DNA from: Alphaproteobacteria bacterium bin52
Lineage (GTDB): Bacteria > Pseudomonadota > Alphaproteobacteria > Thalassobaculales > Thalassobaculaceae
NCBI GenBank assembly: GCA_002238645.1
Contig: MPMT01000008.1
Coordinates: forward strand, 1 to 64,000
Length of the DNA: 64,000 nt
Reading direction: 5' to 3'
Part shown: piece after piece, positions 1 to 64,000 of the stretch
How positions within the stretch are numbered: position 1 is the stretch's first letter
How the letters are laid out: the number at the start of each line of letters is the position of its first letter
Position numbers and translations under genes: made by a program
Notes under the pieces: generated by a model
What the model was told of the DNA's origin: nothing
The model's input: the letters and a program-made list of their open reading frames with translations, nothing else
Databases searched by the model: none

Positions 1-179
1 TCACCGTCCGAGCCCTGCTCAAATCCGGCCGCTTCGAGAGCGCCTGGAAGACCATGATCGGCGAGCACGACGCTCCGGCCAACGACAACACCAGCCTGAA
101 TCACACCCTGGCGCTGGTAGCCTGAAAAAACCGTGGGTGCTGCAACTACAACTGCCATGCGAGACTCGCACCCCGTAGC
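1..179. mobile_element. Right end of a probable insertion sequence interrupting the S8 protease gene
   Basis: The minus-strand S8 protease frame has convincing family sequence down to about position 179 (Asp-Asp-Arg-Asp-Arg-Gly followed by a Pro-Ser-Ala-Trp-Ser-Ala stretch) and then changes abruptly to unrelated sequence. On the other side a short plus-strand reading frame ends at 125, leaving about 50 bases up to the junction, which is the usual layout of an IS end (transposase stop, then terminal repeat). The other end lies outside the window, so inverted repeats and target duplication cannot be checked. IS identity is inferred. Confidence 0.5.
3..125 (+). CDS. C-terminal 40 residues of an unidentified protein, probably a transposase
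   Basis: An open frame enters from the left edge and ends in TGA at 123-125. The 40 visible residues include RALLKSGRFESAWK and end in HTLALVA. I do not recognise the family with confidence. Its position, just inside a point where the neighbouring protease gene is broken, makes a transposase the simplest reading. It is a fragment, so no domain or catalytic residue can be assigned. Confidence 0.4.
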   Translation, partial: TVRALLKSGRFESAWKTMIGEHDAPANDNTSLNHTLALVA

Positions 180-1421
180 GGACCACGCGGATGGCTGTCC
201 CCGATCCCGGTCGTCACGCGCTGTCACGGCCATGCCGAAAACTCTTCGTCGACCTGGAGCGGAAACTTCGGGCCGGCTTACAGCCTCAATGGTCAGCAGC
301 CCGTGATGGTTGGAATCGTGTCCGCCCGCACCGTCGCGGGGCAACAGCTTTACCGACTCCAGTCGATGCCGGATTTCTGCAGTGTCGTTGTTGCCAAGCC
401 AATCCGTCAGGTCGCCGAACAGAGCAAGTCCTGCCATCTGGGTGCCGTGCCCGTGTTCGTCTGCAGTTCCCCAGGCCGGCTCGACGGTATGCAAATTGCC
501 TGCAGCGAGCGTGGGTGCAAGGAGACGGTGGCCCCTGTTGACGCCGGTGTCGAGCAGGCAGACATGGGGCATCGTGTTGCCGTCGGGGGCGAACCGGGTT
601 CGCGCCAGCAGGTCGTCCAGCCATTCATTCTGCTCCTGAAACGTCAGGGTATCAAAGAAATCCGCCGTTTCCTTCGGCCGTCGCAGTTCAGCTATGCTGT
701 TGAGAGTGAGAATCGAACTGCTCATCTGGGAGAGGGTTGCGTGGACCAGAAGGACCGAGCGCTCGGGAAACCGCAGTTCTCCCTGCGAGACCATCATCTC
801 CTGATCTGCGGCAAGACGACGAAAGGAGCCAAGTACGTTCTCCCGTTTTTTCCGGACCGGAAGCCAGACCTCCCACCACAGGCATCCTTCATCTTCGGTC
901 GGAAACACCTTGGCATCGTCCGTCCAGAGCGCATGCAAGCTTGCCGCCCGAATCCGCCGGATGGTGTCAACCAGACGCTGGTTGTCGCGTGGTCGCCCGA
1001 TGCTGTCCTGTTTCTTGGACAGGTAATCGTGAACAAGGCCTTCGAAGTGTTCCAGCTTTCCATCAGGAACGAACACGGTCGCAAATGTACGATTCTCGTC
1101 CTGACGGACGTTCAGCAACTCGATACCAAGACGTTCCCTGGCAAGACTCTCGAACGCCAGTTCGATCTCCGGAAAGCCCTCGAATTCAACCTGGAGGCCA
1201 AGTTCTTCCTCAAGGCCTACGTCGCGTTGAAGCTCGGTTGTTACCGCTTCCTCGTCTCGCAACTCGTCGATCTGACGCAGCAGGGCGCTGCCATGCTCGG
1301 CTCGATCCTGTGGCGGAATCGATGCTGATCCTCCACCTCTGCTTCGAGCGCGGAAGGGCTCGGTTGCGGTCACTCCCTCAAGGACGAAGTGCCGGTATCT
1401 TCGGGCAGATCCAACTGTCAT
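176..1421 (-). pseudogene. ietS: IetS-like subtilisin (S8 family) serine protease, truncated by an insertion
   Basis: Reading the minus strand from ATG 1419-1421 gives about 415 residues with no stop: a long N-terminal region, then the S8 protease domain. The Asp motif LLDTGVN puts the catalytic Asp at residue 291, and HGHGTQMAG puts the catalytic His at 325. The frame continues with VFGMAVTARDDRDRG and loses homology near residue 415, before the GTS segment that would carry the catalytic Ser. The start lies 18 bases after the stop of the AAA+ ATPase gene, an arrangement known for ietAS pairs (plasmid maintenance in Agrobacterium, later listed among anti-phage systems). Without the Ser the product should be inactive. 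The name ietS rests on family resemblance and the neighbour. Confidence 0.75.
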
Positions 1422-1439
1422 GCTGCGGCTGACTGTCCC

Positions 1440-2432
1440 TTACTGCCCAACTCTTTCGTTCAACCTGCGGCAGATGGCCTTGCGTTCTTCGAGCGTGCGT
1501 GCGATGTCCATTCTCCGCACGCGAGCGCGTTGATTGATCAACGCATCCTTGAGCACCTCATCGGCGGCACGCGTGACCTCGGCATAGCTCAGTCCAAGCC
1601 CAGCCTCGCCCAGCCCCGCCCAGCGAGTGGCCTTCGCTGTGCAGTTCGCAAGTCGCATCTTCAGGAGCCTGGCGACTTGCGATTGATCGGGAAGTTCGTA
1701 GTGAAGCACGTCATCGAAACGCCTGAACAGTGCGGGATCCAGGAGATCGGGATGGTTGGTTGCGGCCATGACAATACTATGGGATCGATCCTGTTCGATC
1801 ATCAGCAGAAAACTGTTCAACACCCTGCGAATTTCGCCCACGTCGTTGGCGAGACCTCGTTGCGAGCCAACCGCGTCAAATTCGTCGAAAAAATATACGC
1901 CACGTGTTCGACCAATGGCATCGAATACCTGCCGCAGCTTGGCCGCGGTCTCACCCATGAACTTGGTAATGAGACCGTCAAGTCGAACCTGGAGAAGCGG
2001 CAGGCCAAGTTCACCTGCGAGCACGGATGCGGTCATCGTCTTGCCCGTACCTGAGGGCCCCAGCAAGAGCAGCTTGCGCCTCGGTGCAAGACCGTGCTCC
2101 AGAATTCGACCAGCATGTCGCTGTTCCCGGATGACACGCCGGATCTGATCGGACAGCTCTTTCCCCAGAATCATGTCTCCCAAGCGGGCCGTGGGGTAGG
2201 AATCCTCCAGCAGCATCGCCAACTCACCGCGAGGTCGACCGATTGGCACGGGAGAATCCAGGCCGCGCCGGCTCTTGGCATCGTCGATCATGGCACGCAA
2301 CTCTTCAGCGAGTTTGCCGTGACCGTGCCTTGCCTCGTGGGCAGCCACTTGCATTGCGACTGAGAAAAAACGGTCGTCATCACCTTCCATGTGCGCTTTC
2401 AGCAGTGCCTTGAGGTGTGCGGCGCTAGCCAC
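1440..2432 (-). CDS. ietA: IetA-like AAA+ ATPase
   Basis: A 330-residue single-domain AAA+ ATPase. Walker A is GPSGTGKT (residues 125-132), Walker B is FFDEFDAVG (181-189), and the sensor/arginine-finger region is ATNHPDLLDPALFRRFD (224-240). The roughly 120 residues before Walker A are helical and probably a substrate or partner adaptor. The start is GTG at 2432, because the nearby ATG at 2440 is out of frame. The gene begins 30 bases after the Mod stop and is followed 18 bases later by the S8 protease gene. In known ietAS pairs the ATPase is thought to control the protease, and the same is inferred here. With the protease broken, this gene may be an orphan. Confidence 0.85.
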   Translation of the reverse strand: MASAAHLKALLKAHMEGDDDRFFSVAMQVAAHEARHGHGKLAEELRAMIDDAKSRRGLDSPVPIGRPRGELAMLLEDSYPTARLGDMILGKELSDQIRRVIREQRHAGRILEHGLAPRRKLLLLGPSGTGKTMTASVLAGELGLPLLQVRLDGLITKFMGETAAKLRQVFDAIGRTRGVYFFDEFDAVGSQRGLANDVGEIRRVLNSFLLMIEQDRSHSIVMAATNHPDLLDPALFRRFDDVLHYELPDQSQVARLLKMRLANCTAKATRWAGLGEAGLGLSYAEVTRAADEVLKDALINQRARVRRMDIARTLEERKAICRRLNERVGQ

Positions 2433-2462
2433 GGCATGGTTTCCCGTGTTGCTCGGAAGACA

Positions 2463-5255
2463 TCATACCCTGAACACCTTCATCGCCTCGTCGCCGAGGT
2501 GATTGATGACCTTGACGGCGATGCGGCCGGAGGCGGGCCTGGGGAAGGGGCGGGAGGTGTCGCTGTGCAGCGTGGCCCAGGCGTCGGGGTCAATCTCGGC
2601 CTTCAGCGTGGTCTTCAGCGCCTTGTAGGGGTCGTTCGCACCCAGGAAGTAGGCGTGGCGGACGAAGAAACTCTCCTCGTTGTAGTCGGTGTCGACGAAC
2701 CAGCAGGCGATGCCGTCGGCGTCGGCGCTCCGCACCTCGCCGGTGTTGGGGTGGAAGATGTCGACGCCGTTGATCCTTACCCGAATGGTGTCGTCGCTTG
2801 CCGCCAGGATGTCGATGTCGGGCTCGCCGAAGATGACGAAGAGGTTGCCCTTGCCGGTGTTCTTGAGGTCGCCGGCCATGTGCAGGTCGGCATTCATGCG
2901 CGCCTTGAGCACCGGGATGCGCCCGAGCTTCTCGAACTCGGTTGCGTGGGCGTCGTAGCTGAAGGCGCAGGCGATCAGCACATCGAAGCCGGCGTCGGCG
3001 GCCTCGCGCGCGGCGGCCACCAAGTCGGGCCGCACGACGGTGCCGAACTCGGGCCCGATGAAGACGCCGGCCCGGCGCGTGGCGCCTTCTTCGCCGCCGC
3101 CCTCCACATAGCGCCCCTCGGCGCAGACATAGTGGCCGGGCCAGGGCGTGAGCGCGGTGAAGGTAATGCGGTCCTCCTTGTGCGCCTGCTGCACACCCGC
3201 CGTCCTGAGGTTCTCCAGGATCATCTCGGTGAAGTTCGGCGCCTCGCCATAGCCGAGCTTCTGGTCGGCGAGGGCGGAGAAGAGCTCGTCGTTCTCGTCC
3301 ACCGCCAGCATCCGGTGCGGCGCAAGGCTCTCCACCGTGAAGGGGCCGGCGACGCGGATGCGTGTGTTGTCGGCATAGGGCTTGTCGAAGAGATACTCGT
3401 GGTCGGCCTTGGCGGCGATGGAGGCGTCGATCTCCCTCTGCCGGGCGATGCGCGCCTCCCACCACTCGGCGTGCGTGGCCGTGGCATCGCCGGGCCAATC
3501 CTCACCCGGCTCGCGTGGGATTTCCCACTCCTCCCATTGCTGGCCGAGGGCGGCGTTGAGCCGGGCGCGGAGGGGCTCCAGGGTCTCCTGCCAAAGCTCC
3601 CAGACCACGTCGATCTCGGCATTGTTGGCGATGGATTTCAGGGTGATGTGCGGTACGCGCTCGTAGACGAAGCCCTGGCGGATGTCGCCGCCGGTCGGCG
3701 TCTCCGTAGGCGCGCGCTGCGTGATCTCGGCTTCCTTCTTCTGCCCGTCGGGGCTGTCGGCAAGCAGGTACCAAGGATAGCGCGCGCCCATGATGCGTGC
3801 CCGCGCCAGTGCGAGCGCCACGCGGGAGGTGTCGATGGTGATCCAGCGCCGGCCCCACTGCTCGGCAACAAAGGCGGTGGTGCCGGAGCCGCAGGTCGGG
3901 TCCAGCACAAGATCGCCGGGGTCGGTTGTCATCAGGACACAGCGTTGAATTACTCGTTCGTTGGTCTGAACGACATAAATTGCACCACTCGCTCCACCTA
4001 CATCTGTCCAAGACGACCCAAGTGGAATAACTGTTGAGTCTCCGAAGAATCGCTTAAGGTGGACTTGGTTTCCTTGCGTGAGCAGTCGTCCAGCCTTTCC
4101 GACCCGTTGAAGTCCCTCGACCACAACGCCCCAATGACGGCCTCTTCCCGGATGAAATGTCTTGCCGTTCAAGCTAAACTGAACAGTTGTCGTTTCTCGG
4201 AAACCATCAGACGTCAACGGGTACGAGCGCCAAATGAAATTTGGAGATATATCCTTAGATTTCACTTTGTTTCTTACTTCCTCTACCGGAATATCAACAC
4301 CGATATCTGCTTGATAATTTGTGTATCCATGCCCTCCCTTTCCATGGATTTCTCTTTCAAGAAAAAGAGAGCGGTATTTCATATTATCCGATCGACTGTA
4401 CCATAGCACATGATCGAAATTAGACTGAAGATGCTTGCCAGTTTGACTTCCCGTCTTTTGAACCGCAATGTTAACAACAAAATTATCCTCCCCAAACACC
4501 TCGTCCATGAGCGCCCGCACACGGTGCACATTCTCGTCGCCGATCTGGACGAAGACCGAGCCACTCTCGGTCAACAGGTCATGCGCCACGGTCAGCCTGT
4601 CTCGCAGATAGCTCAGGTACGAGTGGATACCGTCGCGCCAGGTGTCGCGGAAGGCTTTCACCTGCTCGGGCTCACGAGTGATGTGGGCAGCGTTGCCGTC
4701 CTTCACGTCGCGGCTTCTTGTAGACCACTGGAAGTTGGAGTTGAAGCGGATGCCGTAGGGCGGGTCGATGTAGATGCACTGCACCTTGCCGCGCAGTCCT
4801 TCGCGCTCCGCCAGCGAGGCCATGACCTGCAGGCTGTCGCCAAGGATCATGCGGTTCGACCAATTGGCGTCGTGACGGTAAAACTCGGTGCGCGCGGCGT
4901 CGTCTGGCAGGCCGTTGAAATCGGCGAAGAGGTTGGGCGTGGTGTGTGCCTCCTCCTCCCGCCGTTTCCTGGTCTGACGCTGCAGGTCGTCGATCAGGAC
5001 CTTGGGGTGCACCTTCTCCTGGATGTAGAGCGGCGGTGCCTGGACGACGAGGTCGGCCATGTCCTGCTCGTCCTTGCCGCGCCAGACGAGTTGCGGGTCG
5101 AGGTCGCGGTTGCGGCGCTCGTAGGCCACGCGGATCGGTGCCTTGTCCTTCTCCGCCATGATGGGGTGATATTCCGCGGTTGGGATGTTGCGCCTCGCCG
5201 CCTCGCCATGCGTGAGCGTCTCGACGGACTTGGTTTTCTTCTTGCGGCGTGCCAC
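2463..5255 (-). CDS. mod: Type III-like site-specific DNA N6-adenine methyltransferase (Mod)
   Basis: A 930-residue beta-group amino-methyltransferase. The catalytic DPPY motif (164-167) precedes the SAM-binding DPTCGSGTT motif (452-460), the order usual in type III Mod subunits, and DPPY indicates adenine as target. The interval between them (about 255-440) should be the target recognition domain and is visibly AT-richer than the rest. The C-terminal 400 residues are a long extension seen in large Mod-like proteins. The start is GTG at 5255, four bases after the DUF2283 stop. Together with Res, two genes upstream on the same strand, it should form a restriction-modification complex that needs Mod for recognition. 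The gene looks intact. Confidence 0.9.
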   Translation of the reverse strand: MARRKKKTKSVETLTHGEAARRNIPTAEYHPIMAEKDKAPIRVAYERRNRDLDPQLVWRGKDEQDMADLVVQAPPLYIQEKVHPKVLIDDLQRQTRKRREEEAHTTPNLFADFNGLPDDAARTEFYRHDANWSNRMILGDSLQVMASLAEREGLRGKVQCIYIDPPYGIRFNSNFQWSTRSRDVKDGNAAHITREPEQVKAFRDTWRDGIHSYLSYLRDRLTVAHDLLTESGSVFVQIGDENVHRVRALMDEVFGEDNFVVNIAVQKTGSQTGKHLQSNFDHVLWYSRSDNMKYRSLFLEREIHGKGGHGYTNYQADIGVDIPVEEVRNKVKSKDISPNFIWRSYPLTSDGFRETTTVQFSLNGKTFHPGRGRHWGVVVEGLQRVGKAGRLLTQGNQVHLKRFFGDSTVIPLGSSWTDVGGASGAIYVVQTNERVIQRCVLMTTDPGDLVLDPTCGSGTTAFVAEQWGRRWITIDTSRVALALARARIMGARYPWYLLADSPDGQKKEAEITQRAPTETPTGGDIRQGFVYERVPHITLKSIANNAEIDVVWELWQETLEPLRARLNAALGQQWEEWEIPREPGEDWPGDATATHAEWWEARIARQREIDASIAAKADHEYLFDKPYADNTRIRVAGPFTVESLAPHRMLAVDENDELFSALADQKLGYGEAPNFTEMILENLRTAGVQQAHKEDRITFTALTPWPGHYVCAEGRYVEGGGEEGATRRAGVFIGPEFGTVVRPDLVAAAREAADAGFDVLIACAFSYDAHATEFEKLGRIPVLKARMNADLHMAGDLKNTGKGNLFVIFGEPDIDILAASDDTIRVRINGVDIFHPNTGEVRSADADGIACWFVDTDYNEESFFVRHAYFLGANDPYKALKTTLKAEIDPDAWATLHSDTSRPFPRPASGRIAVKVINHLGDEAMKVFRV

Positions 5256-5258
5256 GGG

Positions 5259-5474
5259 TCAGCCGACCCTGGTCGCGCGCAGCGGCAACGCCTCGGTCTC
5301 CAACGTGGACAGATCGAGACGCCGGGACGCATGGTCGATGTCGAAGCCGACCACGTCGCCGGCGGCGTCGAGGTCGACGTTCAGGCCGTCCGAGACCTCA
5401 CGGGTTTCCACGCCCGGCCCCGCCTTGAACTCGACGTAGAGGCTGTCCGTCTCGGGATAGTAGTGGAGTTTCAT
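5259..5474 (-). CDS. DUF2283 family small protein
   Basis: A 71-residue protein beginning MKLHYYPETDSLYVEF, the hallmark opening of DUF2283 proteins, which are short beta-rich proteins of unknown function. Its ATG overlaps the stop of the preceding small gene (AATGA) and its stop is four bases before the Mod start, so it is translated as part of the restriction operon. Such proteins are commonly encoded next to a small partner of the type found just upstream here. A toxin-antitoxin or accessory role has been suspected for such pairs, but I cannot support it from sequence. The gene is intact although its partner is not. Confidence 0.75.
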   Translation of the reverse strand: MKLHYYPETDSLYVEFKAGPGVETREVSDGLNVDLDAAGDVVGFDIDHASRRLDLSTLETEALPLRATRVG

Positions 5475-5720
5475 TTCTCGTCCCTCTTAAGCCCTCGATC
5501 GAAGAAGGCGTTGTGGACCGTCTCTTCATCGGCCAGCGTCACCACACGCAGGATACGCGGCACATCTTCGTCGGCGCGCGACCTCGCCTCAGAAGCGGAC
5601 GCGGCCATCCGGCTGCACGTCACGACGAAGGGGCGCGGCGATGACGGCGGCGCACCACACCGGTTCGATATAAGGTCTCTTGCGTCGTACCTGCTCCTCG
5701 AAATAGCGCGTCGTCTTCAT
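5471..5720 (-). pseudogene. Small partner gene of DUF2283, broken by an in-frame stop and a frameshift
   Basis: The ATG at 5718-5720 overlaps the Res stop (ATGA). The first frame gives MKTTRYFEEQVRRKRPYIEP and continues to DGRVRF, then meets TGA. Past the stop, a shifted frame resumes recognisable sequence, DEDVPRILRVVTLADEET then VHNAFFDRG, and ends in TGA overlapping the DUF2283 start. As I recall them, intact relatives have a Trp where this TGA stands, so a TGG-to-TGA change plus a small indel explain the break. The intact family is a roughly 80-residue protein, often annotated as hypothetical or DUF4258-like, encoded directly before DUF2283. Function unknown. Confidence 0.65.
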
Positions 5721-8700
5721 GCGGCAGCATCTTCGAGAAGGAAGCCGCGGACAAGCTCGTCAAACCCGGCCTCGATCTCGTAGACGTCCGTGAACTCCGC
5801 GAAGGCCCAGCGGCCGAACGTGCCGAGCGCGTTCACGCCCGGCACCCAGTAGCTCTCCATCGTCCCCTTCTTGTCCTTGGCGTCCTCCCCCTGGTAGCCC
5901 TTGATCTCGACGATCAGGTGCAGCGGGTCGTCCTCGCCCCGCCCGTCGTCCAGAGCCACGATGAAATCTGGGACGTAGGTGCGCGCCTTGTCGCCGAGGC
6001 GGTACGGCACCTCCAGGCCAAGCCCGTAGTTCTTCGCGTATGCGCGGACGCGGGGATGCCCTTCGGCGACGCGGCAAAACTCGGCCTCCCAGTCGCTGTC
6101 GCAGACGACATGGTTGACATGGCAGCGGCGGGAAGAGGTTGTCCACAGCGTCTGCTTCGACGTGGTAAAGCGGACGTGGATTGTCGAGCCGGCAGGGTTG
6201 TATGGGTCGAGCACGGCCTTGACCGGGCGTTCGTCCAGGTGACGCTCGACGATGCCTCGCGTGATGCGCTCGCAGGCCATGTCCGCAAGCGTCAGATACA
6301 TGAGCTGCGCCGGGTACGTGCCGCCCTTGCAGACGAGGTGATTGTCGAGCCACTGGCGCGCGACGCGCTTGAGTTGACCGAACAGGTGCAGCTTCGGCTC
6401 TTCTCCTGGATCGCGCCACTTCGTCTCCAGCAGGCGCTTCGTGAGGTGAAACATAAGGGTCGAGCGCCGCAGGTCGCGGGTATGCACCAGGTTCAGATCA
6501 ACTCCCTCGCCGATGATGCCCTCGATGCGGGTAACGGAGGGGCCGACGAGGTTTGGCGTCAGCACCAGGGTCGAATCGTCATCGAAGGTCGCCTCCAGAC
6601 GCTCTTCTGGCAGCTCGACGCGGTAGCCTTGGACGCGGGGAAAACGGATTTCGCAACGGTCGCGCCCCGGGGTGATTGCCTTGACCTGCACCGTCTTGCG
6701 TGGCTTCTGCGGCGGTGCGACCACGGGCTTCGCCGTGAAGTCGAAGGGGATGCCGAGCACATCGGCATACTCGACAGGGAAGATGCCGTCCTCATTCAAT
6801 TCATACGATTGCCTGCGTAGTGAGCGGCCCACTGCTTGCTCACACAGGAGCTGCGTACCAAACGCGCGTACGCCCAGGACGTGGGTGACGGTGTTGGCAT
6901 CCCATCCTTCGGTCAGCATGGACACCGATACCACGCATCGGGTTTCGCCACCCAGTCGACCTTCCTTGCCGACGGTGTTCATCGCCTCGCGCAGCAGGTC
7001 CTGGTCTGACAGGTTTTCGGCGCGTTTCCGATCGCCGGTGCGTTCAACTATTTCGCGACGGAAGCGTTCGATTTCGTCGGCTGCCATCGTTCGGAAATTT
7101 CGGTCGAGTGCTTCTCCCGACTCAAGCTGCTGGCTATCGATGAGCAGGGTACGCGGGCGTGCGATTGCGTTGCCATGCTCGTCATAGTTTCGAAACAGCG
7201 CGAGGCGCCCGTTTTCGAGCGTAGTGGATCCGTCCGGGTTCTCCCGCTCGAATCCCGAGATGTAGTCGTAAATCAATTTCGAGGTGGAGGTGTTGTTGCA
7301 GATCACGATGAAGCACGGTGGCACTTCAATACCGGCCTCGTTCCAGAGCGCGAAGGTCTTCTCATAGTGTCCGTACAAGGCTTCCAACGCGGTTTGCAGG
7401 GTCACAGGGATCAGCAGTGGACTGAGTGAGCTTGAGTTTTTGCCGCGTCCCCTTTTTGGCATGTCCTTGCCGATATGCGCCCACAGGTTGCGGAACGTCG
7501 GCAAAGTGCCGCCGGGAACATTGTCGGCAACTGGGACTCGAGGCAACTTCACGATGCCGCATTCGATGGCGTCCATGAGAGAAAAGTCGCTCATGGTCCA
7601 TGGAAAGAGCGTTCCTTCGGCGTAGCCAGAGCCCCGCAGGAAGAACGGTGTCGCCGAGAGATCAACCACGCGAGCGAGTCCGAGCTTGCGCCCGACGGCC
7701 TCCAGCCCCGATATCCAGAGCCTTGCAGCCTCGCGGTTCTTCTCGGCCTCCTTGCGGTCGTCTCCCGTCAGTTTGCCCTCGTCGTCCTTTCCCGGGTTTT
7801 CCCGGTAGCAGTGGTGTGCCTCGTCGTTCAGGACCACCACGTTCCTCATGCCCATCAGCTCTGGCATGACGCGCTTGAGCATCTGGCCTTCTGTTTCCAG
7901 CGAACGGAGGCGGGGACCGCGCCCTTGAAGAAGCGCTCGTCCCCCCTTGGAAACCTCCATCGTCTCACGAAGTTTGAAGGCGTGAAAGTTTGTGATGACG
8001 ACCTTGGCGCGCTCAAGTTGTCCTAGCATTTCGCCAGGCACCAAGTCCTGGCTCCGGTAGTAGTTGTCCGGGTCATTGGGCTGGAGGACACGGAGCCGTT
8101 CCTTGATCGTGATCCCCGGGGTAACGACCAGAAAGCCTCGGGTGAACCGTCGGCTGTTGGGCCGGCGAACCGAATTGATCGTCTGCCAGGCGATGAGCAT
8201 GGCCATGACGGTGGTCTTGCCGGCTCCCGTGGCAAGCTTTAGTGCAAGTCGGACAAGTCCGGGATTTGCATCCTTGTTCGCTTTGTCGAGCTGCTCAAGG
8301 AAGCGCCGTCCCGTGTTGCCGAGACCAGGAGCAACCTCGGTCAGCCAGATGACCGTCTCCACAGCCTCCACCTGACAGAAGAACGGCCGAAACCCATCGG
8401 GCCGGTCGTGACGCCAGTGGCGAAGCAGCCTGGCCGTTTCTGGTGTGACTCGCCACTGTTTCGGGTCTTCCAGAACGCGCCAGTCATCGACCTGGTTGCG
8501 CACCTCGCTTATGGTTCGAGCGAGCTCATACTGTTGACCATCTGTTGCACCCCGCGGTGCCTGCTCATCAAGGAGCAGCGAGCCCTGTGAGCCTTTGCTC
8601 TTCTTCGAGGCGGGGATCGGCGTGATGAATGCAACATGGCGACGGCGGTTTACAATCCGATTGGTTGGTTGCCCGCTGGCATCGAGCTCCCAGTGCTGTG

Positions 8701-8761
8701 CCGGACGGTCATAGGGGGAGTTGAGGATCGGGCGATCGAAAAACCGAGTGACTGCTTCCAT
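5717..8761 (-). CDS. res: Type III-like restriction endonuclease helicase subunit (Res)
   Basis: A 1014-residue SF2 helicase-nuclease. Walker A is ATGAGKTT (177-184), the DEAH-like box is NDEAHH (312-317), motif III is SATPF (369-373), and SMLTEGWDANTVTHVLG with EQAVGRSLRR forms the C-terminal helicase motifs. A C-terminal PD-(D/E)XK nuclease follows (PDFIVALDD at 931, then VEIKGYQ with Glu952 and Lys954). It should translocate on DNA and cut only with the Mod subunit encoded downstream. It is the first gene of a minus-strand operon, and its stop overlaps the next start. All catalytic motifs are present, so restriction could be active. Confidence 0.9.
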   Translation of the reverse strand: MEAVTRFFDRPILNSPYDRPAQHWELDASGQPTNRIVNRRRHVAFITPIPASKKSKGSQGSLLLDEQAPRGATDGQQYELARTISEVRNQVDDWRVLEDPKQWRVTPETARLLRHWRHDRPDGFRPFFCQVEAVETVIWLTEVAPGLGNTGRRFLEQLDKANKDANPGLVRLALKLATGAGKTTVMAMLIAWQTINSVRRPNSRRFTRGFLVVTPGITIKERLRVLQPNDPDNYYRSQDLVPGEMLGQLERAKVVITNFHAFKLRETMEVSKGGRALLQGRGPRLRSLETEGQMLKRVMPELMGMRNVVVLNDEAHHCYRENPGKDDEGKLTGDDRKEAEKNREAARLWISGLEAVGRKLGLARVVDLSATPFFLRGSGYAEGTLFPWTMSDFSLMDAIECGIVKLPRVPVADNVPGGTLPTFRNLWAHIGKDMPKRGRGKNSSSLSPLLIPVTLQTALEALYGHYEKTFALWNEAGIEVPPCFIVICNNTSTSKLIYDYISGFERENPDGSTTLENGRLALFRNYDEHGNAIARPRTLLIDSQQLESGEALDRNFRTMAADEIERFRREIVERTGDRKRAENLSDQDLLREAMNTVGKEGRLGGETRCVVSVSMLTEGWDANTVTHVLGVRAFGTQLLCEQAVGRSLRRQSYELNEDGIFPVEYADVLGIPFDFTAKPVVAPPQKPRKTVQVKAITPGRDRCEIRFPRVQGYRVELPEERLEATFDDDSTLVLTPNLVGPSVTRIEGIIGEGVDLNLVHTRDLRRSTLMFHLTKRLLETKWRDPGEEPKLHLFGQLKRVARQWLDNHLVCKGGTYPAQLMYLTLADMACERITRGIVERHLDERPVKAVLDPYNPAGSTIHVRFTTSKQTLWTTSSRRCHVNHVVCDSDWEAEFCRVAEGHPRVRAYAKNYGLGLEVPYRLGDKARTYVPDFIVALDDGRGEDDPLHLIVEIKGYQGEDAKDKKGTMESYWVPGVNALGTFGRWAFAEFTDVYEIEAGFDELVRGFLLEDAAA

Positions 8762-8790
8762 GTCGCTCTACCAGCTCACTTCACATCGGC

Positions 8791-8820
8791 ACTATTCTTG
8801 ATACGTTTACGCTAACGCAA
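8791..8820 (-). promoter_or_regulatory. Possible promoter of the restriction operon
   Basis: On the minus strand TTGCGT (8820-8815) could serve as a -35 element, with a weak A/T-rich -10 candidate around 8792-8798. The -35 is part of an imperfect palindrome, TTGCGTTAGCGTAA (8807-8820), which could bind a dimeric regulator. The match to consensus is weak, and the assignment rests mainly on position, about 30 bases before the Res ATG. Confidence 0.25.
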
Positions 8821-8893
8821 GAAACGGACCACATCCAGACACGCCTCCTGCTACCACCATGGTCTGCAAGCGGGGGATCGAAGGTCGGGAAAA

Positions 8894-9646
8894 TCAGCCG
8901 GGTGCGGTGTAGACCTCGAACCTCTCCTCGTCGAAGACGAAGTTCTGGACGACGCCACCGGCCTCCGCGATGACCTCGGCGAATTCCGGCACCGCGATCG
9001 CATTCTCCCAGACCCGGGCCAGTACCGGGAATTCGCCTGGCAGGTCGATGCGCGCAAGCAGGGCGTTTCGAACCTGGGGAACCAGGAAACAGTCGGCGAT
9101 GGTGATTTCGTTTCCCACCGCGTAACTCCCCGCGGTCTGCTCAAGGATTGTCTCGATGGCGCCGAACTCGCGGCGGATGTAGTGGCGGCGCAACGGGTGG
9201 ACCAGGGGTGGCGCCTTGGCAAGACCCCATTCGCCTATGGCCTGGATGATGAACGGAACATTCTGGTACGGCTGGGTATCGGCGGCGATGATCGAGGCGA
9301 TCCGGCGCGCCTGCGCGCGGTCCCACGGGTCTTTCGGCAACAGGCTCGGGCCACTGCCGGCCGGAACTGTCTCTTCCAGGTACTCCACGATCGGTCCGGT
9401 CTGCGTCATCATTCGCCCGTCGTCGAGCAGCAGGACCGGGACACGTCCTTCCGGGTTGAATGCGGTCAGGTCGGTGGTGCCGCGTTTCACGGTCTCGGGA
9501 TCGCCTTGCGGCATGGTGAACACCGGGATACCGCGGTGATCGGTCTCGAACCCGGTCTCGACCAGGGTGATCGCGATCCCGCGGCGCCGCAGGTACAGGG
9601 TCACGCGCATCGAGGCGCTGCTCGTGGTGTGGTAGTACAGCCGCAT
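8894..9646 (-). CDS. Glutathione S-transferase family protein, zeta (maleylacetoacetate isomerase)-like
   Basis: A 250-residue GST-fold protein. The N-terminal thioredoxin-like domain starts MRLYYHTTSSASMRV; a Ser-rich motif there is typical of zeta-class enzymes, whose catalytic Ser activates glutathione. The cis-Pro segment is EGRVPVLLLDDG, followed by an ExV-type turn, and an all-helical C-terminal domain carries EITIADCFLVPQV. ATG 9646 was chosen because GGAGG lies just before it and homology starts there, although the frame is open further upstream. It is divergent from another GST-like gene, with about 115 bases between them. The substrate is not deducible; maleylacetoacetate isomerisation is one option. 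Confidence 0.75.
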   Translation of the reverse strand: MRLYYHTTSSASMRVTLYLRRRGIAITLVETGFETDHRGIPVFTMPQGDPETVKRGTTDLTAFNPEGRVPVLLLDDGRMMTQTGPIVEYLEETVPAGSGPSLLPKDPWDRAQARRIASIIAADTQPYQNVPFIIQAIGEWGLAKAPPLVHPLRRHYIRREFGAIETILEQTAGSYAVGNEITIADCFLVPQVRNALLARIDLPGEFPVLARVWENAIAVPEFAEVIAEAGGVVQNFVFDEERFEVYTAPG

Positions 9647-9761
9647 CCCGGGCCTCCGCCAGTGTGAAGGCGGCGACCATGGGATGTTTGGACATCGCTG
9701 ACAAGGTTCGCGCCCGTGTTCGGCCGGGCGGAGCCGCGAATGCGACGGGGAGCACCGGTGC

Positions 9762-10778
9762 ATGGATCATTACCGCATCGTGGGAACAAACGGGTCGGGC
9801 TACTCGCGCAAGGTGCGTGCGATCCTGCGCTATCGCCGGTTGCCGCACGTCTGGGAGCTGCGTACCGACCGGAACATCGACGAGTTCGCCCGAGTCCGCC
9901 CGCTGCTGATGCCGATCCTGCAGTATCCCGAGGACGGGAGCATGCATATCGATTCAACGCCGATCGCCTATGCGCTGGAGGAGCGCCACCCGAACCGGCG
10001 CTCGATCGTGCCGCCGGATCCAGTGCATGCCTTCCTCAGTCACCTGATCGAGGACATGGGCGACGAGTGGCTGACCAAGCCCCTGTTTCACTACCGCTGG
10101 TCCTTCGACAGGGACATCCGCTACGCGAGCTTCTGGATCGCGGACGACTTCCATCCGGACCGGACGGGTGAGGAACGTTCGGCTGCGGCCCGGGAGTTCG
10201 CCGAGCGCCAGATCGCCAGGCTGCCCGTGGTCGGATGTACGCCCGGCAATGCCCCGCTCATCGAGGAGAGCTACCGGCACGTGATTGCGCTCCTGGACAC
10301 GCACGTGAGTGCGTTCAGCTACCTGTTCGGGTCACGTCCGGCACTCGGGGATTTCGGTCTGTTCGGCCAGCTTGCCACCCTTGCCTCCGATCCGACCCCG
10401 ATGGCCATCATGCGCAACGAGGCACAGCGCACCGAGAGCTGGGTCCGCACGCTCGACGACGCGTCCGGCATCGAGGGCGAGTGGCTGGATCCGGGCGAGG
10501 AGCTGCCGGATGCAACGGTGCAGATGGTGCGCTACTGCGGCGACCTCTACCTGCCCTTCCTCGAGGGCAATGCACGCGCGGCGAGGGCCGGGCACCCGGA
10601 GTTCACCATCGAACTGCTTGGCCGGCCGTACAGCCAGTCGGTGTTCGGCTACCAGGTGAAGTGTCTCGAGGAGTTGCGCCGGCGCTACCAGGCGCTTGAC
10701 GAAGCCGGGCGCAGGAGGGTTGATGCGCTACTCGGCCAGACCGCTGGCAGGAACGTGTTGCGCCGGGCCGCGGCGTGA
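9762..10778 (+). CDS. GST N-terminal domain protein with an unusually long C-terminal domain
   Basis: A 338-residue protein. Residues 1-80 look like the thioredoxin-like GST domain (IVGTNGSGYSRKVRAILRYR, with a Ser where a CxxC-type active site may sit, then DSTPIAYALEERHP). The remaining 250 residues are helical and much longer than a standard GST C-terminal domain, with FGSRPALGDFGLFGQLATL resembling the usual GST helix-6 Asp motif. GGGGAG precedes the ATG. It is transcribed with the 2-hydroxyacid dehydrogenase 33 bases downstream and divergently from the zeta-like GST, so the three may act on the same compound. Glutathione use is inferred from fold only. Confidence 0.7.
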   Translation: MDHYRIVGTNGSGYSRKVRAILRYRRLPHVWELRTDRNIDEFARVRPLLMPILQYPEDGSMHIDSTPIAYALEERHPNRRSIVPPDPVHAFLSHLIEDMGDEWLTKPLFHYRWSFDRDIRYASFWIADDFHPDRTGEERSAAAREFAERQIARLPVVGCTPGNAPLIEESYRHVIALLDTHVSAFSYLFGSRPALGDFGLFGQLATLASDPTPMAIMRNEAQRTESWVRTLDDASGIEGEWLDPGEELPDATVQMVRYCGDLYLPFLEGNARAARAGHPEFTIELLGRPYSQSVFGYQVKCLEELRRRYQALDEAGRRRVDALLGQTAGRNVLRRAAA

Positions 10779-10811
10779 CCCGACGACATTACCGACAGGA
10801 CAGGGCGGAAC

Positions 10812-11816
10812 ATGCGTATCCTCATTACCGACAGGCATACCCGTGGTGACGAGCACATAGAGCAGGACGCGGTGGGACCGGGCGTCGAGCTCGAGTTCTT
10901 CGACCACCAGGACGAGGTCACCGACGACGCGTGGGCGCGTGCGGACGGGATCGTGACCTACCGCGGCACGGCTGCTGTGATGGCGGCAGTCCCGATGATG
11001 CAGCGTGCCCGGATCGTGGTGCGAGGCGGGGTCGGTTTCGACGGTCTCGATCTCGAAACCCTGGGGCAGCGGGACATCGCGGTATGTACCGTGCCCGACT
11101 ACGGGACCACCGAGGTCGCGGATCACGCGCTCTCGCTCATGCTGGCGTTGCGACGGGGTCTCGACCGCTACGATGCCAGGATGCGCAGCGATCCGGCAGG
11201 CCTGTGGCGGTATGTCGAGAGTCCGTGCATCGACCGGCTGCGTGGGCGCACCTTCGGTGTCCTCGGGCTCGGGCGCATCGGGCTGGCAGCTGCGCGACGT
11301 GCCGCGGCCTTCGACATGAACATCGTCTTTCATGACCCCTGGCTGCCGGATGGTGCCGATCTCTCGACCGGGTACCGCCGGGTCGCGAGTCCCGAGGAAC
11401 TGTTCGAGACCGCGGACACGGTGAGCCTGCACGCGCCGCTCTCCGAGACGACCCGACATGTTGCCAATGCCGACAGGCTGGCCCGCATGAAACCCGGAGC
11501 CATTCTGGTGAACACGTCACGCGGCCCCACGGTCGACCTCGACGCCCTGTACGAGGCGCTCAGGGCAGGGTGTCCGGCCGGCGCTGCGCTTGACGTCCTG
11601 CCGGATGAACCGGCGGACGACACGCACCCGCTGATCAGGGCCTACATGGCGCGGGAGGAGTGGCTCGAGGGCAGGCTGATCATCACGCCGCACGCCGCAT
11701 TCTACAGCCCGCCCGGACTGGTCGACTTGAGGTCGAAGGCCGTGCAGACTGCCGCAGCCCGGCTGCATGACGGCACCTTGCGGAACTGCCAGAACGAGAG
11801 GTTCCTGCCGGACTGA
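10812..11816 (+). CDS. D-isomer-specific 2-hydroxyacid dehydrogenase, CtBP-like
   Basis: A 334-residue NAD(P)-dependent dehydrogenase. The Rossmann motif is GLGRIG (152-157). The catalytic triad is Arg237 (NTSRGPTVD), Glu266 (PDEP) and His293 (ITPHAA). The segment YGTTEVADHALSLMLA (97-112) is typical of C-terminal-binding-protein-like members. It should interconvert a 2-oxoacid and a D-2-hydroxyacid; the specific substrate is unknown. It starts 33 bases after the GST-like gene and is probably co-transcribed. No frameshift or missing catalytic residue is seen. Confidence 0.85.
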   Translation: MRILITDRHTRGDEHIEQDAVGPGVELEFFDHQDEVTDDAWARADGIVTYRGTAAVMAAVPMMQRARIVVRGGVGFDGLDLETLGQRDIAVCTVPDYGTTEVADHALSLMLALRRGLDRYDARMRSDPAGLWRYVESPCIDRLRGRTFGVLGLGRIGLAAARRAAAFDMNIVFHDPWLPDGADLSTGYRRVASPEELFETADTVSLHAPLSETTRHVANADRLARMKPGAILVNTSRGPTVDLDALYEALRAGCPAGAALDVLPDEPADDTHPLIRAYMAREEWLEGRLIITPHAAFYSPPGLVDLRSKAVQTAAARLHDGTLRNCQNERFLPD

Positions 11817-12189
11817 CCTGGTCCGATTCCTGCAGGACAGGCAGGTCATTTGCCCTTGCCGGCCCGCCGGCGGTGTCCAGGAACGATCGGCATGCGATCC
11901 GCTGCGCTGGCCCGCACCTGTGTGTTCGTTCCGTGTCTCCCATCAGGTCCAGGCGGGAAGTGCCATGACCGGTACGGCGGCCCGGAGAGAGCCGGGCCTT
12001 GTCGGCCTCGGGGCATGGCGAAGGCGCCAGCGGATGAATACGCGGTTCCGGTGCACGGGGATGTCGCGTGCGGACCACGCGTCCGGCACCGCGCACCGCC
12101 TTGCGCGGTATGGCTGACTTCCTTGCCCGGTTGAACCCGGGGGTTCCCCGCGCGTCCACGAAGTCCGCGCGTACGCCTCCGGCATTGCC
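11817..12189. other. 373-base intergenic region between convergent genes
   Basis: Both flanking genes end here. I see no convincing coding frame: short frames on either strand lack family features. The only structure worth noting is the GC hairpin listed separately at 11979-11998. Confidence 0.5.
11979..11998. terminator. Perfect 7-bp GC hairpin, possible terminator
   Basis: GGCCCGG (11979-11985) and CCGGGCC (11992-11998) are exact inverted copies around a 6-base loop. It lies about 160 bases after the dehydrogenase stop, between two convergent genes. There is no T-run after it, so it is at best a weak or protein-assisted terminator. Confidence 0.3.
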
Positions 12190-13236
12190 TCAACGGGTCG
12201 GTGCTTCCGACAGCCAGGGTCCCAGGCTTTCGCCATAGGCAAAGAGCGCCGGCAGCCCGCCGGTATGGATGAACACCACCCGGCTGCCTGCGGCAATCCG
12301 GCCCGTGCGCACGTGGTGGATCAGCCCTGCCATCGCCCGTCCGGTGTAGACCGGGTCGAGCAGCAGTCCCTCGTGATGCGCCGCCAGTGCCATCGCCTCG
12401 CGCACCGCGTCGTTGAGCTTCCCGTAGCCCGGTGAAAGAACCGCGTCGGAGACCTCGACATCGCCTTCACCACATGCACCCTCCCGGCGGAGCGCCCGTG
12501 CGAGCGCGCAGACCACCTCCGTCACCCGCGCGGCCTGCCTGATCGCATCCCGGCGCACGCAGATGCCGAGCACCGGCATCCACTCGCCGAGCGCCCTCCA
12601 GCCCGCCAGGAGGCCGGCATGCGTGAGCGCACTCCCCGAGGCGGTGACAGCCGCGTCGAAGCCGATGCCTATCTCGCGCGCCTGCACCTTGATCTCTTCG
12701 GCGGCCAGCACGTAGCCCAGTGCGCCGAGAGGAACCGGCCCCGGCGCGGAATGGACGACATAGGGTTTGCGTCCCTCGGCCGCGAGCGCGGCTGCGCGTC
12801 GCTCCATCGCCTGGTCCGCCGCTCCCTCGTCCTCGCCTACGGGGAAGGTATGCAGCGTCGCCCCGAGCATCCGGTCAAGCAGCAGGTTGCCGGATGTGCG
12901 ATAGAGCTCGCCCGTGTCGTCCACCCGGTCCTCGAGCTGGATATGGGCCGTCATGTCGAGCCGGCGCGCGGCCGCAGCCGCGACGCGAACAAGGTTGGAC
13001 TGAACGGCGCCGGTGACAAGAACGGTATCCGCGCCCCTGGAACGGGCCTCGCCGAAATGGAATTCGAGCTGGCGCACCTTGTTGCCGCCAAGCGCAAGTC
13101 CCGTGCAGTCGTCCCGCTTGATCCAGAGCTCGATTCCGAGCGCCGGACCCAGGTTCCGGGCAGGTTCCAGCGGCGTCGGCGCATGGCCGAGCCGGACCCG
13201 GGGGAAGCGGGCGACGACATCGAGCGGACTGGACAT
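12190..13236 (-). CDS. PLP-dependent D-cysteine desulfhydrase / ACC deaminase family enzyme
   Basis: A 348-residue fold-type II PLP enzyme. The PLP Lys is Lys53 in the family motif ALGGNKVRQ, and TGAVQSNLVR is the phosphate/substrate region that follows. Members degrade D-cysteine to pyruvate, sulfide and ammonia, or open 1-aminocyclopropane-1-carboxylate; the two cannot be separated here by eye. ATG 13236 was chosen because GGAGG lies 10-15 bases upstream and homology begins there, although the frame stays open for 62 more codons. It lies on the same strand as, and downstream of, the MFS transporter gene, which might import its substrate. Confidence 0.8.
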   Translation of the reverse strand: MSSPLDVVARFPRVRLGHAPTPLEPARNLGPALGIELWIKRDDCTGLALGGNKVRQLEFHFGEARSRGADTVLVTGAVQSNLVRVAAAAARRLDMTAHIQLEDRVDDTGELYRTSGNLLLDRMLGATLHTFPVGEDEGAADQAMERRAAALAAEGRKPYVVHSAPGPVPLGALGYVLAAEEIKVQAREIGIGFDAAVTASGSALTHAGLLAGWRALGEWMPVLGICVRRDAIRQAARVTEVVCALARALRREGACGEGDVEVSDAVLSPGYGKLNDAVREAMALAAHHEGLLLDPVYTGRAMAGLIHHVRTGRIAAGSRVVFIHTGGLPALFAYGESLGPWLSEAPTR

Positions 13237-13434
13237 TGCGACCCCTGCCTCCTGCTGTTTCGATCGGAAAGCGCACCGCTCGCCGACAGGTGCCACCGCA
13301 GGTCGGCGATTGCAAGCGCCCCCGGGCAGGAAGTGCCTGTTGCCCGGCGGACCTGCCTGCGGGCAAGGTACTGGTCCGCACAGCGCACCGGGACATGTCC
13401 CGGTGCCATGCAGATCCGCCACGAGCCCGGAGCG

Positions 13435-14622
13435 CTATCCGCGTCTCAGCAACAGTGCGCCGCCGACCAGCGCGGCGGGCAGTGCGATCAGGCTCCAGGC
13501 CGCGAGGTAGCCGGCAAGCCAGAATGCTGCGCCAAACAGGACCGGGTAGAAGAGTTGTCCGGCGGCACCGAAGGCAAGCACTCCGCCGGTCAGGCGTCCC
13601 GCTTCGCCGGCCGGGGCCAGCCGCGCGATCTCGGACAGAAGCACGCCGTGCCAGGAGAGCACCGACAGGCTGATCGCGCAGTTGACCGCGAGGATGGCGG
13701 CCTGACTCCAGTGTGGATCGAACGCTCCGACCAGCGCCGTCGATGACGCCATCAGCAGGGCGAGAATGGCGAGCAGGGTACGGGGCCGGACCAGGGTACT
13801 GCCGATCCAGCCCCAGAAGATTCGAGCCGGAATGGCGACGATGGTCGCGAGGCCCAGGACACGCCCGGCCTCGTCGAGCGAGAAGTCGAGCTTCTCGTAG
13901 AGATAGGTGATGGTGAAATTGATGTAGATCGCCTGCATCCCGACGAAGATGAAGGCGTTGATGGCCAGCGTGCGGGTCTCGGAGTGCACCAACACGTTGC
14001 GGACAGTGTCGCCGAACGCGCCCAGGCTGACCGCGGCCCGGGGGTCCCGCGTACTGTCGAATCGTCCACGAAGCGGCTGCAGCAGAACGGCCATGGCGAG
14101 GCACAGCACTGCAAGGCCAAGTGCGGTGCCGCGCCAGCCGAAACCAACGGCAATCGGGGCGAGGACCAGGCCAGAGATCGCCACGCCGGCCGGAACACCC
14201 GTCTGCTTGATCGAGAAGACGAGAGGTGCCCAGCGGGGCGGCGAGTAGGCGGCCAGGATCTGCGAACTCGCCGGCGTCGCCACCGTCGATCCCACACTGA
14301 TCAGCAGCGCGGTCACGGCGAGCACCGGAACAACAAGCAGCGGGGTCGCAAACAGTGCGGCCGCGGCCAGCCCGGCTGCCATCAGGACACAACCGGCCTG
14401 GCTGGTCCGCAGGCCGCCGTAGCGGCGGATGGCGCCGCCGCAGCCGGCCATGACCGCGAGCGAACACGCGGCGTAGACCCAGGCGTAGGCGAGCACGTAT
14501 TCGGCATCGAAGGCGAGGTCGTCGGCGAGTGCCGGGAACAGGGCCGGCAACCCGATCTTCGCCGTGGTTGCGACGGTCTGCTGCACGAGCATCGCGACGA
14601 CGGCGATCAGGAGCACGGACAT
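13435..14622 (-). CDS. MFS transporter
   Basis: A 395-residue integral membrane protein with about 12 hydrophobic segments spread evenly, beginning MSVLLIAVVAMLVQQTV. Cytoplasmic loops carry basic pairs (IRRYGG; RPRTLL), and the central loop around residues 185-210 separates two six-helix halves, as is usual for the major facilitator superfamily. No residue pattern reveals the substrate. It starts 12 bases after the S4 gene stop and precedes the PLP enzyme by about 200 bases, so a small-molecule or amino-acid uptake role is an inference from context. Confidence 0.8.
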   Translation of the reverse strand: MSVLLIAVVAMLVQQTVATTAKIGLPALFPALADDLAFDAEYVLAYAWVYAACSLAVMAGCGGAIRRYGGLRTSQAGCVLMAAGLAAAALFATPLLVVPVLAVTALLISVGSTVATPASSQILAAYSPPRWAPLVFSIKQTGVPAGVAISGLVLAPIAVGFGWRGTALGLAVLCLAMAVLLQPLRGRFDSTRDPRAAVSLGAFGDTVRNVLVHSETRTLAINAFIFVGMQAIYINFTITYLYEKLDFSLDEAGRVLGLATIVAIPARIFWGWIGSTLVRPRTLLAILALLMASSTALVGAFDPHWSQAAILAVNCAISLSVLSWHGVLLSEIARLAPAGEAGRLTGGVLAFGAAGQLFYPVLFGAAFWLAGYLAAWSLIALPAALVGGALLLRRG

Positions 14623-14634
14623 GGCAGATGCCTG

Positions 14635-15033
14635 TTACCTGCGTCCCATGAGGCGGTCGGTCGCGCGCCGCTGTTCCTTGGTCGGTCTTCCGTCTCCCGC
14701 CGCACGCCGGGCCGGCCGTGCCGGGAATTCGACCGGATCCCGCCGCTTCATCTGGTTCTCCACCGGTTCCAGGTCCTCGTACAGGGTACGGGCGACGGGA
14801 GCGGGTCCGCGGCGTTCCGCCAGATCCAGGACCCTGACCACCCTCAGCAACGGTCCCTGCGGGAATGTCAGGACGTCGCCGGGGCGAACCAGCTGGTGGC
14901 CCTTGGTGACTACCTTGCCCGAAAGCCGCAGCCGTCCGGAGCCGAGCAGCTTGTGCGCAAGGTTGCGACTCTTCATGAACCGGGCACACCACAGCCACTT
15001 GTCGAGACGCTGGCTCTGGTCGGGATGCTGCAT
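14635..15033 (-). CDS. hslR: S4-domain RNA-binding protein, heat-shock protein 15 (HslR)-like
   Basis: A 132-residue protein with an N-terminal S4 RNA-binding domain (residues 7-70: QRLDKWLWCARFMKSRNLA, SGKVVTKGHQLVRPGD) and a basic C-terminal tail. HslR binds free 50S subunits carrying nascent chains and returns them to the ribosome cycle; that role is known from E. coli and inferred here. In many alphaproteobacteria a gene of this type sits beside the SUV3-like helicase gene, whereas here the helicase is 29 kb away. ATG 15033 is the start of homology. The MFS gene follows after 12 bases. Confidence 0.8.
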   Translation of the reverse strand: MQHPDQSQRLDKWLWCARFMKSRNLAHKLLGSGRLRLSGKVVTKGHQLVRPGDVLTFPQGPLLRVVRVLDLAERRGPAPVARTLYEDLEPVENQMKRRDPVEFPARPARRAAGDGRPTKEQRRATDRLMGRR

Positions 15034-15156
15034 GGACAGGGCCTGGTGGTGCGAAAGGCGGCGAGCGCCCGGCCATGCCGGACGCGTCGGACTATGGCAC
15101 GTCGGCGGGCACCGCGTCACCGGTCCCGCCGCACGTGTCCCGGATGGTGCGCGCGG

Positions 15157-16275
15157 CTACTGCAGGGTCTGGAACAGGCGGCGCAACAGCAGCATGCGCG
15201 GGACCAGGGACGGAATGAGGAGATGCTCGTCCATGGTGTGGGCGCCCGCGCCGTCAACGCCGAGACCGTCAAGGGTCGGCGAAATTGCGGCGGTGAAGTT
15301 CCCGTCGCTGCCGCCGCCGGTGAAGGTATCCTCGAGCTCGAACCCGAGTTCGGCTGCAAGACCGCGGGCGTGCTCGAAGAGTGCCGCCACCGAGTTCGAC
15401 TTGCTGTAGGGCGGCCGGTTCATGCCTCCGGTGGACGCAAGCCGCACCGAGGGATCATGGGACGCGAGGTTCCGGATCCTTGCCACGGTCGCATCGCCGT
15501 CCTCGGGGCGGATCACCCTGATGTCGATCTCCGCGGTGCAGAACTCGGGCACGACGTTGACGCCGCTGCCACCGTTGACCATGCCGACATTCAGCGTGAT
15601 GCCCCGTTCGTAGTCGGTCAGCGCCTCGATCGCGACGATCTGCCGCGCGATCTCGAGAACCGCGCTCGACCCGTCCTGGTGACGAGTGCCGGAGTGCGAG
15701 GGCACGCCATGAGCCGCCAGCGTCATGCGCGCCGAACCCTTGCGACCAGTCACGATCTTGCCGCCGTCGCGCGCCGGTTCGGTCACCAGCACGTAGGTCG
15801 ACCGCTCGGCGATTGCCTCGATATGCGCGCGTGACGTCGGACTTCCGACCTCCTCGTCCGAGACCACCAGGAACCGGATCGGCAACGGCGTGGGCGTGCC
15901 GGCATCGATCAGGGTGCGGATGGCGTTGAGCGCCAGGTACACCCCGCCCTTCATGTCGTAGATGCCCGGGCCGTAGGCGCGGTCGCCCTCGGTGCGCAAG
16001 GGGTTGCGCTCAAGGGTGCCGGCCGGATGCACGGTGTCGAGATGGCACAGGACCGCGATCCCGGGACGTTCGTCGTCCCAGGGGACCGCCGCCTCGAAAT
16101 GCGGGCCGTGGCCGTCCCGTCCGGCAATTTCCCGCACCGCGAGACCGGCATCGCGGAACTCCGACATGGCCTGCTGCATCATCCGGCTGATGCCGGCCTC
16201 CTCGTCGGTCTTGCTTTCGATGGCGGCCCACCTGTTGATGCCGTCAAGCAGCTCCGTTGCGTCCGGTGTCTGCAT
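15157..16275 (-). CDS. M20 family metallopeptidase (glutamate carboxypeptidase-like)
   Basis: A 372-residue zinc amidohydrolase. Metal-site motifs are visible in order: LCHLDTVH, GIYDMKGG with the bridging Asp, VSDEEVGSP with the catalytic Glu pair, TEPARDG, and GGSDGNFTAA with a late His in GAHTMDEH. The dimerisation domain lies between (about residues 175-290). It resembles carboxypeptidase G2-type enzymes that remove C-terminal glutamate or hydrolyse N-acyl amino acids. It is the last gene of a run with HyuA/HyuB, an SDR and a class II aldolase. Hydrolysis of an N-carbamoyl or N-acyl amino acid would fit a HyuAB context, but this is inference. Confidence 0.85.
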   Translation of the reverse strand: MQTPDATELLDGINRWAAIESKTDEEAGISRMMQQAMSEFRDAGLAVREIAGRDGHGPHFEAAVPWDDERPGIAVLCHLDTVHPAGTLERNPLRTEGDRAYGPGIYDMKGGVYLALNAIRTLIDAGTPTPLPIRFLVVSDEEVGSPTSRAHIEAIAERSTYVLVTEPARDGGKIVTGRKGSARMTLAAHGVPSHSGTRHQDGSSAVLEIARQIVAIEALTDYERGITLNVGMVNGGSGVNVVPEFCTAEIDIRVIRPEDGDATVARIRNLASHDPSVRLASTGGMNRPPYSKSNSVAALFEHARGLAAELGFELEDTFTGGGSDGNFTAAISPTLDGLGVDGAGAHTMDEHLLIPSLVPRMLLLRRLFQTLQ

Positions 16276-16335
16276 CGCCTTGGTCCTTTCGCGTGCGAGG
16301 AAAAGTGCGTGTGCCCCGGCCGGGGCCGGCAGGGT

Positions 16336-18126
16336 TCAGTCCCGGCGGTCCGCCTCGGCGTGATAGTAGTGGCCGCGGTGGTACAGGCCATCCGGGCGCG
16401 GCAGCGCTTCCCGCCGCCTGCGCGTCTCCTCGTGATCGATGGTTTCACCGCGAAACACCACCCCATAAATATCTTCTGCGGCCTTTTTCGACACAAATCC
16501 GTCGAGAACGTCATCAAATACCAGATCAACCGGGCGTTCCGCGGGATTGCCCCACCCGCCTCCACCCGGGGTTATGATGCGCAGCAGGTCGCCCTTGCGA
16601 AGGCGGGTGCCGTCGCTCATGGTCGCGATGTCCCGCTCTTCGGGCTGTCCGGGGTTGACCAGCACCCGGCCCGGCTGGCCGCTGTGGCCGCCGTTGACGC
16701 CGAAGGCCGGGTGGCGGCAATTGTCGAGACGCAGGCCGAGTTCCGCCTCGTCCGCGAGCACACGGACATCGCGAATGATGCCGCACCCCCCGCGCCAGCG
16801 CCCGGCGCCACCGGAATCGCGGTGGATGCCGAATGCCTCGATCTCCACGCCAAACTCCATTTCGGCAAACTCGATCGGGTAGTTCTCCTGGGCGACGTAA
16901 TAGACGGCATCGATCCCGTCAGCGAAGGTCCGGGCTCCGAAACCGACCGAGAGCCCCTCGATGCACAGGGTATCCTCCCGCCCGGCACTGCGGCCGCGAA
17001 GGTAGTAGAGCACGTAGACCGCCGGTGCTGCCGATGCCCTGCCCCCGGTGGCCTGTGCGAGCACGCCGAACAGCGCGCTGGTCACCCGGATCATGGTGTG
17101 CGAGCGCAGGCCGAGCGGCGCCGGGGACCGTGGTGCGACCAGGGTGCCCGGCCGGGTCACGATGGCGTCGACAGCGCGTTCGAACCCTCCGTTCATTCCG
17201 ATGCCCGGATCGTCCATGCACATCCACAGCCCGAGCATGAACTTGGGCACCGAGTCATCCATCAGGAAGTTGATCGGGCCGTCAGCCTGGCGGTCGGAGC
17301 GAGAAAAGTCGAGAGTGATCGACCGGCCCTGCTTCTGCAACTCGAGATCGACGAAATACGACCGATCGCTTACCGCGTCGGAGTCGATCCGGTCCCTGAA
17401 CCCCCAGGTTCCATCCGGTATCCGCTCGGCGATCCTGTTGCGCAACGCGCTCTCGCTCTCGGTCAGCATTGCCTCGAATGCCAGTTCGACCTGTTCGACA
17501 CCGTAACGCGCGATGGTCTCGTCGAGCCTGCGCGCGCCCAGGCGACAGGCTGCCATGATCGCCCTGATGTCGCCCACGTGCATGTCCGGGAACCGCGAGT
17601 TGCGGGTGATGATCCGCATGATGTCGCGTGCTTCCACCCCGTCGCGCATCAGGCGGACCGGCGGGATCATGATCCCTTCCTGGAACACCGATGTCGCATG
17701 CGGGCTGATCGAGCCGGCCACCATGCCGCCGATGTCCCACAGGTGCCCCCATGACTCGACGAAGGCGATCAGCCGATCCTGGTGAAAGACCGGCATCACG
17801 AACGCCATGTCCGGGAGGTGACTGACCGCACCGCCGGTGCCGTAGGCATCGTTGTACGCGTAGATGTCGCCCGACCGCATGGTTCCGGCCGGGAATTCGT
17901 CGAGCACCGCGTCGACCAGGTTGCCCGCAAGGGTGAGAGCCGTCGAGACCACGAGTTCACCAGCCGGGTTCAGGAACGCGGTGAAGTAGTCCTTCTTTTC
18001 GCGGATGAACGGCGACATGGCCGTGCGCGCGATCAGCGCCTCCATTTCGGCCCGCGCGCCGTTGAGCGTGCCCTTGATGAGCTCGATGGTGAAGGGGTCG
18101 ACCTTCGGGCCTGTCCCGGAGTTCAT
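16336..18126 (-). CDS. hyuB: Hydantoinase B / oxoprolinase beta family protein
   Basis: A 596-residue protein of the HyuB (hydantoinase B/oxoprolinase) family, starting NSGTGPKVDPFTIELIKG after the ATG. Characteristic segments include FIREKKDYFTAFLNPAG near the N-terminus, NDAYGTGGAVSHLPDMAF and, towards the end, GGGGWGNP. With HyuA it forms the large and small halves of ATP-dependent lactam hydrolases (5-oxoprolinase, N-methylhydantoinase) or of acetone/acetophenone-type carboxylases. The ATG at 18124-18126 overlaps the HyuA stop, showing translational coupling. The frame extends 47 codons upstream, but only inside HyuA. Substrate unknown. Confidence 0.85.
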   Translation of the reverse strand: MNSGTGPKVDPFTIELIKGTLNGARAEMEALIARTAMSPFIREKKDYFTAFLNPAGELVVSTALTLAGNLVDAVLDEFPAGTMRSGDIYAYNDAYGTGGAVSHLPDMAFVMPVFHQDRLIAFVESWGHLWDIGGMVAGSISPHATSVFQEGIMIPPVRLMRDGVEARDIMRIITRNSRFPDMHVGDIRAIMAACRLGARRLDETIARYGVEQVELAFEAMLTESESALRNRIAERIPDGTWGFRDRIDSDAVSDRSYFVDLELQKQGRSITLDFSRSDRQADGPINFLMDDSVPKFMLGLWMCMDDPGIGMNGGFERAVDAIVTRPGTLVAPRSPAPLGLRSHTMIRVTSALFGVLAQATGGRASAAPAVYVLYYLRGRSAGREDTLCIEGLSVGFGARTFADGIDAVYYVAQENYPIEFAEMEFGVEIEAFGIHRDSGGAGRWRGGCGIIRDVRVLADEAELGLRLDNCRHPAFGVNGGHSGQPGRVLVNPGQPEERDIATMSDGTRLRKGDLLRIITPGGGGWGNPAERPVDLVFDDVLDGFVSKKAAEDIYGVVFRGETIDHEETRRRREALPRPDGLYHRGHYYHAEADRRD

Positions 18127-20207
18127 GGCGCACGCTCCCGGCTCGCTCTTTCCCGGATGACCAGGGTCCCGTACCGGTCGGTCATCGCCTCCTGGCCGTC
18201 GAGGATGACCGCCGTGGAGTCGAACTGTTCGATGATCGCCGGTCCGAATATTTCGTGACCGGCGCACAGCGCGGTGCGCCGGTATACCGGGACGGGCGCC
18301 CCCGCCCGGCCATCAAGCCGGACCCTGCGTTCCGTTGCCGGTTCCGGCTTCGGTGACGCGGCTCGGTCGACCTCTGGCAGCGCGAACTCCCCCGTGGTTC
18401 CGGAGGCCTCGAGCCTGAGCGTGACGATCTCGACCGGCGCGGACGGATCGGAGAAGGTGTAGAGGCGCCGGTGCAGGGCATGGAAGTCCTCGACCAGGGC
18501 TTCGAGTGTCGCCGCGGTGACCGGGCCGTCCGCGAGCCCCACCGTGAGTTCCACGCCCTGGTGGGCATACCTCATGTCGGCGGCGCGCCGGCACAGGCGG
18601 CGTTCCGGCGGTATCCCGTCAGCGGTGAGCCTCCGGTCGGCCTGATCCCCGAGGTCATCGAGGACTTCGCCCGTCAGCACAGGATCGATATCGCCGGCTC
18701 GCTGCAGCCGTGTCACCGCGAAGTCGTACCTGAGATCGGTTGCCAGCAGGCCGATGGCGCACATGATGCCGGGATGGCGTGGAACCATCACGCACCCGGT
18801 GCCGAGACTGCGCATCAGCATGGCGGCATGCACCGGGCCGGCGCCGCCGAATGCCGACAGCGCGAAGTCGATTGGGTCCAGTCCGCGTTCGACCGACATC
18901 ACCTTCAGCGCACCGGTCATGGAGGCGTTCACCAGGTCGATGATGCCGAGCGCGGCGTCGCCGGCCGACGTGTTCAGAGGCCTTGCCACATGTTCGTCGA
19001 TGGCGCGTTCGGCCGCATCGAAGTCAAGTGCGACCTCGCCGTCCAGCAGCGACGCCGGAATGCGTCCGAGCACCAGGTTGGCGTCGGTCACTGTCGGGCG
19101 GGTCGCGCCGGCGCCGTAACAGGCGGGCCCGGGATCCGCACCGGCGCTCTCGGGTCCGACCCGGATCCCTCCTTCGTCCGTGACCGAGGCGATCGACCCA
19201 CCACCGGCCCCGATGGTGTGGATGTCGATCATCGGCAACGACAGCGGGTGGTGGCCGATCCCTCCTGCGGTTGTGCGCACCGGCTCGTTCCCGCGCACCA
19301 GCCCCACGTCGGCGCTGGTTCCGCCCATGTCGATGGTCAGCAGGTCGGGGAAACCGGCGAGCCGACCGAGCCAGGCGGCTCCGGCCGTTCCGGCCGCCGG
19401 TCCGGACAGGGCGAGCGAGACCGGGGCCCGGGCGGCTTCGGCGGGCGGACAGGTGCCGCCGTTCGACTTCATGAGCAGCAGGGGCGCCCCGATGGCACGT
19501 CGCTCGAGCCCGGCAGCGAGTTCGCGGACATAGCGCGCGACAACCGGCTGCACCCTGGCGTTGAGCGTGGTTGCCACCGTGCGTTCGTACTCGCGAAAGA
19601 CCGGCAGCACATCGACCGAGAGCGAGATGTCGATATCGGGCAACCGCGCGCGCAACCTGGCGCCGACCCGTCGCTCGTGATCGGGATTGGCGTAGGAGTG
19701 CAGAAGCACCACCGCCACGGTGTCCAGTCCGGCGGCCCCGATCGCGTCGGCAACCGCGTCGAGCGCGGCCTCGTCGAGCGGAACCGCCTCGCTGCCGTCG
19801 AGCCGGATCCGGCCCGGGACTTCGAAGATGTGCCGGGCCCGCACCGGTCGTTCCGGCTTGACCCACGAGAACAGGTTGGCGGCGCGCGGGATCTCTGCCC
19901 GACCAATCTCCAGCACGTGCCGGAATCCGGCGGTGGTCACCAGCCCGGACCGTGCGCCGGTGTTCTCCAGTATGGCGTTGGTCACGATGGTCGACCCGTG
20001 CAGGACCGAGGCGATATCGGCGGGTCCGGCGCCGGCATCCGCGAGTACCCGGTCGACACCGGAGAAAAATCCCCGGGCGGGTGCGGCGGGAACCGAGGGG
20101 GTCTTGGCGACCGTGAACTCGCCGCTCTTCCGGTCGACCAGGATCACGTCGGTGAAGGTGCCGCCGACATCCAGGGCGAGCAGACTGTCCGCAGGGTCCG
20201 TCATCAT
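18123..20207 (-). CDS. hyuA: Hydantoinase A / oxoprolinase alpha family protein
   Basis: A 694-residue ASKHA-fold ATPase subunit. The N-terminal phosphate-binding motif is LALDVGGTFTDVILVD (residues 9-24), the second phosphate motif is TIDMGGTSADVGLV, and GPESAGADPGPACYGAG and FGGAGPVHA are family signatures. It should phosphorylate the lactam or ketone substrate for its HyuB partner. Its stop overlaps the HyuB start, and the SDR stop is five bases upstream. A second, diverged hyuAB pair lies at 31.1-35.2 kb. The presence of a class II aldolase and an SDR in the same operon suggests catabolism of a specific compound that I cannot name. Confidence 0.88.
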   Translation of the reverse strand: MMTDPADSLLALDVGGTFTDVILVDRKSGEFTVAKTPSVPAAPARGFFSGVDRVLADAGAGPADIASVLHGSTIVTNAILENTGARSGLVTTAGFRHVLEIGRAEIPRAANLFSWVKPERPVRARHIFEVPGRIRLDGSEAVPLDEAALDAVADAIGAAGLDTVAVVLLHSYANPDHERRVGARLRARLPDIDISLSVDVLPVFREYERTVATTLNARVQPVVARYVRELAAGLERRAIGAPLLLMKSNGGTCPPAEAARAPVSLALSGPAAGTAGAAWLGRLAGFPDLLTIDMGGTSADVGLVRGNEPVRTTAGGIGHHPLSLPMIDIHTIGAGGGSIASVTDEGGIRVGPESAGADPGPACYGAGATRPTVTDANLVLGRIPASLLDGEVALDFDAAERAIDEHVARPLNTSAGDAALGIIDLVNASMTGALKVMSVERGLDPIDFALSAFGGAGPVHAAMLMRSLGTGCVMVPRHPGIMCAIGLLATDLRYDFAVTRLQRAGDIDPVLTGEVLDDLGDQADRRLTADGIPPERRLCRRAADMRYAHQGVELTVGLADGPVTAATLEALVEDFHALHRRLYTFSDPSAPVEIVTLRLEASGTTGEFALPEVDRAASPKPEPATERRVRLDGRAGAPVPVYRRTALCAGHEIFGPAIIEQFDSTAVILDGQEAMTDRYGTLVIRERASRERAP

Positions 20208-20211
20208 CGCG

Positions 20212-20958
20212 TCACGGTCCGCCGGTCACGGGCAGGGTCTGGCCGGTGATCCAGCTCGCGCGGTCGGAAGCCAGGAACAGGACAGCGTCGGCAATGTCCT
20301 CGGGCTGTCCCAGCCGGCGCATGGCGGTGCTCTCGACCAGGGCCTGCTGTCCGGCCCGGCCGTAGGAGTCCCACTGGCGCACGTAGTCGGGTGATGTTGG
20401 CATGAAACCGGGCGCGACGGTGTTGACCGTTATCCCGAAGGGTCCGAGTTCGGAGGAAAGCTGTCGCGCGAGGCCGAGCAGCGCCGTCTTCGCGGTCCCG
20501 TAGCTGTGCAGGCCGGTCTTCGACACCCTCAGCGCGGCCCCGGACGAGATGAACAGGATTCGGCCGTATGCCCGTGACTTCATGCCCGGCGTCACCGCCC
20601 GGGACAGGTGGAAGGCGCCGTCAAGGTTGACGGCCTGGATGGCGCGCCAGTCCGCATCGCCCAGTTCCTCCAGCGGACCGGCAGTCTGCCCCAGCACGCC
20701 TCCGGCCACATGGACCGCGATATCCACCGTCCCGATCGTTGCCACAAGGTCGTCGACCTGCCGTGACCGGGTGACGTCGAGCCGGTGCCATTCGACCGGA
20801 ACCGGGGCGCCGGCCGCGACCTGTTCGACCGCGGCGACATCAATGTCGGTGGCGTGCACCCGGGCCCCTTCCCTGGCAAAGGCATGGGTAATCGCCGTGC
20901 CGATCCCCCGTGCCGCGCCGGTGACGAGGACGGTCCTGCCCGGAAAGGTGATTTCCAT
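20212..20958 (-). CDS. Short-chain dehydrogenase/reductase
   Basis: A 248-residue classical SDR. The cofactor motif is TGAARGIG (residues 14-21), the structural VAGG motif follows, and the catalytic Ser lies in LFISSGAAL with the catalytic YGTAK further on. The C-terminus ends in ITGQTLPVTGGP, the usual classical-SDR ending. It is placed between the class II aldolase and HyuA on the same strand, with five bases to the HyuA start, so it is part of the same pathway. It probably oxidises or reduces a hydroxyl group of the aldolase or HyuAB substrate; the substrate is not evident. Confidence 0.85.
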   Translation of the reverse strand: MEITFPGRTVLVTGAARGIGTAITHAFAREGARVHATDIDVAAVEQVAAGAPVPVEWHRLDVTRSRQVDDLVATIGTVDIAVHVAGGVLGQTAGPLEELGDADWRAIQAVNLDGAFHLSRAVTPGMKSRAYGRILFISSGAALRVSKTGLHSYGTAKTALLGLARQLSSELGPFGITVNTVAPGFMPTSPDYVRQWDSYGRAGQQALVESTAMRRLGQPEDIADAVLFLASDRASWITGQTLPVTGGP

Positions 20959-21079
20959 TTGTGCTCCGGCAACTGCGTGGGCCGGGCGAATAGTGGAACG
21001 GCGCGCCCCGCTCGTTCAAGTCCGACACCATCGAGCCCGGGTACCGGCTCGTCTCCATCAGCGGGATGATGGCGGAGTC

Positions 21080-21736
21080 CTATGTTCCGGCAACGCCGTA
21101 GCCGGCGAACCTGGCGAGGGTTTCCCCCATTTCCCTGTCACCGAGGATCACCGGAGTGCCCGCCTGCAGCGCGAGGTGATACTGGCGCGCAATCGCCTCC
21201 AGTTCCACTGCCCGCCACATTGCCTGCCCGAGCCCGCGGCCCCCGGCAATCATGCCGTGGTTGGCAAGCAAGCAGGCGGTCCGGTCCTCCAGCGCCCCGA
21301 TTGCCAGTTCCGCCAGCTCCGCTGATCCGAAGGTGTTGTAGCCGGCACAGCGCACGGTCGTCCCGCCAAAGGCCGCGACCATGTAGTGGCAGGCCGGGAT
21401 CGACCGGCGCAGGATGGCGAGTGCCGTGCAGTACGGGGGATGGGCATGCACCACCGCCGTCATGTCGCTCCGGGTCTTCAGGAGCAGCCAGTGAATTCGC
21501 CACTCGGTCGAGGGTGCGAGCGGCCCGTCCCAGGACCCCGTCATGTCTCCCGACAGGTCCATCGATGCGATCATCCCCGGCGTCATCTCGCTGTAGGGTG
21601 TCGCCGACGGCGTGATCAGCATCCGCTCCTCGTGGCGTACCGAGATGTTCCCGGATGTCCCCTGGTTGAGCCCGGTTGCATTGAGTTCGAGGCAGGCCTC
21701 GATGATCTCCTTGCGGATGTCGCTTTCGGTGTCCAT
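21080..21736 (-). CDS. Class II aldolase/adducin family protein
   Basis: A 218-residue zinc aldolase of the fuculose-phosphate aldolase type. The zinc ligands are visible as His97 and His99 (VVHAHPPY) and His160 (ANHGMI), and Glu78 (STEWRIH) is the candidate catalytic acid. The N-terminus has NQGTSGNISVR, the phosphate-binding loop of this family. It should cleave or form a carbon-carbon bond of a hydroxyacid or sugar phosphate, although some relatives are decarboxylases or epimerases. It is the first gene of the minus-strand run leading into SDR, HyuA, HyuB and the M20 peptidase. Confidence 0.82.
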   Translation of the reverse strand: MDTESDIRKEIIEACLELNATGLNQGTSGNISVRHEERMLITPSATPYSEMTPGMIASMDLSGDMTGSWDGPLAPSTEWRIHWLLLKTRSDMTAVVHAHPPYCTALAILRRSIPACHYMVAAFGGTTVRCAGYNTFGSAELAELAIGALEDRTACLLANHGMIAGGRGLGQAMWRAVELEAIARQYHLALQAGTPVILGDREMGETLARFAGYGVAGT

Positions 21737-21811
21737 TGATGTCCCCCGCGGTCAGAGTGGCTGCTGCGCACCGGCCTTTATCGGGTCGATTGATGCCAAA
21801 TGTCATGATTG

Positions 21812-21833
21812 GTGACGACCGAAGCGTCGTCAC
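21812..21833. terminator. Perfect 8-bp hairpin just before the group II intron fragment
   Basis: GTGACGAC (21812-21818 plus 21819) and GTCGTCAC (21826-21833) are exact inverted copies around a 6-base loop, CGAAGC. It ends 16 bases before the GTGCG intron boundary. Some bacterial group II introns insert next to terminator hairpins, but there is no T-run here, so it could equally be a remnant of another element. Confidence 0.35.
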
Positions 21834-21849
21834 GAGCCCGCAAAACTCA

Positions 21850-22305
21850 GTGCGCCGTGGAAGGGAGTTGTCCCAGTGGGTTCAAGCTCCACCCAACCCT
21901 TGTCGCTTCTGTTGGAAGCAGCCAGAGCGCTCCACGGAGGTAACGATGTAGGCTGAGGCACACTGATGTCAAAGGGCCACCCTTTGGGCGGCTCAGCGAG
22001 CAAACAGGCCGGAACGCGAGTGAACGCTGAGCAGGTCTCGAAAAGGCCAATGCGGGAGCCGACCCTCATGAGAGTAGGGGAAAGCTGACGACGGTCCGGG
22101 AAGGCGAACGTCCGAAGCACCGGATCGTTCCCTCCGGGGCGGTGCACTGGTATGTTTGCGGGAGGGACAACCTAGCAGCACGGGGTACGCTAGGCGAACT
22201 GGTGGAACGTTGTTGGGTGAGAGCCCCGGCAGGAAAAGAAAGCAACCAACCACTTTCTCCGTGAATCATGCGTGGTTCTGATTTGAAGTCTGGAAATGAT
22301 GACTA
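21850..22305 (+). ncRNA. 5' fragment of a group II intron (mainly domain I), no reverse transcriptase
   Basis: The segment begins GTGCG, matching the GUGYG 5' boundary of group II introns. It contains runs I recognise from the 5' structured part of bacterial introns: GAAGCAGCCAGAG, then GGCTGAGGCACACTGATG, GCCGGAACGCGAGTGAA and GGTGGAACGTTG. These normally precede an intron-encoded reverse transcriptase and then domains V and VI. Here no reverse transcriptase and no domain V-like 34-mer follows; the next gene is mcrB. It is therefore a truncated intron that cannot splice on its own. The 3' limit is approximate. Recognition is by eye, without a covariance model. Confidence 0.5.
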
Positions 22306-22323
22306 AACTCGGGAGTTGAGTGT

Positions 22324-24372
22324 ATGACCAATGATGAAATTCTAGAACATTTCAGTTCTGATTCGGAATTTAGGGCAATTTTGGACCATTGGGGTCCGAA
22401 TTCAGATCTGGCGCGACGTTTCTGCAGGTTGGCCCGCGCCGTTCACAATGTCGGTCTGGATTGGTACCACGTGCAAGCGATGAGGAAGGCCCGATTCGGG
22501 CGCAAGAATCATGATAACCAAAATGCTCAATCCGTAGCGGGATACATTTCTGTGAGTGATAATAGTGTTCATATTAAGTCAAATGACACTTGGCAAGGAA
22601 CGGCAATCGAATCGATTCCATCAGATTATTATACGGTTCTTGATAACGCGCGGGTGCAAGAAATTGAAATTGAGCTAACAACAGAGTGGGACGGTATCCC
22701 ACATGATTTGAGAAGGGATAGTTCGAACGGGCCGCCAGGCGGACTGTGGCCCGATGAATATTTGGACTGTGAATCTGAATCCGGTCAGGATAATGACGCT
22801 CGTTCTGTTGAGGCCTCTCCTCACCATTCTCTCAACACGATTCTCTACGGTCCACCAGGTGCCGGTAAGACCTATGCCACGTTTCGACGTTGTGTGGAGA
22901 TTTGTGATGGAAAAAAATCGCTGAAAGACGAGGATGTTGGCGATCGCTATCGTAAACTCGTTAAAGAAGGTCGTGTCGAATTCGTCACGTTTCATCAGTC
23001 GTACGGTTATGAGGAGTTCGTCGAGGGATTGCGGCCTCAAACCGATACGCTCGACACAGAGGACCGTAGCAGTGCAGGTTTCCGTCTCCATGCAGAAGAC
23101 GGGGTGCTCAAACGCATTGCGGAGCGTGCTCGAAAAGTTCCCGCTCGGTCCGCAACGCCCTTTACCCTTGATCACCGGAGAGTATTCAAAATGGGTTTGG
23201 GAAACCCGACTGCAGCGAGCGAGCAAGGAATTTTTCAAGAGTGCGTTGACAACGGATGCGTCCTGCTTGGTTGGGGAGGTAATGTAGATTGGTCGGATCC
23301 AACCTTTGGTCAATACAACAATATATTGGAGCGATGGAAAATAGAAGACGACAGGGCGACTGGCTATGATTCAAATGTTAAGTTTATTCACTGTTTTCGC
23401 AACACCCTGACAAAAAATGACTTAATTGTTGTTCCAACCTCTCAACAAAGATTCCGGGCGGTGGGTGAAGTTACTGGAGCCTATGAGTTCAGTCAAAGAG
23501 ACGATGGTATTTATCCCCACAGGCGCAACGTACACTGGCTTTGGGTTGACACAGAGGGAACGCCGTTCTTGGAGATATATGATTTCCAAATAACGCCACA
23601 AACTATCTACCAGCTTAGCTCACAAAATCTAAAAAAAGATCGACTGATCCGCTATGCCAGCCGAACTGAAGAGTCCGTAAGCGTCCAACCTCACGTTCTG
23701 GTCATCGATGAAATAAATCGTGGCAATATTTCCAAGGTATTCGGTGAAGCAATTACTCTTGTTGAAGAGGACAAACGGGCGGGAAGTCCCAACGAAATTT
23801 CTGTAACCTTGCCGTATTCCGGCAAGTCCTTCAGCCTTCCGCCGAATCTTTACATCCTTGGCACGATGAACACGGCCGACCGGTCAATCGCGCTGCTCGA
23901 CACGGCGCTGCGCCGACGCTTCGATTTCGAGGAACTTGCGCCTAAACCCGAATTGCTTGAGGAAGCAGCGCGTGCGTGCAAAATCGACTTGCCCGCTGTG
24001 CTCAAAGCCATGAACGAGCGGTTGGAATGGCTGTTGAGCCGCGATCATCTGATCGGTCATGCCTGGCTGATCGCCGCACGTAGCAAGGAAGATGTTGACC
24101 GTATCATGCGGCGAAAAATCATTCCCATGCTTGCCGAGTATTTCCACGAAGACTGGAGCAGGGTCCGCGCCGTGCTTGGCGGAGGCAACGAGTTCATCGA
24201 AATGGAAAAGCTCGGCGCTCCGCCAGCAATGGACAACGCGGACATTGGCGAGGACCGGTATCGCTGGACAATTCGCGAGAACTTTTGGAAAGACGCGTAC
24301 CACCGTCTGATTACCGGCAAGCCCCGGCAGGCCGATTCAAGTGACGACGGCTCAGAAGTCGATAGCGCCTGA
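22324..24372 (+). CDS. mcrB: McrB-type AAA+ GTPase with an inserted EVE-like reader domain
   Basis: A 682-residue McrB subunit of a modification-dependent restriction system. The N-terminal 165 residues are unrecognised and may contribute to DNA recognition. Walker A is GPPGAGKT (176-183), followed by the McrB-type VTFHQSYGYEEFVEG (221-235). Residues about 283-446 are inserted before Walker B and resemble an EVE/PUA-like modified-base reader (LGWGGNVDWSD, FIHCFRNTLTKNDLIVVP, VGEVTGAYEF). Walker B is VLVIDEINRGN (458-468), and the McrB motor signature is MNTADRSIALLDTALRRRF (515-533). The start has GGGAG eight bases upstream. The first two thirds are AT-rich and the end GC-rich. It overlaps mcrC by 32 bases. 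Confidence 0.88.
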   Translation: MTNDEILEHFSSDSEFRAILDHWGPNSDLARRFCRLARAVHNVGLDWYHVQAMRKARFGRKNHDNQNAQSVAGYISVSDNSVHIKSNDTWQGTAIESIPSDYYTVLDNARVQEIEIELTTEWDGIPHDLRRDSSNGPPGGLWPDEYLDCESESGQDNDARSVEASPHHSLNTILYGPPGAGKTYATFRRCVEICDGKKSLKDEDVGDRYRKLVKEGRVEFVTFHQSYGYEEFVEGLRPQTDTLDTEDRSSAGFRLHAEDGVLKRIAERARKVPARSATPFTLDHRRVFKMGLGNPTAASEQGIFQECVDNGCVLLGWGGNVDWSDPTFGQYNNILERWKIEDDRATGYDSNVKFIHCFRNTLTKNDLIVVPTSQQRFRAVGEVTGAYEFSQRDDGIYPHRRNVHWLWVDTEGTPFLEIYDFQITPQTIYQLSSQNLKKDRLIRYASRTEESVSVQPHVLVIDEINRGNISKVFGEAITLVEEDKRAGSPNEISVTLPYSGKSFSLPPNLYILGTMNTADRSIALLDTALRRRFDFEELAPKPELLEEAARACKIDLPAVLKAMNERLEWLLSRDHLIGHAWLIAARSKEDVDRIMRRKIIPMLAEYFHEDWSRVRAVLGGGNEFIEMEKLGAPPAMDNADIGEDRYRWTIRENFWKDAYHRLITGKPRQADSSDDGSEVDSA

Positions 24373-25645
24373 GCTCGCCGTGAAGCCCTTGATCTGCCGA
24401 GAATGGCAGGAGCTGCGTATCGGCGAGAGCGGGCTGACCGAAACCGAGGCCCGACGGTTCCATGCGCTGGCCGAACACGTCAGCCATCGGCTGAAGCGGG
24501 GTGAAACTGGCGTCTTGATCCGCACCCGGCGCGGCCTGAAGGCGCAACAGGTCGTGGGCGTCCTCGCCATTCCGGGACGGACCCTCGAAATCCTGCCCAA
24601 GGTCGACGGGGAAGATGACGCGGTGCGTAATGCCCTCATTCGTATGCTCGCCGTAGCGCACGACTTGCGGGTGGCGGATGGCGCGCTTACCGGAATGATG
24701 CGGCAAACGCACGACCTTCTGGAGCTCTTGATCCGCCTGTTTGCGGCCCGATTGCTGGCCGGCGTGCGGCACGGCCTGCCCCGTCGCTATATCGCTTGCG
24801 AGGAGGACCTGAGGCTGTTGCGCGGGCGCCTCGATGTTGTACGCCAGTTCACCCGTCACGCCGTCCGGCCGGACCGCCTTGCCTGCCGGTTCGACGAACT
24901 TTCCGAGGATACGCCCCTGAACCGCGTGCTCAAGGCCGCCGTGTCGCGGCTGGCGCTCATAACGCGTTCTGCCGCAAACGCCCGGCTGCTGGCCGAACTG
25001 GCGGCACGCTTCGAACTTGCCGGTGACTCGTCCCGACCGCTCAAAGAACCCGTCCGGCTCGACCGGACCAACACCGCCTTTCACGACCTGTACCGGCTTG
25101 CCCGGCTGTTTCTCGAAGGTGAGTGGCAGGGCACTGCCGCCGGCCGGCCGGCGGGCTTCGCCCTGCTGTTTCCTATGAACGACCTGTTCGAGGCGTTCGT
25201 CGGTCGCAGCCTGCTACGCGTACCCACACCGAGCCGCGTCCGCCTGCAGGCGCGCAGCAGATATGCGCTGAAGGGCGAAAAAAGCGGAGAACTTCTCTTC
25301 GCGCTGCAGCCGGATGCCGTGATTGAGGCAGACAGCGGATGCGTCGTTCTCGACACCAAATGGAAAGAACTCAAGCAAGAGCGGGACGATTTCGGCGTCG
25401 CGACGAGCGACATCTACCAGATGCTCGCCTACGGTCGCGCCTACAAGGCGGCTCGCGTGATCCTGCTTTACCCTTGGCACAGTGACATCGGCGTCGACAC
25501 GGGTGTCGTCCGCCGATGGACATCGGCAGAGCCGGATACCGACATCATCTTGCGGCTGGACATCGCGACGGTTGATGTCGGTCGCCCCGAGGACGTTCCT
25601 GATGTACTCGCCAAAATCGTGGAAGATGTTTCGGACAGGGGTTGA
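24341..25645 (+). CDS. mcrC: McrC-type PD-(D/E)XK nuclease subunit
   Basis: A 434-residue McrC homologue. The N-terminal half is the McrB-binding part (LKRGETGVLIRTRRGLKAQ, LEILPKVDG). The C-terminal nuclease has the catalytic Pro324-Asp325 (LQPDAVIEA), DTKWK (338-342), and the conserved DIYQMLAY (357-364). McrC supplies the cleavage site and stimulates GTP hydrolysis by the McrB hexamer. It overlaps mcrB by 32 bases in a different frame and is GC-rich like the chromosome. All catalytic residues are present, so the pair should restrict DNA carrying a modified base chosen by the McrB reader domain. Confidence 0.9.
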   Translation: MTTAQKSIAPELAVKPLICREWQELRIGESGLTETEARRFHALAEHVSHRLKRGETGVLIRTRRGLKAQQVVGVLAIPGRTLEILPKVDGEDDAVRNALIRMLAVAHDLRVADGALTGMMRQTHDLLELLIRLFAARLLAGVRHGLPRRYIACEEDLRLLRGRLDVVRQFTRHAVRPDRLACRFDELSEDTPLNRVLKAAVSRLALITRSAANARLLAELAARFELAGDSSRPLKEPVRLDRTNTAFHDLYRLARLFLEGEWQGTAAGRPAGFALLFPMNDLFEAFVGRSLLRVPTPSRVRLQARSRYALKGEKSGELLFALQPDAVIEADSGCVVLDTKWKELKQERDDFGVATSDIYQMLAYGRAYKAARVILLYPWHSDIGVDTGVVRRWTSAEPDTDIILRLDIATVDVGRPEDVPDVLAKIVEDVSDRG

Positions 25646-25711
25646 GAAGCTTCTCACGGGCCGGGGGAGACGAATTGGCTCCCGCTCAGAGAAAAATCCG
25701 GTTGCAAGGTC

Positions 25712-25880
25712 CAGGAACTCAATGCGCCAGCGTCGGGCGTGCGTACGTAGCACCCGACGCCGTCTTGCAGGGTGTCGGCCGCAAGGGTGGTGAGCTGCAG
25801 CCAGCGGATCGGGGGTGCGTCGCCGGGCGCGCGTTCCTCCTCGACCATCACCGCCTGCAGTCCGTTGCGAATACTCGCCT
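25712..25880 (-). pseudogene. Remnant of an IS4-family transposase, frameshifted
   Basis: On the minus strand one frame gives APPIRWLQLTTLAADTL, matching the segment before the last catalytic Glu of IS4-family transposases (usually PIxWxLLTxL). After a shift of frame, ARRWRIE follows, matching the RWxIE motif that carries that Glu. Nothing recognisable continues after it. Only about 55 residues of the transposase are left, between mcrC and the TRAP permease. The rest of the 307-base gap after mcrC holds no gene I can support. Confidence 0.5.
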
Positions 25881-25952
25881 TTCTTCGGTCAGTTCCGAAC
25901 CTTTCCCGCCATCCGGACCAGGGCTTCGATCCTGCGCAGCACGCCAGGACGG

Positions 25953-28289
25953 TCAGCCGGTCGGGGAACTGCGCAGCCTGTGCGCCGCGCACAGCACGAA
26001 ACCGGCGGCGATCGCCGGCCAGTGCAGCTCGGCCGGGGCGGCCAGGACCAGGGCGGCACAGGCGAGCCGGGCCACGCTCGCGACCGGCGACAGCGCCGTC
26101 CGGTCGAACCGGGCAAGTGCGCTGGCCAGCAGGTAGAGCGCCAGGACCAGGCGCAGGCACAGCCAGGCGACGCTTCCCCAGGCCAGGTCCGGGCCGTAGC
26201 CCGGCAGGTGCGCGGTGCCGCTTCCGGCCGGGTCGAGCCTCGCCGCTTCGATCAGCAGCAGTTCCGGGTAGAAGGCGAACACGAACGGGATCGCGAACAT
26301 CACGATCCCGGCCCGTACCGCCGCTACGGCGGTCACCACCGGTTCCGAGCGCGAGATCGAGGCCGCCGCGAAGGCGGCAACGGCGACCGGAGGCGTGATG
26401 GCGGAGGCCACCGCGAAGTAGAAGATGAACATGTGGGCGGTGAAGGTCGCGATCCCGAGACCGACCAGCAGCGGTCCCATCAGCAGTGCGACGTTGATGT
26501 AGGCGGGTACCGTCGGCATTCCCATGCCGAGCAGGATGGCCAGCACCATGGTCATGAACAGGGCCGCGAACAGGAACACCCCGTGTTCGCCGATCGCGTG
26601 GCCGAAGGTGTTCAGCGCATGGATCACGTCGCGGGCCACGTAGCTCGACAGGCCGGTGAAGTTCAGGCAGAAGTCGATCACCGAGACCGCGAGGAACATC
26701 AGGTAGAGCGTGCTGACCAGCACGCCGGCTTCGGCGAGCGCCTGCACGAGCCGGCCGGGTGCCGCGCGGATTTCCCGGTCAAGGAAGAACAGCCCCATCA
26801 GCAGGACCGAGGCCCACCACCCGGCCGAACCCGCGTCGCCGGCCGAGTTCTGGACCAGCTGCAGCAGCCACGGCAGGGTGTCGGGGGTACACGCCCCGTC
26901 CGGTCCGATCCGTGCGATGCCAAACAGTCGGGAGACCGGTCCGCAGCCGACGGCTTCCTTCGGCGTGAGCAGCAGGACCAGGATCAGCAGGATCGGCGCG
27001 AGGATCATCAGCAGGTGAACGGCGTCCTCGCGGGTGAGCCGTACGTCCTGGTCCATCCCGTCCTCGATCCGGATGCCCTGCCTGCGAGCCTGGAAGACCA
27101 CCGTGAAAAACAGGCAGCCGAAGAAGGCGACGGCAGGGATGACCGCGGCGACGATCACCTCCCGGTACGGGACCACGGTCATGGCCGAGAGCACGAAGGC
27201 CGCCACACCCATCACCGGCGGCATGATCTGGCCGCCCGAGGACGCCGCCGCCTCGACCCCACCGGCAAAGGGCCGGCTGAACCCGCGGCGCAGCATCATC
27301 GGGATGGTGAGCACACCGGTGGACAGCACGTTGACCACCGGTCCGCCGGAGATGGTGCCGAACATGGCCGAACTCACGATGGCGGCATGGGCCGGCCCGC
27401 CACGGAGCCGGCGGGTGGCGATAAACGCCAACCGGATCAGCGACCGTCCGCCGGCAGAAGCGCCGAACAGGCTTCCAAGCACGATGTAGGGAAACACCGT
27501 GTTCATCAGGATGCCCATGAACCTGCCCAGCAGCCCCTGGGCATTGTTGACCAGGACATCATGGATGTTCGGTCGACCATCGATCAGCTGGCGCGGTTCG
27601 CCACCCAGCTTGGTTACCAGGTAGCGATTGATGTCGTCCGCTCCCCACAGGTACCAGACCAGGACCGTCAGCAGCGTGTAGCAGGCCACCAGAATGGCCA
27701 CCATCACCAGCGGCAGTCCCCAGACCCTGACGTTGTAGACCAGGAACACGGTGATCGCGGCTCCGACCAGCGGGAAGATCCACACGCCGAGCGTGTTGAT
27801 GCAGGCGGGATCGTCGACGCTGTCGGGGACGGGCAGCCCGTAGACAACCGCGAACTCCCGTTCCTCCTCGAGCGCCCGGGCAATGAGGGCGGCGCGCTCG
27901 CCGGTCAGCTGGTCGACGAGGCAGACCGAGTCGATCTCGACCAGGTAGGCCAGCGAGATCGCAACCGCCGTGACCACCAGCACACCGTCCATGAAGGCGC
28001 AGGCCGAGCGGCGCAGCAGGTGCCGCGAGGGCGTGTTGCGCAGGAACGAATGCTGCAGCGCCACGATCGTCATCATGACGACGAAACAGACTGGATACAG
28101 GTACTCGTAGGAGAACTTGCGAATCCTGATCCCGTCGACGCCAATCCCCTGCTGGATCAGCGCCTCAAGTCCCGGCACCGCGGGCTGGGTGTTGGCCATG
28201 CCGACCAGCACCAGGCAGAACCCGAGCACCAGCGCGAGCCGGCCGGCACCGCCTGGCCTGGCGGCAGGGGTCTCGCCCGGGTCCGACAT
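25953..28289 (-). CDS. TRAP transporter fused permease subunit (TAXI type)
   Basis: A 778-residue polytopic membrane protein fusing the small (4TM) and large (12TM) TRAP permease domains, as is usual for TAXI-type TRAP systems. Large-domain signatures are visible: SSAMFGTISGGPVVNVLSTG, GGVEAAASSGGQIMPPVMG, and in the second half LLGMGMPTVPAYI plus ITPPVAVAAFAAA. It should carry out Na+-driven uptake of an organic acid delivered by the periplasmic binding protein encoded 47 bases upstream. It is the last gene of the minus-strand run that also includes AmpG-like MFS, HyuB and HyuA, so it may import the HyuAB substrate (inference). Confidence 0.88.
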   Translation of the reverse strand: MSDPGETPAARPGGAGRLALVLGFCLVLVGMANTQPAVPGLEALIQQGIGVDGIRIRKFSYEYLYPVCFVVMMTIVALQHSFLRNTPSRHLLRRSACAFMDGVLVVTAVAISLAYLVEIDSVCLVDQLTGERAALIARALEEEREFAVVYGLPVPDSVDDPACINTLGVWIFPLVGAAITVFLVYNVRVWGLPLVMVAILVACYTLLTVLVWYLWGADDINRYLVTKLGGEPRQLIDGRPNIHDVLVNNAQGLLGRFMGILMNTVFPYIVLGSLFGASAGGRSLIRLAFIATRRLRGGPAHAAIVSSAMFGTISGGPVVNVLSTGVLTIPMMLRRGFSRPFAGGVEAAASSGGQIMPPVMGVAAFVLSAMTVVPYREVIVAAVIPAVAFFGCLFFTVVFQARRQGIRIEDGMDQDVRLTREDAVHLLMILAPILLILVLLLTPKEAVGCGPVSRLFGIARIGPDGACTPDTLPWLLQLVQNSAGDAGSAGWWASVLLMGLFFLDREIRAAPGRLVQALAEAGVLVSTLYLMFLAVSVIDFCLNFTGLSSYVARDVIHALNTFGHAIGEHGVFLFAALFMTMVLAILLGMGMPTVPAYINVALLMGPLLVGLGIATFTAHMFIFYFAVASAITPPVAVAAFAAASISRSEPVVTAVAAVRAGIVMFAIPFVFAFYPELLLIEAARLDPAGSGTAHLPGYGPDLAWGSVAWLCLRLVLALYLLASALARFDRTALSPVASVARLACAALVLAAPAELHWPAIAAGFVLCAAHRLRSSPTG

Positions 28290-28336
28290 CTCGGCCGGCG
28301 TCCGGCCGGTCCGGGAGGGCTCCGGCCGGCGCGCGC

Positions 28337-29398
28337 CTACTGTGCGCAGTCAGGCACGGTGTAGCCGGCGTCTTCCCACGCCATGACGGCGCCCGGGTGG
28401 TACTTCACCGGGTTGGCGCCGCAGAAGCCCGACTTTTCGGGATCGAGTTCAGCCAGACCGATGTTCTTCACGTAGGGTGCCCGCGCCAGCAATCGGTCGA
28501 TGCTGGCGATGTATGCCGCCGTCAGGGCCCGTACGAGGTCCGTATCCATGTCCTTGTGCACGACGTCGGCAAACGCCGTTCCCATGCCCCGGAACACGCC
28601 GTCTTCCGAAATCAGCGTGACACCCTGGTCGGCGCCGTAGCCCATCTCCGCCTCCGGCACCACGATCGGCACGTTGCCCGGTGCCTTCAGGATCCGCTGG
28701 AACGCGTCGCTGTCGAACACCGCCTTCGGGGTGGAGATGATGTTGACCTTGCCGGCCGCCAGCGACACCGTGACACGCTGGGACGGGAAGGTGAGCGGGA
28801 TGACGAAGGCATCCACCGAGCCGTCGACCAGGATGGTGGCAAGCTGGCCCCAGTTGGCCTGGAACCCGTCGTAGTCGGTACCGTCCTTCAGTCCGGCCGC
28901 CAGCTGGATGGCCTGGCGGGCGTTGACCAGGGCGGCGCCGCGCGGTGGACCGTTGAACACCTTCCTGCCCTTCAGGTCGTCCCACGAACGGATGTTCTCG
29001 GCTTCATGGGCGAACAGTCCATAGGCGCCGGCGTTGTACGGATACAGGGCGCGGAGGTTCGCTGCCAGTGCCGCGCCCGCGTCACCGAGCTTGGAGTAGG
29101 GGCCGCGTCCCTTGCTCATCAGGAAACCGAGGATGATCGGCATCGGCGCGATGTCGGTCTTGCCCTCCGCGACGTTCTTGACCGAGTTGGTCAGCGTCTG
29201 GCCTTCCTGCACCTGCAGGTTGGCGACACCCGCCTCGCTGGCGATTTCGGCCATGTGGATGATCGAGAGGTGGGGAGAGTTGCCGGGGCTTGACGCCTCG
29301 GCCGAGAGATTGACCTGGGCATGGACCGGCGCGGCCATGACCGATCCGGTTGCCAGGGCGGCCAGGACCGGCAGGGTCCGTCTGATCAGTGCGTTCAT
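28337..29398 (-). CDS. TAXI family TRAP transporter solute-binding protein
   Basis: A 353-residue periplasmic protein. The signal peptide MNALIRRTLPVLAALATG runs to a probable Ala-x-Ala cleavage near VHAQ. The TAXI-family body includes EGQTLTNSVKNVAEGKTDIA and FNGPPRGAALVNARQA. The frame extends 22 codons upstream, but the signal peptide and an upstream AGGACC-type site favour ATG 29398. It is followed by the fused permease. Ligands of this family include glutamate/glutamine and C4-dicarboxylates; I cannot predict which applies here. Confidence 0.85.
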   Translation of the reverse strand: MNALIRRTLPVLAALATGSVMAAPVHAQVNLSAEASSPGNSPHLSIIHMAEIASEAGVANLQVQEGQTLTNSVKNVAEGKTDIAPMPIILGFLMSKGRGPYSKLGDAGAALAANLRALYPYNAGAYGLFAHEAENIRSWDDLKGRKVFNGPPRGAALVNARQAIQLAAGLKDGTDYDGFQANWGQLATILVDGSVDAFVIPLTFPSQRVTVSLAAGKVNIISTPKAVFDSDAFQRILKAPGNVPIVVPEAEMGYGADQGVTLISEDGVFRGMGTAFADVVHKDMDTDLVRALTAAYIASIDRLLARAPYVKNIGLAELDPEKSGFCGANPVKYHPGAVMAWEDAGYTVPDCAQ

Positions 29399-29515
29399 TG
29401 TGGCAGGACCTCCGTTTGCGCCCGCGCCCGACCGGCGCCGGCACTCGTTCGCAAGCATGACCACGGTAGCGCGTCAGCCTATCCGACGGAACAGCCGATG
29501 CCGCCTGACGGCGGT

Positions 29516-30925
29516 TCAGCCGGCTTCCCCGCTCGCATCCCTGCCGAACAGACGGACCCTGGCGCCTGCGAGCATGTCGCGCAGCGCGCGGCGGATCGCC
29601 CACAGGCAGACAAGCGACGGAATCACCATGAGCGTGGTGATGACGAAGAACGTGCCCCAGTCCCCCTCGAGCCAGTCGACGAGTTCGCCCGAGGAGGCCG
29701 CAAGCAGGGTCCGGCCCGCAGTTCCGATCGAGGCGAGCAGCGCGTACTGGGTCGCGGTGTAGGTGCGGTCCACGAGCATGGAGATGAACGCGACGAAGGT
29801 GACGGTCGCGAACGCGCCGGTCAGGTCGTCGAGAACGACCGCGACCGCGAACAGCGCCTCCGACTTGCCGGACCAGGCCAGTGCCGCGAACAGCAGGTTG
29901 GTGCACGCCATCGCGATGCCCGAGAGGAACAGCGCGGGTATCACGCCTGCCCGGATCGCGACCAGCCCGCCGAGCAGGGTGAACGCGATGGTGGTGATCC
30001 AGCCGAACCCCTTCGAGTACAGCGCGATGTCCGACTTGGTAAACCCGATCTCCGTGAAGAAGACCAGCGACATGCGGCCAAGGAACGCCTCTCCGACCTT
30101 GAACAGGAAGATGAACCCGAGCACCGCCAGGGCGATCGCGAAACCGTTCTGTCGCAGGAAGCTCATCAGCGGGCCGATTACCGTGGCGCCGAGCCACACG
30201 GCGGCGTTTCCCAGCAGTCCCGGCATCGCGAGGCGGGTTGCGAGTCGTTGCTCGTCTTCCGCCTGGGCGGCGATGCGCCCGGCAGCCGGCGGCTCGTGCA
30301 CCATGGCGAGGCCCAGCGTGCACCCGATGACCACGACACCCATGACCAGGAAGGTCAGTTGCCAGTAGTTCGCGAACCCGGCCTGCTGGAGCGTGTCCGC
30401 GGAGACCAGCGCGACGATACCGCCCAGCTTGAAACCGCTCCACCAACCGACAACGGCCACCGCGGCGCCGGCCGCCATCTGCCGGTCCTCGGACCTGCCG
30501 AACTGCTCGATCCTGAGCGCATCGATGGTGATGTCCTGGGTCGAGGAAGCAATGGCGATGGCCAGCCCGACGGCGACGACTCCGGCTAGGCCCGACGCGG
30601 GTTCGGACGCGCTCCACAGCACCAGGCAGCCCAGGATGACCGTCTGCAGCACCACGATCCAGGCCCGTCGCTGCCCTATCCGCCGCGAAAGCCACGGGAA
30701 GCTCACCCGGTCGACCAGCGGTGCCCACATGAAATTGAAGGCGTAGACGCCGAAGATGAGCCCCGCCCAGCCGATTGTGCTGCGGCTGAGCCCGTCCTCC
30801 TTCAGCCAGAGGTTGAGACTGCTGCCGATGAGGACCCACGGCAGCCCGCTGATGGCGCCGAGCAGCAGGATGCGGGCCATGCGCCGGTCGGCGTAGATCG
30901 CAAGTGACGAGAGGACTTCGCGCAC
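29516..30925 (-). CDS. AmpG-like MFS transporter
   Basis: A 469-residue membrane protein with about 12-14 hydrophobic segments. The N-terminal half has the AmpG-type pattern (GLPWVLIGSSLNLWLKEDG, FNFMWAPLVDR, then GLAIAIASSTQDITIDALR). AmpG proteins import muropeptides (anhydromuropeptides) for cell-wall recycling, and related MFS proteins include acetyl-CoA transporters. It lies between HyuB and the TRAP binding protein on the same strand. If it handles a pyroglutamyl or amino-acid-containing compound, it might feed HyuAB, but cell-wall recycling is the better supported family role. Confidence 0.75.
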   Translation of the reverse strand: MREVLSSLAIYADRRMARILLLGAISGLPWVLIGSSLNLWLKEDGLSRSTIGWAGLIFGVYAFNFMWAPLVDRVSFPWLSRRIGQRRAWIVVLQTVILGCLVLWSASEPASGLAGVVAVGLAIAIASSTQDITIDALRIEQFGRSEDRQMAAGAAVAVVGWWSGFKLGGIVALVSADTLQQAGFANYWQLTFLVMGVVVIGCTLGLAMVHEPPAAGRIAAQAEDEQRLATRLAMPGLLGNAAVWLGATVIGPLMSFLRQNGFAIALAVLGFIFLFKVGEAFLGRMSLVFFTEIGFTKSDIALYSKGFGWITTIAFTLLGGLVAIRAGVIPALFLSGIAMACTNLLFAALAWSGKSEALFAVAVVLDDLTGAFATVTFVAFISMLVDRTYTATQYALLASIGTAGRTLLAASSGELVDWLEGDWGTFFVITTLMVIPSLVCLWAIRRALRDMLAGARVRLFGRDASGEAG

Positions 30926-31143
30926 GACGTGTTCTCCCGCTCTTCCCGGGCCAGGTCAGGCCATGGTGTGGCGCGGGCTCCGGGCCGGCAAGTCAGGTCG
31001 TCGCCCCGTCCGGTGAGCGCAGGGCGTGAAGGCCCGTCACACGCGACAAACCGCGCGCCGGGCACTGTTCCCGCTCGCGGCAGAATCGGTCCGGGCGTCG
31101 GCGGTGCGGGCCGGGAATCGCTGTTCCGGCCGGGATGCGGGGT

Positions 31144-33138
31144 TCAGTCCGCCGCGTCGGCGAGCTGCGGGAACTCGGTCTGCAGCGTGGCCAGCATCCG
31201 GTGGACATCCGAGCCGTCCCCGCGTCGCTTGCGCGGATCCATGCGGTCCATGGCTTCGAACACCCTGTGCTTGGCGAAGAAGCGCCAGTGCACGGGCAGC
31301 CGGGCGAGGCCTTCGGTCAGCGCGGCGTAGTTCGCCGGGTTCCACACGGTCTCGAACTCGGTGCGTTCGGTTCCGTAGTCGTAGAAACCGTCGGTGGCCT
31401 CGCCGCGGCGCTCCGCACGCAGGGCTGCGGTCGCGGCATGGTCGACGGCGCCGTCGCGGATCACGACACCGTAGGCGTCCCTGGCGTGCTCGATGCTGAC
31501 CCAGCCCCGGCGATGGTCGAGCAGCACGGCCTCGGAGTCGCGCTGCAGCGCGTCACCCCACCCGCCACCTCCGCCGCAACTGACGTGGATCACGTCGCCC
31601 GGGCCGATGGTCAGGATGTCGGTGTTGCGCAGGTTCACCTCGTGGTTGGTTCCGGGGTTCAGGATGAACCGCGACGGCCCGCCGGTCCGTCCGCCGGCGA
31701 TGCCCCAGCCGGTAAACCGGGTGCGGTCGCGGTTCCTTGCCGTCACCCGGGTATTGGGCGAAAACGCCTGGAAGACCATGTCGGTGCCCAGACCGCCCCG
31801 GTGCAGACCCGGTCCGGCGCTGTCCGGCGCCAGGCCGTAGCGCAGGACCTTGATGCCGGCCTCTACCTCATTGACCTCGACCGGCGTGTTCTTGAGGAAG
31901 CCCTGGTTGGCACCGGAGCCGTCCTGGCCGTCCTCCGATGCCCGCCCGCCGGAACCGCCGGTCATCGGGTTGATGGCCGCCATGATGCGCCGGCCGGTGG
32001 CATTGTCGGTGGTGTTGACGTTCATGATCGGCCCGCCCGAGCCCGGCGCACCGGCCATGCGGTCCGGTGCCGCCGGGGCGAAGGCGCCGAGGATCAGTCC
32101 CTGCAGGCGGCTGCAGGACAGCGTGCGCATGCCGACCGCTGCCGGAAACACCGGGTTGACGATGGTGCCCGAGGGCAGGATGCAGCGACAGACGCGCCCG
32201 ATCCCGGAATTCAGGTAGAGCGACGGATCGAGCGAGTAGAGCACGTAGGTCATGCCGACCATGAGCAGGGTGTGTCGCTCGTCGCCCCCGGTCGGCATGT
32301 TGAGCGAACTCTCGAGCTGGGGGTCGGAACCGGTGAAGTCGAAGATCAGCCGGTCGCCGTCGATGATCAGGGTCAGCATGATCCGACAGGGCCATCCGTC
32401 GACCGAGTCCTCGTCCATGTAGTCGGCGAACGGGTAGGTGCCGTCGGGCAGGGCGCGCACGATTGCGCGGGCCTGGGCCTCGGCGTAGTCGAGCAGCGCG
32501 TCGCATCCCTCGCGAAAGGTTTCGGCGCCGAAACGCCTGATCATCTCGTGCACCTTGCGTTCGCCGGTATTGCAGGCGGCGATCTGTGCCTTCAGGTCGC
32601 CCCAGTTCTGCTCGGGTGCGCGCACGTTGGCGAGGAAGATGTCGAGCACCTGCCGGTTGAGTTCTCCCTCCTCGAGGATCTTGGTCGGCGGGATCCGTAC
32701 GCCTTCCTGGTGGATTTCCGACAGTGTGCGCGACAGCGACGCCGGCACCGCGCCGCCGACGTCGGTGTTGTGGACGTGACCGACCGAGAAGGCCACGATC
32801 TCTCCGTCGTGAAAGATCGGCTTCCAGATGTGCATGTCGGGCGAGTGGGTGCAGACGAAACCGGAGTAGGGATCGTTGGTCATGGCGATGTCGCCGGGCC
32901 GGTAGTTGTCGATCAGCCCGATCGCGCGGCCGTAGTTCAGCCCGACGAACCACGTCGCCCCGAGTTCGGTCGGGGTCGCGAAGGTCTCGCCGGACGGCGT
33001 GGTCAGACCGGTGGTGAAGTCCTCGGTTTCCTTCACGAAGGTCGAATGCGCCGTGCGGTAGAGCGTGTAGGCCATGCTCTCGGCGGCCGCCCTGGTGTGG
33101 TTCTTCAGGATCTCGAGCGTGACCGGGTCAACGGGCAT
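31144..33138 (-). CDS. hyuB: Hydantoinase B / oxoprolinase beta family protein (second copy)
   Basis: A 664-residue HyuB homologue, longer than the copy at 16.3-18.1 kb by a C-terminal extension (about residues 560-664). It starts MPVDPVTLEILKNHTRAAAE, typical of the N-methylhydantoinase B / acetone-carboxylase-like subfamily, with AMTNDPYSGFVCTHSPDMH and a late CGGGGGWGDAL. It is separated from its HyuA partner by two bases. The two copies are clearly diverged, so they probably handle different lactams or ketones. Substrate unknown. Confidence 0.85.
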   Translation of the reverse strand: MPVDPVTLEILKNHTRAAAESMAYTLYRTAHSTFVKETEDFTTGLTTPSGETFATPTELGATWFVGLNYGRAIGLIDNYRPGDIAMTNDPYSGFVCTHSPDMHIWKPIFHDGEIVAFSVGHVHNTDVGGAVPASLSRTLSEIHQEGVRIPPTKILEEGELNRQVLDIFLANVRAPEQNWGDLKAQIAACNTGERKVHEMIRRFGAETFREGCDALLDYAEAQARAIVRALPDGTYPFADYMDEDSVDGWPCRIMLTLIIDGDRLIFDFTGSDPQLESSLNMPTGGDERHTLLMVGMTYVLYSLDPSLYLNSGIGRVCRCILPSGTIVNPVFPAAVGMRTLSCSRLQGLILGAFAPAAPDRMAGAPGSGGPIMNVNTTDNATGRRIMAAINPMTGGSGGRASEDGQDGSGANQGFLKNTPVEVNEVEAGIKVLRYGLAPDSAGPGLHRGGLGTDMVFQAFSPNTRVTARNRDRTRFTGWGIAGGRTGGPSRFILNPGTNHEVNLRNTDILTIGPGDVIHVSCGGGGGWGDALQRDSEAVLLDHRRGWVSIEHARDAYGVVIRDGAVDHAATAALRAERRGEATDGFYDYGTERTEFETVWNPANYAALTEGLARLPVHWRFFAKHRVFEAMDRMDPRKRRGDGSDVHRMLATLQTEFPQLADAAD

Positions 33139-33140
33139 GG

Positions 33141-35210
33141 TCAGGTCTCCGGTTCGATGATCAGGTTCGCCCAGTCGTCGACCGACGCGGTGAACCCGGC
33201 CGGGATCACGCTGGTGCAGTCGTCCTGGATCACGATTGCCGGCCCCGAAAGGGACTGGCCGGCGGCAAGGTCGGTTCGTCGATAGAGAGTGGCGTCCCTG
33301 TCGGCGCCGTCGAGCCGGATCCGGCCCGTGCCGAAAACCGGGGGCCGGCCGCTCGAACGCCGGTTGCGTGCGATCTCGGGCCTGGGAACGCTGCCACGGA
33401 TCACCAGTCGCAGGTTGACCACCTGCACCGGCGCCTCCGGGTCGGCGTGCTCGTAGACCGCGTGATGCTCGCGGTGGAATGCCTCCGCGACCGGTTCGAT
33501 GCGTCTGGCGGCGAGATCGGACCGGTCGATCACCGTCTCGATCTCGTAGGACTGGCCGCGGTAGCGCATGTCGGCCGACCAGACGAGGGACGCCGGACCC
33601 GCAAAACCCTGTTCCCCGCGCAGCCAGGCGAGCGCCCGGGCTTCGAGGTCGTCGGCGTGACGGTCGAGAACCGTGAGACCGTCGGGATCGAGATCGACGA
33701 AGGCTGTGCGGATGAAATCGTTGCGGATGTCGGCGATCAACCCGCCGTAGGCCGAGAGCACGCCGGGCAGGGGCGGGACGATCACCCGCTTCATTCCGAG
33801 TTCACGGGCGAGCAGGCACGCGGTCATCGGTCCGGCGCCTCCGAAGGCGAGCAGCGCGAAGCCGCGCGGGTCGGCGCCGGTTCGGGCCAGCAGTTTCGAG
33901 GTCTCGAGGTACATCCCGGCGACGGCCACCCGGATGATGCTCTCGCCGGTCTCGACGAGCGACATCCCGAGTCGGCGTGCCAGCGCGCCCACGGCGTGCT
34001 CGGCCGCTTCCCGGTCCAGCGTCACGGTACCGTAGCCCAGCTTCCCGCCGAGCAGACCGAGCACCGCGAAGGCGTCGGTAATGGTTGCATCGGTGCCGCC
34101 GCGCCCGAAACACGCCGGTCCCGGGCTCGACCCGGCGCTCTCGGGGCCGACCTTGAGCACGCCGAAATCGTCGACCCGTGCGATCGAGCCGCCACCGGCG
34201 CCGATCGAAGTGACCGAGACCGTGGGAACGTAGATCGGAAACTCTCCGACCATCTCGCCGGTGCCGAAGGCCGGACTGCCGCTGCGGATCACCGCGACAT
34301 CGGCCGAGGTTCCGCCGACGTCGTAACTCAAGACGTCGACCTCGCCGGTTGCCCCCCCGACCCCGCCCGAGGCGGTGCCGGACAACAGCATCGCGACCGG
34401 ATTGGTCTTGCCGAGTTCCGCGGCCATGATGCCGCCGTTCGACTTGGTCACCATCGGCACCGCGGGAACACCGACGGTGCCGAGTGCTGCCTGCAGCGAG
34501 GTGATGTATCCCGCCACCCGGCGCTGCACGTAGGCGGCAACCGTCGCCGTGACGGTGCGTTCGTACTCGCGGATGACCGGCCACACGTCCGATGACAGTG
34601 TCACGCCCAGATCCGGATCGGCGGCGAGAATCGCGTCGCGCACCGCGCGTTCGCTGGTCGGGTTGGCATAGGCGTGCAGCAGGGCGACGACGATGGTGTC
34701 CGCCCCGTCGGCACGGGCGAGCGAGACGGCTGCGGCGACGTCCTCCGGGTCAACCGGGCTCTCGATCGTGCCGTCGAGCAGGGTTCGTTCCGCGATCCCG
34801 TAGACCCGCTCGCGCGGCGCAAGCGGCGGCGCCCGGCGCGAGAAGATGTTGTAGGGGTCCGGGACCTTGAGACGCGCCACCTCGAGGACATCCTCGAATT
34901 CCCGGGTGGTGAAAAGGGCAAGCTCGGCGCCGCGGCGCTGGATCACCGTGTTCACGCCGACGGTGGTTCCGTGCACGAAGCTCGCGATGGCGCCGGCAGG
35001 GCAGGCGAACCGGTGTTCGAGTTCCCCGATTCCCGTCATCACCTCCTCTCCCGGCCGGTCCGGGGTCGAGAGCGTCTTGAGGCTGCGAAGGGTGCCCGAC
35101 ATCTCGTCGAACAGGCAGAAGTCGGTAAAGGTCCCGCCGATGTCCACGCCGATCCTGAACCGGCTCCCGTCCGACATCGCGTCCGGCTCCTCGGGACTGT
35201 CCACTGTCAT
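33141..35210 (-). CDS. hyuA: Hydantoinase A / oxoprolinase alpha family protein (second copy)
   Basis: A 689-residue ASKHA ATPase-fold subunit. IGVDIGGTFTDFCLFDE is the first phosphate motif, SYDVGGTSADVAVI the second, and GPESAGSSPGPACFGRGG and AFGGAGPMTA are family signatures. ATG 35210 has GGAGG nine bases upstream, supporting this start over the Met 12 codons later. It is the first gene of the minus-strand run HyuA, HyuB, AmpG-like, TAXI binding protein, TRAP permease, which looks like a scavenging operon for an imported cyclic amide or similar compound (inference). Confidence 0.87.
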   Translation of the reverse strand: MTVDSPEEPDAMSDGSRFRIGVDIGGTFTDFCLFDEMSGTLRSLKTLSTPDRPGEEVMTGIGELEHRFACPAGAIASFVHGTTVGVNTVIQRRGAELALFTTREFEDVLEVARLKVPDPYNIFSRRAPPLAPRERVYGIAERTLLDGTIESPVDPEDVAAAVSLARADGADTIVVALLHAYANPTSERAVRDAILAADPDLGVTLSSDVWPVIREYERTVTATVAAYVQRRVAGYITSLQAALGTVGVPAVPMVTKSNGGIMAAELGKTNPVAMLLSGTASGGVGGATGEVDVLSYDVGGTSADVAVIRSGSPAFGTGEMVGEFPIYVPTVSVTSIGAGGGSIARVDDFGVLKVGPESAGSSPGPACFGRGGTDATITDAFAVLGLLGGKLGYGTVTLDREAAEHAVGALARRLGMSLVETGESIIRVAVAGMYLETSKLLARTGADPRGFALLAFGGAGPMTACLLARELGMKRVIVPPLPGVLSAYGGLIADIRNDFIRTAFVDLDPDGLTVLDRHADDLEARALAWLRGEQGFAGPASLVWSADMRYRGQSYEIETVIDRSDLAARRIEPVAEAFHREHHAVYEHADPEAPVQVVNLRLVIRGSVPRPEIARNRRSSGRPPVFGTGRIRLDGADRDATLYRRTDLAAGQSLSGPAIVIQDDCTSVIPAGFTASVDDWANLIIEPET

Positions 35211-35936
35211 TCTGCTCGCGCCTCCGGGTTCACGTTCCGCCCACGGGCCGGGTCCGGGGCGACGATACCGCCTGGCACCCGGTCCGTCACCTCTTCGACC
35301 GGATCACGGTCATCACGCTGGGGGTTGCGTCGGGCTGGCGGAGATAATCCGGACTGTCCGCGCCGCTGACCGTCCCGGATCCGCGGTACAGCACCGGCCG
35401 ACGCCCTGCCTCGAGTGTCGGGCGGATCGGCCCTGTGAGGGGAGCACCGAGCCCGGTCTTCAAGAATCCGGATGCACGGGTGGTCACGCTTCAGCTATCA
35501 AATTCTCAGTCTGGCCCTGATTTCAGGAGTATATTGCCAGATTTACGGCGTATTCGGCTTGAACTTTTCTTTTGTTGTCGGATTTCATGGATGTCGGAGA
35601 TCCCGATGCAAACCGAATGTCCGTGACACGCGTGCGCGGTCCCGAGGACGCGCCATGCGCCGGCGATGACTGAAGACCGGGCCTTCCGGCCCGTCGGCAC
35701 AGCTCGCGCAGCAGTGCCTGGATCCAGGGGTGCTGGGAGACACTACTGGCAATCCGAGCTCCCCGTACGGCTCGTACTCGGGGCCGCAGCCGGCTGACGG
35801 GCACTGATCCGTTATTTTGTTCCTGTGGCGGCTGCGGGTGGCGCGGCGGTTCCACTGAAAACCGGGGACAGCGCAAGTCCCTCTTTGCATCCAGTCATCT
35901 TGGCATCATCGCATCACTGCGGCAGCTTTCCTCCCT
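35211..35936. other. 726-base region without a supported gene, with an AT-rich pocket
   Basis: It separates HyuA from the toxin-antitoxin pair. A 66-codon minus-strand frame (35287-35487) has no recognised family. Between about 35500 and 35610 the sequence is clearly AT-richer than its surroundings, which suggests a leftover of acquired DNA, and 35690-35860 reads like degraded coding sequence on the minus strand. I cannot name any of it. Confidence 0.4.
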
Positions 35937-36164
35937 ATGAGAACGACGCTCAACATCGACGACGAGATTCTCGAGGCGGCCAGGTTCATTGCGGGAGAAC
36001 GAAATCTCTCGGTGGGCGCCGTGCTGTCCGACCTGGCGCGGCGGGGATTGCGACCGGCACGTGCGGAGTCACGCACCCACACCGGATTTCCCGTGTTCAA
36101 GGTCTCGGACGACAGCACCGTTCTGACCCTCGATCGTGTCAAGCGCCATGAAGGCGAGCCTTGA
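35937..36164 (+). CDS. Ribbon-helix-helix type antitoxin (VapB-like)
   Basis: A 75-residue protein beginning MRTTLNIDDEILEAARFIAG, the usual pattern of a CopG/RHH DNA-binding antitoxin (short beta strand, then two helices), followed by a C-terminal toxin-binding tail. No strong ribosome site precedes the ATG. Its stop TGA overlaps the TTG start of the PIN toxin gene, so the two are translated together. By analogy with VapBC it should neutralise the toxin and repress the shared promoter. Confidence 0.75.
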   Translation: MRTTLNIDDEILEAARFIAGERNLSVGAVLSDLARRGLRPARAESRTHTGFPVFKVSDDSTVLTLDRVKRHEGEP

Positions 36165-36604
36165 AGTTCCTGCTCGATCTTAATCTCCTGCTCGCCCTGG
36201 CCTGGCCGTCGCACGTCCATCACCATCACGCCCACGCATGGTTCGAAGCGGAAGCGCATGAGGGTTGGGCGACCTGCCGGCTGACCCAGCTCGGGTTTGT
36301 CCGGCTGTCATCCAACCCCGCGTTCACGTCCGATGCGGTTGCGCCGACTGCGGCGCTCTCCCTGCTGCAGGACATCACCGCCATGGATGGTCACGAATTC
36401 TGGCCCGATGACGTCGATTGCTTGTCGGCTGCATTCTCCGGTGGCGTCCAGCTCACGGGGCATCGTCAGGTCACCGATGCGTATCTCCTGTTGCTCGCAC
36501 GGGCGCGTTCGGGACGTCTGGCGACACTGGATCGCCGTATGAGTCAGGTCCTGCCCCCGAGCGATCGACCGACCCCGCATCTTCGTGTCATCGACGCCCG
36601 ATGA
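36161..36604 (+). CDS. PIN-domain toxin (VapC-like ribonuclease)
   Basis: A 147-residue PIN protein starting with TTG at 36161, overlapping the antitoxin stop by four bases. Acidic PIN residues are Asp6 (FLLDLNLLLALAWPSH), Asp106 (VTDAYLLLLA) and Asp124 (LATLDRRM). The basic/His stretch HVHHHHAHAWF after the first motif is typical of this VapC subgroup. It should cleave a structured RNA such as a tRNA when free of antitoxin; the target is unknown. It stands between two catabolic operons and looks intact. Confidence 0.82.
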   Translation: MKFLLDLNLLLALAWPSHVHHHHAHAWFEAEAHEGWATCRLTQLGFVRLSSNPAFTSDAVAPTAALSLLQDITAMDGHEFWPDDVDCLSAAFSGGVQLTGHRQVTDAYLLLLARARSGRLATLDRRMSQVLPPSDRPTPHLRVIDAR

Positions 36605-36797
36605 GTCTGGTCCGATGGGACCGTGCCGGCCGTTCCGCCAGCCCCCGCGCCTCGTCGTCGCACCCGGCCCGCACGGCGGCCGATGCCCCCCGCCGGCATC
36701 GCCGGGCGCCACGATTAACCCGCGCATTCCGTACTCTCGTTGACGGGTCCCGTGCACGTGGTCAAGATCGACCCTCCTGTTCTGACCGGAGAAGTGC

Positions 36798-37604
36798 ATG
36801 GACCGCAGGGTGGCCATCGTGACGGGCGGAGCTCGCGGCATCGGCCGCGGATGTGCGCATGCGCTGGCCGAGCACGGCCTTGCCGTCGCCCTCGTCGACG
36901 TCCTCGAGGACGAGATGCGCCGCACCCGCGGCGAGATCGAGGCCCTGGGCGTTCCGTGCAGCACCCATGTCGCCGACGTTGCAGACCACGCCAGGGCGCA
37001 CGAGGTCGCAGGTGAGGTCCGTGACGCGTGGGGGCGCATCGACGTGCTGGTCAACAATGCCGGGCGCGCGATGCCGGTTGGCATCCTGGAGATCGCCGAG
37101 TCCCAGTGGGACGCCACCATCGACGTCAACCTGAAGAGCTGTTTCAACTACATCCAGGCGGTGGCGCCGTCGATGCTAGAGCGCGGTTACGGCCGGATCG
37201 TCTCCATGTCCTCGCTCAACGCCCACTCCGGCGGAGTGACGGCAGCGGTATCCCGGTTCGCCTACGCCGCGGCCAAGGCCGGCATCATCGGCCTGACCCG
37301 GGCGCTGGCGAAGGAACTCGGACCGGACATCGCCGTGAACTGCGTCTGTCCGGGCCTGATCAAGACGGAGCTTGCCGGCAAGAACCCGGTGATCGCCGCC
37401 CGCGAGCCGGAACTGGTGCGCGGGATTGCGCTCAACCGTACCGGGTCGCCACGCGACGTTGCCGGGCTGGTCGCGTTTCTCGCGACCGCCGACCCGCTCT
37501 ACATCACCGGCCAGGACCTCACCATCGACGGGGTCCAGTGGAACCGGTGGAGCGGGGGGGCGGCCCCGCCGGCCCGGTTTCACAACGGATCGGGGAGATA
37601 CTGA
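36798..37604 (+). CDS. Short-chain dehydrogenase/reductase
   Basis: A 268-residue classical SDR. The cofactor motif is TGGARGIG (9-16), then NNAG (NNAGRAMP), the catalytic Ser in IVSMSSLNAHSG, and the catalytic Tyr/Lys in FAYAAAKAGIIG. The C-terminus extends 15 residues past the usual end. GGAG stands seven bases before the ATG. The gene is followed after two bases by an ABC transporter binding protein and heads that operon, so it probably acts on the imported compound. Substrate unknown. Confidence 0.85.
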   Translation: MDRRVAIVTGGARGIGRGCAHALAEHGLAVALVDVLEDEMRRTRGEIEALGVPCSTHVADVADHARAHEVAGEVRDAWGRIDVLVNNAGRAMPVGILEIAESQWDATIDVNLKSCFNYIQAVAPSMLERGYGRIVSMSSLNAHSGGVTAAVSRFAYAAAKAGIIGLTRALAKELGPDIAVNCVCPGLIKTELAGKNPVIAAREPELVRGIALNRTGSPRDVAGLVAFLATADPLYITGQDLTIDGVQWNRWSGGAAPPARFHNGSGRY

Positions 37605-37606
37605 TC

Positions 37607-39178
37607 ATGAGAATGCTGGATCAATCAGCAGGGGTGCGCCGCTTCCTCGCGGTCGCGGCCCTCGCCGTGGGTGTCGCGACCGCGTCACCGGCCGTGGCGG
37701 GGGGCAAGTTCGTCTTCGCCAACTCCTCGGCCTATGACACCCTGGACCCGCACGCGATCTTCGATGTCGGCCGGGTGGCGTCGCGCATCAATCTGTACGA
37801 CGGCCTGATGCGCTGGTTCGACAACCCGCCGCATCTCGAGCCGTGGCTTGCCGAGAAGGTCGAGGTGTCCGACGACGGGCTTACCTACACCTTCACCCTG
37901 CGCGATGCGACCTTCCACGACGGGTCTCCCGTCGAGGCCTCGGACGTCGTCTATTCGATCGAGCGCATTCTCGAGATGAAGAAGGGCGCGTTCTCGCTGT
38001 TCGCCGGGACCGTCGAGCCGGGCTCGACCAAGGCGCCCGATGCCAGGACGGTGGTATTCACGCTCAACAAGCCCTCCGCCATCTTCCTCGCCACCGTTCC
38101 GGAAGTCCATGTCGTCAACGAGGAACTGGTTCGCGCGAACGAGGTCGACGGCGATCTCGGCACCGCGTGGCTGTCGAAGAACGATGCCGGGTCCGGCTCC
38201 TTCCAGCTGACGCGCTACGACCCGGCGGTGGGATGGCAGGCGAAGCGGTTTGACGACCATTTCTTCGGCTGGGACATGGTCGAGAATCCGCTGGACATCA
38301 TCGAGTTCCGCACCGTCGTGGAGATCAATTCGCGGGTGCTCGGCCTGATGAACGGCGACTTCCACGGAACCGACGGCTACCTGCCGCAGGACCAGGTGAA
38401 GCGGCTTGCGGCGAGCGAGAACGTCAATGTCGACGAGCAGGAGTCCATGCGGATCTTTTACTCGATCATCCACAACGGCCGGTCGCCGATGACGGATGTC
38501 AACTTCCGCAAGGCGCTTGCCTACGCCTTCGACTACGACGGGTTCATCAACAACATCCTGTCCGGCTCGGTGGCCCGTGATCCGGTTCCGCTTCCCAACA
38601 ACATGTGGGGCGCGCCCGCGGACGTGACCGGCTACACCTACGATCTCGACAAGGCGGCCGAACACCTGGCCATGGTCAAGGAACCGTTGCGCGAGATCAC
38701 GCTCGGCGCGCTTGCCGGTTACGGCCAGACCGAACAGGCCGCCGCCCTGTTGCAGAACGGACTGAACAAGATCGGTGTCGAGACCAAGATCGTGACCGAG
38801 CCGTGGCCGGTCGCCTCGGGCAAGATGCGCGACGAGCAGCAGATGTACGACCTGCTGTTCCTGTGGAAGTCCACCTACTACGCCGATCCGAACAACTGGC
38901 TCGGCGAGATGTATGCCTGCGAGCAGATCGGGGCACGCAACAACTCCTGGTACTGCAACGAGGAGGTCGACCGGCTCCTGAGCGAGGCCCGGGTCTCGAC
39001 CGACCAGGCGGTTCGCCAGGCGAACTACGAGCAGGCCAACCGGCTGCTCGCCGAGGATGCCGCCGGCATCTTCGTCTACAACACCAAGTGGTTCGGACCG
39101 TTCAGCACCCGGGTGAAGGGCGTTCGCTTCTGCCCGATCGGCAACGGCCAGGAAATGCGCTGGGTGTCCATCGACTGA
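37607..39178 (+). CDS. ABC transporter solute-binding protein, family 5 (dipeptide/oligopeptide type)
   Basis: A 523-residue periplasmic binding protein. The signal peptide MRMLDQSAGVRRFLAVAALA ends at an Ala-x-Ala site near SPAVAGGK. Family-5 signatures follow: LDPHAIFDVGRVASRINLYD, TLRDATFHDGSPVEASDVVY, and the later RKALAYAFDYDGFINNILSG. It starts two bases after the SDR stop; the frame is open far upstream, but only as an alternative frame within the SDR gene. A strong hairpin follows its stop. It should deliver a peptide or peptide-like ligand to the permease encoded downstream. Confidence 0.88.
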   Translation: MRMLDQSAGVRRFLAVAALAVGVATASPAVAGGKFVFANSSAYDTLDPHAIFDVGRVASRINLYDGLMRWFDNPPHLEPWLAEKVEVSDDGLTYTFTLRDATFHDGSPVEASDVVYSIERILEMKKGAFSLFAGTVEPGSTKAPDARTVVFTLNKPSAIFLATVPEVHVVNEELVRANEVDGDLGTAWLSKNDAGSGSFQLTRYDPAVGWQAKRFDDHFFGWDMVENPLDIIEFRTVVEINSRVLGLMNGDFHGTDGYLPQDQVKRLAASENVNVDEQESMRIFYSIIHNGRSPMTDVNFRKALAYAFDYDGFINNILSGSVARDPVPLPNNMWGAPADVTGYTYDLDKAAEHLAMVKEPLREITLGALAGYGQTEQAAALLQNGLNKIGVETKIVTEPWPVASGKMRDEQQMYDLLFLWKSTYYADPNNWLGEMYACEQIGARNNSWYCNEEVDRLLSEARVSTDQAVRQANYEQANRLLAEDAAGIFVYNTKWFGPFSTRVKGVRFCPIGNGQEMRWVSID

Positions 39179-39192
39179 AGACTGACGCATGA

Positions 39193-39220
39193 CCGGCGCG
39201 GCCCTGTGGGGCCGCGCCGG
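39193..39220 (+). terminator. 12-bp perfect GC hairpin between binding protein and permease genes
   Basis: CCGGCGCGGCCC (39193-39204) and GGGCCGCGCCGG (39209-39220) are exact inverted copies around a TGTG loop, starting 14 bases after the binding protein stop. There is no T-run, so it may act as a partial terminator or as a 3' barrier stabilising the upstream mRNA. Such structures are common after binding-protein genes, whose product is needed in excess. Its position also argues that the permease starts at 39243, not at the upstream ATG 39189. Confidence 0.6.
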
Positions 39221-39242
39221 AACGCTGCAGCCGGGACTCGAA

Positions 39243-40247
39243 ATGCGCGCACTGGTGCTGACCGTCAACAGGCTGGTCTGGTTTGTCCCGACGTTGCTGG
39301 GGCTGCTGGTGATTACCTTCACCATCAGCCACATCATCCCCGCAGACCCGATTGCCTTCATCGCCGGTGACAATGCGACGGCGGAGCAGATCGCGGCGCT
39401 CAAGGCGAAGTTCGGCGTCGACAAGCCGGTCCCGGTGCAGCTGTGGAACTACATCCTCGGGGTCGCCGAGGGTGACTTCGGCATCAGTCTCTACACCCAG
39501 AGACCCATTGCCGAGGATCTCATCGCCCGGCTGCCGGCGACGCTCGAACTCGCGTTCGTCGCCGTCATCCTGTCGGGCGTGATCGGCATCCCGCTCGGCG
39601 TGCTGGCTGCGGTCAGGCGGAACTCCTGGCTCGACCATGGGCTCAGGGTGTTCACGGTCTCCGGCCTGGCGATCGCCGCCTTCTGGTTCGCCATCCTGCT
39701 GCAGCTGCTGTTTGCCATGCATCTCGACTGGACGCCGCTGCAGGGCAGGGTCGACGGCTGGGGCCCGGATCCGGTCACCGGCTTCTACATCGTCGACTCG
39801 ATACTCGCCGGCGACCTCGAAACGCTTGCCGACGTGATCGGACACATGGTCCTGCCGACAGTAACCCTGTCGTTTCCGGCCATGGCGACCATCATGCGGT
39901 TTACCAGGGCTGGCGTGCTCGATGCGATCAATTCGAACTACGTCGACTACCAGCTGGCCATGGGAGTACCGAGGCGGGTGGTGGTCTGGCGCTACGTGCT
40001 GCGCAATGCGCTGATCGGCACGGTAACCCAGGTCGGTCTGGTATTCGGGAACCTGATCGCGAACGCGGTGGTGGTCGAGGCGGTGTTCGACTGGCCTGGT
40101 CTCGGGCTCTATGCCGTCAATTCGATCCTGCAGTCGGACTACAACGGCATCATGGGCTTCACGCTGATCATGGGAACGGTGTTCATCATCGTGAACCTCC
40201 TGGTCGACATCAGCCATGGGCTGATCGATCCGCGCGAGACGGGATAG
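39243..40247 (+). CDS. ABC transporter permease, DppB-like
   Basis: A 334-residue inner-membrane permease with six hydrophobic segments. The N-terminal GLLVITFTISHIIPADPI and the EAA loop (YQLAMGVPRRVVVWRYVLRN) identify the DppB/OppB type. I chose ATG 39243 (MRALVLTVNRL) because the alternative ATG 39189 would place the 12-bp hairpin inside the coding region and adds residues unlike the family. The DppC-like gene begins six bases after the stop. Confidence 0.85.
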   Translation: MRALVLTVNRLVWFVPTLLGLLVITFTISHIIPADPIAFIAGDNATAEQIAALKAKFGVDKPVPVQLWNYILGVAEGDFGISLYTQRPIAEDLIARLPATLELAFVAVILSGVIGIPLGVLAAVRRNSWLDHGLRVFTVSGLAIAAFWFAILLQLLFAMHLDWTPLQGRVDGWGPDPVTGFYIVDSILAGDLETLADVIGHMVLPTVTLSFPAMATIMRFTRAGVLDAINSNYVDYQLAMGVPRRVVVWRYVLRNALIGTVTQVGLVFGNLIANAVVVEAVFDWPGLGLYAVNSILQSDYNGIMGFTLIMGTVFIIVNLLVDISHGLIDPRETG

Positions 40248-40252
40248 CGGTC

Positions 40253-41113
40253 ATGCTCGAGACCACCCTCTTCCTGTTGCGCAGGCTGGCGTCGGACCGC
40301 ACCGCCGCCCTCGGAGCCCTGATCATCACCCTGCTGGTGGTGGTCGCCATCGCCGCCCCGGTGCTCTCGACCCATCCCGGTGACGTGACCGAGTTCCATC
40401 CTCCGGAGCGGCTGCTGCCGCCGTCCGACGACCATTTCTTCGGAACCGACAGGATGGGCGCGGACGTCTATTCCCGGCTGCTGTTCGGCGCCAGGATCAC
40501 CATCGCCATTGCCGTGATCGCCATCGGGGCGAGCGTGCTGGTCGGCATCCCGGTCGGGCTGATTGCCGGGTACTACCGCAACTGGGTTTCCGACGCCTTG
40601 ATGCGCATCTCCGACATATTCCTCGCGGTGCCCCAGATCGTGCTGGCGATCGCCATTGCCCAGACGCTCGGCCCGTCGATCGAAAACGTGATCCTCGCGC
40701 TGTCCGCCACCTACTGGCCGTTCTGGGCCCGGCTGGTCTATGCCGAGACGCGCTCGGCGCTGAACGACACTTATGTCGAGGCCTCGATCGCACTCGGCGC
40801 CTCTCCGTGGCGGGTGATGATCCTGCACGTGCTGCCGAACATCTCGTCTTCGGTGATCGTGCGAACCACAATCGGCATGGGGGGAACCATCCTGACCGCG
40901 GCCGTCCTCGGGTTTCTCGGTCTCGGTCCGCCGGCGCCGAGCCCGGAGTGGGGCCGGACCATCGCGGAGAGCCGCGAGTTCCTGCCCGAGGCCTGGTGGT
41001 ACGCGACCGCGCCCGGTCTTGCCATTTTCCTCGTGGTGATGGGGTTCAACCTGCTGGGCGACGGCCTGCGCGACATTCTTGATCCGCGGACCCGGAGATC
41101 GGGCGATGGATGA
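40253..41113 (+). CDS. ABC transporter permease, DppC-like
   Basis: A 286-residue permease with six hydrophobic segments. DDHFFGTDRMGADVYSRLLFG is the DppC/OppC N-terminal signature, and the EAA loop is EASIALGASPWRVMILHVLP. The gene follows DppB by six bases and overlaps the start of the first ATPase gene (GATGGATGA). It forms the membrane channel with DppB. Confidence 0.87.
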   Translation: MLETTLFLLRRLASDRTAALGALIITLLVVVAIAAPVLSTHPGDVTEFHPPERLLPPSDDHFFGTDRMGADVYSRLLFGARITIAIAVIAIGASVLVGIPVGLIAGYYRNWVSDALMRISDIFLAVPQIVLAIAIAQTLGPSIENVILALSATYWPFWARLVYAETRSALNDTYVEASIALGASPWRVMILHVLPNISSSVIVRTTIGMGGTILTAAVLGFLGLGPPAPSPEWGRTIAESREFLPEAWWYATAPGLAIFLVVMGFNLLGDGLRDILDPRTRRSGDG

Positions 41114-42122
41114 CCTGCTCGCCGTCACCGGACTGACGGTCGGGTTCGCCACCGAAAGCGGGCTGGCACAGGTGCTTGACCAGGTCGACTTCCGGATCGG
41201 ACGCGGCGAGATCGTGGGTCTCGTCGGTGAGTCCGGCTGTGGCAAGACCACGCTCGCCAGGGCCATCCTCGGCGTTCTGCCGGCCAACTCCGCCCGGATC
41301 AGCGCCGGCAGCATCGAGTTCGATGGCCGCGACCTGCTGCAGGAGGACCCCGACGCGCTCGCAACCGACATCCGCGGCCGCGCCATCACCTTCGTACCGC
41401 AGGACCCGTTCTCCTCCTTCAACCCGGTCTTCACCATCGGCACGCAGATCAAGGAGCTCATGAAGTGGAAGTCGCCGGACGCGGAACCCGGCTCCGGTCC
41501 CCGCCGGTATGCGCGTGCACGCCGGCGCAGCGACCTGGAACGGGTGCTCGAGCTGCTGCGCATCGTGCAGCTTCCCGACCCGCAAGCCCTGCTCAGGAAG
41601 TACCCGCACGAAGTCTCCGGCGGTCAGCGCCAGCGGTTGATGATCGCCATGGCGCTGCTGCCGGAACCGAAGCTGATCATCGCCGATGAGCCGACCACGG
41701 CACTCGACGTCACGATCCAGGCCCAGATCCTGAAGCTGCTGCGCCGGCTGGCGGCCGAACGCGGGGTCTCGGTGCTGTTCACCACCCACGATCTGGGCAC
41801 CGCGTACGAGATCTGCGACCGGATGACCGTGATGTACGCCGGCCAGGATGTCGAGAGCGCGCCGTCCGATAGTTTCTTCACCGAACCGCGGCACATCTAC
41901 ACCGTGCGCCTGCTGCAGAGCCTGCCCAGTCGAGACCATGGAATCCGCGGTATTCCGGGGCAGGTCCCGGACTTGACCGCACCGCCGCGGGGATGCCGGT
42001 TTCATCCGCGCTGCGACGCCGCAAGCGCGCTCTGCCGACAAACCCGTCCCGATCCGAGCGACGTCGGCGCCGGCCACGTGGCGCGCTGCTGGCACCCGGC
42101 CCCAGGGGAGGCAACCCCATGA
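41106..42122 (+). CDS. ABC transporter ATP-binding protein, DppD-like
   Basis: A 338-residue ATPase. Walker A is GESGCGKTT, the Q-loop lies in FVPQDPFSSFNP, the signature is SGGQRQR, Walker B is LIIADEPTTALD, and the switch His is in TTHDLG. The C-terminal Cys-rich oligopeptide-type domain (GCRFHPRCDAASALC) may bind an iron-sulfur cluster or zinc, as in other OppD/DppD proteins. ATG 41106 was chosen because it overlaps the permease stop. Its own stop overlaps the next start (CATGA). Confidence 0.87.
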   Translation: MDDLLAVTGLTVGFATESGLAQVLDQVDFRIGRGEIVGLVGESGCGKTTLARAILGVLPANSARISAGSIEFDGRDLLQEDPDALATDIRGRAITFVPQDPFSSFNPVFTIGTQIKELMKWKSPDAEPGSGPRRYARARRRSDLERVLELLRIVQLPDPQALLRKYPHEVSGGQRQRLMIAMALLPEPKLIIADEPTTALDVTIQAQILKLLRRLAAERGVSVLFTTHDLGTAYEICDRMTVMYAGQDVESAPSDSFFTEPRHIYTVRLLQSLPSRDHGIRGIPGQVPDLTAPPRGCRFHPRCDAASALCRQTRPDPSDVGAGHVARCWHPAPGEATP

Positions 42123-43108
42123 CCGCGGACGCGCTCCTCAGTCTCGAGAACCTGTCCAAGCACTTCCCTGTCCTCAACGTGTGGAAGCGGCGGTCGGGAT
42201 GGCTGAAGGCGCTCGACGAGGTCTCGCTCTCGGTTCACAAGGGCGAGATCCTCGGCATCGTCGGCGAATCGGGCTGCGGCAAGTCGACGCTGGGCAAGAC
42301 GGTCATGGGCATCCACCGGCCCACTTCGGGCCGGATCATCTTCGAGGGCAACGACATCACGCACCTGAAGCCGTACCAGTCCCGGGGCATGCGGCGTGAC
42401 CTGCAGTACACCTACCAGGACCCGGGCGCGTCGCTCGACCCGCGCTGGAAGATCGGCCGGTCGCTCGACGAGCCGCTGGTGATCCACACCCGGCTCGACC
42501 GCCGGGCTCGCCGCGAACGGGTGCGCGAGATCCTCGATGCGGTCGGCCTGCCGGAGGGCCATCTCGACCTGTACCCGCACGAGATCTCGGGCGGCCAGCA
42601 GCGCCGGGTCGGACTGGCGCGGATCCTGACCCTGCATCCGACCATGGTGGTGCTCGACGAACCGACGTCCGGGCTCGACGTGTCCGTCCAGGCCACGATC
42701 CTCAACCTGTTTCTCGATCTGCAGAAACGGTTCGACCTGACCTATGTCTTCATCAGCCACGATCTCGGTGTCGTGCGCATGGTCTGCGACCGCGTCGCGG
42801 TGATGTATCTCGGCAAGGTGGTGGAACTCGGCAGTTCAGACGAGATCTTCGACCGGCCGCGTCATCCCTATACCCAGTCGCTCCTGGCCGCGGTGCCGCA
42901 GATCGGCAAGGGTAGGGTGACCGAGACCTTCTGGCTCGAGGGCGAGCCGCCCGATCCCGGCAACCTGCCGTCAGGCTGCCGGTTCCGGACCCGGTGCACG
43001 CAGGCGCGCGACGACTGCGCGCTCGAGGTGCCGCCTCTGGTCGAGCACAACCCGGGCCATGCCGATGCCTGCCTGTATTCCGCCGCGCGGGACTACAGCC
43101 CGGCCTGA
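42119..43108 (+). CDS. ABC transporter ATP-binding protein, DppF-like
   Basis: A 329-residue ATPase. Walker A is GESGCGKST, the signature is SGGQQRRVG, Walker B is VVLDEPTSGLD, and the switch His is in ISHDLG. It also has the C-terminal Cys-containing oligopeptide-type segment (GCRFRTRCTQARDDC). ATG 42119 overlaps the DppD-like stop. The gene ends the operon and overlaps the convergent deacetylase gene by 16 bases at their 3' ends. Confidence 0.87.
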   Translation: MTADALLSLENLSKHFPVLNVWKRRSGWLKALDEVSLSVHKGEILGIVGESGCGKSTLGKTVMGIHRPTSGRIIFEGNDITHLKPYQSRGMRRDLQYTYQDPGASLDPRWKIGRSLDEPLVIHTRLDRRARRERVREILDAVGLPEGHLDLYPHEISGGQQRRVGLARILTLHPTMVVLDEPTSGLDVSVQATILNLFLDLQKRFDLTYVFISHDLGVVRMVCDRVAVMYLGKVVELGSSDEIFDRPRHPYTQSLLAAVPQIGKGRVTETFWLEGEPPDPGNLPSGCRFRTRCTQARDDCALEVPPLVEHNPGHADACLYSAARDYSPA

Positions 43109-44010
43109 TCCCTGCAGTAGCGCGCGACATCGGCGTGGGTGGCGAACCAGACCCCGGCGTGCGAGCGGATATGGCGGATCAGCTCCTCGAGCACCTGCAG
43201 CCGCGAACGGTGGCCGATGAAGTGCGGGTGCATGGTCAGCAGGAACAGGCTGTTCTCCTGGTACGCGCCATCGAACTCCCGCACGAACACCTCGAGCACG
43301 CCCGAGGGTGGTGTGTAGGGACGCAGCCCGGAGAACCGGTCCATCGCCCAGTAGGGGGCGTCGTCACGAATCCACTCGACCGGAAGTTCAACGACACCTG
43401 TCGGCTGGTTGTCCTCGAGGATCTCGTAGGGATCGTCATCGGCCATCAGCGAGGAATCATAGAGCAGACCCATCTCCCGGGTGATCGCCAGGGTGTGCTG
43501 GGAGAAATCCCATGACGGGGTCCGGATGCCGACGGGCCTCTGGCCGCCGATCTGCTCCAGAGTGTCCGCCGCACGCATCTGGAGGTCCCGTTCCACATCA
43601 GGCGGCAGCGCCGAGTTCAGCTCGTGGATCCAGGAATGGATCCCGATCTCGTGGCCGTGGTCGACCACCGCACGCTGTTCTTCGGGGTGCAGCATGGCGA
43701 CTACGGCGGGCACGAAGAAGGTCGCCGGGATGTCGTAGCGGGCCAGGAGCGCGAGGATGCGCGGCACGCTGACCCGCGAGCCGTACTCGCCCTGGCTGAG
43801 CCTGCCCGGCGACGAGTCACCCCAGCGCAGCGTCTGGGTCTCGTGGTCCGAGTCGAAGGACAGGGCAACAGCGCAGCGAGCGCCACCGGGCCATGTCTCG
43901 GGCTTGAGCGAACGACCGGCACGGACCTTCTCGACGATCGGGCGCCAGCGCTCTTCGGGCCAGCTCCAGGTGTCTGGCTGTTCCGGCAGGCCGAGTGCGG
44001 TTCTGGACAT
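43093..44010 (-). CDS. Polysaccharide deacetylase (NodB-homology) family protein
   Basis: A 305-residue carbohydrate esterase 4-fold protein. The first catalytic/metal motif is LSFDSDHET, the His metal motif is GHEIGIHSWIH, and RTPSWDFSQHTL carries the later motif Arg/Trp. The subgroup resembles HpPgdA/allantoinase-like proteins that act on small N-acyl or cyclic substrates as well as on peptidoglycan. ATG 44010 has GGAGG ten bases upstream; the frame continues upstream without family sequence. Convergent with the ABC operon. Substrate uncertain. Confidence 0.8.
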   Translation of the reverse strand: MSRTALGLPEQPDTWSWPEERWRPIVEKVRAGRSLKPETWPGGARCAVALSFDSDHETQTLRWGDSSPGRLSQGEYGSRVSVPRILALLARYDIPATFFVPAVVAMLHPEEQRAVVDHGHEIGIHSWIHELNSALPPDVERDLQMRAADTLEQIGGQRPVGIRTPSWDFSQHTLAITREMGLLYDSSLMADDDPYEILEDNQPTGVVELPVEWIRDDAPYWAMDRFSGLRPYTPPSGVLEVFVREFDGAYQENSLFLLTMHPHFIGHRSRLQVLEELIRHIRSHAGVWFATHADVARYCRDQAGL

Positions 44011-44035
44011 CGGTGGTGCTCCCTCCGGTTCGGGG

Positions 44036-46628
44036 TCAGTCGGCGGTCCCCATGGTGGCGAGGACGGCAAAGGGCGAGTGCTCCTGCCTGGTCCTGGCGT
44101 CCCGGCGCCGGATGCGGGACCGTCTTGCCGGGCGCCTGAACATCGGGTGCTCGTCGGATCCTCCCGCCCGCACGTATCCGAGATCCGCAAGCACGGCCCC
44201 GGCGGCGGCCCGCGTGACACCGAGCAGCGAGAGCATGTCCTGGGTGATGGCGAAGGGTTGCTCGCGCGGCTCGCGCCGGGCCGCCGCCGCAAGCCGTTCG
44301 AGAATATCGGCGCGTACCGCCAGTCCGCCGATGCGGACATAGCCGGTGGCGCTATAGAGACCGGCCGACACGTCCCGGTTCACCGCGACCGCGGCCCGCC
44401 CCGGCGGGACCAGCGCATCCTCGTGCCATTCGCCGTGGTGGACCTGCCACAGCAACGCCAGAAACTGCGCGGCCCTCGGCTTCAGCAGGCCCGGCATGAA
44501 CACGCTCTCGGTCCCGAACCGGACCCCGGCGCGGCCCAGCGTGCGCCGACCGGCCGCGTCCAGATCGGCCAGCAGCGGTGCGACCTGCCGGCGCGGCAGC
44601 AGGCCGGGGATCTCGGTCAACTGGAAGAAGATGCCGCGCACCGGGCCGGTTTCTCCGGAGGTCCGCAACCGGTCGAGTCCGGGGATCAGCCGGGCGCGAC
44701 ACGAACCGAGCCAGGCGCGCAGCCGCTGTGCAACCGCATCCCGCTCGGCCGATGGCAGCAGACTGGGAACGTCCACCTCGATCGCGGGCTCGAGCGGGTG
44801 CCGGCCACGGGCCAGTGTCGCGATCCGCTCGCCGTTCCACAGCACCGCCCCGCGCGGACCGAACCCGAAGGTCTTGTCCGGGGCCGCGCGGATCTCGGCG
44901 GCCTGCCGCACAAGCTCGCGGGGCAGGACGCGCCGGGTCCCCCCCCGCCCCCGCCCCGGGCGCCCGGACCCGGAGGGTTGTGCCGGGGGCCGCGCGGTCC
45001 TCGGCGCCCTGCCGCACAAGCTCGCGGGGCAGGACGCGCCGTGTCGCCGCCACGATCGGCCGTGGCGTCCTGCTGTCGGGCGCATCAGGCGTGAACCGCA
45101 GGCCGGCAAGGCGGCCGACCCTGTGCCCCTCGACCGTAACCGTGCCATCCGGCTTGACCGCGGCCATCAGTTCGTCGCCGTCGCGCAGGCGCCGGGACAG
45201 CACGGCGGCACGGCGATCGACGAACCGGCTGATCAGCCGTGCGTGCAGGGCATCGGACAGACGGTCCTCGATCGCCCGCGCCCGCTCCCGCCAGTGCACG
45301 GGATCGTCGATCCAGTCCTGGCGCTGGGTGATGTAGGTCCAGGTGCGCACGTGGCTGATCCGGCCGGCGAGGGTGTCGATGTCGCCGTTGGTCCGATCGA
45401 GCCGTTCGACCTGGCGTGCCACCCAGTCCTGCGGCAGTCGTTCCGCCCCGCCGGCCAGGTGGCCGAACAACAGTGTCAGCAGGCGGGTGTGCGGCTCGGT
45501 CAGGGTCTTGCGGAAGTCGGGGACCTGGCACACGTCCCACAGCAGCCGTACCCGTCCGGGGGTGTCGGCGCGCTGCATCAGCCCGGTGTCGCGCGACAGC
45601 GCGTCGAGCGCTGCCTGGTCCTCGGCATCGCGCTTTGGTGCGAGAAACGGCCAGGACGGGGCGCGCTCCAGCGAGCGTTTCAGGTCGCGGACGGTGTTGA
45701 AGCTGAGATCGGCGTTGCGCCAGTAGGCCCGGCGCAAGGACTCGAACCGGTGCTGCTCGATCGCGGTGATGGTCTCGGCATCGAACTCGGCGCAGCCCGC
45801 GGTGACCCCGAAGGTGCCGTCGTTCATGTGCCGACCGGCGCGCCCGGCAATCTGCGCGAGTTCCTGGTGATCGAGGCGGCGCGGCCGCCGTCCGTCAAAC
45901 TTGGTGTCGCCGGCAAAGGCGACATGATCGATGTCCATGTTCAGACCCATGCCGATCGCATCGGTCGCGATCAGGAAGTCGACCTCGCCGGCCTGGTACA
46001 GGTCCACCTGGGCGTTGCGGGTGCGAGGCGAAAGGGCGCCCAGCACCACGGCGGCACCGCCGCGCTGGCGGCGGACCAGTTCGCCCAGGGTGTAGACATC
46101 GTTGGCGGAGAACGCGACCACGGCGGAGCGCCGCGGCAGTCGGGTGATCTTGCGGGCACCGGCCCAGGCGAGCGATGACAGGCGGGGACGGCCGGTAAAC
46201 GCCACCCCCGGGACCAGTTTCTCCACCAGCGCGCGCATGGTGCCGGAACCGAGGAACATGGTCTCGGCGGTGCCGCGTGCCGAGAGCAGCCTCTGGGTGA
46301 AGATGTGACCGCGTTCGCGGTCGCCGGCCATCTGGATCTCGTCGATGGCCAGGAATTCGACCGACCGGTCCGTCGGCATCGACTCCACGGTGCACAGGAA
46401 GTAGCGCGCCCGGGCGGGAATGATCTTCTCTTCCCCGGTGATCAGCGCCACCTGGCTCCTGCCGGTGCGCGCGACCACCCGGTCGTAGTTCTCCCGCGCC
46501 AGTAGTCGCAGGGGAAACCCGATCATCCCGCTGTGATGTCCGAGCATCCGCTCGATCGCCAGGTGGGTCTTGCCGGTATTGGTCGGCCCGAGCACGGCGG
46601 TAATCCGTGGGACGTCCCGGTGGGTCAT
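44036..46628 (-). pseudogene. SUV3-like DEAD/DEAH RNA helicase, frameshifted by a short duplication
   Basis: From ATG 46628 (MTHRDVPRITAVLGPTNTG) the frame encodes a helicase with Walker A GPTNTGKTH, the DEAD-type box FLAIDEIQMAGD, and motifs IATDAIGMGLNMDIDHV and QIAGRAGRHMNDG, typical of alphaproteobacterial SUV3/MgpS-like helicases. After about residue 530 the true C-terminal part continues in another frame (VLWNGERIATLARG, SVFMPGLLKPRAA) and ends at 44036. Between them lies an imperfect tandem duplication with a 106-base offset, which is not a multiple of three. Without it one protein of roughly 820-830 residues would result. It is divergent from htpG. The break may be real or an assembly error. 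Confidence 0.75.
44855..45044. repeat. Imperfect tandem duplication inside the helicase gene
   Basis: Two copies of roughly 84 bases, 44855-44938 and 44961-45044, share the exact stretch GCCGCACAAGCTCGCGGGGC (44905 and 45011; offset 106). The spacer is extremely C-rich (runs of eight and five C). The second copy differs from the first mainly in G/C-run lengths. The offset shifts the reading frame by one. Confidence 0.8.
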
Positions 46629-46783
46629 GGCATGGCCCTCGTCGACGCAACCTTGGCGCAGGGGCTTGCGCCGTGCGCCAATCTTGCACATATCAGCGAC
46701 AAAATCGCCCCCGGAACGGGCGGGGCGAACACGGATCGGCACGCGGTGAGGCCAGGCGGGCAAGAAACGGAGGTACCTGCACA

Positions 46784-48694
46784 ATGACTGCACAGACCGG
46801 AAGCGTGGAAACTCGGTCGTTCCAGGCGGAAGTCAGCAAGTTGCTGCATATTGTCGCGAATTCGCTTTACAGCGAGCGCGAGGTGTTCCTGAGGGAACTG
46901 ATTTCGAACGCTGCGGACGCGTGTGACAGGCTGCGCTATCTCTCGCTGACCGACCCCGACCTGATCCGGGGCGACCCGGAGTTCGCGATCCGCCTGGCGG
47001 CAAGTGCCGATGCCTGCACGGTCACGGTATCCGACAACGGTGTCGGCATGAACGAGGCCGACCTGCACGAGAACCTGGGGACCATTGCCCGGTCCGGAAC
47101 CGGCGCGTTCCTTGAAAACCTCTCGGGCGACGAGAAGCAGGATGTCGGGCTGATCGGGCAGTTCGGCGTCGGGTTCTATTCCGCCTTCATGGTTGCATCC
47201 GAAGTCGAGGTGCTGACCCGCAGGGCAGGCGATGAAACCGCGTGGATCTGGCGTTCGGACGGCCTCGGGTCCTACACCGTGGCGCCGTCGGAGAAGGCGG
47301 GACGCGGCACCGTCATCACCCTGCACCTGAAGGAAGACGCGGCGGAATTCCTCGAGGGCGCGCGGCTGCGGTCGATCGTGAAGACCTATTCCGACCACAT
47401 CGCGGTGCCCATCCGCCTCGCATCCGATGACAGCGACGAGACGGTCAACGAGGCGTCGGCCCTGTGGACCAGGCCGAGGGGAGACATCACCGAGCAGCAG
47501 TACACCGAGTTCTACCGCCATGTCTCACGCTCGTTCGATGAGCCGTGGCAGACCATCCACTGGCGGGCCGAAGGCCGCTACGAGTACAGCGCCCTGCTGT
47601 TTGTTCCGTCTGCGGCCACGACGGAGCTCTACGATCCGGAGCGCCGGAACCGTCTGCGGCTGTATGTGAAGCGGGTGTTCATCACCGACGACTGCAAGGG
47701 GCTGGTGCCCGAATGGCTCCGTTTCATGCGCGGCATCATCGACTGCGAGGACCTGCCGCTCAATGTCAGCCGCGAACTGCTGCAGAAGAACCCGATGCTG
47801 ACGGCGATCAGCGGCGCGGTGACCCGCCGGGTCCTGACCGAACTGGGAAGCCGGGCAAAGGATGATCCGGAGCAGTACGCCGGGTTCTGGGACCGGTTCG
47901 GACCGGTGTTGAAGGAGGGGCTGTACGGGTTCGACAGCGAACACCGCGACACCCTGTTGCAGCTTGTGCGGTTCAGAACCTCGACCAGGGACGGGCTGGT
48001 CAGTCTGGCCGAGTATGTCGAGGCGATGAAGGACGGGCAGGAGCACATCTTCTACATCACCGGCGAATCGCATGACGCCGTGAGCAACTCGCCGCACCTC
48101 GAGGGCTTCGCCGCCCGCGGCGTCGAGGTGCTGCTGCTGTCGGATCCGGTCGACGACTTCTGGATCTCGTCGATGTTCGAGGGCTACGAGGGCAAGCAGT
48201 TCAGTTCGGTGACCCGGGGAACCGCCGAGCTCGATGCCATCGCGCCGGAGGAGACGCCGGACGAGGAGGGAGCCGACAGCCAGGAGAAATCCGAATCGGA
48301 TGATGTCGCACCGCTGATCGCCTCGATCAGGCTTGCGCTCGGAGACGCGGTCAAGGACGTGCGGGCGTCGGTGAGGCTGACCGATTCGGCCGTCTGCCTG
48401 ATTGCGGACGAGGGTGACATGGACATGAACCTCGAGCGCATCCTGCGTCAGCACAAGCACGTGCATGAAGCTTCACCGCGGGTTCTCGAGATCAATCCGG
48501 GGCACCGGTTGATCAAGGGACTCGCCCGGCGCATCGAACAGGGGGAAAGCGGGTCCGAGATCGAGGACGCCGCCTTCCTGTTGCTCGATCAGGCACGGAT
48601 CATGGACGGCGAACCGGTCGCGGACGTCAGGGCCTTCGCTTCCCGGCTGTCCCGGGTCATGGAACTCGGCTACACCGCCCCTACGAGCCGGTGA
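46784..48694 (+). CDS. htpG: Chaperone HtpG (Hsp90)
   Basis: A 636-residue Hsp90. The N-terminal ATPase domain has LLHIVANSLYSEREVFLREL, SNAADACDRLR, DNGVGMNEADL and GQFGVGFYSAFM. The middle domain has GRYEYSALLFVPS and the LYVKRVFI loop, and the C-terminal dimerisation domain follows an acidic linker near residues 485-505. It is an ATP-dependent cytosolic chaperone. ATG 46784 is the family start and has GGAGG 12 bases upstream; the open frame before it is not coding. Convergent with the crotonase gene, overlapping it by 14 bases. No sigma-32-type promoter stands out. Confidence 0.95.
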   Translation: MTAQTGSVETRSFQAEVSKLLHIVANSLYSEREVFLRELISNAADACDRLRYLSLTDPDLIRGDPEFAIRLAASADACTVTVSDNGVGMNEADLHENLGTIARSGTGAFLENLSGDEKQDVGLIGQFGVGFYSAFMVASEVEVLTRRAGDETAWIWRSDGLGSYTVAPSEKAGRGTVITLHLKEDAAEFLEGARLRSIVKTYSDHIAVPIRLASDDSDETVNEASALWTRPRGDITEQQYTEFYRHVSRSFDEPWQTIHWRAEGRYEYSALLFVPSAATTELYDPERRNRLRLYVKRVFITDDCKGLVPEWLRFMRGIIDCEDLPLNVSRELLQKNPMLTAISGAVTRRVLTELGSRAKDDPEQYAGFWDRFGPVLKEGLYGFDSEHRDTLLQLVRFRTSTRDGLVSLAEYVEAMKDGQEHIFYITGESHDAVSNSPHLEGFAARGVEVLLLSDPVDDFWISSMFEGYEGKQFSSVTRGTAELDAIAPEETPDEEGADSQEKSESDDVAPLIASIRLALGDAVKDVRASVRLTDSAVCLIADEGDMDMNLERILRQHKHVHEASPRVLEINPGHRLIKGLARRIEQGESGSEIEDAAFLLLDQARIMDGEPVADVRAFASRLSRVMELGYTAPTSR

Positions 48695-49457
48695 ACCTCG
48701 CCGGGCGTTTCTCGTGGAAGGCGGCAACGCCTTCCGCGAAGTCCGCAGAGGTCCGCAGGCGCCCGTAGGCGTTGCCCTCGATCTCGATTCCGGCTTCGAC
48801 GGTGGTGTTCTGGGCGGCGTTCAGCACCCCCTTGATGGTGCGTTGCGCGAGCGGCGAGAAGCCGCGCAGTTCCTCGACCAGCCGGTCGGTCGCGGCCTCG
48901 AGCCCGTCGTCGGGCACACAGTCGAGCACCATGCCCCAGTCCCTCGCCTCCGCTCCCGTGACCCGGCGGGACCGAAAGGTCATGTCCTTGGTCCGCTGCA
49001 TGCCGATCATGTGAAGCAGCCGGATCGAGCCGCCGGATCCCGGGATCTGGCCGATCCGCTGTTCGGGCAGGGCGTAGAGCGCGGTTTCCGAGGCGATCCG
49101 GAAGTCACAGGCGAGCGAGAGTTCGAAACCGACGCCGAAGGTATAGCCGCGGTTGGCCGCGATCACCGGTTTGCGGCACCGAGCCGGCGCCGCGATGTTG
49201 TCGGCCAGCCTGGAGACGTGTTCGGGGCTGGCCGCAAGGAAGCCGGCAATGTTCCCGCCCGAGGAGAAATGCCGGCCCTCGGCGCGGAGCACGATCACAC
49301 GCACCCTGGGATCGCGATCGAGTGCCCCGAAGCCCTCGCGCAGCGCCTCGCGCTGCGGCATCTCGATGATGTTGAGCGGCGGGCGCTCGAGGATGATGTC
49401 GCCGCGCTCCCTGTCGGCGTCGACTTCCACCCTGAAACCGTCGTGTGTCCCTGTCAT
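48681..49457 (-). CDS. Enoyl-CoA hydratase/isomerase (crotonase) family protein
   Basis: A 258-residue crotonase-fold enzyme. The oxyanion-hole segments are EGRHFSSGGNIAGF and NRGYTFGVGFELSLACD, and ALPEQRIGQIPGSGGS holds the region where hydratases carry the second catalytic acid. It is the last gene of the minus-strand operon with a molybdenum hydroxylase and a CoA ligase; its ATG (49457) overlaps the ligase stop. It therefore should act on the CoA thioester made by that pathway, hydrating or isomerising a double bond. The 3' end overlaps htpG. Confidence 0.85.
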   Translation of the reverse strand: MTGTHDGFRVEVDADRERGDIILERPPLNIIEMPQREALREGFGALDRDPRVRVIVLRAEGRHFSSGGNIAGFLAASPEHVSRLADNIAAPARCRKPVIAANRGYTFGVGFELSLACDFRIASETALYALPEQRIGQIPGSGGSIRLLHMIGMQRTKDMTFRSRRVTGAEARDWGMVLDCVPDDGLEAATDRLVEELRGFSPLAQRTIKGVLNAAQNTTVEAGIEIEGNAYGRLRTSADFAEGVAAFHEKRPARFTGS

Positions 49458-51030
49458 GTCGGTTCCCCGCTTTCCGGTTCCCAGTCTCCCGCGACGAGCA
49501 TGCGGCGCAGGATCTTTCCCACAGGCGACTTCGGAATGGCGGCGACGAACACGTACTGCCGTGGCCGCTTGAAGTCGGCCAGGCTGCTGGAGTGGCACCA
49601 GCGCTCCAGTTCGTCGGCCTCCACGTGCCCGGTGCGGGTCAGAAAGGCCGTCACCTGCGCTCCCCAGCGCGGGTGCGGCATGCCCACCACCGCGACCTCG
49701 CCGACGGCGGGGTGCAGCGACAGCACGCTTTCGATCTCGGCGGGAAGGATGTTCTCGCCGCCCGAGATGATCATGTCGTCGACCCGGCCGGTCACGAACA
49801 GGTCGCCGTCCCGGTCGCGGTAGCCGATATCGCCGGTGTAGTACCAGCCGTCGCGCAGGGCGCCGACGTCGGCGTCGGGACGTTTCCAGTAGCCGTCAAA
49901 GGCCTCGTCGCCGTCGAGTGCGGCGATGATCTGGCCCTCGACGCCGGCCGCGACCGGCTGGCCCGGATCCGGGTCGTCGAGGGCGACCACCCTGATCTCC
50001 TGGTTGATCCCGGCCTTGCCGGCGGAACCCGGCTTGCCGGCGGCATCGGTCTCGATGGTGAAGGGGTAGATTTCGGACGAGCCGTAATGGTTGACGAACA
50101 GGTCCGGCCGGGAAGGGGGAGGTTGGGGGCGGAGCCGTAATGGTGGACGAACAGTTCCGGCCGGAAGGCGGCATCAAGCCGTGCCACCAGCCCGTCGGTC
50201 ATGGTCTGACCGGCAAATCCCAGCCTGCGGACCGAGCTGATTTCGGCGGTCGCAAAGCCGGGCGCCTCGAGGAGGTCATGGTACAGCGTTGGCACCAGGT
50301 AGAGCGCGCTGATCCCCTCGCGTTCGATCAGCGCCAGCGCCGTCGCCGGATCGAACCGGCGCTGGCAGACGAAATGCCCGCTCACGACGATCGAGGCGAG
50401 CAGGGTCCGCACTCCCATGGTGTGGTAGAGCGGCATGACCCCGAGGAGGACCTCGCCCGGCCGGTACAGGTTCTGGGCCACGTGGGCCACGGCGGCGGCG
50501 CGTTCCGCCCGGTGGCTGCGCGGCACCCCCTTGCCGCGCCCGGTGGTTCCCGAGGTGTAGAGCATCACCGAGGTGTCGTCGGGCGAGGCGGCCGGCGTGA
50601 CAGCCCCCGCACCGCACAGATCCTCCCAAGGCGTGCCGGCGGCGCCGTCGAGCCCCACGAGACGGACGTCGGCGACGCCCGGGCAGGCCTCGACCCGGTC
50701 CGCGACCAGCGGTTCGTGGACCAGGACCCGCGCCTCGGCGTCTGCGAGCACATGGCCGATCTCCTCGGCCGATGCCCGCCAGTTGAGCGGGGTGACCACC
50801 AGGCCGGCCAGCTGGCAGGCGATGTGAAGGGTTGCTGCCTCGTGTCTGTTGGTCAACAGGGTCACGACGTGGTCGCCCGGCCCGAGGCCGAGCCGCAGCA
50901 GGCCGCCGGCAAGCTCGCGTGCCGCGCGCTCCCACTGGCGCCAGGTCAGCCGCAGGGCGCCGTCGCTGAGCGCAATCCGGTCGGGCTCGCGCGCCGCGCT
51001 TGCCAGGAACCCGCGGCCGAGATCGAACAT
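49454..51030 (-). pseudogene. AMP-dependent acyl/aryl-CoA ligase, frameshifted by a short duplication
   Basis: From ATG 51030 (MFDLGRGFLASAAREPDRIA) the frame encodes the adenylate-forming N-terminal domain with MLYTSGTTGRGKG as P-loop. It runs to FRPELFVHHYGS and then leaves the family. The continuation is in another frame, from a second copy of the same segment (FRPDLFVNHYGSSEIYPF) through GWYYTGDIGYRD to the catalytic Lys motif KSPVGKILRR, ending at 49454. The two copies are offset by 53 bases, shifting the frame. Repaired, it would be a normal ligase of roughly 505 residues. ATG 51030 overlaps the 2Fe-2S subunit stop. Whether it is dead in vivo depends on whether the duplication is real. 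Confidence 0.78.
50080..50170. repeat. Imperfect tandem duplication inside the CoA ligase gene
   Basis: Copies at 50080-50117 and 50133-50170 (offset 53) both contain GCCGTAATGGT and then GACGAACAG, followed by CCGGCCGG. They are separated by a G-rich spacer (runs of five G). The copies encode the same dozen residues with a few changes. The offset is not a multiple of three, so it breaks the gene, in the same style as the helicase duplication at 44.9 kb. Confidence 0.8.
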
Positions 51031-51518
51031 CAGCCCGTCTCGCCGAGCGCGTCGAGCGTGGCGCGCACGAGCGCCTCGTAGCCGGTACAGCGACAGATGT
51101 GGCCGGAGAGCGCCTCGCGAACCCGCTCCTCTCGGGCGCCGGGTTCCTGTTCCAGCAGGCAGGTGAGCGACATGAGTATCCCCGGTGTGCAGAAGCCGCA
51201 CTGGACGGCATGATGGCGTGCGAGGGCCCGCTGCAGGCCGGTCAACTCGCCGCCCGCTGCCAGCCCCTCGACGGTGGTGACGGCCCGGCCGTGGACCTGG
51301 ACCGCGAAGAGCAGGCAGGACCGGGCCGGCCTGCCGTCGAGCAGGACGGTGCAGGCACCGCAGACGCCGTGTTCGCACCCGACATGGGTTCCGGTCAAGC
51401 CGAGTTCGTGCCGCAGGAAGTCGCTGAGCAGAGTCCGCGGTTCGGCGTCACCTTCGGCGGAATTGCCGTTGACGCACAGCCCCACCCGGTGACGCCGGTC
51501 AGGCTCGAGGTAGCGCAT
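51030..51518 (-). CDS. 2Fe-2S subunit of a xanthine-dehydrogenase/CODH-family enzyme (CoxS-like)
   Basis: A 162-residue iron-sulfur subunit. The plant-type ferredoxin cluster ligands are in CEHGVCGACTVLLDG and RSC, and the second, helical cluster is bound by QCGFCTPG and GHICRCTGY. It passes electrons from the molybdenum site to FAD. ATG 51518 lies 20 bases inside the end of the big fusion gene, and its stop overlaps the CoA ligase start. The two partner subunits are fused in the gene upstream. Confidence 0.9.
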   Translation of the reverse strand: MRYLEPDRRHRVGLCVNGNSAEGDAEPRTLLSDFLRHELGLTGTHVGCEHGVCGACTVLLDGRPARSCLLFAVQVHGRAVTTVEGLAAGGELTGLQRALARHHAVQCGFCTPGILMSLTCLLEQEPGAREERVREALSGHICRCTGYEALVRATLDALGETG

Positions 51519-54500
51519 CGCATGCCTCGCGGATGGTTGCGGCACCCAGGCGACGGACCAGGTGCCGGCGATAGGATGCCGGTGCGTGCATGTCGCTGTC
51601 GCCGCCCGCTTCCCAGGCGATCGCATTGAGCGCGTCGGCGAGGGCATCCGTTTCGAGATGCTCGAGCCTCCGGACCAGGGGGGTATCGGCGATGCCTCCA
51701 AAGCCGACCGTCACCCCCGCGGGGTCGGCGACGGCGGCCACTGCCAGGATGGCGAAGTCGCCGCGACGCGGGCTGACCTCGCGAAACGCGGTCGCGAGCG
51801 GACCGCGCCGGATCGGGAAGCTGGCCGCGGTCACCAGTTCGTCTTCGCCAATGTCGGTCAGCATCACGCCCTGCTGGAACCGTGATGCCGCCACCCGGCG
51901 CCGACGGCCACGTTTCTGCAGCACCACCTCGCCGCCGAGCACGGCGAGCACCAGCGGAAGTTCGGCGCTCGGATCCCCGTGCGCGAGCGAGCCGCATACC
52001 GTTCCGCGTTCCCGGGTCTGCGGATGGCCGATGCAGGGCAGGGCTGCCGCGAGCAGGGGCTGGACGGCGAGCCCGGGCCAGCGAAGTGCCGCGGCCTGGG
52101 TGACCGAGGCGCCCACGCTCATCACCGTGTCATCGGCGTCGATGGTGTCCAGGAGGGCGAGGCCGGAGATGTCGACCAGCACCCGCGGCTGCACCAAGCG
52201 CATGTTGAGCATCGCGGCGAGAGACTGTCCGCCGGCGAGCACCCGGGCATTGGCACCGTGCTGCGCCAGCAGCTCGAGCGCCTCGTCGAGGGTGTCCGGC
52301 CGGGCATAGGCGAAGGATGCCGGTTTCATCGCCATGCCCCGAGGAGGCGGCGCAGCAGACGCCCGAGCCCCCGGCCGGGCCTCCGGTCCGAGCCTTGCGA
52401 ACGCCTGATCGATCACGGCCCGGACAGCGCCGTTCAGCACCCGGCCACCCACTGCGGCGACGGTCCCCGAGACCGTGACCGCATAGTCCCAGGCGAGATC
52501 GGTTCCCCCGTCCCCGGCTGCTTCGAGCCGGATGATGGCGCGGCCGTTGGCCGATCCGAGCGGGCCCTCGGCCGTGCCGACGATCACCAGGCGGTCCGGC
52601 TCGTGCATCTCGACGAACCGGACCCGGGCAACGAACCGGCCGCGTACCGGCCCGGCCCCGAGGCTGGCGACCGCGCGCCAGGAACGGGATCCGGTGGGCT
52701 CGAGTGAGTGGCAGCCGGGTATCAGCCGTACCAGGTGCTCCGGGTCGGTGATGATCGCCCACAACCGCGACTGCGGCATGGCAACGCCGCGGGCCCCCGA
52801 CTGGCGCAGTTCCGGACCCTCCGGCGCCGCCGGCGGTTTCCGGTCCGGCGGGGGCGGTTCGGGCTCGCCGATGAGCGCGCAGATCCGCGGGCGGGTGAGC
52901 GGCAGCGTGTCGACCGGCGCCCCGATCGCGTCGGAGACAGCGTTCGCCAGGCACACCGGTGTCGACATGCAGTTGCCCTCGCCCAGCCCCCTGGCCCCGG
53001 TCGGGGTGACCGGAGACGGGGTGTGGTCGTGCAACACGATCAGCTCGGGGATGTCGGTTGCGCGCGGCACGCAGTACTCGGCCAGGGTTCCGGCAAGGAA
53101 CGCTCCGTCGGGCCGGTAGGCGAGTTCCTCGAACAGCGCCGCTCCGAGACCGTGCGCGAAGCCGCCCCGGATCTGGCCGTCGGCGAGAGCCGGGTTGAGC
53201 AGCCGGCCGGCATCGTGCGCGGTGACGTAGCGATCAATGCTCACCGACCCGTCATCGGGGTCGACCTCGACACCGCAGTAGTCGTGGATGAACCCGTAGG
53301 TGGCGGAGGAATTGACCCGGTCGAGATCGTCGGGTTCACGCAGGCCCGGCGGGGTCCAGAACACGGTTTCCCTGAGACCGCCGGCAGCGTCACCGGGGCT
53401 GGCCGAGAGCGGGGCCCAGTGCGCCTGGGCCGCCAGGCGGTTGAGCGGGACCGCGTTGTCGGGATTGTCCCGGGCCCGTGCCATGCCGTCCGCGAGTTTG
53501 ATCTTCTCCGCGGTGGTGTTCAGTTCCGTCGCCGCGGCGCTGCGCAGCCGTTCCGCGATCCGGGCGGCCGCAAGGCTGGCCGCCCCGGCAACGGCGCCGG
53601 CGAACCGGCTGGAGTAGTTGCCGGACGCGATCGACCAGGCATCCTTCAGCGTGTCGTGTTCGGATACGGTTGCAACCTGTGACGGGGCGAGGCCGAGTTC
53701 GTCGCCGACCACCTGGGCCAGGACCGTCCGGTGCCCCTGGCCCTGCGGAATCGAGGCGGCGGACACGGTGACCGCCCCGGAGGGGTCGACGGCGACGGTG
53801 GCGGTCGCGAGCGCACCGTTCTTCGGACCGGCCCGGGCGCGCTGTTCCGCGGTGAGCAGGGTCGTGATGTATCCCATGTTAGAGATCGACGGCTCGACCA
53901 CCATCGCATGGCCGATCCCGTAGAGGCGGCCCTCGCCGCGGGCGGCGTCGCGCCGCCGTTCGAGCTCGGCGAGCCCGCCGTCGCGGACTGCCCGATCCAC
54001 AGTCGCGGCATAGTCGCCGCCGTCGAGCACCGCGCCCGGAGCGGTGGTGCACGGCATGGCGTCCGCGGGCACCAGGTTGCGTCGGCGCAATTCCAGCGCG
54101 TCGAGCCCGAGTTCCGCCGCCGCCCGGTCCATGAGGCGTTCGAGCGCGAAGTAGACCTGCGGTCCGCCAAACCCCCGCATCAGTCCGGTCGGCGTGCGGT
54201 TGCTGACCACGACCCGGTTGCGGATCCGGACGGAACCGATCGCGTAGGGACCGGTCATGTTGCCGTGCATCCTGTACAGCGTCGCCGGTTCCGGCGCCCT
54301 CAGCCAGGCGCCGCAGTCCTCGACCTGGTCCCAGTCCAGCGCCCGGACCACGCCGTCGCCGTCGACTGCGGCACGCAGGGTTGTCGTGCGGCTGGTGGCT
54401 GCGGTTGCGGCGGCCAGGTGTTCGAGCCGGTCCTCGATCCACTTGACCGGACGCCGGGCGATCCGGGCCGCGATCGAGAGCGCCACCACGTAGGGAAACA

Positions 54501-55248
54501 CTGCCTGCTTGGTCCCGAACGAACCGCCGGAATCAGGCGGGGTCCGAATCCGCAGGCGGTTGCCGGGGACCCCGAGTGCTCGGGCCATCACCGTGTGTAG
54601 CGTGTAGGGTCCCTGGAAGTTTGCAGTGACGTCGTAGCTGTAATCGCCCTCGCGCCAGGCGGCAACCACCGCGAAGGTTTCGACCGGCGTGCAGGCGTTG
54701 CGCGGGTAGCGAACCGTGGTGGAGACCACGTGGTCGGCTGCCGCGAAGGCGCCGTCGGGATCACCGTAGCTGAAGCTGCGCTCGTGCAGCAGGTTGGAAC
54801 CGGCGTCTGGATGCAGCACCGGTGCTCCGGGCGCGAGCGCGCCGTCCGTGTCCATCACCGGCGCGAGGGGCTCGCAGGCGACCTCGATCCGTCCGGCGGC
54901 GTCCTCGGCCAGGTACCTGTTCTCCGCCACCACCAGGGCCACCGCCTCGCCCACGTACCGGACCCGGTCGATCGCGAGCGCGTACTGGTGTGCCGCCACC
55001 CTGACACCGCAGAGGAACGGGGAGCTGAGCCGCGCGACGTCGGCCCCGGTCACGATCGCGCGCACACCCGGCATGGCCGCGGCTGCGGCGGTGTCGACGC
55101 CGACCAGTCGGGCATGGGCATGCGGGGAGCGCACGAACGCGGCATGCAGGCAGCCCGGCGGTTCGGCGAGGTCGTCGGCGAAGCGACCGTCACCGATCAG
55201 GAGCGAGGGGTCCTCGACCCTGGGCACAGAGGTTCCGACCGTGGTCAT
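51499..55248 (-). CDS. Three-domain fusion: molybdopterin subunit, SRPBCC (CoxG-like) domain and FAD subunit
   Basis: A 1249-residue open frame from ATG 55248 (MTTVGTSVPRVEDPSLLIGD). Residues 1 to about 800 are a xanthine-oxidase-family molybdopterin subunit (GGSFGTKQAVF, GLMRGFGGPQ, IPQGQGH, GARGLGEGN with the catalytic-type Glu). About 800-960 resemble a CoxG/SRPBCC domain (LWAIITDPEHLVRLIPGC). Residues 974-1249 are a complete FAD subunit starting MKPASFAYARPDTLDEAL with LAGGQSLAAMLN. The normal separate start of the FAD subunit (ATG 52329) is present, but no stop precedes it. It lacks the Cys loop of CO dehydrogenase, so it is probably a hydroxylase or CoA-thioester dehydrogenase. The 2Fe-2S gene overlaps its end. 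Confidence 0.85.
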   Translation of the reverse strand: MTTVGTSVPRVEDPSLLIGDGRFADDLAEPPGCLHAAFVRSPHAHARLVGVDTAAAAAMPGVRAIVTGADVARLSSPFLCGVRVAAHQYALAIDRVRYVGEAVALVVAENRYLAEDAAGRIEVACEPLAPVMDTDGALAPGAPVLHPDAGSNLLHERSFSYGDPDGAFAAADHVVSTTVRYPRNACTPVETFAVVAAWREGDYSYDVTANFQGPYTLHTVMARALGVPGNRLRIRTPPDSGGSFGTKQAVFPYVVALSIAARIARRPVKWIEDRLEHLAAATAATSRTTTLRAAVDGDGVVRALDWDQVEDCGAWLRAPEPATLYRMHGNMTGPYAIGSVRIRNRVVVSNRTPTGLMRGFGGPQVYFALERLMDRAAAELGLDALELRRRNLVPADAMPCTTAPGAVLDGGDYAATVDRAVRDGGLAELERRRDAARGEGRLYGIGHAMVVEPSISNMGYITTLLTAEQRARAGPKNGALATATVAVDPSGAVTVSAASIPQGQGHRTVLAQVVGDELGLAPSQVATVSEHDTLKDAWSIASGNYSSRFAGAVAGAASLAAARIAERLRSAAATELNTTAEKIKLADGMARARDNPDNAVPLNRLAAQAHWAPLSASPGDAAGGLRETVFWTPPGLREPDDLDRVNSSATYGFIHDYCGVEVDPDDGSVSIDRYVTAHDAGRLLNPALADGQIRGGFAHGLGAALFEELAYRPDGAFLAGTLAEYCVPRATDIPELIVLHDHTPSPVTPTGARGLGEGNCMSTPVCLANAVSDAIGAPVDTLPLTRPRICALIGEPEPPPPDRKPPAAPEGPELRQSGARGVAMPQSRLWAIITDPEHLVRLIPGCHSLEPTGSRSWRAVASLGAGPVRGRFVARVRFVEMHEPDRLVIVGTAEGPLGSANGRAIIRLEAAGDGGTDLAWDYAVTVSGTVAAVGGRVLNGAVRAVIDQAFARLGPEARPGARASAAPPPRGMAMKPASFAYARPDTLDEALELLAQHGANARVLAGGQSLAAMLNMRLVQPRVLVDISGLALLDTIDADDTVMSVGASVTQAAALRWPGLAVQPLLAAALPCIGHPQTRERGTVCGSLAHGDPSAELPLVLAVLGGEVVLQKRGRRRRVAASRFQQGVMLTDIGEDELVTAASFPIRRGPLATAFREVSPRRGDFAILAVAAVADPAGVTVGFGGIADTPLVRRLEHLETDALADALNAIAWEAGGDSDMHAPASYRRHLVRRLGAATIREACDALPRA

Positions 55249-55400
55249 GGCGTATTGGTGGCAAGTTCGCCCGCTCCGCGCAACCCCGGCCCGGTATCCG
55301 GCGAACGCGCTCCTGCCCCGGTCCTCCCGGCGGGCCTCGCGTCGCGCGGTGCTGCGCGGTAGGATCGCCATTCCCGTATCAGCCGGCGGCGAGGACACCC

Positions 55401-56318
55401 ATGAGTGCACCCTACTCCGGGATCTTTCCCATCGTTCCCACCCCTTTCGACGATGCAGGCGCGCTAGATCACGACGGTCAGCGCCGGGTTCTCGACTGCA
55501 TGGTCGACCAGGGGGTGGACGGGGTCTGCATCCTTGCCAACTACTCCGAACAGTTTCTGCTGAGTGACGCCGAACGCGAGATGCTGCAGACGCTGTGCCT
55601 CGGGCATGTGGCTTCGCGGGTTCCCGTGATCGCGACCTGCAGTCACTTCAGCACCCGGATCGCGGTGGAACGCTGCCGGAGTGCCGAGGCCGAGGGGGCC
55701 GCCATGGTGATGCTGATGCCGCCCTACCACGGTGCGGCTCTGAAGGCTGACGAGGAGGGTATCGTGGCGCAATTCCGGGCGGTGGCCGAGGCGATCGACA
55801 TCCCGGTCATGATCCAGGACGCGCCGCTGTCGGGCGTGACCCTGCCGGTTCCGCTTCTGGCCCGGATCGCGCGCGAGTTGCCGACGGTGGGCTACTTCAA
55901 GATCGAGACCCCGGGCACGGCGGACAAGCTCCGCGCGCTGCTCGCGGCTGCCGGCGAACATATCGACGGGCCGTTCGACGGGGAGGAGGGCATCACCCTG
56001 CTCGCCGACCTTGATGCCGGCGCCACCGGCACCATGACCAGTGCCCTTGCGCCGGAACGGATCCGCCCGATCGTGACCAGCCACCTCGCCGGATCGCGCG
56101 AGGAGGCGGAGGCGCTCTATGCCGGCATGCTGCCGCTGATCAACCTCGAGAATCGCCAGTGCGGGCTCAGGGCGACCAAGACCGTGATGAAGGAAGGCGG
56201 GGTGATCCGGTCCGACGCCGTGCGCCACCCGCTTGCGCCGCTGCCGGCACCGACGCGCGAGACCCTGCTGCGCATGGCGCGCGACCTCGACCTCGTGGCG
56301 CTCCGCTGGGGCAAGTAG
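55401..56318 (+). CDS. Dihydrodipicolinate synthase (DapA)-superfamily aldolase/lyase
   Basis: A 305-residue TIM-barrel Schiff-base enzyme. The catalytic Lys is Lys167 (VGYFKIETPG), and the N-terminal FPIVPTPFDDAG and GVDGVCILANYSEQFLL match the family. The canonical Tyr before the substrate Pro is absent: the usual YNxP is IQDAP (138-142), so it is unlikely to be a lysine-pathway DHDPS. It may be a sugar-acid dehydratase or another lyase. It is divergent from the molybdenum fusion gene, with 152 bases between them. No partner gene reveals its pathway. Confidence 0.82.
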   Translation: MSAPYSGIFPIVPTPFDDAGALDHDGQRRVLDCMVDQGVDGVCILANYSEQFLLSDAEREMLQTLCLGHVASRVPVIATCSHFSTRIAVERCRSAEAEGAAMVMLMPPYHGAALKADEEGIVAQFRAVAEAIDIPVMIQDAPLSGVTLPVPLLARIARELPTVGYFKIETPGTADKLRALLAAAGEHIDGPFDGEEGITLLADLDAGATGTMTSALAPERIRPIVTSHLAGSREEAEALYAGMLPLINLENRQCGLRATKTVMKEGGVIRSDAVRHPLAPLPAPTRETLLRMARDLDLVALRWGK

Positions 56319-56986
56319 CATCGGCCTCCGTCCGGAATTCCACGGTCCGTCCGTCGCCCGGACACTGTCACGCAGGGGGTCCGGTCCCGAACCCTCGTGG
56401 AGTTCCCGCCAAAAGTGCAGCAAGCTCCGGCTCGACCGGATCCCGGTGGCCTGGAGCAGGCAGCGTGGCGTTGCGGGGTACGCAAGCCCGTCGGGCGCCA
56501 GGCCGAACCGGGCATCATAGCGCTTCGGTCCAGCGGCGAGGCTGAAACCGCTCCCGGTCCGTTCCGGTGTTCGAGGACCGGGCGATCAAAGCCGAGGTCA
56601 CCAGGGCAGCCGGAGCCAGCATCTTCGGGGACGCGGTCTTTGCCTTCATGGCGAAAGGGAAGCCGGAACTTGCCGGCCGACAGCGCCTTCCCGCCGGGCC
56701 ACACCGCCTGTGCCGGTGTCGGGTACGAGCCGTTTGCGTCGAACGGGCCGGACGCCAACCGCCGGTTCGTTTCGGCGGGCGAACGCAGGAAGGTCGGCGT
56801 CCTGAGCCTTTCTCTCGAAGGGCATTTCGGCCGCATCGAGGTTCGCGGATGACGAAGAAGCGAAGAGAACCCTCTCGATGCGTTACAGCTTGTGACTTCG
56901 TGGCAGACAGCACGGGGAGAGGTGACAGGCTGGCGGATTGTGCCCTACCCTTCAGGCACGGGACGGTCCGGACGGGCGGCAGGCTG
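56319..56986. other. 668-base region without a supported gene
   Basis: It lies between the DapA-like gene and the dioxygenase gene. A plus-strand frame ending at 56852 (…GVLSLSLEGHFGRIEV…) and an opposing minus-strand frame are both open, but neither shows family features or a clear start. The composition is like the chromosome. It may hold the dioxygenase promoter. Nothing else is supported. Confidence 0.4.
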
Positions 56987-57772
56987 ATGAGACTGACGAA
57001 CACACAGATCGCACGGTTCCGGGACGACGGGTTCCTGATCCTGCCATCACTGTTCTCGCTCGAGGAAGTGGCTCTTCTCAAGGCGGAGTTGCCGCGCCTG
57101 TTCGCAGAGCGCCGGCCGGAGAATTTCCGGGAAAAGGGGAGCGACGCCGTACGCACGGCCATGGCCCTGCACTTGCGCAGCGAGGTCTATGCCCGGCTGG
57201 TCCGGCATCCCCGCCTCGTCGAACCGGCCCGGCAGCTTCTCGGCGACGATCTCTACATCCAGCAGGTCAAGGTGAACGCCAAGGCAGCCTTTTCCGGCGA
57301 CGTCTGGCAATGGCACTACGATTTCGCGACCCACCGCGGCGAGGACGGCGTGCCCGAGCCGCTCGCGCTCAACCTTCATGTGCTGCTCGACGAGGCGAAC
57401 GAGTTCAACGGGCCGATCGTCTTCATCCGCGGCTCGCACAGGCGCGGCGTCGCGCCGGCGACGCTGGATACCGAGACGACGAGCTATCCGCTCTGGGTGG
57501 TCGCCGAGGAGACCGTGGCCTGCCTGGTCGCCGAGGGCGGCCTGGTCGCCGCCAAGGGGCCGCCCGGCACGGTGCTGATCTTCGGCGACACGCTGGTCCA
57601 CGGCTCTTCGATCAACATGACGCCCTGGCCGCGCACGATCTTCTCGCTGATCCTCAACCCGGTCGCCAATGCGCTGACCCGCCACAAGCGGCCGGCGCAC
57701 CAGCACCACCGCGACCTGAGCCCGGTCGCGCCGCTCGAGGACAGGTGCCTGCTGGCGCCAGCGGCCGGGTAA
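56987..57772 (+). CDS. Phytanoyl-CoA dioxygenase (PhyH) family protein
   Basis: A 261-residue Fe(II)/2-oxoglutarate oxygenase. The iron ligands are His110 and Asp112 (WHYDFATH) and His205 (TLVHGSSINM), and Arg216 (WPRTIF) is placed to bind 2-oxoglutarate. RDDGFLILPSLFSLEEV is the usual N-terminal helix. Relatives hydroxylate acyl-CoAs, ectoine, amino acids or natural products. ATG 56987 has AGGCTG upstream and starts the homology. It stands alone, about 170 bases before the DJ-1/PfpI gene. Substrate unknown. Confidence 0.85.
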   Translation: MRLTNTQIARFRDDGFLILPSLFSLEEVALLKAELPRLFAERRPENFREKGSDAVRTAMALHLRSEVYARLVRHPRLVEPARQLLGDDLYIQQVKVNAKAAFSGDVWQWHYDFATHRGEDGVPEPLALNLHVLLDEANEFNGPIVFIRGSHRRGVAPATLDTETTSYPLWVVAEETVACLVAEGGLVAAKGPPGTVLIFGDTLVHGSSINMTPWPRTIFSLILNPVANALTRHKRPAHQHHRDLSPVAPLEDRCLLAPAAG

Positions 57773-57945
57773 CGGCGCAGCCCCGTCCGCCGTGTCGCAG
57801 CCTGCCGGAGACACGCTTCGCAGGCGCAGTTCCGGCGCTGCGGTTTCGACGGAAACGCTTCATCCGCCACACGGACTGATCTGTTGTAACGAGGTTCAGG
57901 CCGTGCGAACATCCCGTTCATTGGCAGGAATCGACGGCTCAGGCG

Positions 57946-58635
57946 ATGGCATTCAAGATCGGTTTGCTTGTCTTTCCGGATATGATGCAGCTCGACATGA
58001 CCGGGCCGCACGAAGTCTTCTCCCAATTTCCCGACACCGAGGTACTGCTGGTCTCGAAATCCCTCGACCCGGTACGGTCGAGCGGCGGAATGCGGATTCT
58101 CCCGGATACCGCCTATGCAGACTGTCCGCAACTCGATCTCGTTTGCATGCCGGGCGGCGGCGGCATGAACGCATTGCTGACCGACGGGGAAACTCTCGAT
58201 TTTCTCCGCCGGCAGGCGCAAGGCGCCCGCTACGTCACATCGGTCTGCACGGGGTCGTTGGTCCTGGGAGCCGCCGGCCTGCTGAAGGGGCGGCGTGCGG
58301 CATGTCACTGGATGTCGAGGGAGATGCTGTCGGCTTTCGGTGCGATCCCCGACCCGTCCCGGGTCGTCGTGGACGGCAATATCGTTTCGGGCGGTGGAGT
58401 GACCGCAGGAATCGATTTTGCCCTCACCGTCGCCGGCGAACTGTTCGGCGCCGATGTCGCAAAATCGATACAACTGGCCATCGAATACAATCCGCAGCCG
58501 CCCTTCGATGCGGGCTCCCCGGAAGGAGCGGGCTCGGAGATCGAGGCGGCGGCCCGTTCGGCGGCGAGCGGCCGCCAAACACAGCGCGCAGCGGCGGTTC
58601 GTGCAGCCGCCGAAGCCGTCCGGGAACGAACATGA
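57946..58635 (+). CDS. DJ-1/PfpI family protein, isonitrile hydratase-like
   Basis: A 229-residue class-I glutamine amidotransferase-like fold. The nucleophile elbow is VTSVCTGSLVLGAAG with Cys101. The N-terminus (IGLLVFPDMMQLDMTGPHEV) and GRRAACHW match the isonitrile hydratase subgroup, which converts isonitriles to N-formamides. The last 40 residues are an Ala/Arg-rich tail without homology. The IS1595-type element begins about 100 bases after its stop. The hydratase activity is inferred from subgroup resemblance. Confidence 0.8.
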   Translation: MAFKIGLLVFPDMMQLDMTGPHEVFSQFPDTEVLLVSKSLDPVRSSGGMRILPDTAYADCPQLDLVCMPGGGGMNALLTDGETLDFLRRQAQGARYVTSVCTGSLVLGAAGLLKGRRAACHWMSREMLSAFGAIPDPSRVVVDGNIVSGGGVTAGIDFALTVAGELFGADVAKSIQLAIEYNPQPPFDAGSPEGAGSEIEAAARSAASGRQTQRAAAVRAAAEAVRERT

Positions 58636-58737
58636 CCGGAGGCACCGAAGCGCAACTGCATACGCGTAACGAGAGAAAACACTCGATTGAGCCACTTGCA
58701 AAACTGCGAGCAGGCACGAGTTTAGCGCCCTGATCGA

Positions 58738-58759
58738 GGCAAATTGTTTCCTGATTACC
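58738..58759 (+). repeat. Left terminal inverted repeat of the IS1595-type element
   Basis: Begins GGCAAATTG and ends TTCCTGATTACC (58748-58759). The last 12 bases are exactly repeated in inverted form at the right end. Confidence 0.7.
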
Positions 58760-58761
58760 AC

Positions 58762-59702
58762 TCAAGCCAAGCGTAACTTGAGCATCCGCTCCGGCATTGG
58801 CGGCGTCCTCAGGGCCACGTAGACCAGTCTGGGTATGATGTCGGGCAGGTCGAAGCGACGATTGAACCGGTACTCGAACTCCGCAAGATAGCGCTGTGCA
58901 TACTTGGGGCGGATCGCATGGTCGGTGCCGCGCAGCGCGCTCTTGATGTTGCCGAGGATCGTGTTCACCCATCGAAACACAGGACGCTCTACCGCGGCTT
59001 TCGCGCCACCGGTCACCACCGGCTCATGAACGCATCCTGCCGCGGTCACACCATTGAAGCAGGCCAGCCCATCGGAGAGCACCTGTGTCCCCGGGCTCAG
59101 GTGCTGCTGCGCCCAGGCGGCGATTTCGGTGAGTCGGAAGCCCTCGACCACGGTGAGCTTCACGCGCAACGGGTGGCCCTCGGCGTTAGTTTCGACCGCG
59201 GCGACGAAAGGGGTCTTGCCCGGCGCGCCCCGCCCGCGCTTGCCTCTGCTGCGCTCGCCGCGGAGATAGACGTCGTCGAGCTGGACCGACCTGCCGAGCG
59301 GGTGCTCTCGGTCGCGCTCCATCATCACCTGCATCAGCTTGTGACGCATGCGCCATGCGGCGTTGCAGGAGATACCGAGTTGGCGATGCAGTGTCATCGC
59401 CGAGACCCCTTTCTTGCCCTGGGTCATGACGGAGATGCCCTGGAACCACACCGTGAGAGGGATCTTGGTGGAGTCAAGGATGGTGCCAGCGGTCATCGAG
59501 GTCTGGCGATGGCAGCGATAGCACTGCTGGAGCTTGTGCGTGGTCAACTGGCACCTCGGTCGTGGCCGCAGTTCGGGCATACGAAGCCGTTAGGCCAGCG
59601 CCATCGGTACAAGGCGGCGAAGCGCTGCTCTTCGGTCCCACAGAGCGAGAGGAACTCGTTGAGGCTGATTCCTTTCTGGAACTGCACCGGGTTGCGAACC
59701 AT
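58762..59702 (-). pseudogene. IS1595-family transposase, one-base frameshift in the zinc ribbon
   Basis: From ATG 59702 (MVRNPVQFQKGISLNEF) the frame gives the N-terminal zinc-ribbon start FVCPNCGHDRG and then hits TGA. A neighbouring frame continues with CQLTTHKLQQCYRC, completing the four-Cys ribbon. Then follows the DDE-type ISXO2-like domain (SVQLDDVYLRGERS, VLSDGLACFNGV with acidic residues) and a C-terminal Asn/Glu region (HAIRPKYAQRYLAEFEYRFN), ending at 58762. A single-base indel near 59553-59560 explains the break. Programmed frameshifting is not usual in this family, so it is probably inactive. Confidence 0.8.
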
Positions 59703-59770
59703 GGAAATTTCTTTCTCTATCAGTGAATTACATGGCAATATCCTATACCAAATGCCGCTTAGTTTCGAGG

Positions 59771-59792
59771 GTAATCAGGAAGGGATAAGCCT
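59771..59792 (-). repeat. Right terminal inverted repeat of the IS1595-type element
   Basis: On the plus strand it starts GGTAATCAGGAA (59771-59782), the exact inverse of the 12-base core of the left repeat, and its outer end GCC at 59790-59792 matches the GGC at the left end. Confidence 0.7.
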
Positions 59793-59960
59793 TTCCAGGA
59801 AATCCCCGTTTCATCTCGACCATCGTGCCCGATCCGGACGCCTGATCACCGGAGCCGGCCCATTCAGGTCGCCATACCAGCCCGGCCCAAGGCCCCTGGC
59901 TGCGCTCCACACGCATCGTGGCGATGGCCGCTGCACCACGCGAATACGAAGCTCCAAGCG

Positions 59961-59989
59961 TTGTAATGCGACAGCATTGCCATTAGATT
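59961..59989 (+). promoter_or_regulatory. Promoter with embedded inverted repeat upstream of the AbiE pair
   Basis: TTGTAA (59961-59966) and TAGATT (59984-59989) are separated by exactly 17 bases, a good sigma-70-type layout. Inside, AATGC (59965-59969) and GCATT (59974-59978) form an inverted repeat with a 4-base loop, overlapping the -35 end. AbiEi antitoxins are known to repress their own promoter through inverted repeats, so this is a plausible operator. AGGAG at 60003-60007 then precedes the ATG at 60019. Confidence 0.45.
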
Positions 59990-60018
59990 TCTGACAAACG
60001 AACAGGAGATATCGACCG

Positions 60019-60615
60019 ATGCGAGGCCTTCCCAAGCGCATCATGGAGTACGCTCAGGCTCTTCCGGAGGCCACGCCGTTATGTCCAGGCGCCCTGCTTC
60101 ACCTCGGCCACCGGGCGGCGATCGACCAGGCATTGTCGCGCCTGGCCCGCTCGGGAGAGCTGATGCGGATCTGCCAAGGCGTCTACATGCGTCCCGTCGA
60201 GACCCGATTCGGGCTCCGGGCGCCCCGTCTCGGCAAGGCCCTCGCCGCGCTGTCCGCACTCTGGGGCGAAACCATCGTGCCCTGCGGGGGGGCGGCGGCT
60301 AACCGACTCGGTCTGACTACACAGAATCCGGTCCGCGCGGTCTACCTGACTTCCGGCTCCAACCGCCGTCTCCACTTCGGATCGTCCGTCGTGGAGCTGC
60401 GACACGCGCCGCGCTGGCAGCTCGTGGCCCCGCACCGCAAGGCCGGCGATGTCATCCGCGCCCTGGCATGGCTCGGTCCGGAAGAGGTCGAGGATGGGCT
60501 GGAAGCGGTCCTGCCGACGCTTCACGACGAGGACCGCGACGAACTTTCGGCCGCACGAGCCACCATGCCGAACTGGATGGCGCAACCGGTGAGCGCCCGC
60601 CTCTCGCATGGCTGA
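60019..60615 (+). CDS. AbiEi-type antitoxin / DUF6088 family protein
   Basis: A 198-residue protein. The N-terminal winged-helix region is MRGLPKRIMEYAQALPEATP through DQALSRLARSGELMRICQGVYM, ending in the GVY motif typical of AbiEi/DUF6088 proteins. The C-terminal part (NRLGLTTQNPVRAVYLTSGS) matches the same group. It should repress the operon and counteract the nucleotidyltransferase toxin encoded next. AGGAG precedes the ATG. It overlaps the toxin gene by eight bases. Confidence 0.8.
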   Translation: MRGLPKRIMEYAQALPEATPLCPGALLHLGHRAAIDQALSRLARSGELMRICQGVYMRPVETRFGLRAPRLGKALAALSALWGETIVPCGGAAANRLGLTTQNPVRAVYLTSGSNRRLHFGSSVVELRHAPRWQLVAPHRKAGDVIRALAWLGPEEVEDGLEAVLPTLHDEDRDELSAARATMPNWMAQPVSARLSHG

Positions 60616-61639
60616 GGCACGGTATCAGGACCTTTCGGCCGACGATCAACGCGACGCCTTGCAGGTGGCGGAGCACGGCGGCAATCACAAGGCGCACCTT
60701 CTGGAGAAGGACATCTGGGTCGTTGCGACGCTCGGTGTCCTCTTCGACGGCCCTTTCGCCCAGCACCTGACATTCAAGGGCGGCACTTCGCTGTCCAAGG
60801 TATGGCGCGCGATCCGGCGTTTCTCCGAAGATGTTGACATCACCTACGACATCCGCGCCTTTGCGCCGGATCTGGTTTCGGGCGCCGGCGACGAGGCGCT
60901 TCCCCCGACTCGGAGCCAGGAGAAGCGTTGGACGCGGACGATCCGCCCCCACCTGACCGAGTGGGTTCGGGATCAGGCGCACCCGGTCGTCGAGGCCGGG
61001 CTCGCGCGCGCCGGGTTCACCGCAGCATTCCGGGTCGACGGGGACCGCCTTTTCATCGGCTACGAGCCGCTGTTCGAGGAGACCGGATTGGTGCGCCCGG
61101 AGGTCATGGTCGAGTTCGGTGCGCGCTCCACGGGCGAACCGCATACAATTCATCCAGTCGTTTGCGACGCAGCGGCGCATTTGCCCGGTCTGGCGTTTCC
61201 CACGGCGAGTCCCGCTGTCATGCTGGCCGAGCGGACCTTCTGGGAAAAGGCGACCGCGATCCACGTCTTCTGCCGCCAGGAGCGGCGGCGAGGCGAGCGG
61301 CTGTCCCGGCACTGGCACGATCTCGCGCGTCTCGACGAGGCCGGCGTTGCCGGGCGCGCATTGGCCGACCGCTCGCTCGCGCTCTCGGTCGCCCGCCATA
61401 AGGCGATGTTCTTCTCCGAAAACGACGCGAGCGGCACGCGAATCAATTACGAAGCAGCGGTATCCGGCGACCTGCATCTCGTGCCCGCCGGCGCTGCGCT
61501 TGCCGTACTCACCGATGACTACGCACGGATGCTGGCCGACGGCATGCTGCTCGAAGATGCCGAACCGTTCGATGCGCTGATGGAGCGGTGCACCGCGATC
61601 GAGGCGCGCGCCAACGCTGCGGGGTCGAGGAGTCGCTGA
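60608..61639 (+). CDS. AbiEii/AbiGii-type nucleotidyltransferase toxin
   Basis: A 343-residue type IV-like toxin of the AbiEii family. The nucleotidyltransferase motif is FKGGTSLSKVW (GGTSLSK at 58-64) followed by SEDVD (73-77), with a further acidic/Lys region around RTFWEKATAIHVFC. Family members transfer nucleotides to tRNA or other targets and cause abortive infection. It overlaps the antitoxin by eight bases, and its TGA (61637-61639) overlaps the ATG of the following helicase fragment, so the helicase was once part of this operon. Intact by eye. Confidence 0.88.
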   Translation: MAEARYQDLSADDQRDALQVAEHGGNHKAHLLEKDIWVVATLGVLFDGPFAQHLTFKGGTSLSKVWRAIRRFSEDVDITYDIRAFAPDLVSGAGDEALPPTRSQEKRWTRTIRPHLTEWVRDQAHPVVEAGLARAGFTAAFRVDGDRLFIGYEPLFEETGLVRPEVMVEFGARSTGEPHTIHPVVCDAAAHLPGLAFPTASPAVMLAERTFWEKATAIHVFCRQERRRGERLSRHWHDLARLDEAGVAGRALADRSLALSVARHKAMFFSENDASGTRINYEAAVSGDLHLVPAGAALAVLTDDYARMLADGMLLEDAEPFDALMERCTAIEARANAAGSRSR

Positions 61640-62914
61640 TGGACGTATTCGCCTTCCGTGATGAACTCGTCGCCGAATACGAGCGGTTTTTCCCCGAAAT
61701 TTCGCCAGGATCCGCGCCGAGGACATCTCCCGCGAAGTCGATGCGGCCTACGCCGCGGGCCATTTCTGGCCCGCCCCGCTCATCCAGCTCAATCCGAACT
61801 TCGAGCCCGGCGGATACATCGACGACCTGGTCGCCGACGGCACGCTCGATGCGGAGTGCGCGAAGGTGTTCCGGCTCAAGCGTGGTGACAACACATTCGG
61901 CGAGCGCCTCCTGCTCCACCGACACCAGACGGACGCCACAGAAATCGCGAGACGGGTCGAAAGCGACGCCCTGACCACAGGCACCGGCTCCGGAAAATCG
62001 CTCGCCTACTTCATCCCGATCGACGACGACGTATTGCGGCAAAAGCGTACCGGCGACGCCTGCAAGGGCATCACCGCCATCGTCGTCTATCCGATGAACG
62101 CGCTCTGCAACAGCCAGCGCGAGGAACTGGAAAAGTACCTGCGGCTCGGTTACGGCGACGGCGGCGAGCCAGTCACGTTCGCCCGATACACCGGGCAGGA
62201 ATCGCAGGATGAACGCGAGCGGATCGCAAAGAACCCTCCCCACATTCTGCTGACCAACTACTTCATGCTGGAGCTGCCCATGACGCGGTTCCACGAGACC
62301 GACCGGCGATCCGCGAACACGCCGAGGGCCTCCGGTTTCTGGTCCTCGACGAGCGGCACACCTACCGCGGGCGGCAGGGGCCGATGTCGCCATGCTCCTC
62401 CGACGCGTCCGGAAACGGTTCAACGAGCGGCTTCTCTGTATCGGCAACTCGGCGACGATGGCCTCCGAAGGCTCGCCCGGCGACCGGAACGCCGGCGTTG
62501 CGCCATCGCAAGCCGCCTTTTCGGCGCAGCTGCTGACCCCGACAACGTCGTTTCGGAGACTTTACGGCCCGTCACCGACCGTGACGCGTGCCTGAGCGGC
62601 CCCGATCTGCGCGCCGCCATCGAGCGGAGCGTCCCCGCGAATCCGACACACCAAGCGCTAGTAGCCCACCCGGTCGCGACCTGGGTGGAGCGCAATCTCG
62701 GGCTCGAAGAGCAAGGCGGCAGGCTCGTGCGAATTTCGCGTCCGCTGACCATTCTCCAAGCCTCGGATCGCCTTTCCGCCGACAGCGGCCTCGACGCGCA
62801 GCATTGTCGCGACTACCTCGCGAACTTTCTCCTGACCGCCCACCGAAGCCGGAGTGAGCGAGGTCAGAGCTTCTTTGCCTTCCGGCGGCACCAGTTCATC
62901 AGCGGAAAGAGAGC
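61639..62914 (+). pseudogene. DEAD/DEAH-box helicase fragment with multiple frameshifts
   Basis: It starts MDVFAFRDELVAEYERF at ATG 61639, then the frame slips near 61700. FARIRAEDISREVDAAYAAG continues in a second frame to HRHQTDATEIARR and Walker A TTGTGSGKS. A third shift near 62310 leads to LRFLVLDERHTYRGRQG (normally DExH with Leu at the third position, here Arg), and another near 62377 leads to AMLLRRVRKRFNERLL and NSATMASEG. The last part, SQRLFG-like to SFFAFRRHQFISG, returns to the Walker A frame and stops matching at about 62905. The protein resembles large helicases of defence systems (DUF1998-containing, DrmA-like), usually over 1000 residues, so most of the C-terminus is missing. 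Confidence 0.75.
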
Positions 62915-63613
62915 TCAGATCGGGCTCTCCGGTCGTGTGTTGGCGATCATTTCCGGAACACTGGCCTGGTTCGGGAGGGACAACAGGAAGGCCACCATGT
63001 CCGCGACGGTTTCCGGTTGCAGGCGTTCGGCCCTGGGCGTGGTGCCCGGGATCCCCGCGAGCAGGTCGGTGTCGATCGCTCCGGGGCAGAGTGCCGTGGC
63101 CCGTACGCCGTCCTCCCAGCCGGCAAGGCGGACCGCCTGGGTCATCGCGAGGAGGGCGTGCTTGGTCATCGAATACCCGATGGAAACACCGGCCCGGTAG
63201 CGCTTGGCATCGGTTGAGGCAATGTTGATAACCCGACCCCTGCCGGTTTGCCTGAGATGCGGCAGTGCGGCCCGGATCAGCCGGAAGGGAGCCTTGACGT
63301 TGACTGCCCACAGGTCGTCAAGGTCCGCCTCGGTACCTTGCTCGAAGTCGACGATGCGCAGGATGCCCGCGTTGTTGATCAGGGCGTCGAGCCGTCCGAA
63401 GCGGTCCATGGTACCCTCGACCCAGGGAGTGACGGTGGACGGGTCCGTCGCATCGAAGGGAAACGCCGCGAGCGTGCCGGACCGGGCCGTGAAGTCATCC
63501 GCCTGTCCGCGATCCCTCAGGCCCAGCGACAGGGTCCAGCCGTCTTCAAGCAGCTTTCGGGTGATCGCTGCGCCGAGGCCCCTGCCGCCACCAGAGATCA
63601 TCGCGACCCTCAT
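62915..63613 (-). CDS. Short-chain dehydrogenase/reductase
   Basis: A 232-residue SDR. The cofactor motif is SGGGRGLG, then NNAG (ALINNAGILR), the catalytic Ser in INIASTDAKRY, and the catalytic Tyr/Lys in GYSMTKHALLA. ATG 63613 is preceded by GAGGAG; a GTG one codon earlier is also possible. The C-terminus ends next to the truncated helicase, so this gene marks the resumption of ordinary chromosomal sequence. The stop of a possible upstream frame overlaps its start (TGATG). Substrate unknown. Confidence 0.85.
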   Translation of the reverse strand: MRVAMISGGGRGLGAAITRKLLEDGWTLSLGLRDRGQADDFTARSGTLAAFPFDATDPSTVTPWVEGTMDRFGRLDALINNAGILRIVDFEQGTEADLDDLWAVNVKAPFRLIRAALPHLRQTGRGRVINIASTDAKRYRAGVSIGYSMTKHALLAMTQAVRLAGWEDGVRATALCPGAIDTDLLAGIPGTTPRAERLQPETVADMVAFLLSLPNQASVPEMIANTRPESPI

Positions 63614-64000
63614 CACAGGAGCTCCTCACAGACCCGGCCGTCGTTGACGGTGTTCCGCCGCCACATGAACCCTGCCCGGGCAGAGCGCGACTGTGCAACC
63701 AGGTCTTCGCACTCCGACGGTTCCGCGAACTGTTCCGCCTGCCCGGTCACATCCGGCAGGGTCTTGCCCCGGTTGCTGCCGCAGAGATCATTGACGTGGC
63801 GATGGCCTGCCCGCACGCTCGGGAACCAGCACCGGCTCCGGAACACCGCACTCGGGAAGCGGCAGTTTGACGACTGCGGCCTTGCGCGTTTCGGGAGGAC
63901 GATGAAAGAGCACGTGCGTGGATTAACGCATGACGGCAACCGGAAGCCGGGATGCGGGACATCCGCATGTCCGGTCCGACGAACGGGAGTGAGAAAACGC
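63614..64000 (-). other. Right-edge region with the possible 3' end of an unidentified gene
   Basis: On the minus strand a frame ending at 63613 carries plausible protein sequence in its last 55 residues (FAEPSECEDLVAQSRSARAG, then FMWRRNTVNDGRVCEELL), and its stop overlaps the SDR start, as co-translated genes do. Further upstream the sense seems to move to other frames, so it may be broken or begin outside the window. I do not recognise the family. Confidence 0.35.

Follow-up and report, generated by a model that had tools for sequence, protein, structure and literature searches.

The window, a stretch of 64,000 nucleotides from Alphaproteobacteria bacterium bin52, opens with a group of adjacent genes on one strand (Table 1): Res, a decayed small gene, a DUF2283 gene, Mod, an AAA+ ATPase gene (AAA) and a subtilisin-type protease gene (S8). 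The initial annotation of this DNA had pointed out the adjacency, and both the coordinates and the family assignments agree with it. The genes are closely packed: the Res stop codon and the ATG of the small gene overlap by 4 bases, and gaps of 3, 30 and 18 bases separate DUF2283 from Mod, Mod from AAA and AAA from S8. When translated from position 5720, the small gene stays open for 43 codons before it is stopped; the remainder, which extends to DUF2283, is in a different frame. Relatives of its N-terminus occur in loci L101 (84%) and L233 (78%), where each adjoins a DUF2283 gene.

Table 1. Genes and other features at the start of the window
Feature	Position	Strand	Supporting evidence
Res, BPTD_3080-family restriction endonuclease, 1014 aa, open	5717..8761	-	NF046055 1315 bits (cut-off 800)
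Res parts: helicase motor and C-terminal nuclease-like domain			Pfam ResIII 31.3 bits; RE_endonuc 21.2 bits, just below cut-off 23.4
Decayed small gene, neighbour of DUF2283	5475..5720	-	In-frame stop and frame change
DUF2283 protein, 71 aa	5259..5474	-	PF10049 56.3 bits
Mod, type III-like DNA methyltransferase, 930 aa, open	2463..5255	-	PADLOC MTase_III PDLC03632 1345.8 bits; PF01555 113 bits
IetA-like AAA+ ATPase, 330 aa, open	1440..2432	-	PADLOC IetA 235 bits; NCBIfam IteA 189.6 bits, below cut-off 510
IetS-like S8 (subtilisin-type) protease, 5' half	177..1421	-	PF00082 54.8 bits
ISKra4-like insertion sequence end, inside the S8 gene, at the contig end	1..176	.	Repeat matches

Base 1 of the window is also base 1 of its contig (C87). 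The first 176 bases match repeats on three other contigs, C75 (94%), C5 (93%) and C53 (93%, over partial length), and the copy on C75 encodes the C-terminal end of a transposase of the ISKra4 family (NF033572, positions 346–421 of 422; because the match is partial, its 90.9 bits lie below the 205-bit cut-off). Another contig of the same genome carries, at its start (C52:160–3517), residues 409–826 of an S8 protease and a gene for a UvrD-like helicase. The C52 half of the protease carries its serine motif. A direct repeat of 6–8 bases is common to both ends of the S8 gene and GGGGTGC is common to both ends of the element; the element end on C52 found no match among the few other stretches compared. 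From these end-sequence and repeat matches we infer that the ISKra4-like element connects C87 with C52. The S8 gene therefore does not end near position 176, as had been proposed, but is interrupted there by the element and resumes on C52, and the UvrD-type helicase is a further gene of the operon. The genes listed in the initial annotation are real; the insertion and the helicase gene, which lies outside the window, had escaped it. Because its protease gene is interrupted, the AAA-S8 pair is probably inactive in this genome. Res and Mod remain open despite the interruption.

The UvrD-like protein carries an additional N-terminal domain, which sequence searches barely place. In L141 it was assigned to no family and phmmer returned no PDB match at E 10; the best family score, for a HigB-like model, is sub-threshold (22.1 bits, below 27), and a profile of the domain compared to the PDB retrieved RelE3 (E 0.073) and YoeB (E 0.52) only. 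After these weak results, the assignment comes from fold comparison: the AF2 model of the domain (pLDDT 89.6) has the RelE/YafQ fold, with a Z-score of 12.1 and 2.0 Å over 85 residues against YafQ (4ml0_B). With the full UvrD model, Foldseek listed helicase-type proteins in the 50 rows shown. An alignment of 16 N-termini includes 29 invariant columns, among them Arg, Asp, His and Tyr residues, which are suggestive, and only that, of an mRNA interferase activity. RelE-UvrD is a candidate effector which annotation masks under names such as '3'-5' exonuclease'.

Relatives of the ATPase were sought across 84,980 species, each represented by a single genome. This yielded at least 590 stretches with at least 501 relatives, of which the best 80 were analysed; being the best retrieved, these may not be nature's closest relatives. 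A Mod gene lies upstream on the same strand in 25 of the 80 loci, in at least seven phyla, and the distance to AAA is at most 225 bases in 23 of these (1.0 and 2.3 kb in the other two). One linked locus is from an isolate (Wenzhouxiangella sediminis, L141) and the other 24 are on contigs of metagenome-assembled genomes. According to record titles, they belong to Pseudomonadota (10), Acidobacteriota (4), Thermodesulfobacteriota (3), 'Deltaproteobacteria' (3, mapped to Myxococcota), Gemmatimonadota, Planctomycetota, Chloroflexota and Spirochaetota (1 each), with one unplaced. A UvrD gene, in some cases a fragment, follows on the same strand within about 1.6 kb in 20 of the 25. Five loci (L117, L141, L154, L158 and L181) have the full set of Res, Mod, AAA, S8 and UvrD open, and they are restricted to Acidobacteriota, Pseudomonadota and 'Deltaproteobacteria'; there are so few in part because many contigs stop within the operon. 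In four of these, S8 shares one base with UvrD; in L181 the two genes are one base apart. Among the incomplete loci, those of Planctomycetota and Chloroflexota contain Mod as fragments only, that of Spirochaetota has no S8 and that of Gemmatimonadota no UvrD. Since the gene order recurs elsewhere, it is not a chance neighbourhood. Its recurrence intact in unrelated hosts had been put forward as support for a distinct system, and its presence in at least seven phyla, with five copies fully open, speaks in favour of one and disposes of the idea that it is confined to a single lineage.

The linked genes also retain their active-site motifs. Walker A is present in all 25 ATPases and a TSAA serine motif in 22 of the 23 matched proteases (narrower patterns, found in 19 of 24 ATPases and in none of 22 proteases, were judged too narrow). 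The open Mods carry DPP[YF] (10/10) and a SAM-site pattern (9/10), and the open Res proteins carry Walker A and DEAH (11/11) and ExKG (10/11).

No Res, Mod or UvrD was found above threshold in the available flanks of the remaining 55 loci, five of which (L133, L142, L156, L182 and L184) include less than 2 kb of upstream sequence and were left unlabelled in the AAA tree; at a distance from the AAA-S8 pair, remote matches to methyltransferases (74–99 bits) occur in a few of the 55. S8 is present in 50 of them. With about two thirds of the best 80 relatives found without Mod, the pair does not need Res and Mod. Linkage follows ATPase identity: among the best 80 loci, it occurs in 13 of 21 at 70% identity or more and in none of 22 below 62.5%. 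The proposal that such pairs might nearly always be found without Mod and Res thus applies to the wider family, including the class sample, where 2 of the 15 AAA-bearing genomes have the composite, and does not apply to the nearest relatives. Starting from Mod, the composite is present in 2 of 23 class-sample genomes (the window's own included) and, among the 24 Mod genomes of the phylum sample, in that of the window alone, three contigs stopping at Mod (G000 being the window; G193, G366 and 20 others were covered, and G520 was left out). Across the genomes of the class sample, AAA and Mod co-occur weakly and not significantly (hypergeometric p 0.053). On plasmids, the surroundings of 6 of the 1365 records with AAA and of 12 of the 33 with Mod were compared, and none combined AAA with Mod. 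Among phage records, 152 match AAA, the best of the matches listed (48.8%) being on a 5-kb unannotated fragment.

Res-Mod-UvrD is a recurrent core in its own right: in 11 of 23 loci of the class sample and 14 of 20 of the phylum sample, UvrD lies downstream of Mod and shares its strand, and most of the sampled Res-Mod loci are without the AAA-S8 pair. The core has two slots, Res-to-Mod and Mod-to-UvrD, which accept exchangeable modules. In the window and its relatives AAA-S8 occupies the second. Other copies contain GmrSD_N, a DrmD/BrxHII-like helicase, HEC-07 (621 bits), HNH, NYN, PIN or HepT proteins, or an AAA_15/AAA_21 ATPase, which in L215 matches NsnB (93.5 bits), Old (63.2 bits) and GajA (54.0 bits); in L206, a CBASS cyclase (553 bits) and a phospholipase (343 bits) follow Mod. 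From 25 slot proteins selected by hand rather than at random, in three sets of 6, 9 and 10, ten gave no Pfam family at E 0.01. In L128 there is an insertion between Mod and AAA. Of 10 frames flanking the five open loci, three gave a match and seven none: two frames of L141 matched PADLOC models, PDC-M27A and ZacB/PDC-M27B, and a third frame matched an HNH model, leaving eight without a PADLOC match.

Cargo and core are inherited jointly. On a tree of 95 AAA rows, Mod linkage requires 8 changes compared to a mean of 23 after shuffling, and none of 500 shuffles gave a value as low. Distances covary between Res and UvrD (r 0.91), AAA and S8 (0.85), AAA and UvrD (0.54), AAA and Res (0.44) and AAA and Mod (0.34). 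The last is the weakest AAA pairing, equalled or exceeded in 25 of 2000 permutations, and shared descent alone could explain it. L079 and L111 were left out as duplicates of L143 and L029; the AAA and Mod trees, the latter with 41 of 44 rows after a score and identity filter, were built by a quick method from a set with long branches.

These observations suggest that the two defences form a single layered unit in inheritance and perhaps also in use. On balance we think it probable that the locus is a modular restriction platform in which AAA-S8 is an embedded second-layer defence module. The pair would then be functionally coupled to Res and Mod and serve as an effector. In the organism, Mod would mark self DNA and Res would cut unmarked DNA, the third core protein being the UvrD-type helicase with its N-terminal RelE/YafQ-fold domain. 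Most likely, the ring ATPase would sense something that infection or failed restriction produces and would feed or switch the S8 protease, which would degrade host or phage proteins once restriction alone fails. We entertain more tentatively, and as rather unlikely, a wider proposal in which Res-Mod-(RelE-UvrD) would be an undescribed platform with restriction as its first layer and the RelE-helicase as its second, the two slots loading further abortive modules fired according to the state of Res and Mod. If so, these modules would be IetAS, HEC-07, GmrSD, toxins and perhaps CBASS, and a single operon would provide graded, pluggable immunity.

The initial annotation had offered two roles for the pair, a second effector or a safety device. 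Under the latter, AAA-S8 would alleviate restriction by unfolding and degrading Res, or Res-Mod stalled on incompletely methylated self DNA, much as ClpXP acts on HsdR of type I systems (PMC12707154, PMC4231737, in the passages available). The fixed slot within a restriction-modification (RM) operon and the joint inheritance would suit such a role. We nevertheless consider it unlikely: the pair is commoner without Res and Mod than with them, both in the best 80 loci and on plasmids, most sampled Res-Mod loci do without it, and unrelated modules occupy the same slots in other copies. Both roles remain proposals, but because the slots hold other defence modules, the pair occurs alone and Res and Mod are open in the window despite the broken protease, 'second effector' fits better.

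It is equally doubtful that the pair is simply a defence-island passenger, carried in a slot that tolerates it within a mobile RM operon, functionally unlinked and with joint descent due to joint transfer. The highly variable slots, the occurrence of pair and core each without the other and the modest AAA-Mod covariation are what hitch-hiking would produce, but the identical slot, strand and order across phyla, with short gaps or one-base overlaps, and the long retention in AAA lineages argue against it. Very unlikely is direct help to Res, with an unfoldase-protease clearing phage anti-restriction or DNA-bound proteins and letting Res translocate: the pair is located between Mod and a DNA helicase gene and its ATPase best matches solved structures of the p97/Cdc48 type, but stand-alone pairs have no BPTD_3080-family Res alongside.

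An embedded second-layer module would bear on the question of whether co-located defence systems cooperate or just share an island. Across phyla, one and the same pair occupies one and the same slot of this RM core, while pairs that stand alone and cores free of this cargo provide natural controls; coupling is therefore testable gene by gene. The slots are also a route to new defence modules.

Several known systems resemble parts of this locus. AAA-S8 has the gene order and domains of ietAS, an anti-phage pair of AAA+ ATPase and subtilase which, as Gao et al. 2020 reportedly found, guards E. coli against phages. The open S8 relative in L143 scores 121 bits with the PADLOC IetS model. NCBIfam scores, however, are far below the cut-offs (68.5 of 900 for the L143 protease; Table 1 for the window's ATPase), and the pair lies inside an RM operon, flanked by Mod and UvrD; as it falls below the IteA/IteS equivalog cut-offs, we call it IetAS-like rather than characterised ietAS. 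Mod matches type III models as well as solved Mods of that type, EcoP15I among them, and Res is likewise a helicase-nuclease. Unlike in type III RM systems, Res precedes a Mod of 930 aa, a UvrD gene belongs to the core, and Res matches PADLOC REase_III weakly (22 bits) and, among PDB sequences, no solved chain at E 0.01. The UvrD-like protein matches models of GajB, the UvrD-type helicase of Gabija (74.7 bits), but has the N-terminal RelE-fold domain; no GajA was found in the five open loci, either in the slot frames or in the 10 frames scanned on their flanks, and a place for the protein in Gabija is not supported. Cami1 is an immune protein in which a RelE-like part is joined to a cyclic-oligoadenylate sensor domain. 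That part, in the cA4-bound, ribosome-associated structure, resembles the UvrD N-terminus (Z 8.4 to 8phj), whereas here the fold is joined to a UvrD helicase. Hma, with its HmaA helicase and HmaC ATPase, is not supported either: at E 0.01 no Hma model matches the window's Res, AAA or S8, and none is among the best 25 of 54 families for Mod or the best 25 of 34 for UvrD. The arrangement was not described in the literature searched (titles, abstract openings and passages of open-licence PMC articles, preprints being outside its scope), and word searches of the available text of PMC12839542, PMC8565338 and PMC13092281 returned neither ietAS nor subtilisin (stem 'subtil' for PMC8565338). Precedents in design are embedded defences, in which one system likewise lies inside the operon of another: in the passages available, Hma houses GmrSD-like HEC families, and type I RM systems house TgvAB in V. 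cholerae and DarTG2 in E. coli (PMC11411939, PMC12255303). An HEC-07 protein is also found in a slot here; the host, by contrast, is a type III-like RM system that has RelE-UvrD and two slots and carries IetAS-like cargo.

The operon at the start of contig C87, whose first base is that of the window, comprises on one strand genes for Res, a small protein, DUF2283, Mod, an AAA+ ATPase and part of an S8 protease. Res belongs to the BPTD_3080 family of restriction endonucleases (NF046055, 1315 bits; cut-off 800) and Mod is a type III-like methyltransferase (PADLOC PDLC03632, 1345.8 bits). The ATPase and the half of the protease present in the window match PADLOC IetA (235 bits) and IetS (43.5 bits), respectively. 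The small gene is decayed, with an in-frame stop and a frame change. The initial annotation described a one-strand row of genes with tight junctions, which stands (Res and the small gene overlap by 4 bases and the later gaps are 3, 30 and 18 bases), but its protease end near 176 does not, since this is the end of an insertion sequence. Further copies of this element occur in the same genome, and that on contig C75 encodes the C-terminus of an ISKra4-type transposase. Another contig of the bin52 genome, C52, opens with the remaining S8 (residues 409–826 of the protein from L143, a relative with an open S8 gene; 75% identity), and its start also encodes a UvrD-like helicase sharing 74% identity with its L143 counterpart. 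The gene ends on C87 and C52 have a short direct repeat in common and the element ends share GGGGTGC; we infer that the two contigs join. The split protease, the helicase on C52 and the matching ends together indicate that the full locus is most likely Res, small gene (decayed), DUF2283, Mod, AAA, S8 (interrupted) and UvrD.

The gene for DUF2283 travels together with its small partner. Both are located between Res and Mod in locus L101 as in the window, and they are also paired in L233, from a genome of the same genus (G001) with no match to the BPTD_3080 Res. In L081 (downstream of Mod) and in L115 (a partial copy upstream of Res), DUF2283 occurs with no partner match. The two genes look like a mobile module. 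Elsewhere in the window, a stretch of about 50% G+C in surroundings of roughly 65% is a possible recent insertion.

The gene order, initially proposed as a composite operon, recurs in unrelated hosts, in five copies with Res, Mod, AAA, S8 and UvrD all open. A scan for the ATPase across 84,980 species, each represented by one genome, gave at least 501 relatives, the best 80 of which were analysed. Their neighbourhoods were mapped by tblastn with two UvrD proteins, a full-length S8 and the proteins of the window. In 25 of these best 80 (linked loci) a Mod gene precedes the ATPase on the same strand, at most 225 bases away in 23 of the 25. By ATPase identity, linkage is 13/21 at 70% or more, 6/14 at 66–70%, 3/8 at 64–66%, 3/15 at 62.5–64% and 0/22 below 62.5%. 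In the available flanks of the 55 unlinked loci, five of which have less than 2 kb of upstream sequence, Res, Mod and UvrD were not found above threshold; S8 was found in 50. The IetAS-like pair occupies a fixed slot between Mod and UvrD: 20 of the 25 linked loci have UvrD no more than about 1.6 kb further along the same strand, in some as a fragment, after S8 or, in L136, where S8 is missing, after AAA. It lies 9.5 kb away in L157 and none was seen in four loci, three with less than 2 kb beyond S8. All five genes are open in five linked loci (L117, L141, L154, L158 and L181) from Acidobacteriota, Pseudomonadota and 'Deltaproteobacteria'; L141 has an additional gene between Res and Mod, encoding an NYN domain. 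Record titles and taxonomy place the linked loci in eight phyla and, because three 'Deltaproteobacteria' were mapped to Myxococcota and one is unplaced, Mod–AAA linkage is claimed for at least seven. L141 is from an isolate and the other 24 are from MAGs, some on long contigs (L118, 171 kb; L157, 932 kb).

This linkage reflects shared descent. On a tree of 95 ATPases it requires 8 changes versus 23 in shuffles (0/500 as low), well-supported branches alone forcing at least 5, and no linked member occurs in a well-supported group of 47 rows, 44 of which carry a label. The AAA label, placed on a tree built from 41 Mods, requires 3 changes versus 13. Hitch-hiking of the pair in a mobile operon would likewise produce joint descent, but we consider it an improbable explanation. 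Covariation of pairwise distances in linked loci (Mantel r, 10 to 23 loci per pair) is 0.91 for Res–UvrD, 0.85 for AAA–S8, 0.68 for Mod–UvrD, 0.67 for Res–Mod, 0.62 for S8–UvrD, 0.54 for AAA–UvrD, 0.50 for Res–S8, 0.44 for Res–AAA, 0.34 for Mod–AAA and 0.33 for Mod–S8. The picture suggested by these sequences is that of a Res–Mod–UvrD core and an ATPase–protease pair, two tight sub-units which have travelled together for long.

In an even sample of 385 genomes of the class, Mod was found in 23 and an AAA relative in 15 at the set limits. They are adjacent only in the window's genome and G100, and their genome-level co-occurrence is not significant (p 0.053). The 23 Mod loci of the 22 genomes other than the window's have UvrD downstream on the same strand (11) or on the opposite strand (2), with none seen in 10. 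The 20 Mod loci of a phylum sample comprise 14 with UvrD downstream, 3 in which none was seen and 3 truncated by the contig end; of 12 Mod plasmids, 7 have it downstream. In L029 (Tistrella pTM3) and its relative L084 the core is rearranged, with Mod before Res and UvrD on the opposite strand.

Cargo is exchanged in the slots between Res and Mod and between Mod and UvrD, whose frames were listed for 53 loci. Their named contents (see table) indicate that slots carry modules of defence or toxin type alongside unknown genes and that the IetAS-like pair is one such module; 10 of 25 scanned slot proteins have no Pfam match. PADLOC lists HEC-07 as a candidate defence family, named after Hma embedding. 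No UvrD was seen up to the record edge in L206.

Features of the window and of related loci
Feature	Locus	Position	Remarks
Res to partial S8	window	8761 to contig edge	minus strand
Insertion-sequence end	window	1–176	
DUF2283 and small partner	window	5259–5720	
Low-G+C stretch	window	22001–24000	
UvrD protein	L030	14850–16943	
CBASS cyclase, phospholipase	L206 (Methylomagnum plasmid)	12964–15469	directly after Mod of this RM family; 553 and 343 bits
HEC-07	L216	11432–13114	Mod–UvrD slot; 621 bits, PADLOC
GmrSD_N	L032		slot
Protein listed with GmrSD_N	L085		slot; HEC-05-type models, weak (55.5 bits); same sequence cluster as L096
DrmD/BrxHII-like SNF2 helicase	L080, L083		slots
AAA_16	L080, L212		slots
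AAA_15/AAA_21	L215		slot
HNH	L223		slot
REase-ARP	L205		slot
NYN	L141		slot
PIN	L217		slot
HepT	L143		slot
Bro-N	L212		slot

The third core protein carries an N-terminal domain with 78% mean column identity (16 rows) versus 64% for the whole protein (18 rows). Pfam gives a sub-threshold HigB-like toxin here in four of five rows and finds no family in L141. Modelled with AlphaFold2 (pLDDT 89.6), the domain has a RelE/YafQ fold and matches RelE-superfamily proteins: 20 of 22 Foldseek matches (E <= 0.001) are chains titled as toxins or toxin-antitoxins, the other two being Helicobacter HP0892 and HP0894, titled conserved hypothetical. VIA-align matches the model to YafQ with Z 12.1 (2.0 Å over 85 residues), and the fold matches include Cami1 (8phj; Z 8.4), whose structure was solved on the ribosome. 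On this model, RNA cleavage is a candidate activity only. The annotation of the L030 and aligned UvrD proteins as '3'-5' exonuclease' or 'UvrD-helicase' hides this domain.

Judging by their families, Mod would methylate DNA and Res would cut unmethylated DNA; AAA+ rings feed or activate proteases. The best explanation, which we hold to be on balance probable, is a Res–Mod–UvrD restriction platform with the IetAS-like pair as a second-layer defence that would act upon restriction failure. Our confidence is slightly lowered because the operons with all genes open come from fewer phyla than does Mod–AAA linkage. Several observations point to a second layer: stand-alone pairs exist; slots of other copies hold HEC-07, GmrSD-type and toxin-type genes, and one relative has CBASS directly behind Mod; and Res and Mod are still open in bin52 despite the interrupted protease gene. 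The pair is unlikely to be a proteolytic safety device, a role which has a precedent in ClpXP, described in PMC12707154 as acting proteolytically on HsdR. The open-licence PMC papers searched gave no account of IetAS-like pairs inside type III-like RM, of a Res–Mod–UvrD core with slots or of RelE–UvrD fusions. The embedding of one defence in another is documented in the literature on type I RM and Hma (PMC11411939 and PMC12255303); in contrast, the IetAS-like pair described here sits in a type III-like RM.

Follow-up and report, generated by a model that had tools for sequence, protein, structure and literature searches.

Why should a methyltransferase gene that is otherwise GC-rich turn AT-rich over a single stretch in its middle, and does that stretch record the replacement of the part of the enzyme that selects its target? 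The question was raised by the mod gene at 2463..5255 (minus strand) of a 64,000-nucleotide stretch of alphaproteobacterial DNA (the window), for which a preliminary description had proposed a specificity swap by recombination. The gene is an intact ORF of 930 codons with a GTG start, and its assignment as the modification subunit of a type III system, a beta-class amino DNA methyltransferase, was supported by matches to Pfam PF01555 (E 2.1e-32) and to the PADLOC model MTase_III PDLC03632 (1345.8 bits). Both motifs that the preliminary description had used as landmarks were located in the Mod sequence: catalytic motif IV, DPPY, occupies residues 164-167 (4755..4766, minus strand) and the SAM-binding motif I, DPTCGSGTT, residues 452-460 (3876..3902, minus strand), with its GSGT at residue 456. 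The order of motif IV, then the target recognition domain (TRD), then motif I is that of the beta class, and when fold matches were sought with an AlphaFold model (moderate confidence, pLDDT 70) EcoP15I Mod came first, with the type III Mod 6k0w and CcrM also among the leading ones.

The partner gene, res (5717..8761, minus strand), encodes a restriction subunit of 1014 aa that matched NCBIfam NF046055, the BPTD_3080 restriction endonuclease family, over its whole length (1315 bits, cut-off 800), and it is an ordinary member of that family with no notable difference. Res has a Walker A motif (GAGKTT), a DEAH motif and, in its C-terminal part, a PD...EIK motif; it matched ResIII (PF04851), and its score to RE_endonuc (PF19778) of 21.2 bits was just below the cut-off of 23.4. 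With an SF2 helicase and a PD-(D/E)XK nuclease encoded adjoining mod, the pair has the predicted make-up of a type III restriction-modification system, a class whose enzymes use ATP to cleave between asymmetric sites in inverse orientation and methylate one strand. On its other side mod is followed by a gene for an AAA+ ATPase of the IetA type (1440..2432, minus strand; PADLOC IetA, 235 bits) and by one for an IetS-like S8 (subtilase) peptidase, which runs off the end of the window and contig (3..1421, minus strand; PF00082, E 1.2e-14). The same res-mod-IetA-IetS order was seen in L181, the locus of the nearest flank relative, whose synteny supports both assignments and which indicates that an IetAS-type defence pair travels with the type III system.

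The AT-rich, codon-deviant stretch that had been claimed between the DPPY and SAM motifs proved to be real when measured against mod's own flanks and the whole window. Codon-level segmentation placed the lowest-GC3 segment of the gene at residues 257-439 (GC3 of 0.383, versus 0.894 outside) and its lowest-GC segment at residues 254-443 (0.453 inside, 0.664 outside), and not one of 300 codon permutations reached the observed drop in GC or GC3. The interval originally singled out, 3965-4495 or residues 254-430, has a GC content of 0.452, some 4 sd below the value for 531-nt windows taken along the whole 64 kb (0.660, sd 0.049); its left edge was exact, and its right edge lay approximately 9-13 codons short. 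The shift is mostly synonymous: the FYMINK residues make up 24.6% of the segment versus 20.2% of the C flank, while GC3 falls by approximately 0.5.

Residues 257-439 (3939..4487, minus strand) are, on the grounds of this segmentation and of the identity break and incongruent trees described below, a predicted exchangeable specificity cassette. The suggestion that the AT-rich interval is the target recognition region was borne out by the fold match and by a profile alignment to EcoP15I (PDB 4zcf), in which the limits of the structural TRD, EcoP15I residues 263 and 384 (PMC4490356), align to residues 300 and 408 of the window Mod, so that the equivalent of the EcoP15I TRD occupies roughly residues 300-408 (4032..4358, minus strand). 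As the block extends over 257-439, the unit that appears to have been exchanged is larger than the structural TRD. It also spans the segment around the equivalents of EcoP15I Asn232 and Asn233, which contact the unpaired thymine, and it extends to just before motif I, where Asn416 and Lys418 of EcoP15I motif X contact the target adenine. The cassette is bounded by two anchors: residues 201-256 on the left (4488..4655, minus strand), with a residue conservation of 0.85-0.95 and DNA that is among the most conserved of mod (mean pairwise identity of up to 0.86 at residues 250-253), and residues 440-500 on the right (3756..3938, minus strand), which include motif I and have a conservation of 0.95-0.96 over residues 441-480.

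Comparison with relatives revealed that the cassette and its flanks differ in history. The nearest relative by flanks, L036, comes from a genome of the same class and also shares, in the same order, res (82%), IetA (78-82%) and the S8 peptidase (68%); its Mod is 87% identical to that of the window in the N flank and 84-90% in the C flank, versus 32% in the cassette, with the low-identity block lying at residues 260-433. A second flank relative, the partly sequenced G398 (N flank 85%, C flank 83%), departs from the window Mod from approximately residue 257. High identity on both sides with a break over residues 255-440 was thus found much as had been anticipated, and in neither of these nearest flank relatives was the centre as identical as the flanks. 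The expectation of better matches in other taxa also held: a cassette-only search of 84,980 species genomes produced one close relative, L065, from a metagenome-assembled genome (MAG) of candidate division KSB1, with 72-73% identity over 201 residues, and the next-best match was at 50%. L065 is a 5-kb MAG contig and might be mis-binned. Its flanks group elsewhere than with the window, the partner of its cassette. In the flank tree window and L036 were joined with a support of 100, whereas in the cassette tree window was joined to L065 (support 99) and L036 to L087 of the Chloroflexota (support 100). Approximately unbiased (AU) tests were in agreement, the flanks rejecting window+L065 (p 5.7e-5) and L036+L087 (p 0.003), and the cassette rejecting window+L036 (p 1.4e-6) and L040+L042 (p 1.3e-4). 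Different trees for the recognition domain and for its flanks are one of the marks of a domain swap of this kind.

Exchange is not peculiar to this locus, and its clearest example came from a pair of Tistrella loci (L183 and L184) with 96% DNA identity along stretches of 10.5 kb and 7.8 kb, in which the sole gap in the alignment is the cassette, cleanly replaced, of 440 nt in one genome and 512 nt in the other (8031-8469 in L183, 7815-8325 in L184). The codon-level block in this pair covers residues 253-435, with an identity of 0.33 inside it and 0.98 outside, and fourfold sites are the same at 94-95% in the flanks versus 5 of 16 in the cassette. Breakpoints recurred in several pairs at approximately residues 253-269 and 433-438. 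In five further pairs (L084/L119, L076/L121, L039/L146, L093/L122 and L105/L129) the cassette was not picked out by simple segmentation, owing to interference from N-terminal extensions or other indels. The reciprocal pattern was also found, with cassettes approximately 70% identical in Mods whose flanks are only 38-51% identical (e.g., L071/L085, 71% in the cassette versus 50% and 38% in the flanks) and, more generally, cassettes in common, at 60-93%, to Mods with unrelated flanks. Cassette identity between most family members is only approximately 30%, and at a 55% identity threshold there are 78 cassette clusters. Just outside the cassette, mean DNA identity in the family is 0.65-0.86 over residues 234-253 and 0.71-0.87 over residues 442-473, values that rank with the highest in mod and lie where homologous recombination would require them. 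A search for repeats at the borders of the cassette, which might drive site-specific exchange, found none.

The reading that we hold to be very probable is that the AT-rich stretch is a type III Mod specificity cassette, exchanged as a block through recombination in the conserved DNA of the catalytic domain on either side. The cassette would carry the segment before the TRD, the TRD itself and the motif X region, ending shortly before motif I, and its route of exchange would be homologous recombination within these strongly conserved flanking sequences. As Mod would read the recognition sequence through the cassette both for itself and for its Res partner, a single exchange should shift the specificities of methylation and restriction together and leave the system self-consistent; the recognised sequence would presumably change, with an advantage that may come through altered exclusion of phage or other DNA.

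Where in the history of the locus the exchange occurred is a separate matter, as the recipient of a new cassette may have been either the window lineage or the L036 lineage. The most serious rival to an import into the window lineage, to which we would give somewhat less than an even chance, is that the window cassette is old in its own lineage and that the swap took place in that of L036, the AT bias being something that persists in place and no mark of import. Co-inheritance of the cassette by window and L065 with replacement in L036 would also fit the identities, since window and L065 have diverged to a comparable extent in cassette (72% identical) and flanks (75-87%). Likewise, synonymous sites in the two cassettes are near saturation (27 of 74 fourfold sites the same), and both nonetheless have a GC3 of approximately 0.36, despite unlike values in their flanks (0.86-0.91 and 0.71-0.72); an AT-richness at the same region in 99 of 100 homologues points the same way. 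Set against this are the flanks, which put window with L036 and not with L065 (the AU test above), and this grouping means that a cassette exchange somewhere among the three is needed anyway. With a best donor at 73% and synonymous sites near saturation, the exchange is not demonstrably recent. Donor searches at the order, phylum and viral, plasmid or phage levels found nothing closer than the KSB1 cassette and no near-identical donor.

The composition of the cassette turned out to be a trait of the whole family. Among 100 members from many phyla, fourfold-site GC dropped from 0.80 in the flanks to 0.47 in the cassette, with the cassette the lower in all but one, moderate-GC hosts included, and the GC step falls at the same residues across the family (254-257 and 437-438). 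Because the bias is so general, low GC alone neither proves a recent import nor dates the swap in the window; the recombinational swap that had been proposed for this gene is thus upheld by the identity break and the AU tests, whereas its AT-richness does not by itself serve as a sign that the swap was recent. Other variable parts of Mod, e.g., residues 661-680, had no GC drop, and in 12 GC-rich relatives no drop was found over the TRD of CcrM, a methyltransferase of the same fold that is not exchanged. In 25 of 27 loci from the same class (L151-L177), the TRDs of HsdS had a lower GC than a neighbouring gene, with a mean fourfold GC of 0.56 versus 0.82 in GC-rich hosts. On the basis of these comparisons, low GC appears to mark a class of exchangeable domains.

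Could the low GC instead be an intrinsic need of TRD coding sequence, imposed by amino acids, folding or a function at the level of the DNA, and have no bearing on mobility? We consider this improbable. The constancy of residues and direction in 99 of 100 Mods across phyla and host compositions, and the HsdS result, are what such a need would produce, but the mostly synonymous nature of the shift and the CcrM TRDs without a drop are against it, as are the Caldovatus and Rubritepida cassettes (L112 3275-6160 and L131 823-3726), a counter-example to obligatory AT-richness. These two, from related high-GC hosts, are 94% identical and have a host-like GC3 of 0.92-0.94, which shows that a cassette in residence is able to take on the composition of its host and also tells against the persistence in place invoked for an old window cassette. 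Regressing cassette GC4 on flank GC4 within clusters gave a slope of 0.64 with this pair and 0.24 (p 0.09) without it. Import from AT-rich donors followed by slow amelioration is possible. A more general proposal, which we regard as tentative and rather doubtful, is that a continuing process, and not a one-off import from AT-rich donors, keeps exchangeable recognition domains AT-rich in nearly all hosts, making low GC a general marker of specificity exchange; the pattern cited for it is the drop in 99 of 100 Mods and 25 of 27 HsdS TRDs and in none of the CcrM genes. A possible route would be that allelic TRDs are too unlike to recombine together and so might escape the GC-raising gene conversion of the flanks. 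A literature search found no general account of AT-rich TRDs, itself weak evidence of absence.

Fast point mutation in place under diversifying selection, with no exchange, is very unlikely: TRDs are expected to diversify, and the approximately 30% identity between most cassettes would suit it, but it is contradicted for the family by the sharing of cassettes between unrelated flanks, by the sharp and recurrent boundaries, and by the contrast in fourfold sites, plus the change in length, of the Tistrella pair. Nor can an artefact of assembly or binning be taken as a serious prospect, even for a window from a 120-contig assembly, as a single open frame spans both boundaries and the same architecture is present in many independent assemblies, including a Tistrella mobilis plasmid record (NC_017958.1).

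The exchange of low-GC cassettes is already known from modA of Neisseria, to which the window mod adds one more case. In modA of Neisseria and Haemophilus influenzae, the phasevarion gene, the central DNA recognition domain (DRD) has been replaced en bloc across species while the 5' and 3' parts are conserved, and in modA12 of Neisseria the GC content of the DRD, significantly below that of its flanks, was read as horizontal transfer (PMC3311624). The likeness, i.e., a type III Mod with conserved ends and a block-replaced, low-GC central recognition domain, is accompanied by clear differences. The window Mod belongs to another subfamily, its C-terminal part is much longer and its Res is of the BPTD_3080 type, and the cassettes of its family cross phyla, whereas those of modA move within host-adapted pathogens. 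Unlike modA, the window mod has no phase-variable repeat tract, the one repeat that Tandem Repeats Finder identified in the gene being an 8-mer at 5191-5207 in just 2.1 copies, and phase variation through a frame-shifting simple repeat was rejected. In Helicobacter pylori recognition domains also move between methyltransferase genes and change their specificity (PMC3077401, PMC3983042), but there the type I case includes domains that change position inside a single gene, while in the window family exchange concerns one position, between homologous genes. EcoP15I (PMC4490356) has the beta-class motif order, with the TRD between motifs VIII and X, but low sequence identity to the window Mod and a Mod of 644 aa versus 930.

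What the locus adds is a natural exchange of a predicted specificity cassette whose breakpoints, in this environmental type III system, are confined to a few residues. Such cassettes, exchanged between bacteria, probably alter which DNA the system defends against, and the Tistrella pair, near-identical Mods that differ only in the cassette, lends itself to testing directly whether specificity is transferred. The synonymous AT bias seen throughout the family, together with the CcrM negative control, is a warning against reading a low-GC TRD as proof of recent import, as was done for modA12, and it raises the question of what allows exchanged domains to stay free of their hosts' base composition, even once synonymous sites are saturated.

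Several other features were noted in the course of these analyses. The window has a second low-GC block, of slightly lower GC than the mod segment, at approximately 23.2-23.8 kb inside the mcrB-like gene of an McrBC system (22324-25645, plus strand); the first 494 codons of this gene are AT-rich (GC3 of 0.44 versus 0.69 in the rest) and it adjoins a GC-rich mcrC (PF10117), so this AT-rich block, too, is in the recognition-side part of a restriction gene. A decayed second res-mod locus of the same family is present at the same chromosomal site in two congeneric genomes, that of the window itself (L035 7425-8273, G000:C93) and another of its genus (L034 9368-11151, G001:C52). In these remnants window-like mod sequence stops at approximately residue 263-272, near the cassette border, the rest of mod being gone, and the gap in L034 contains a HepT/DUF86-looking ORF; the broken copies were considered as a source of the cassette and rejected, as neither has a recognisable complete one. 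Lastly, between res and mod (5259-5720, minus strand) there is a DUF2283 gene (5259-5474; PF10049, E 3.5e-15) and a second ORF, without a Pfam match, that we take to be its DUF4258-type partner. The latter is split by a frameshift in the window, whereas the matching stretches are in a single frame in G398 (L186 1533-1079), and the two genes look like a toxin-antitoxin-like pair of which one partner is broken.
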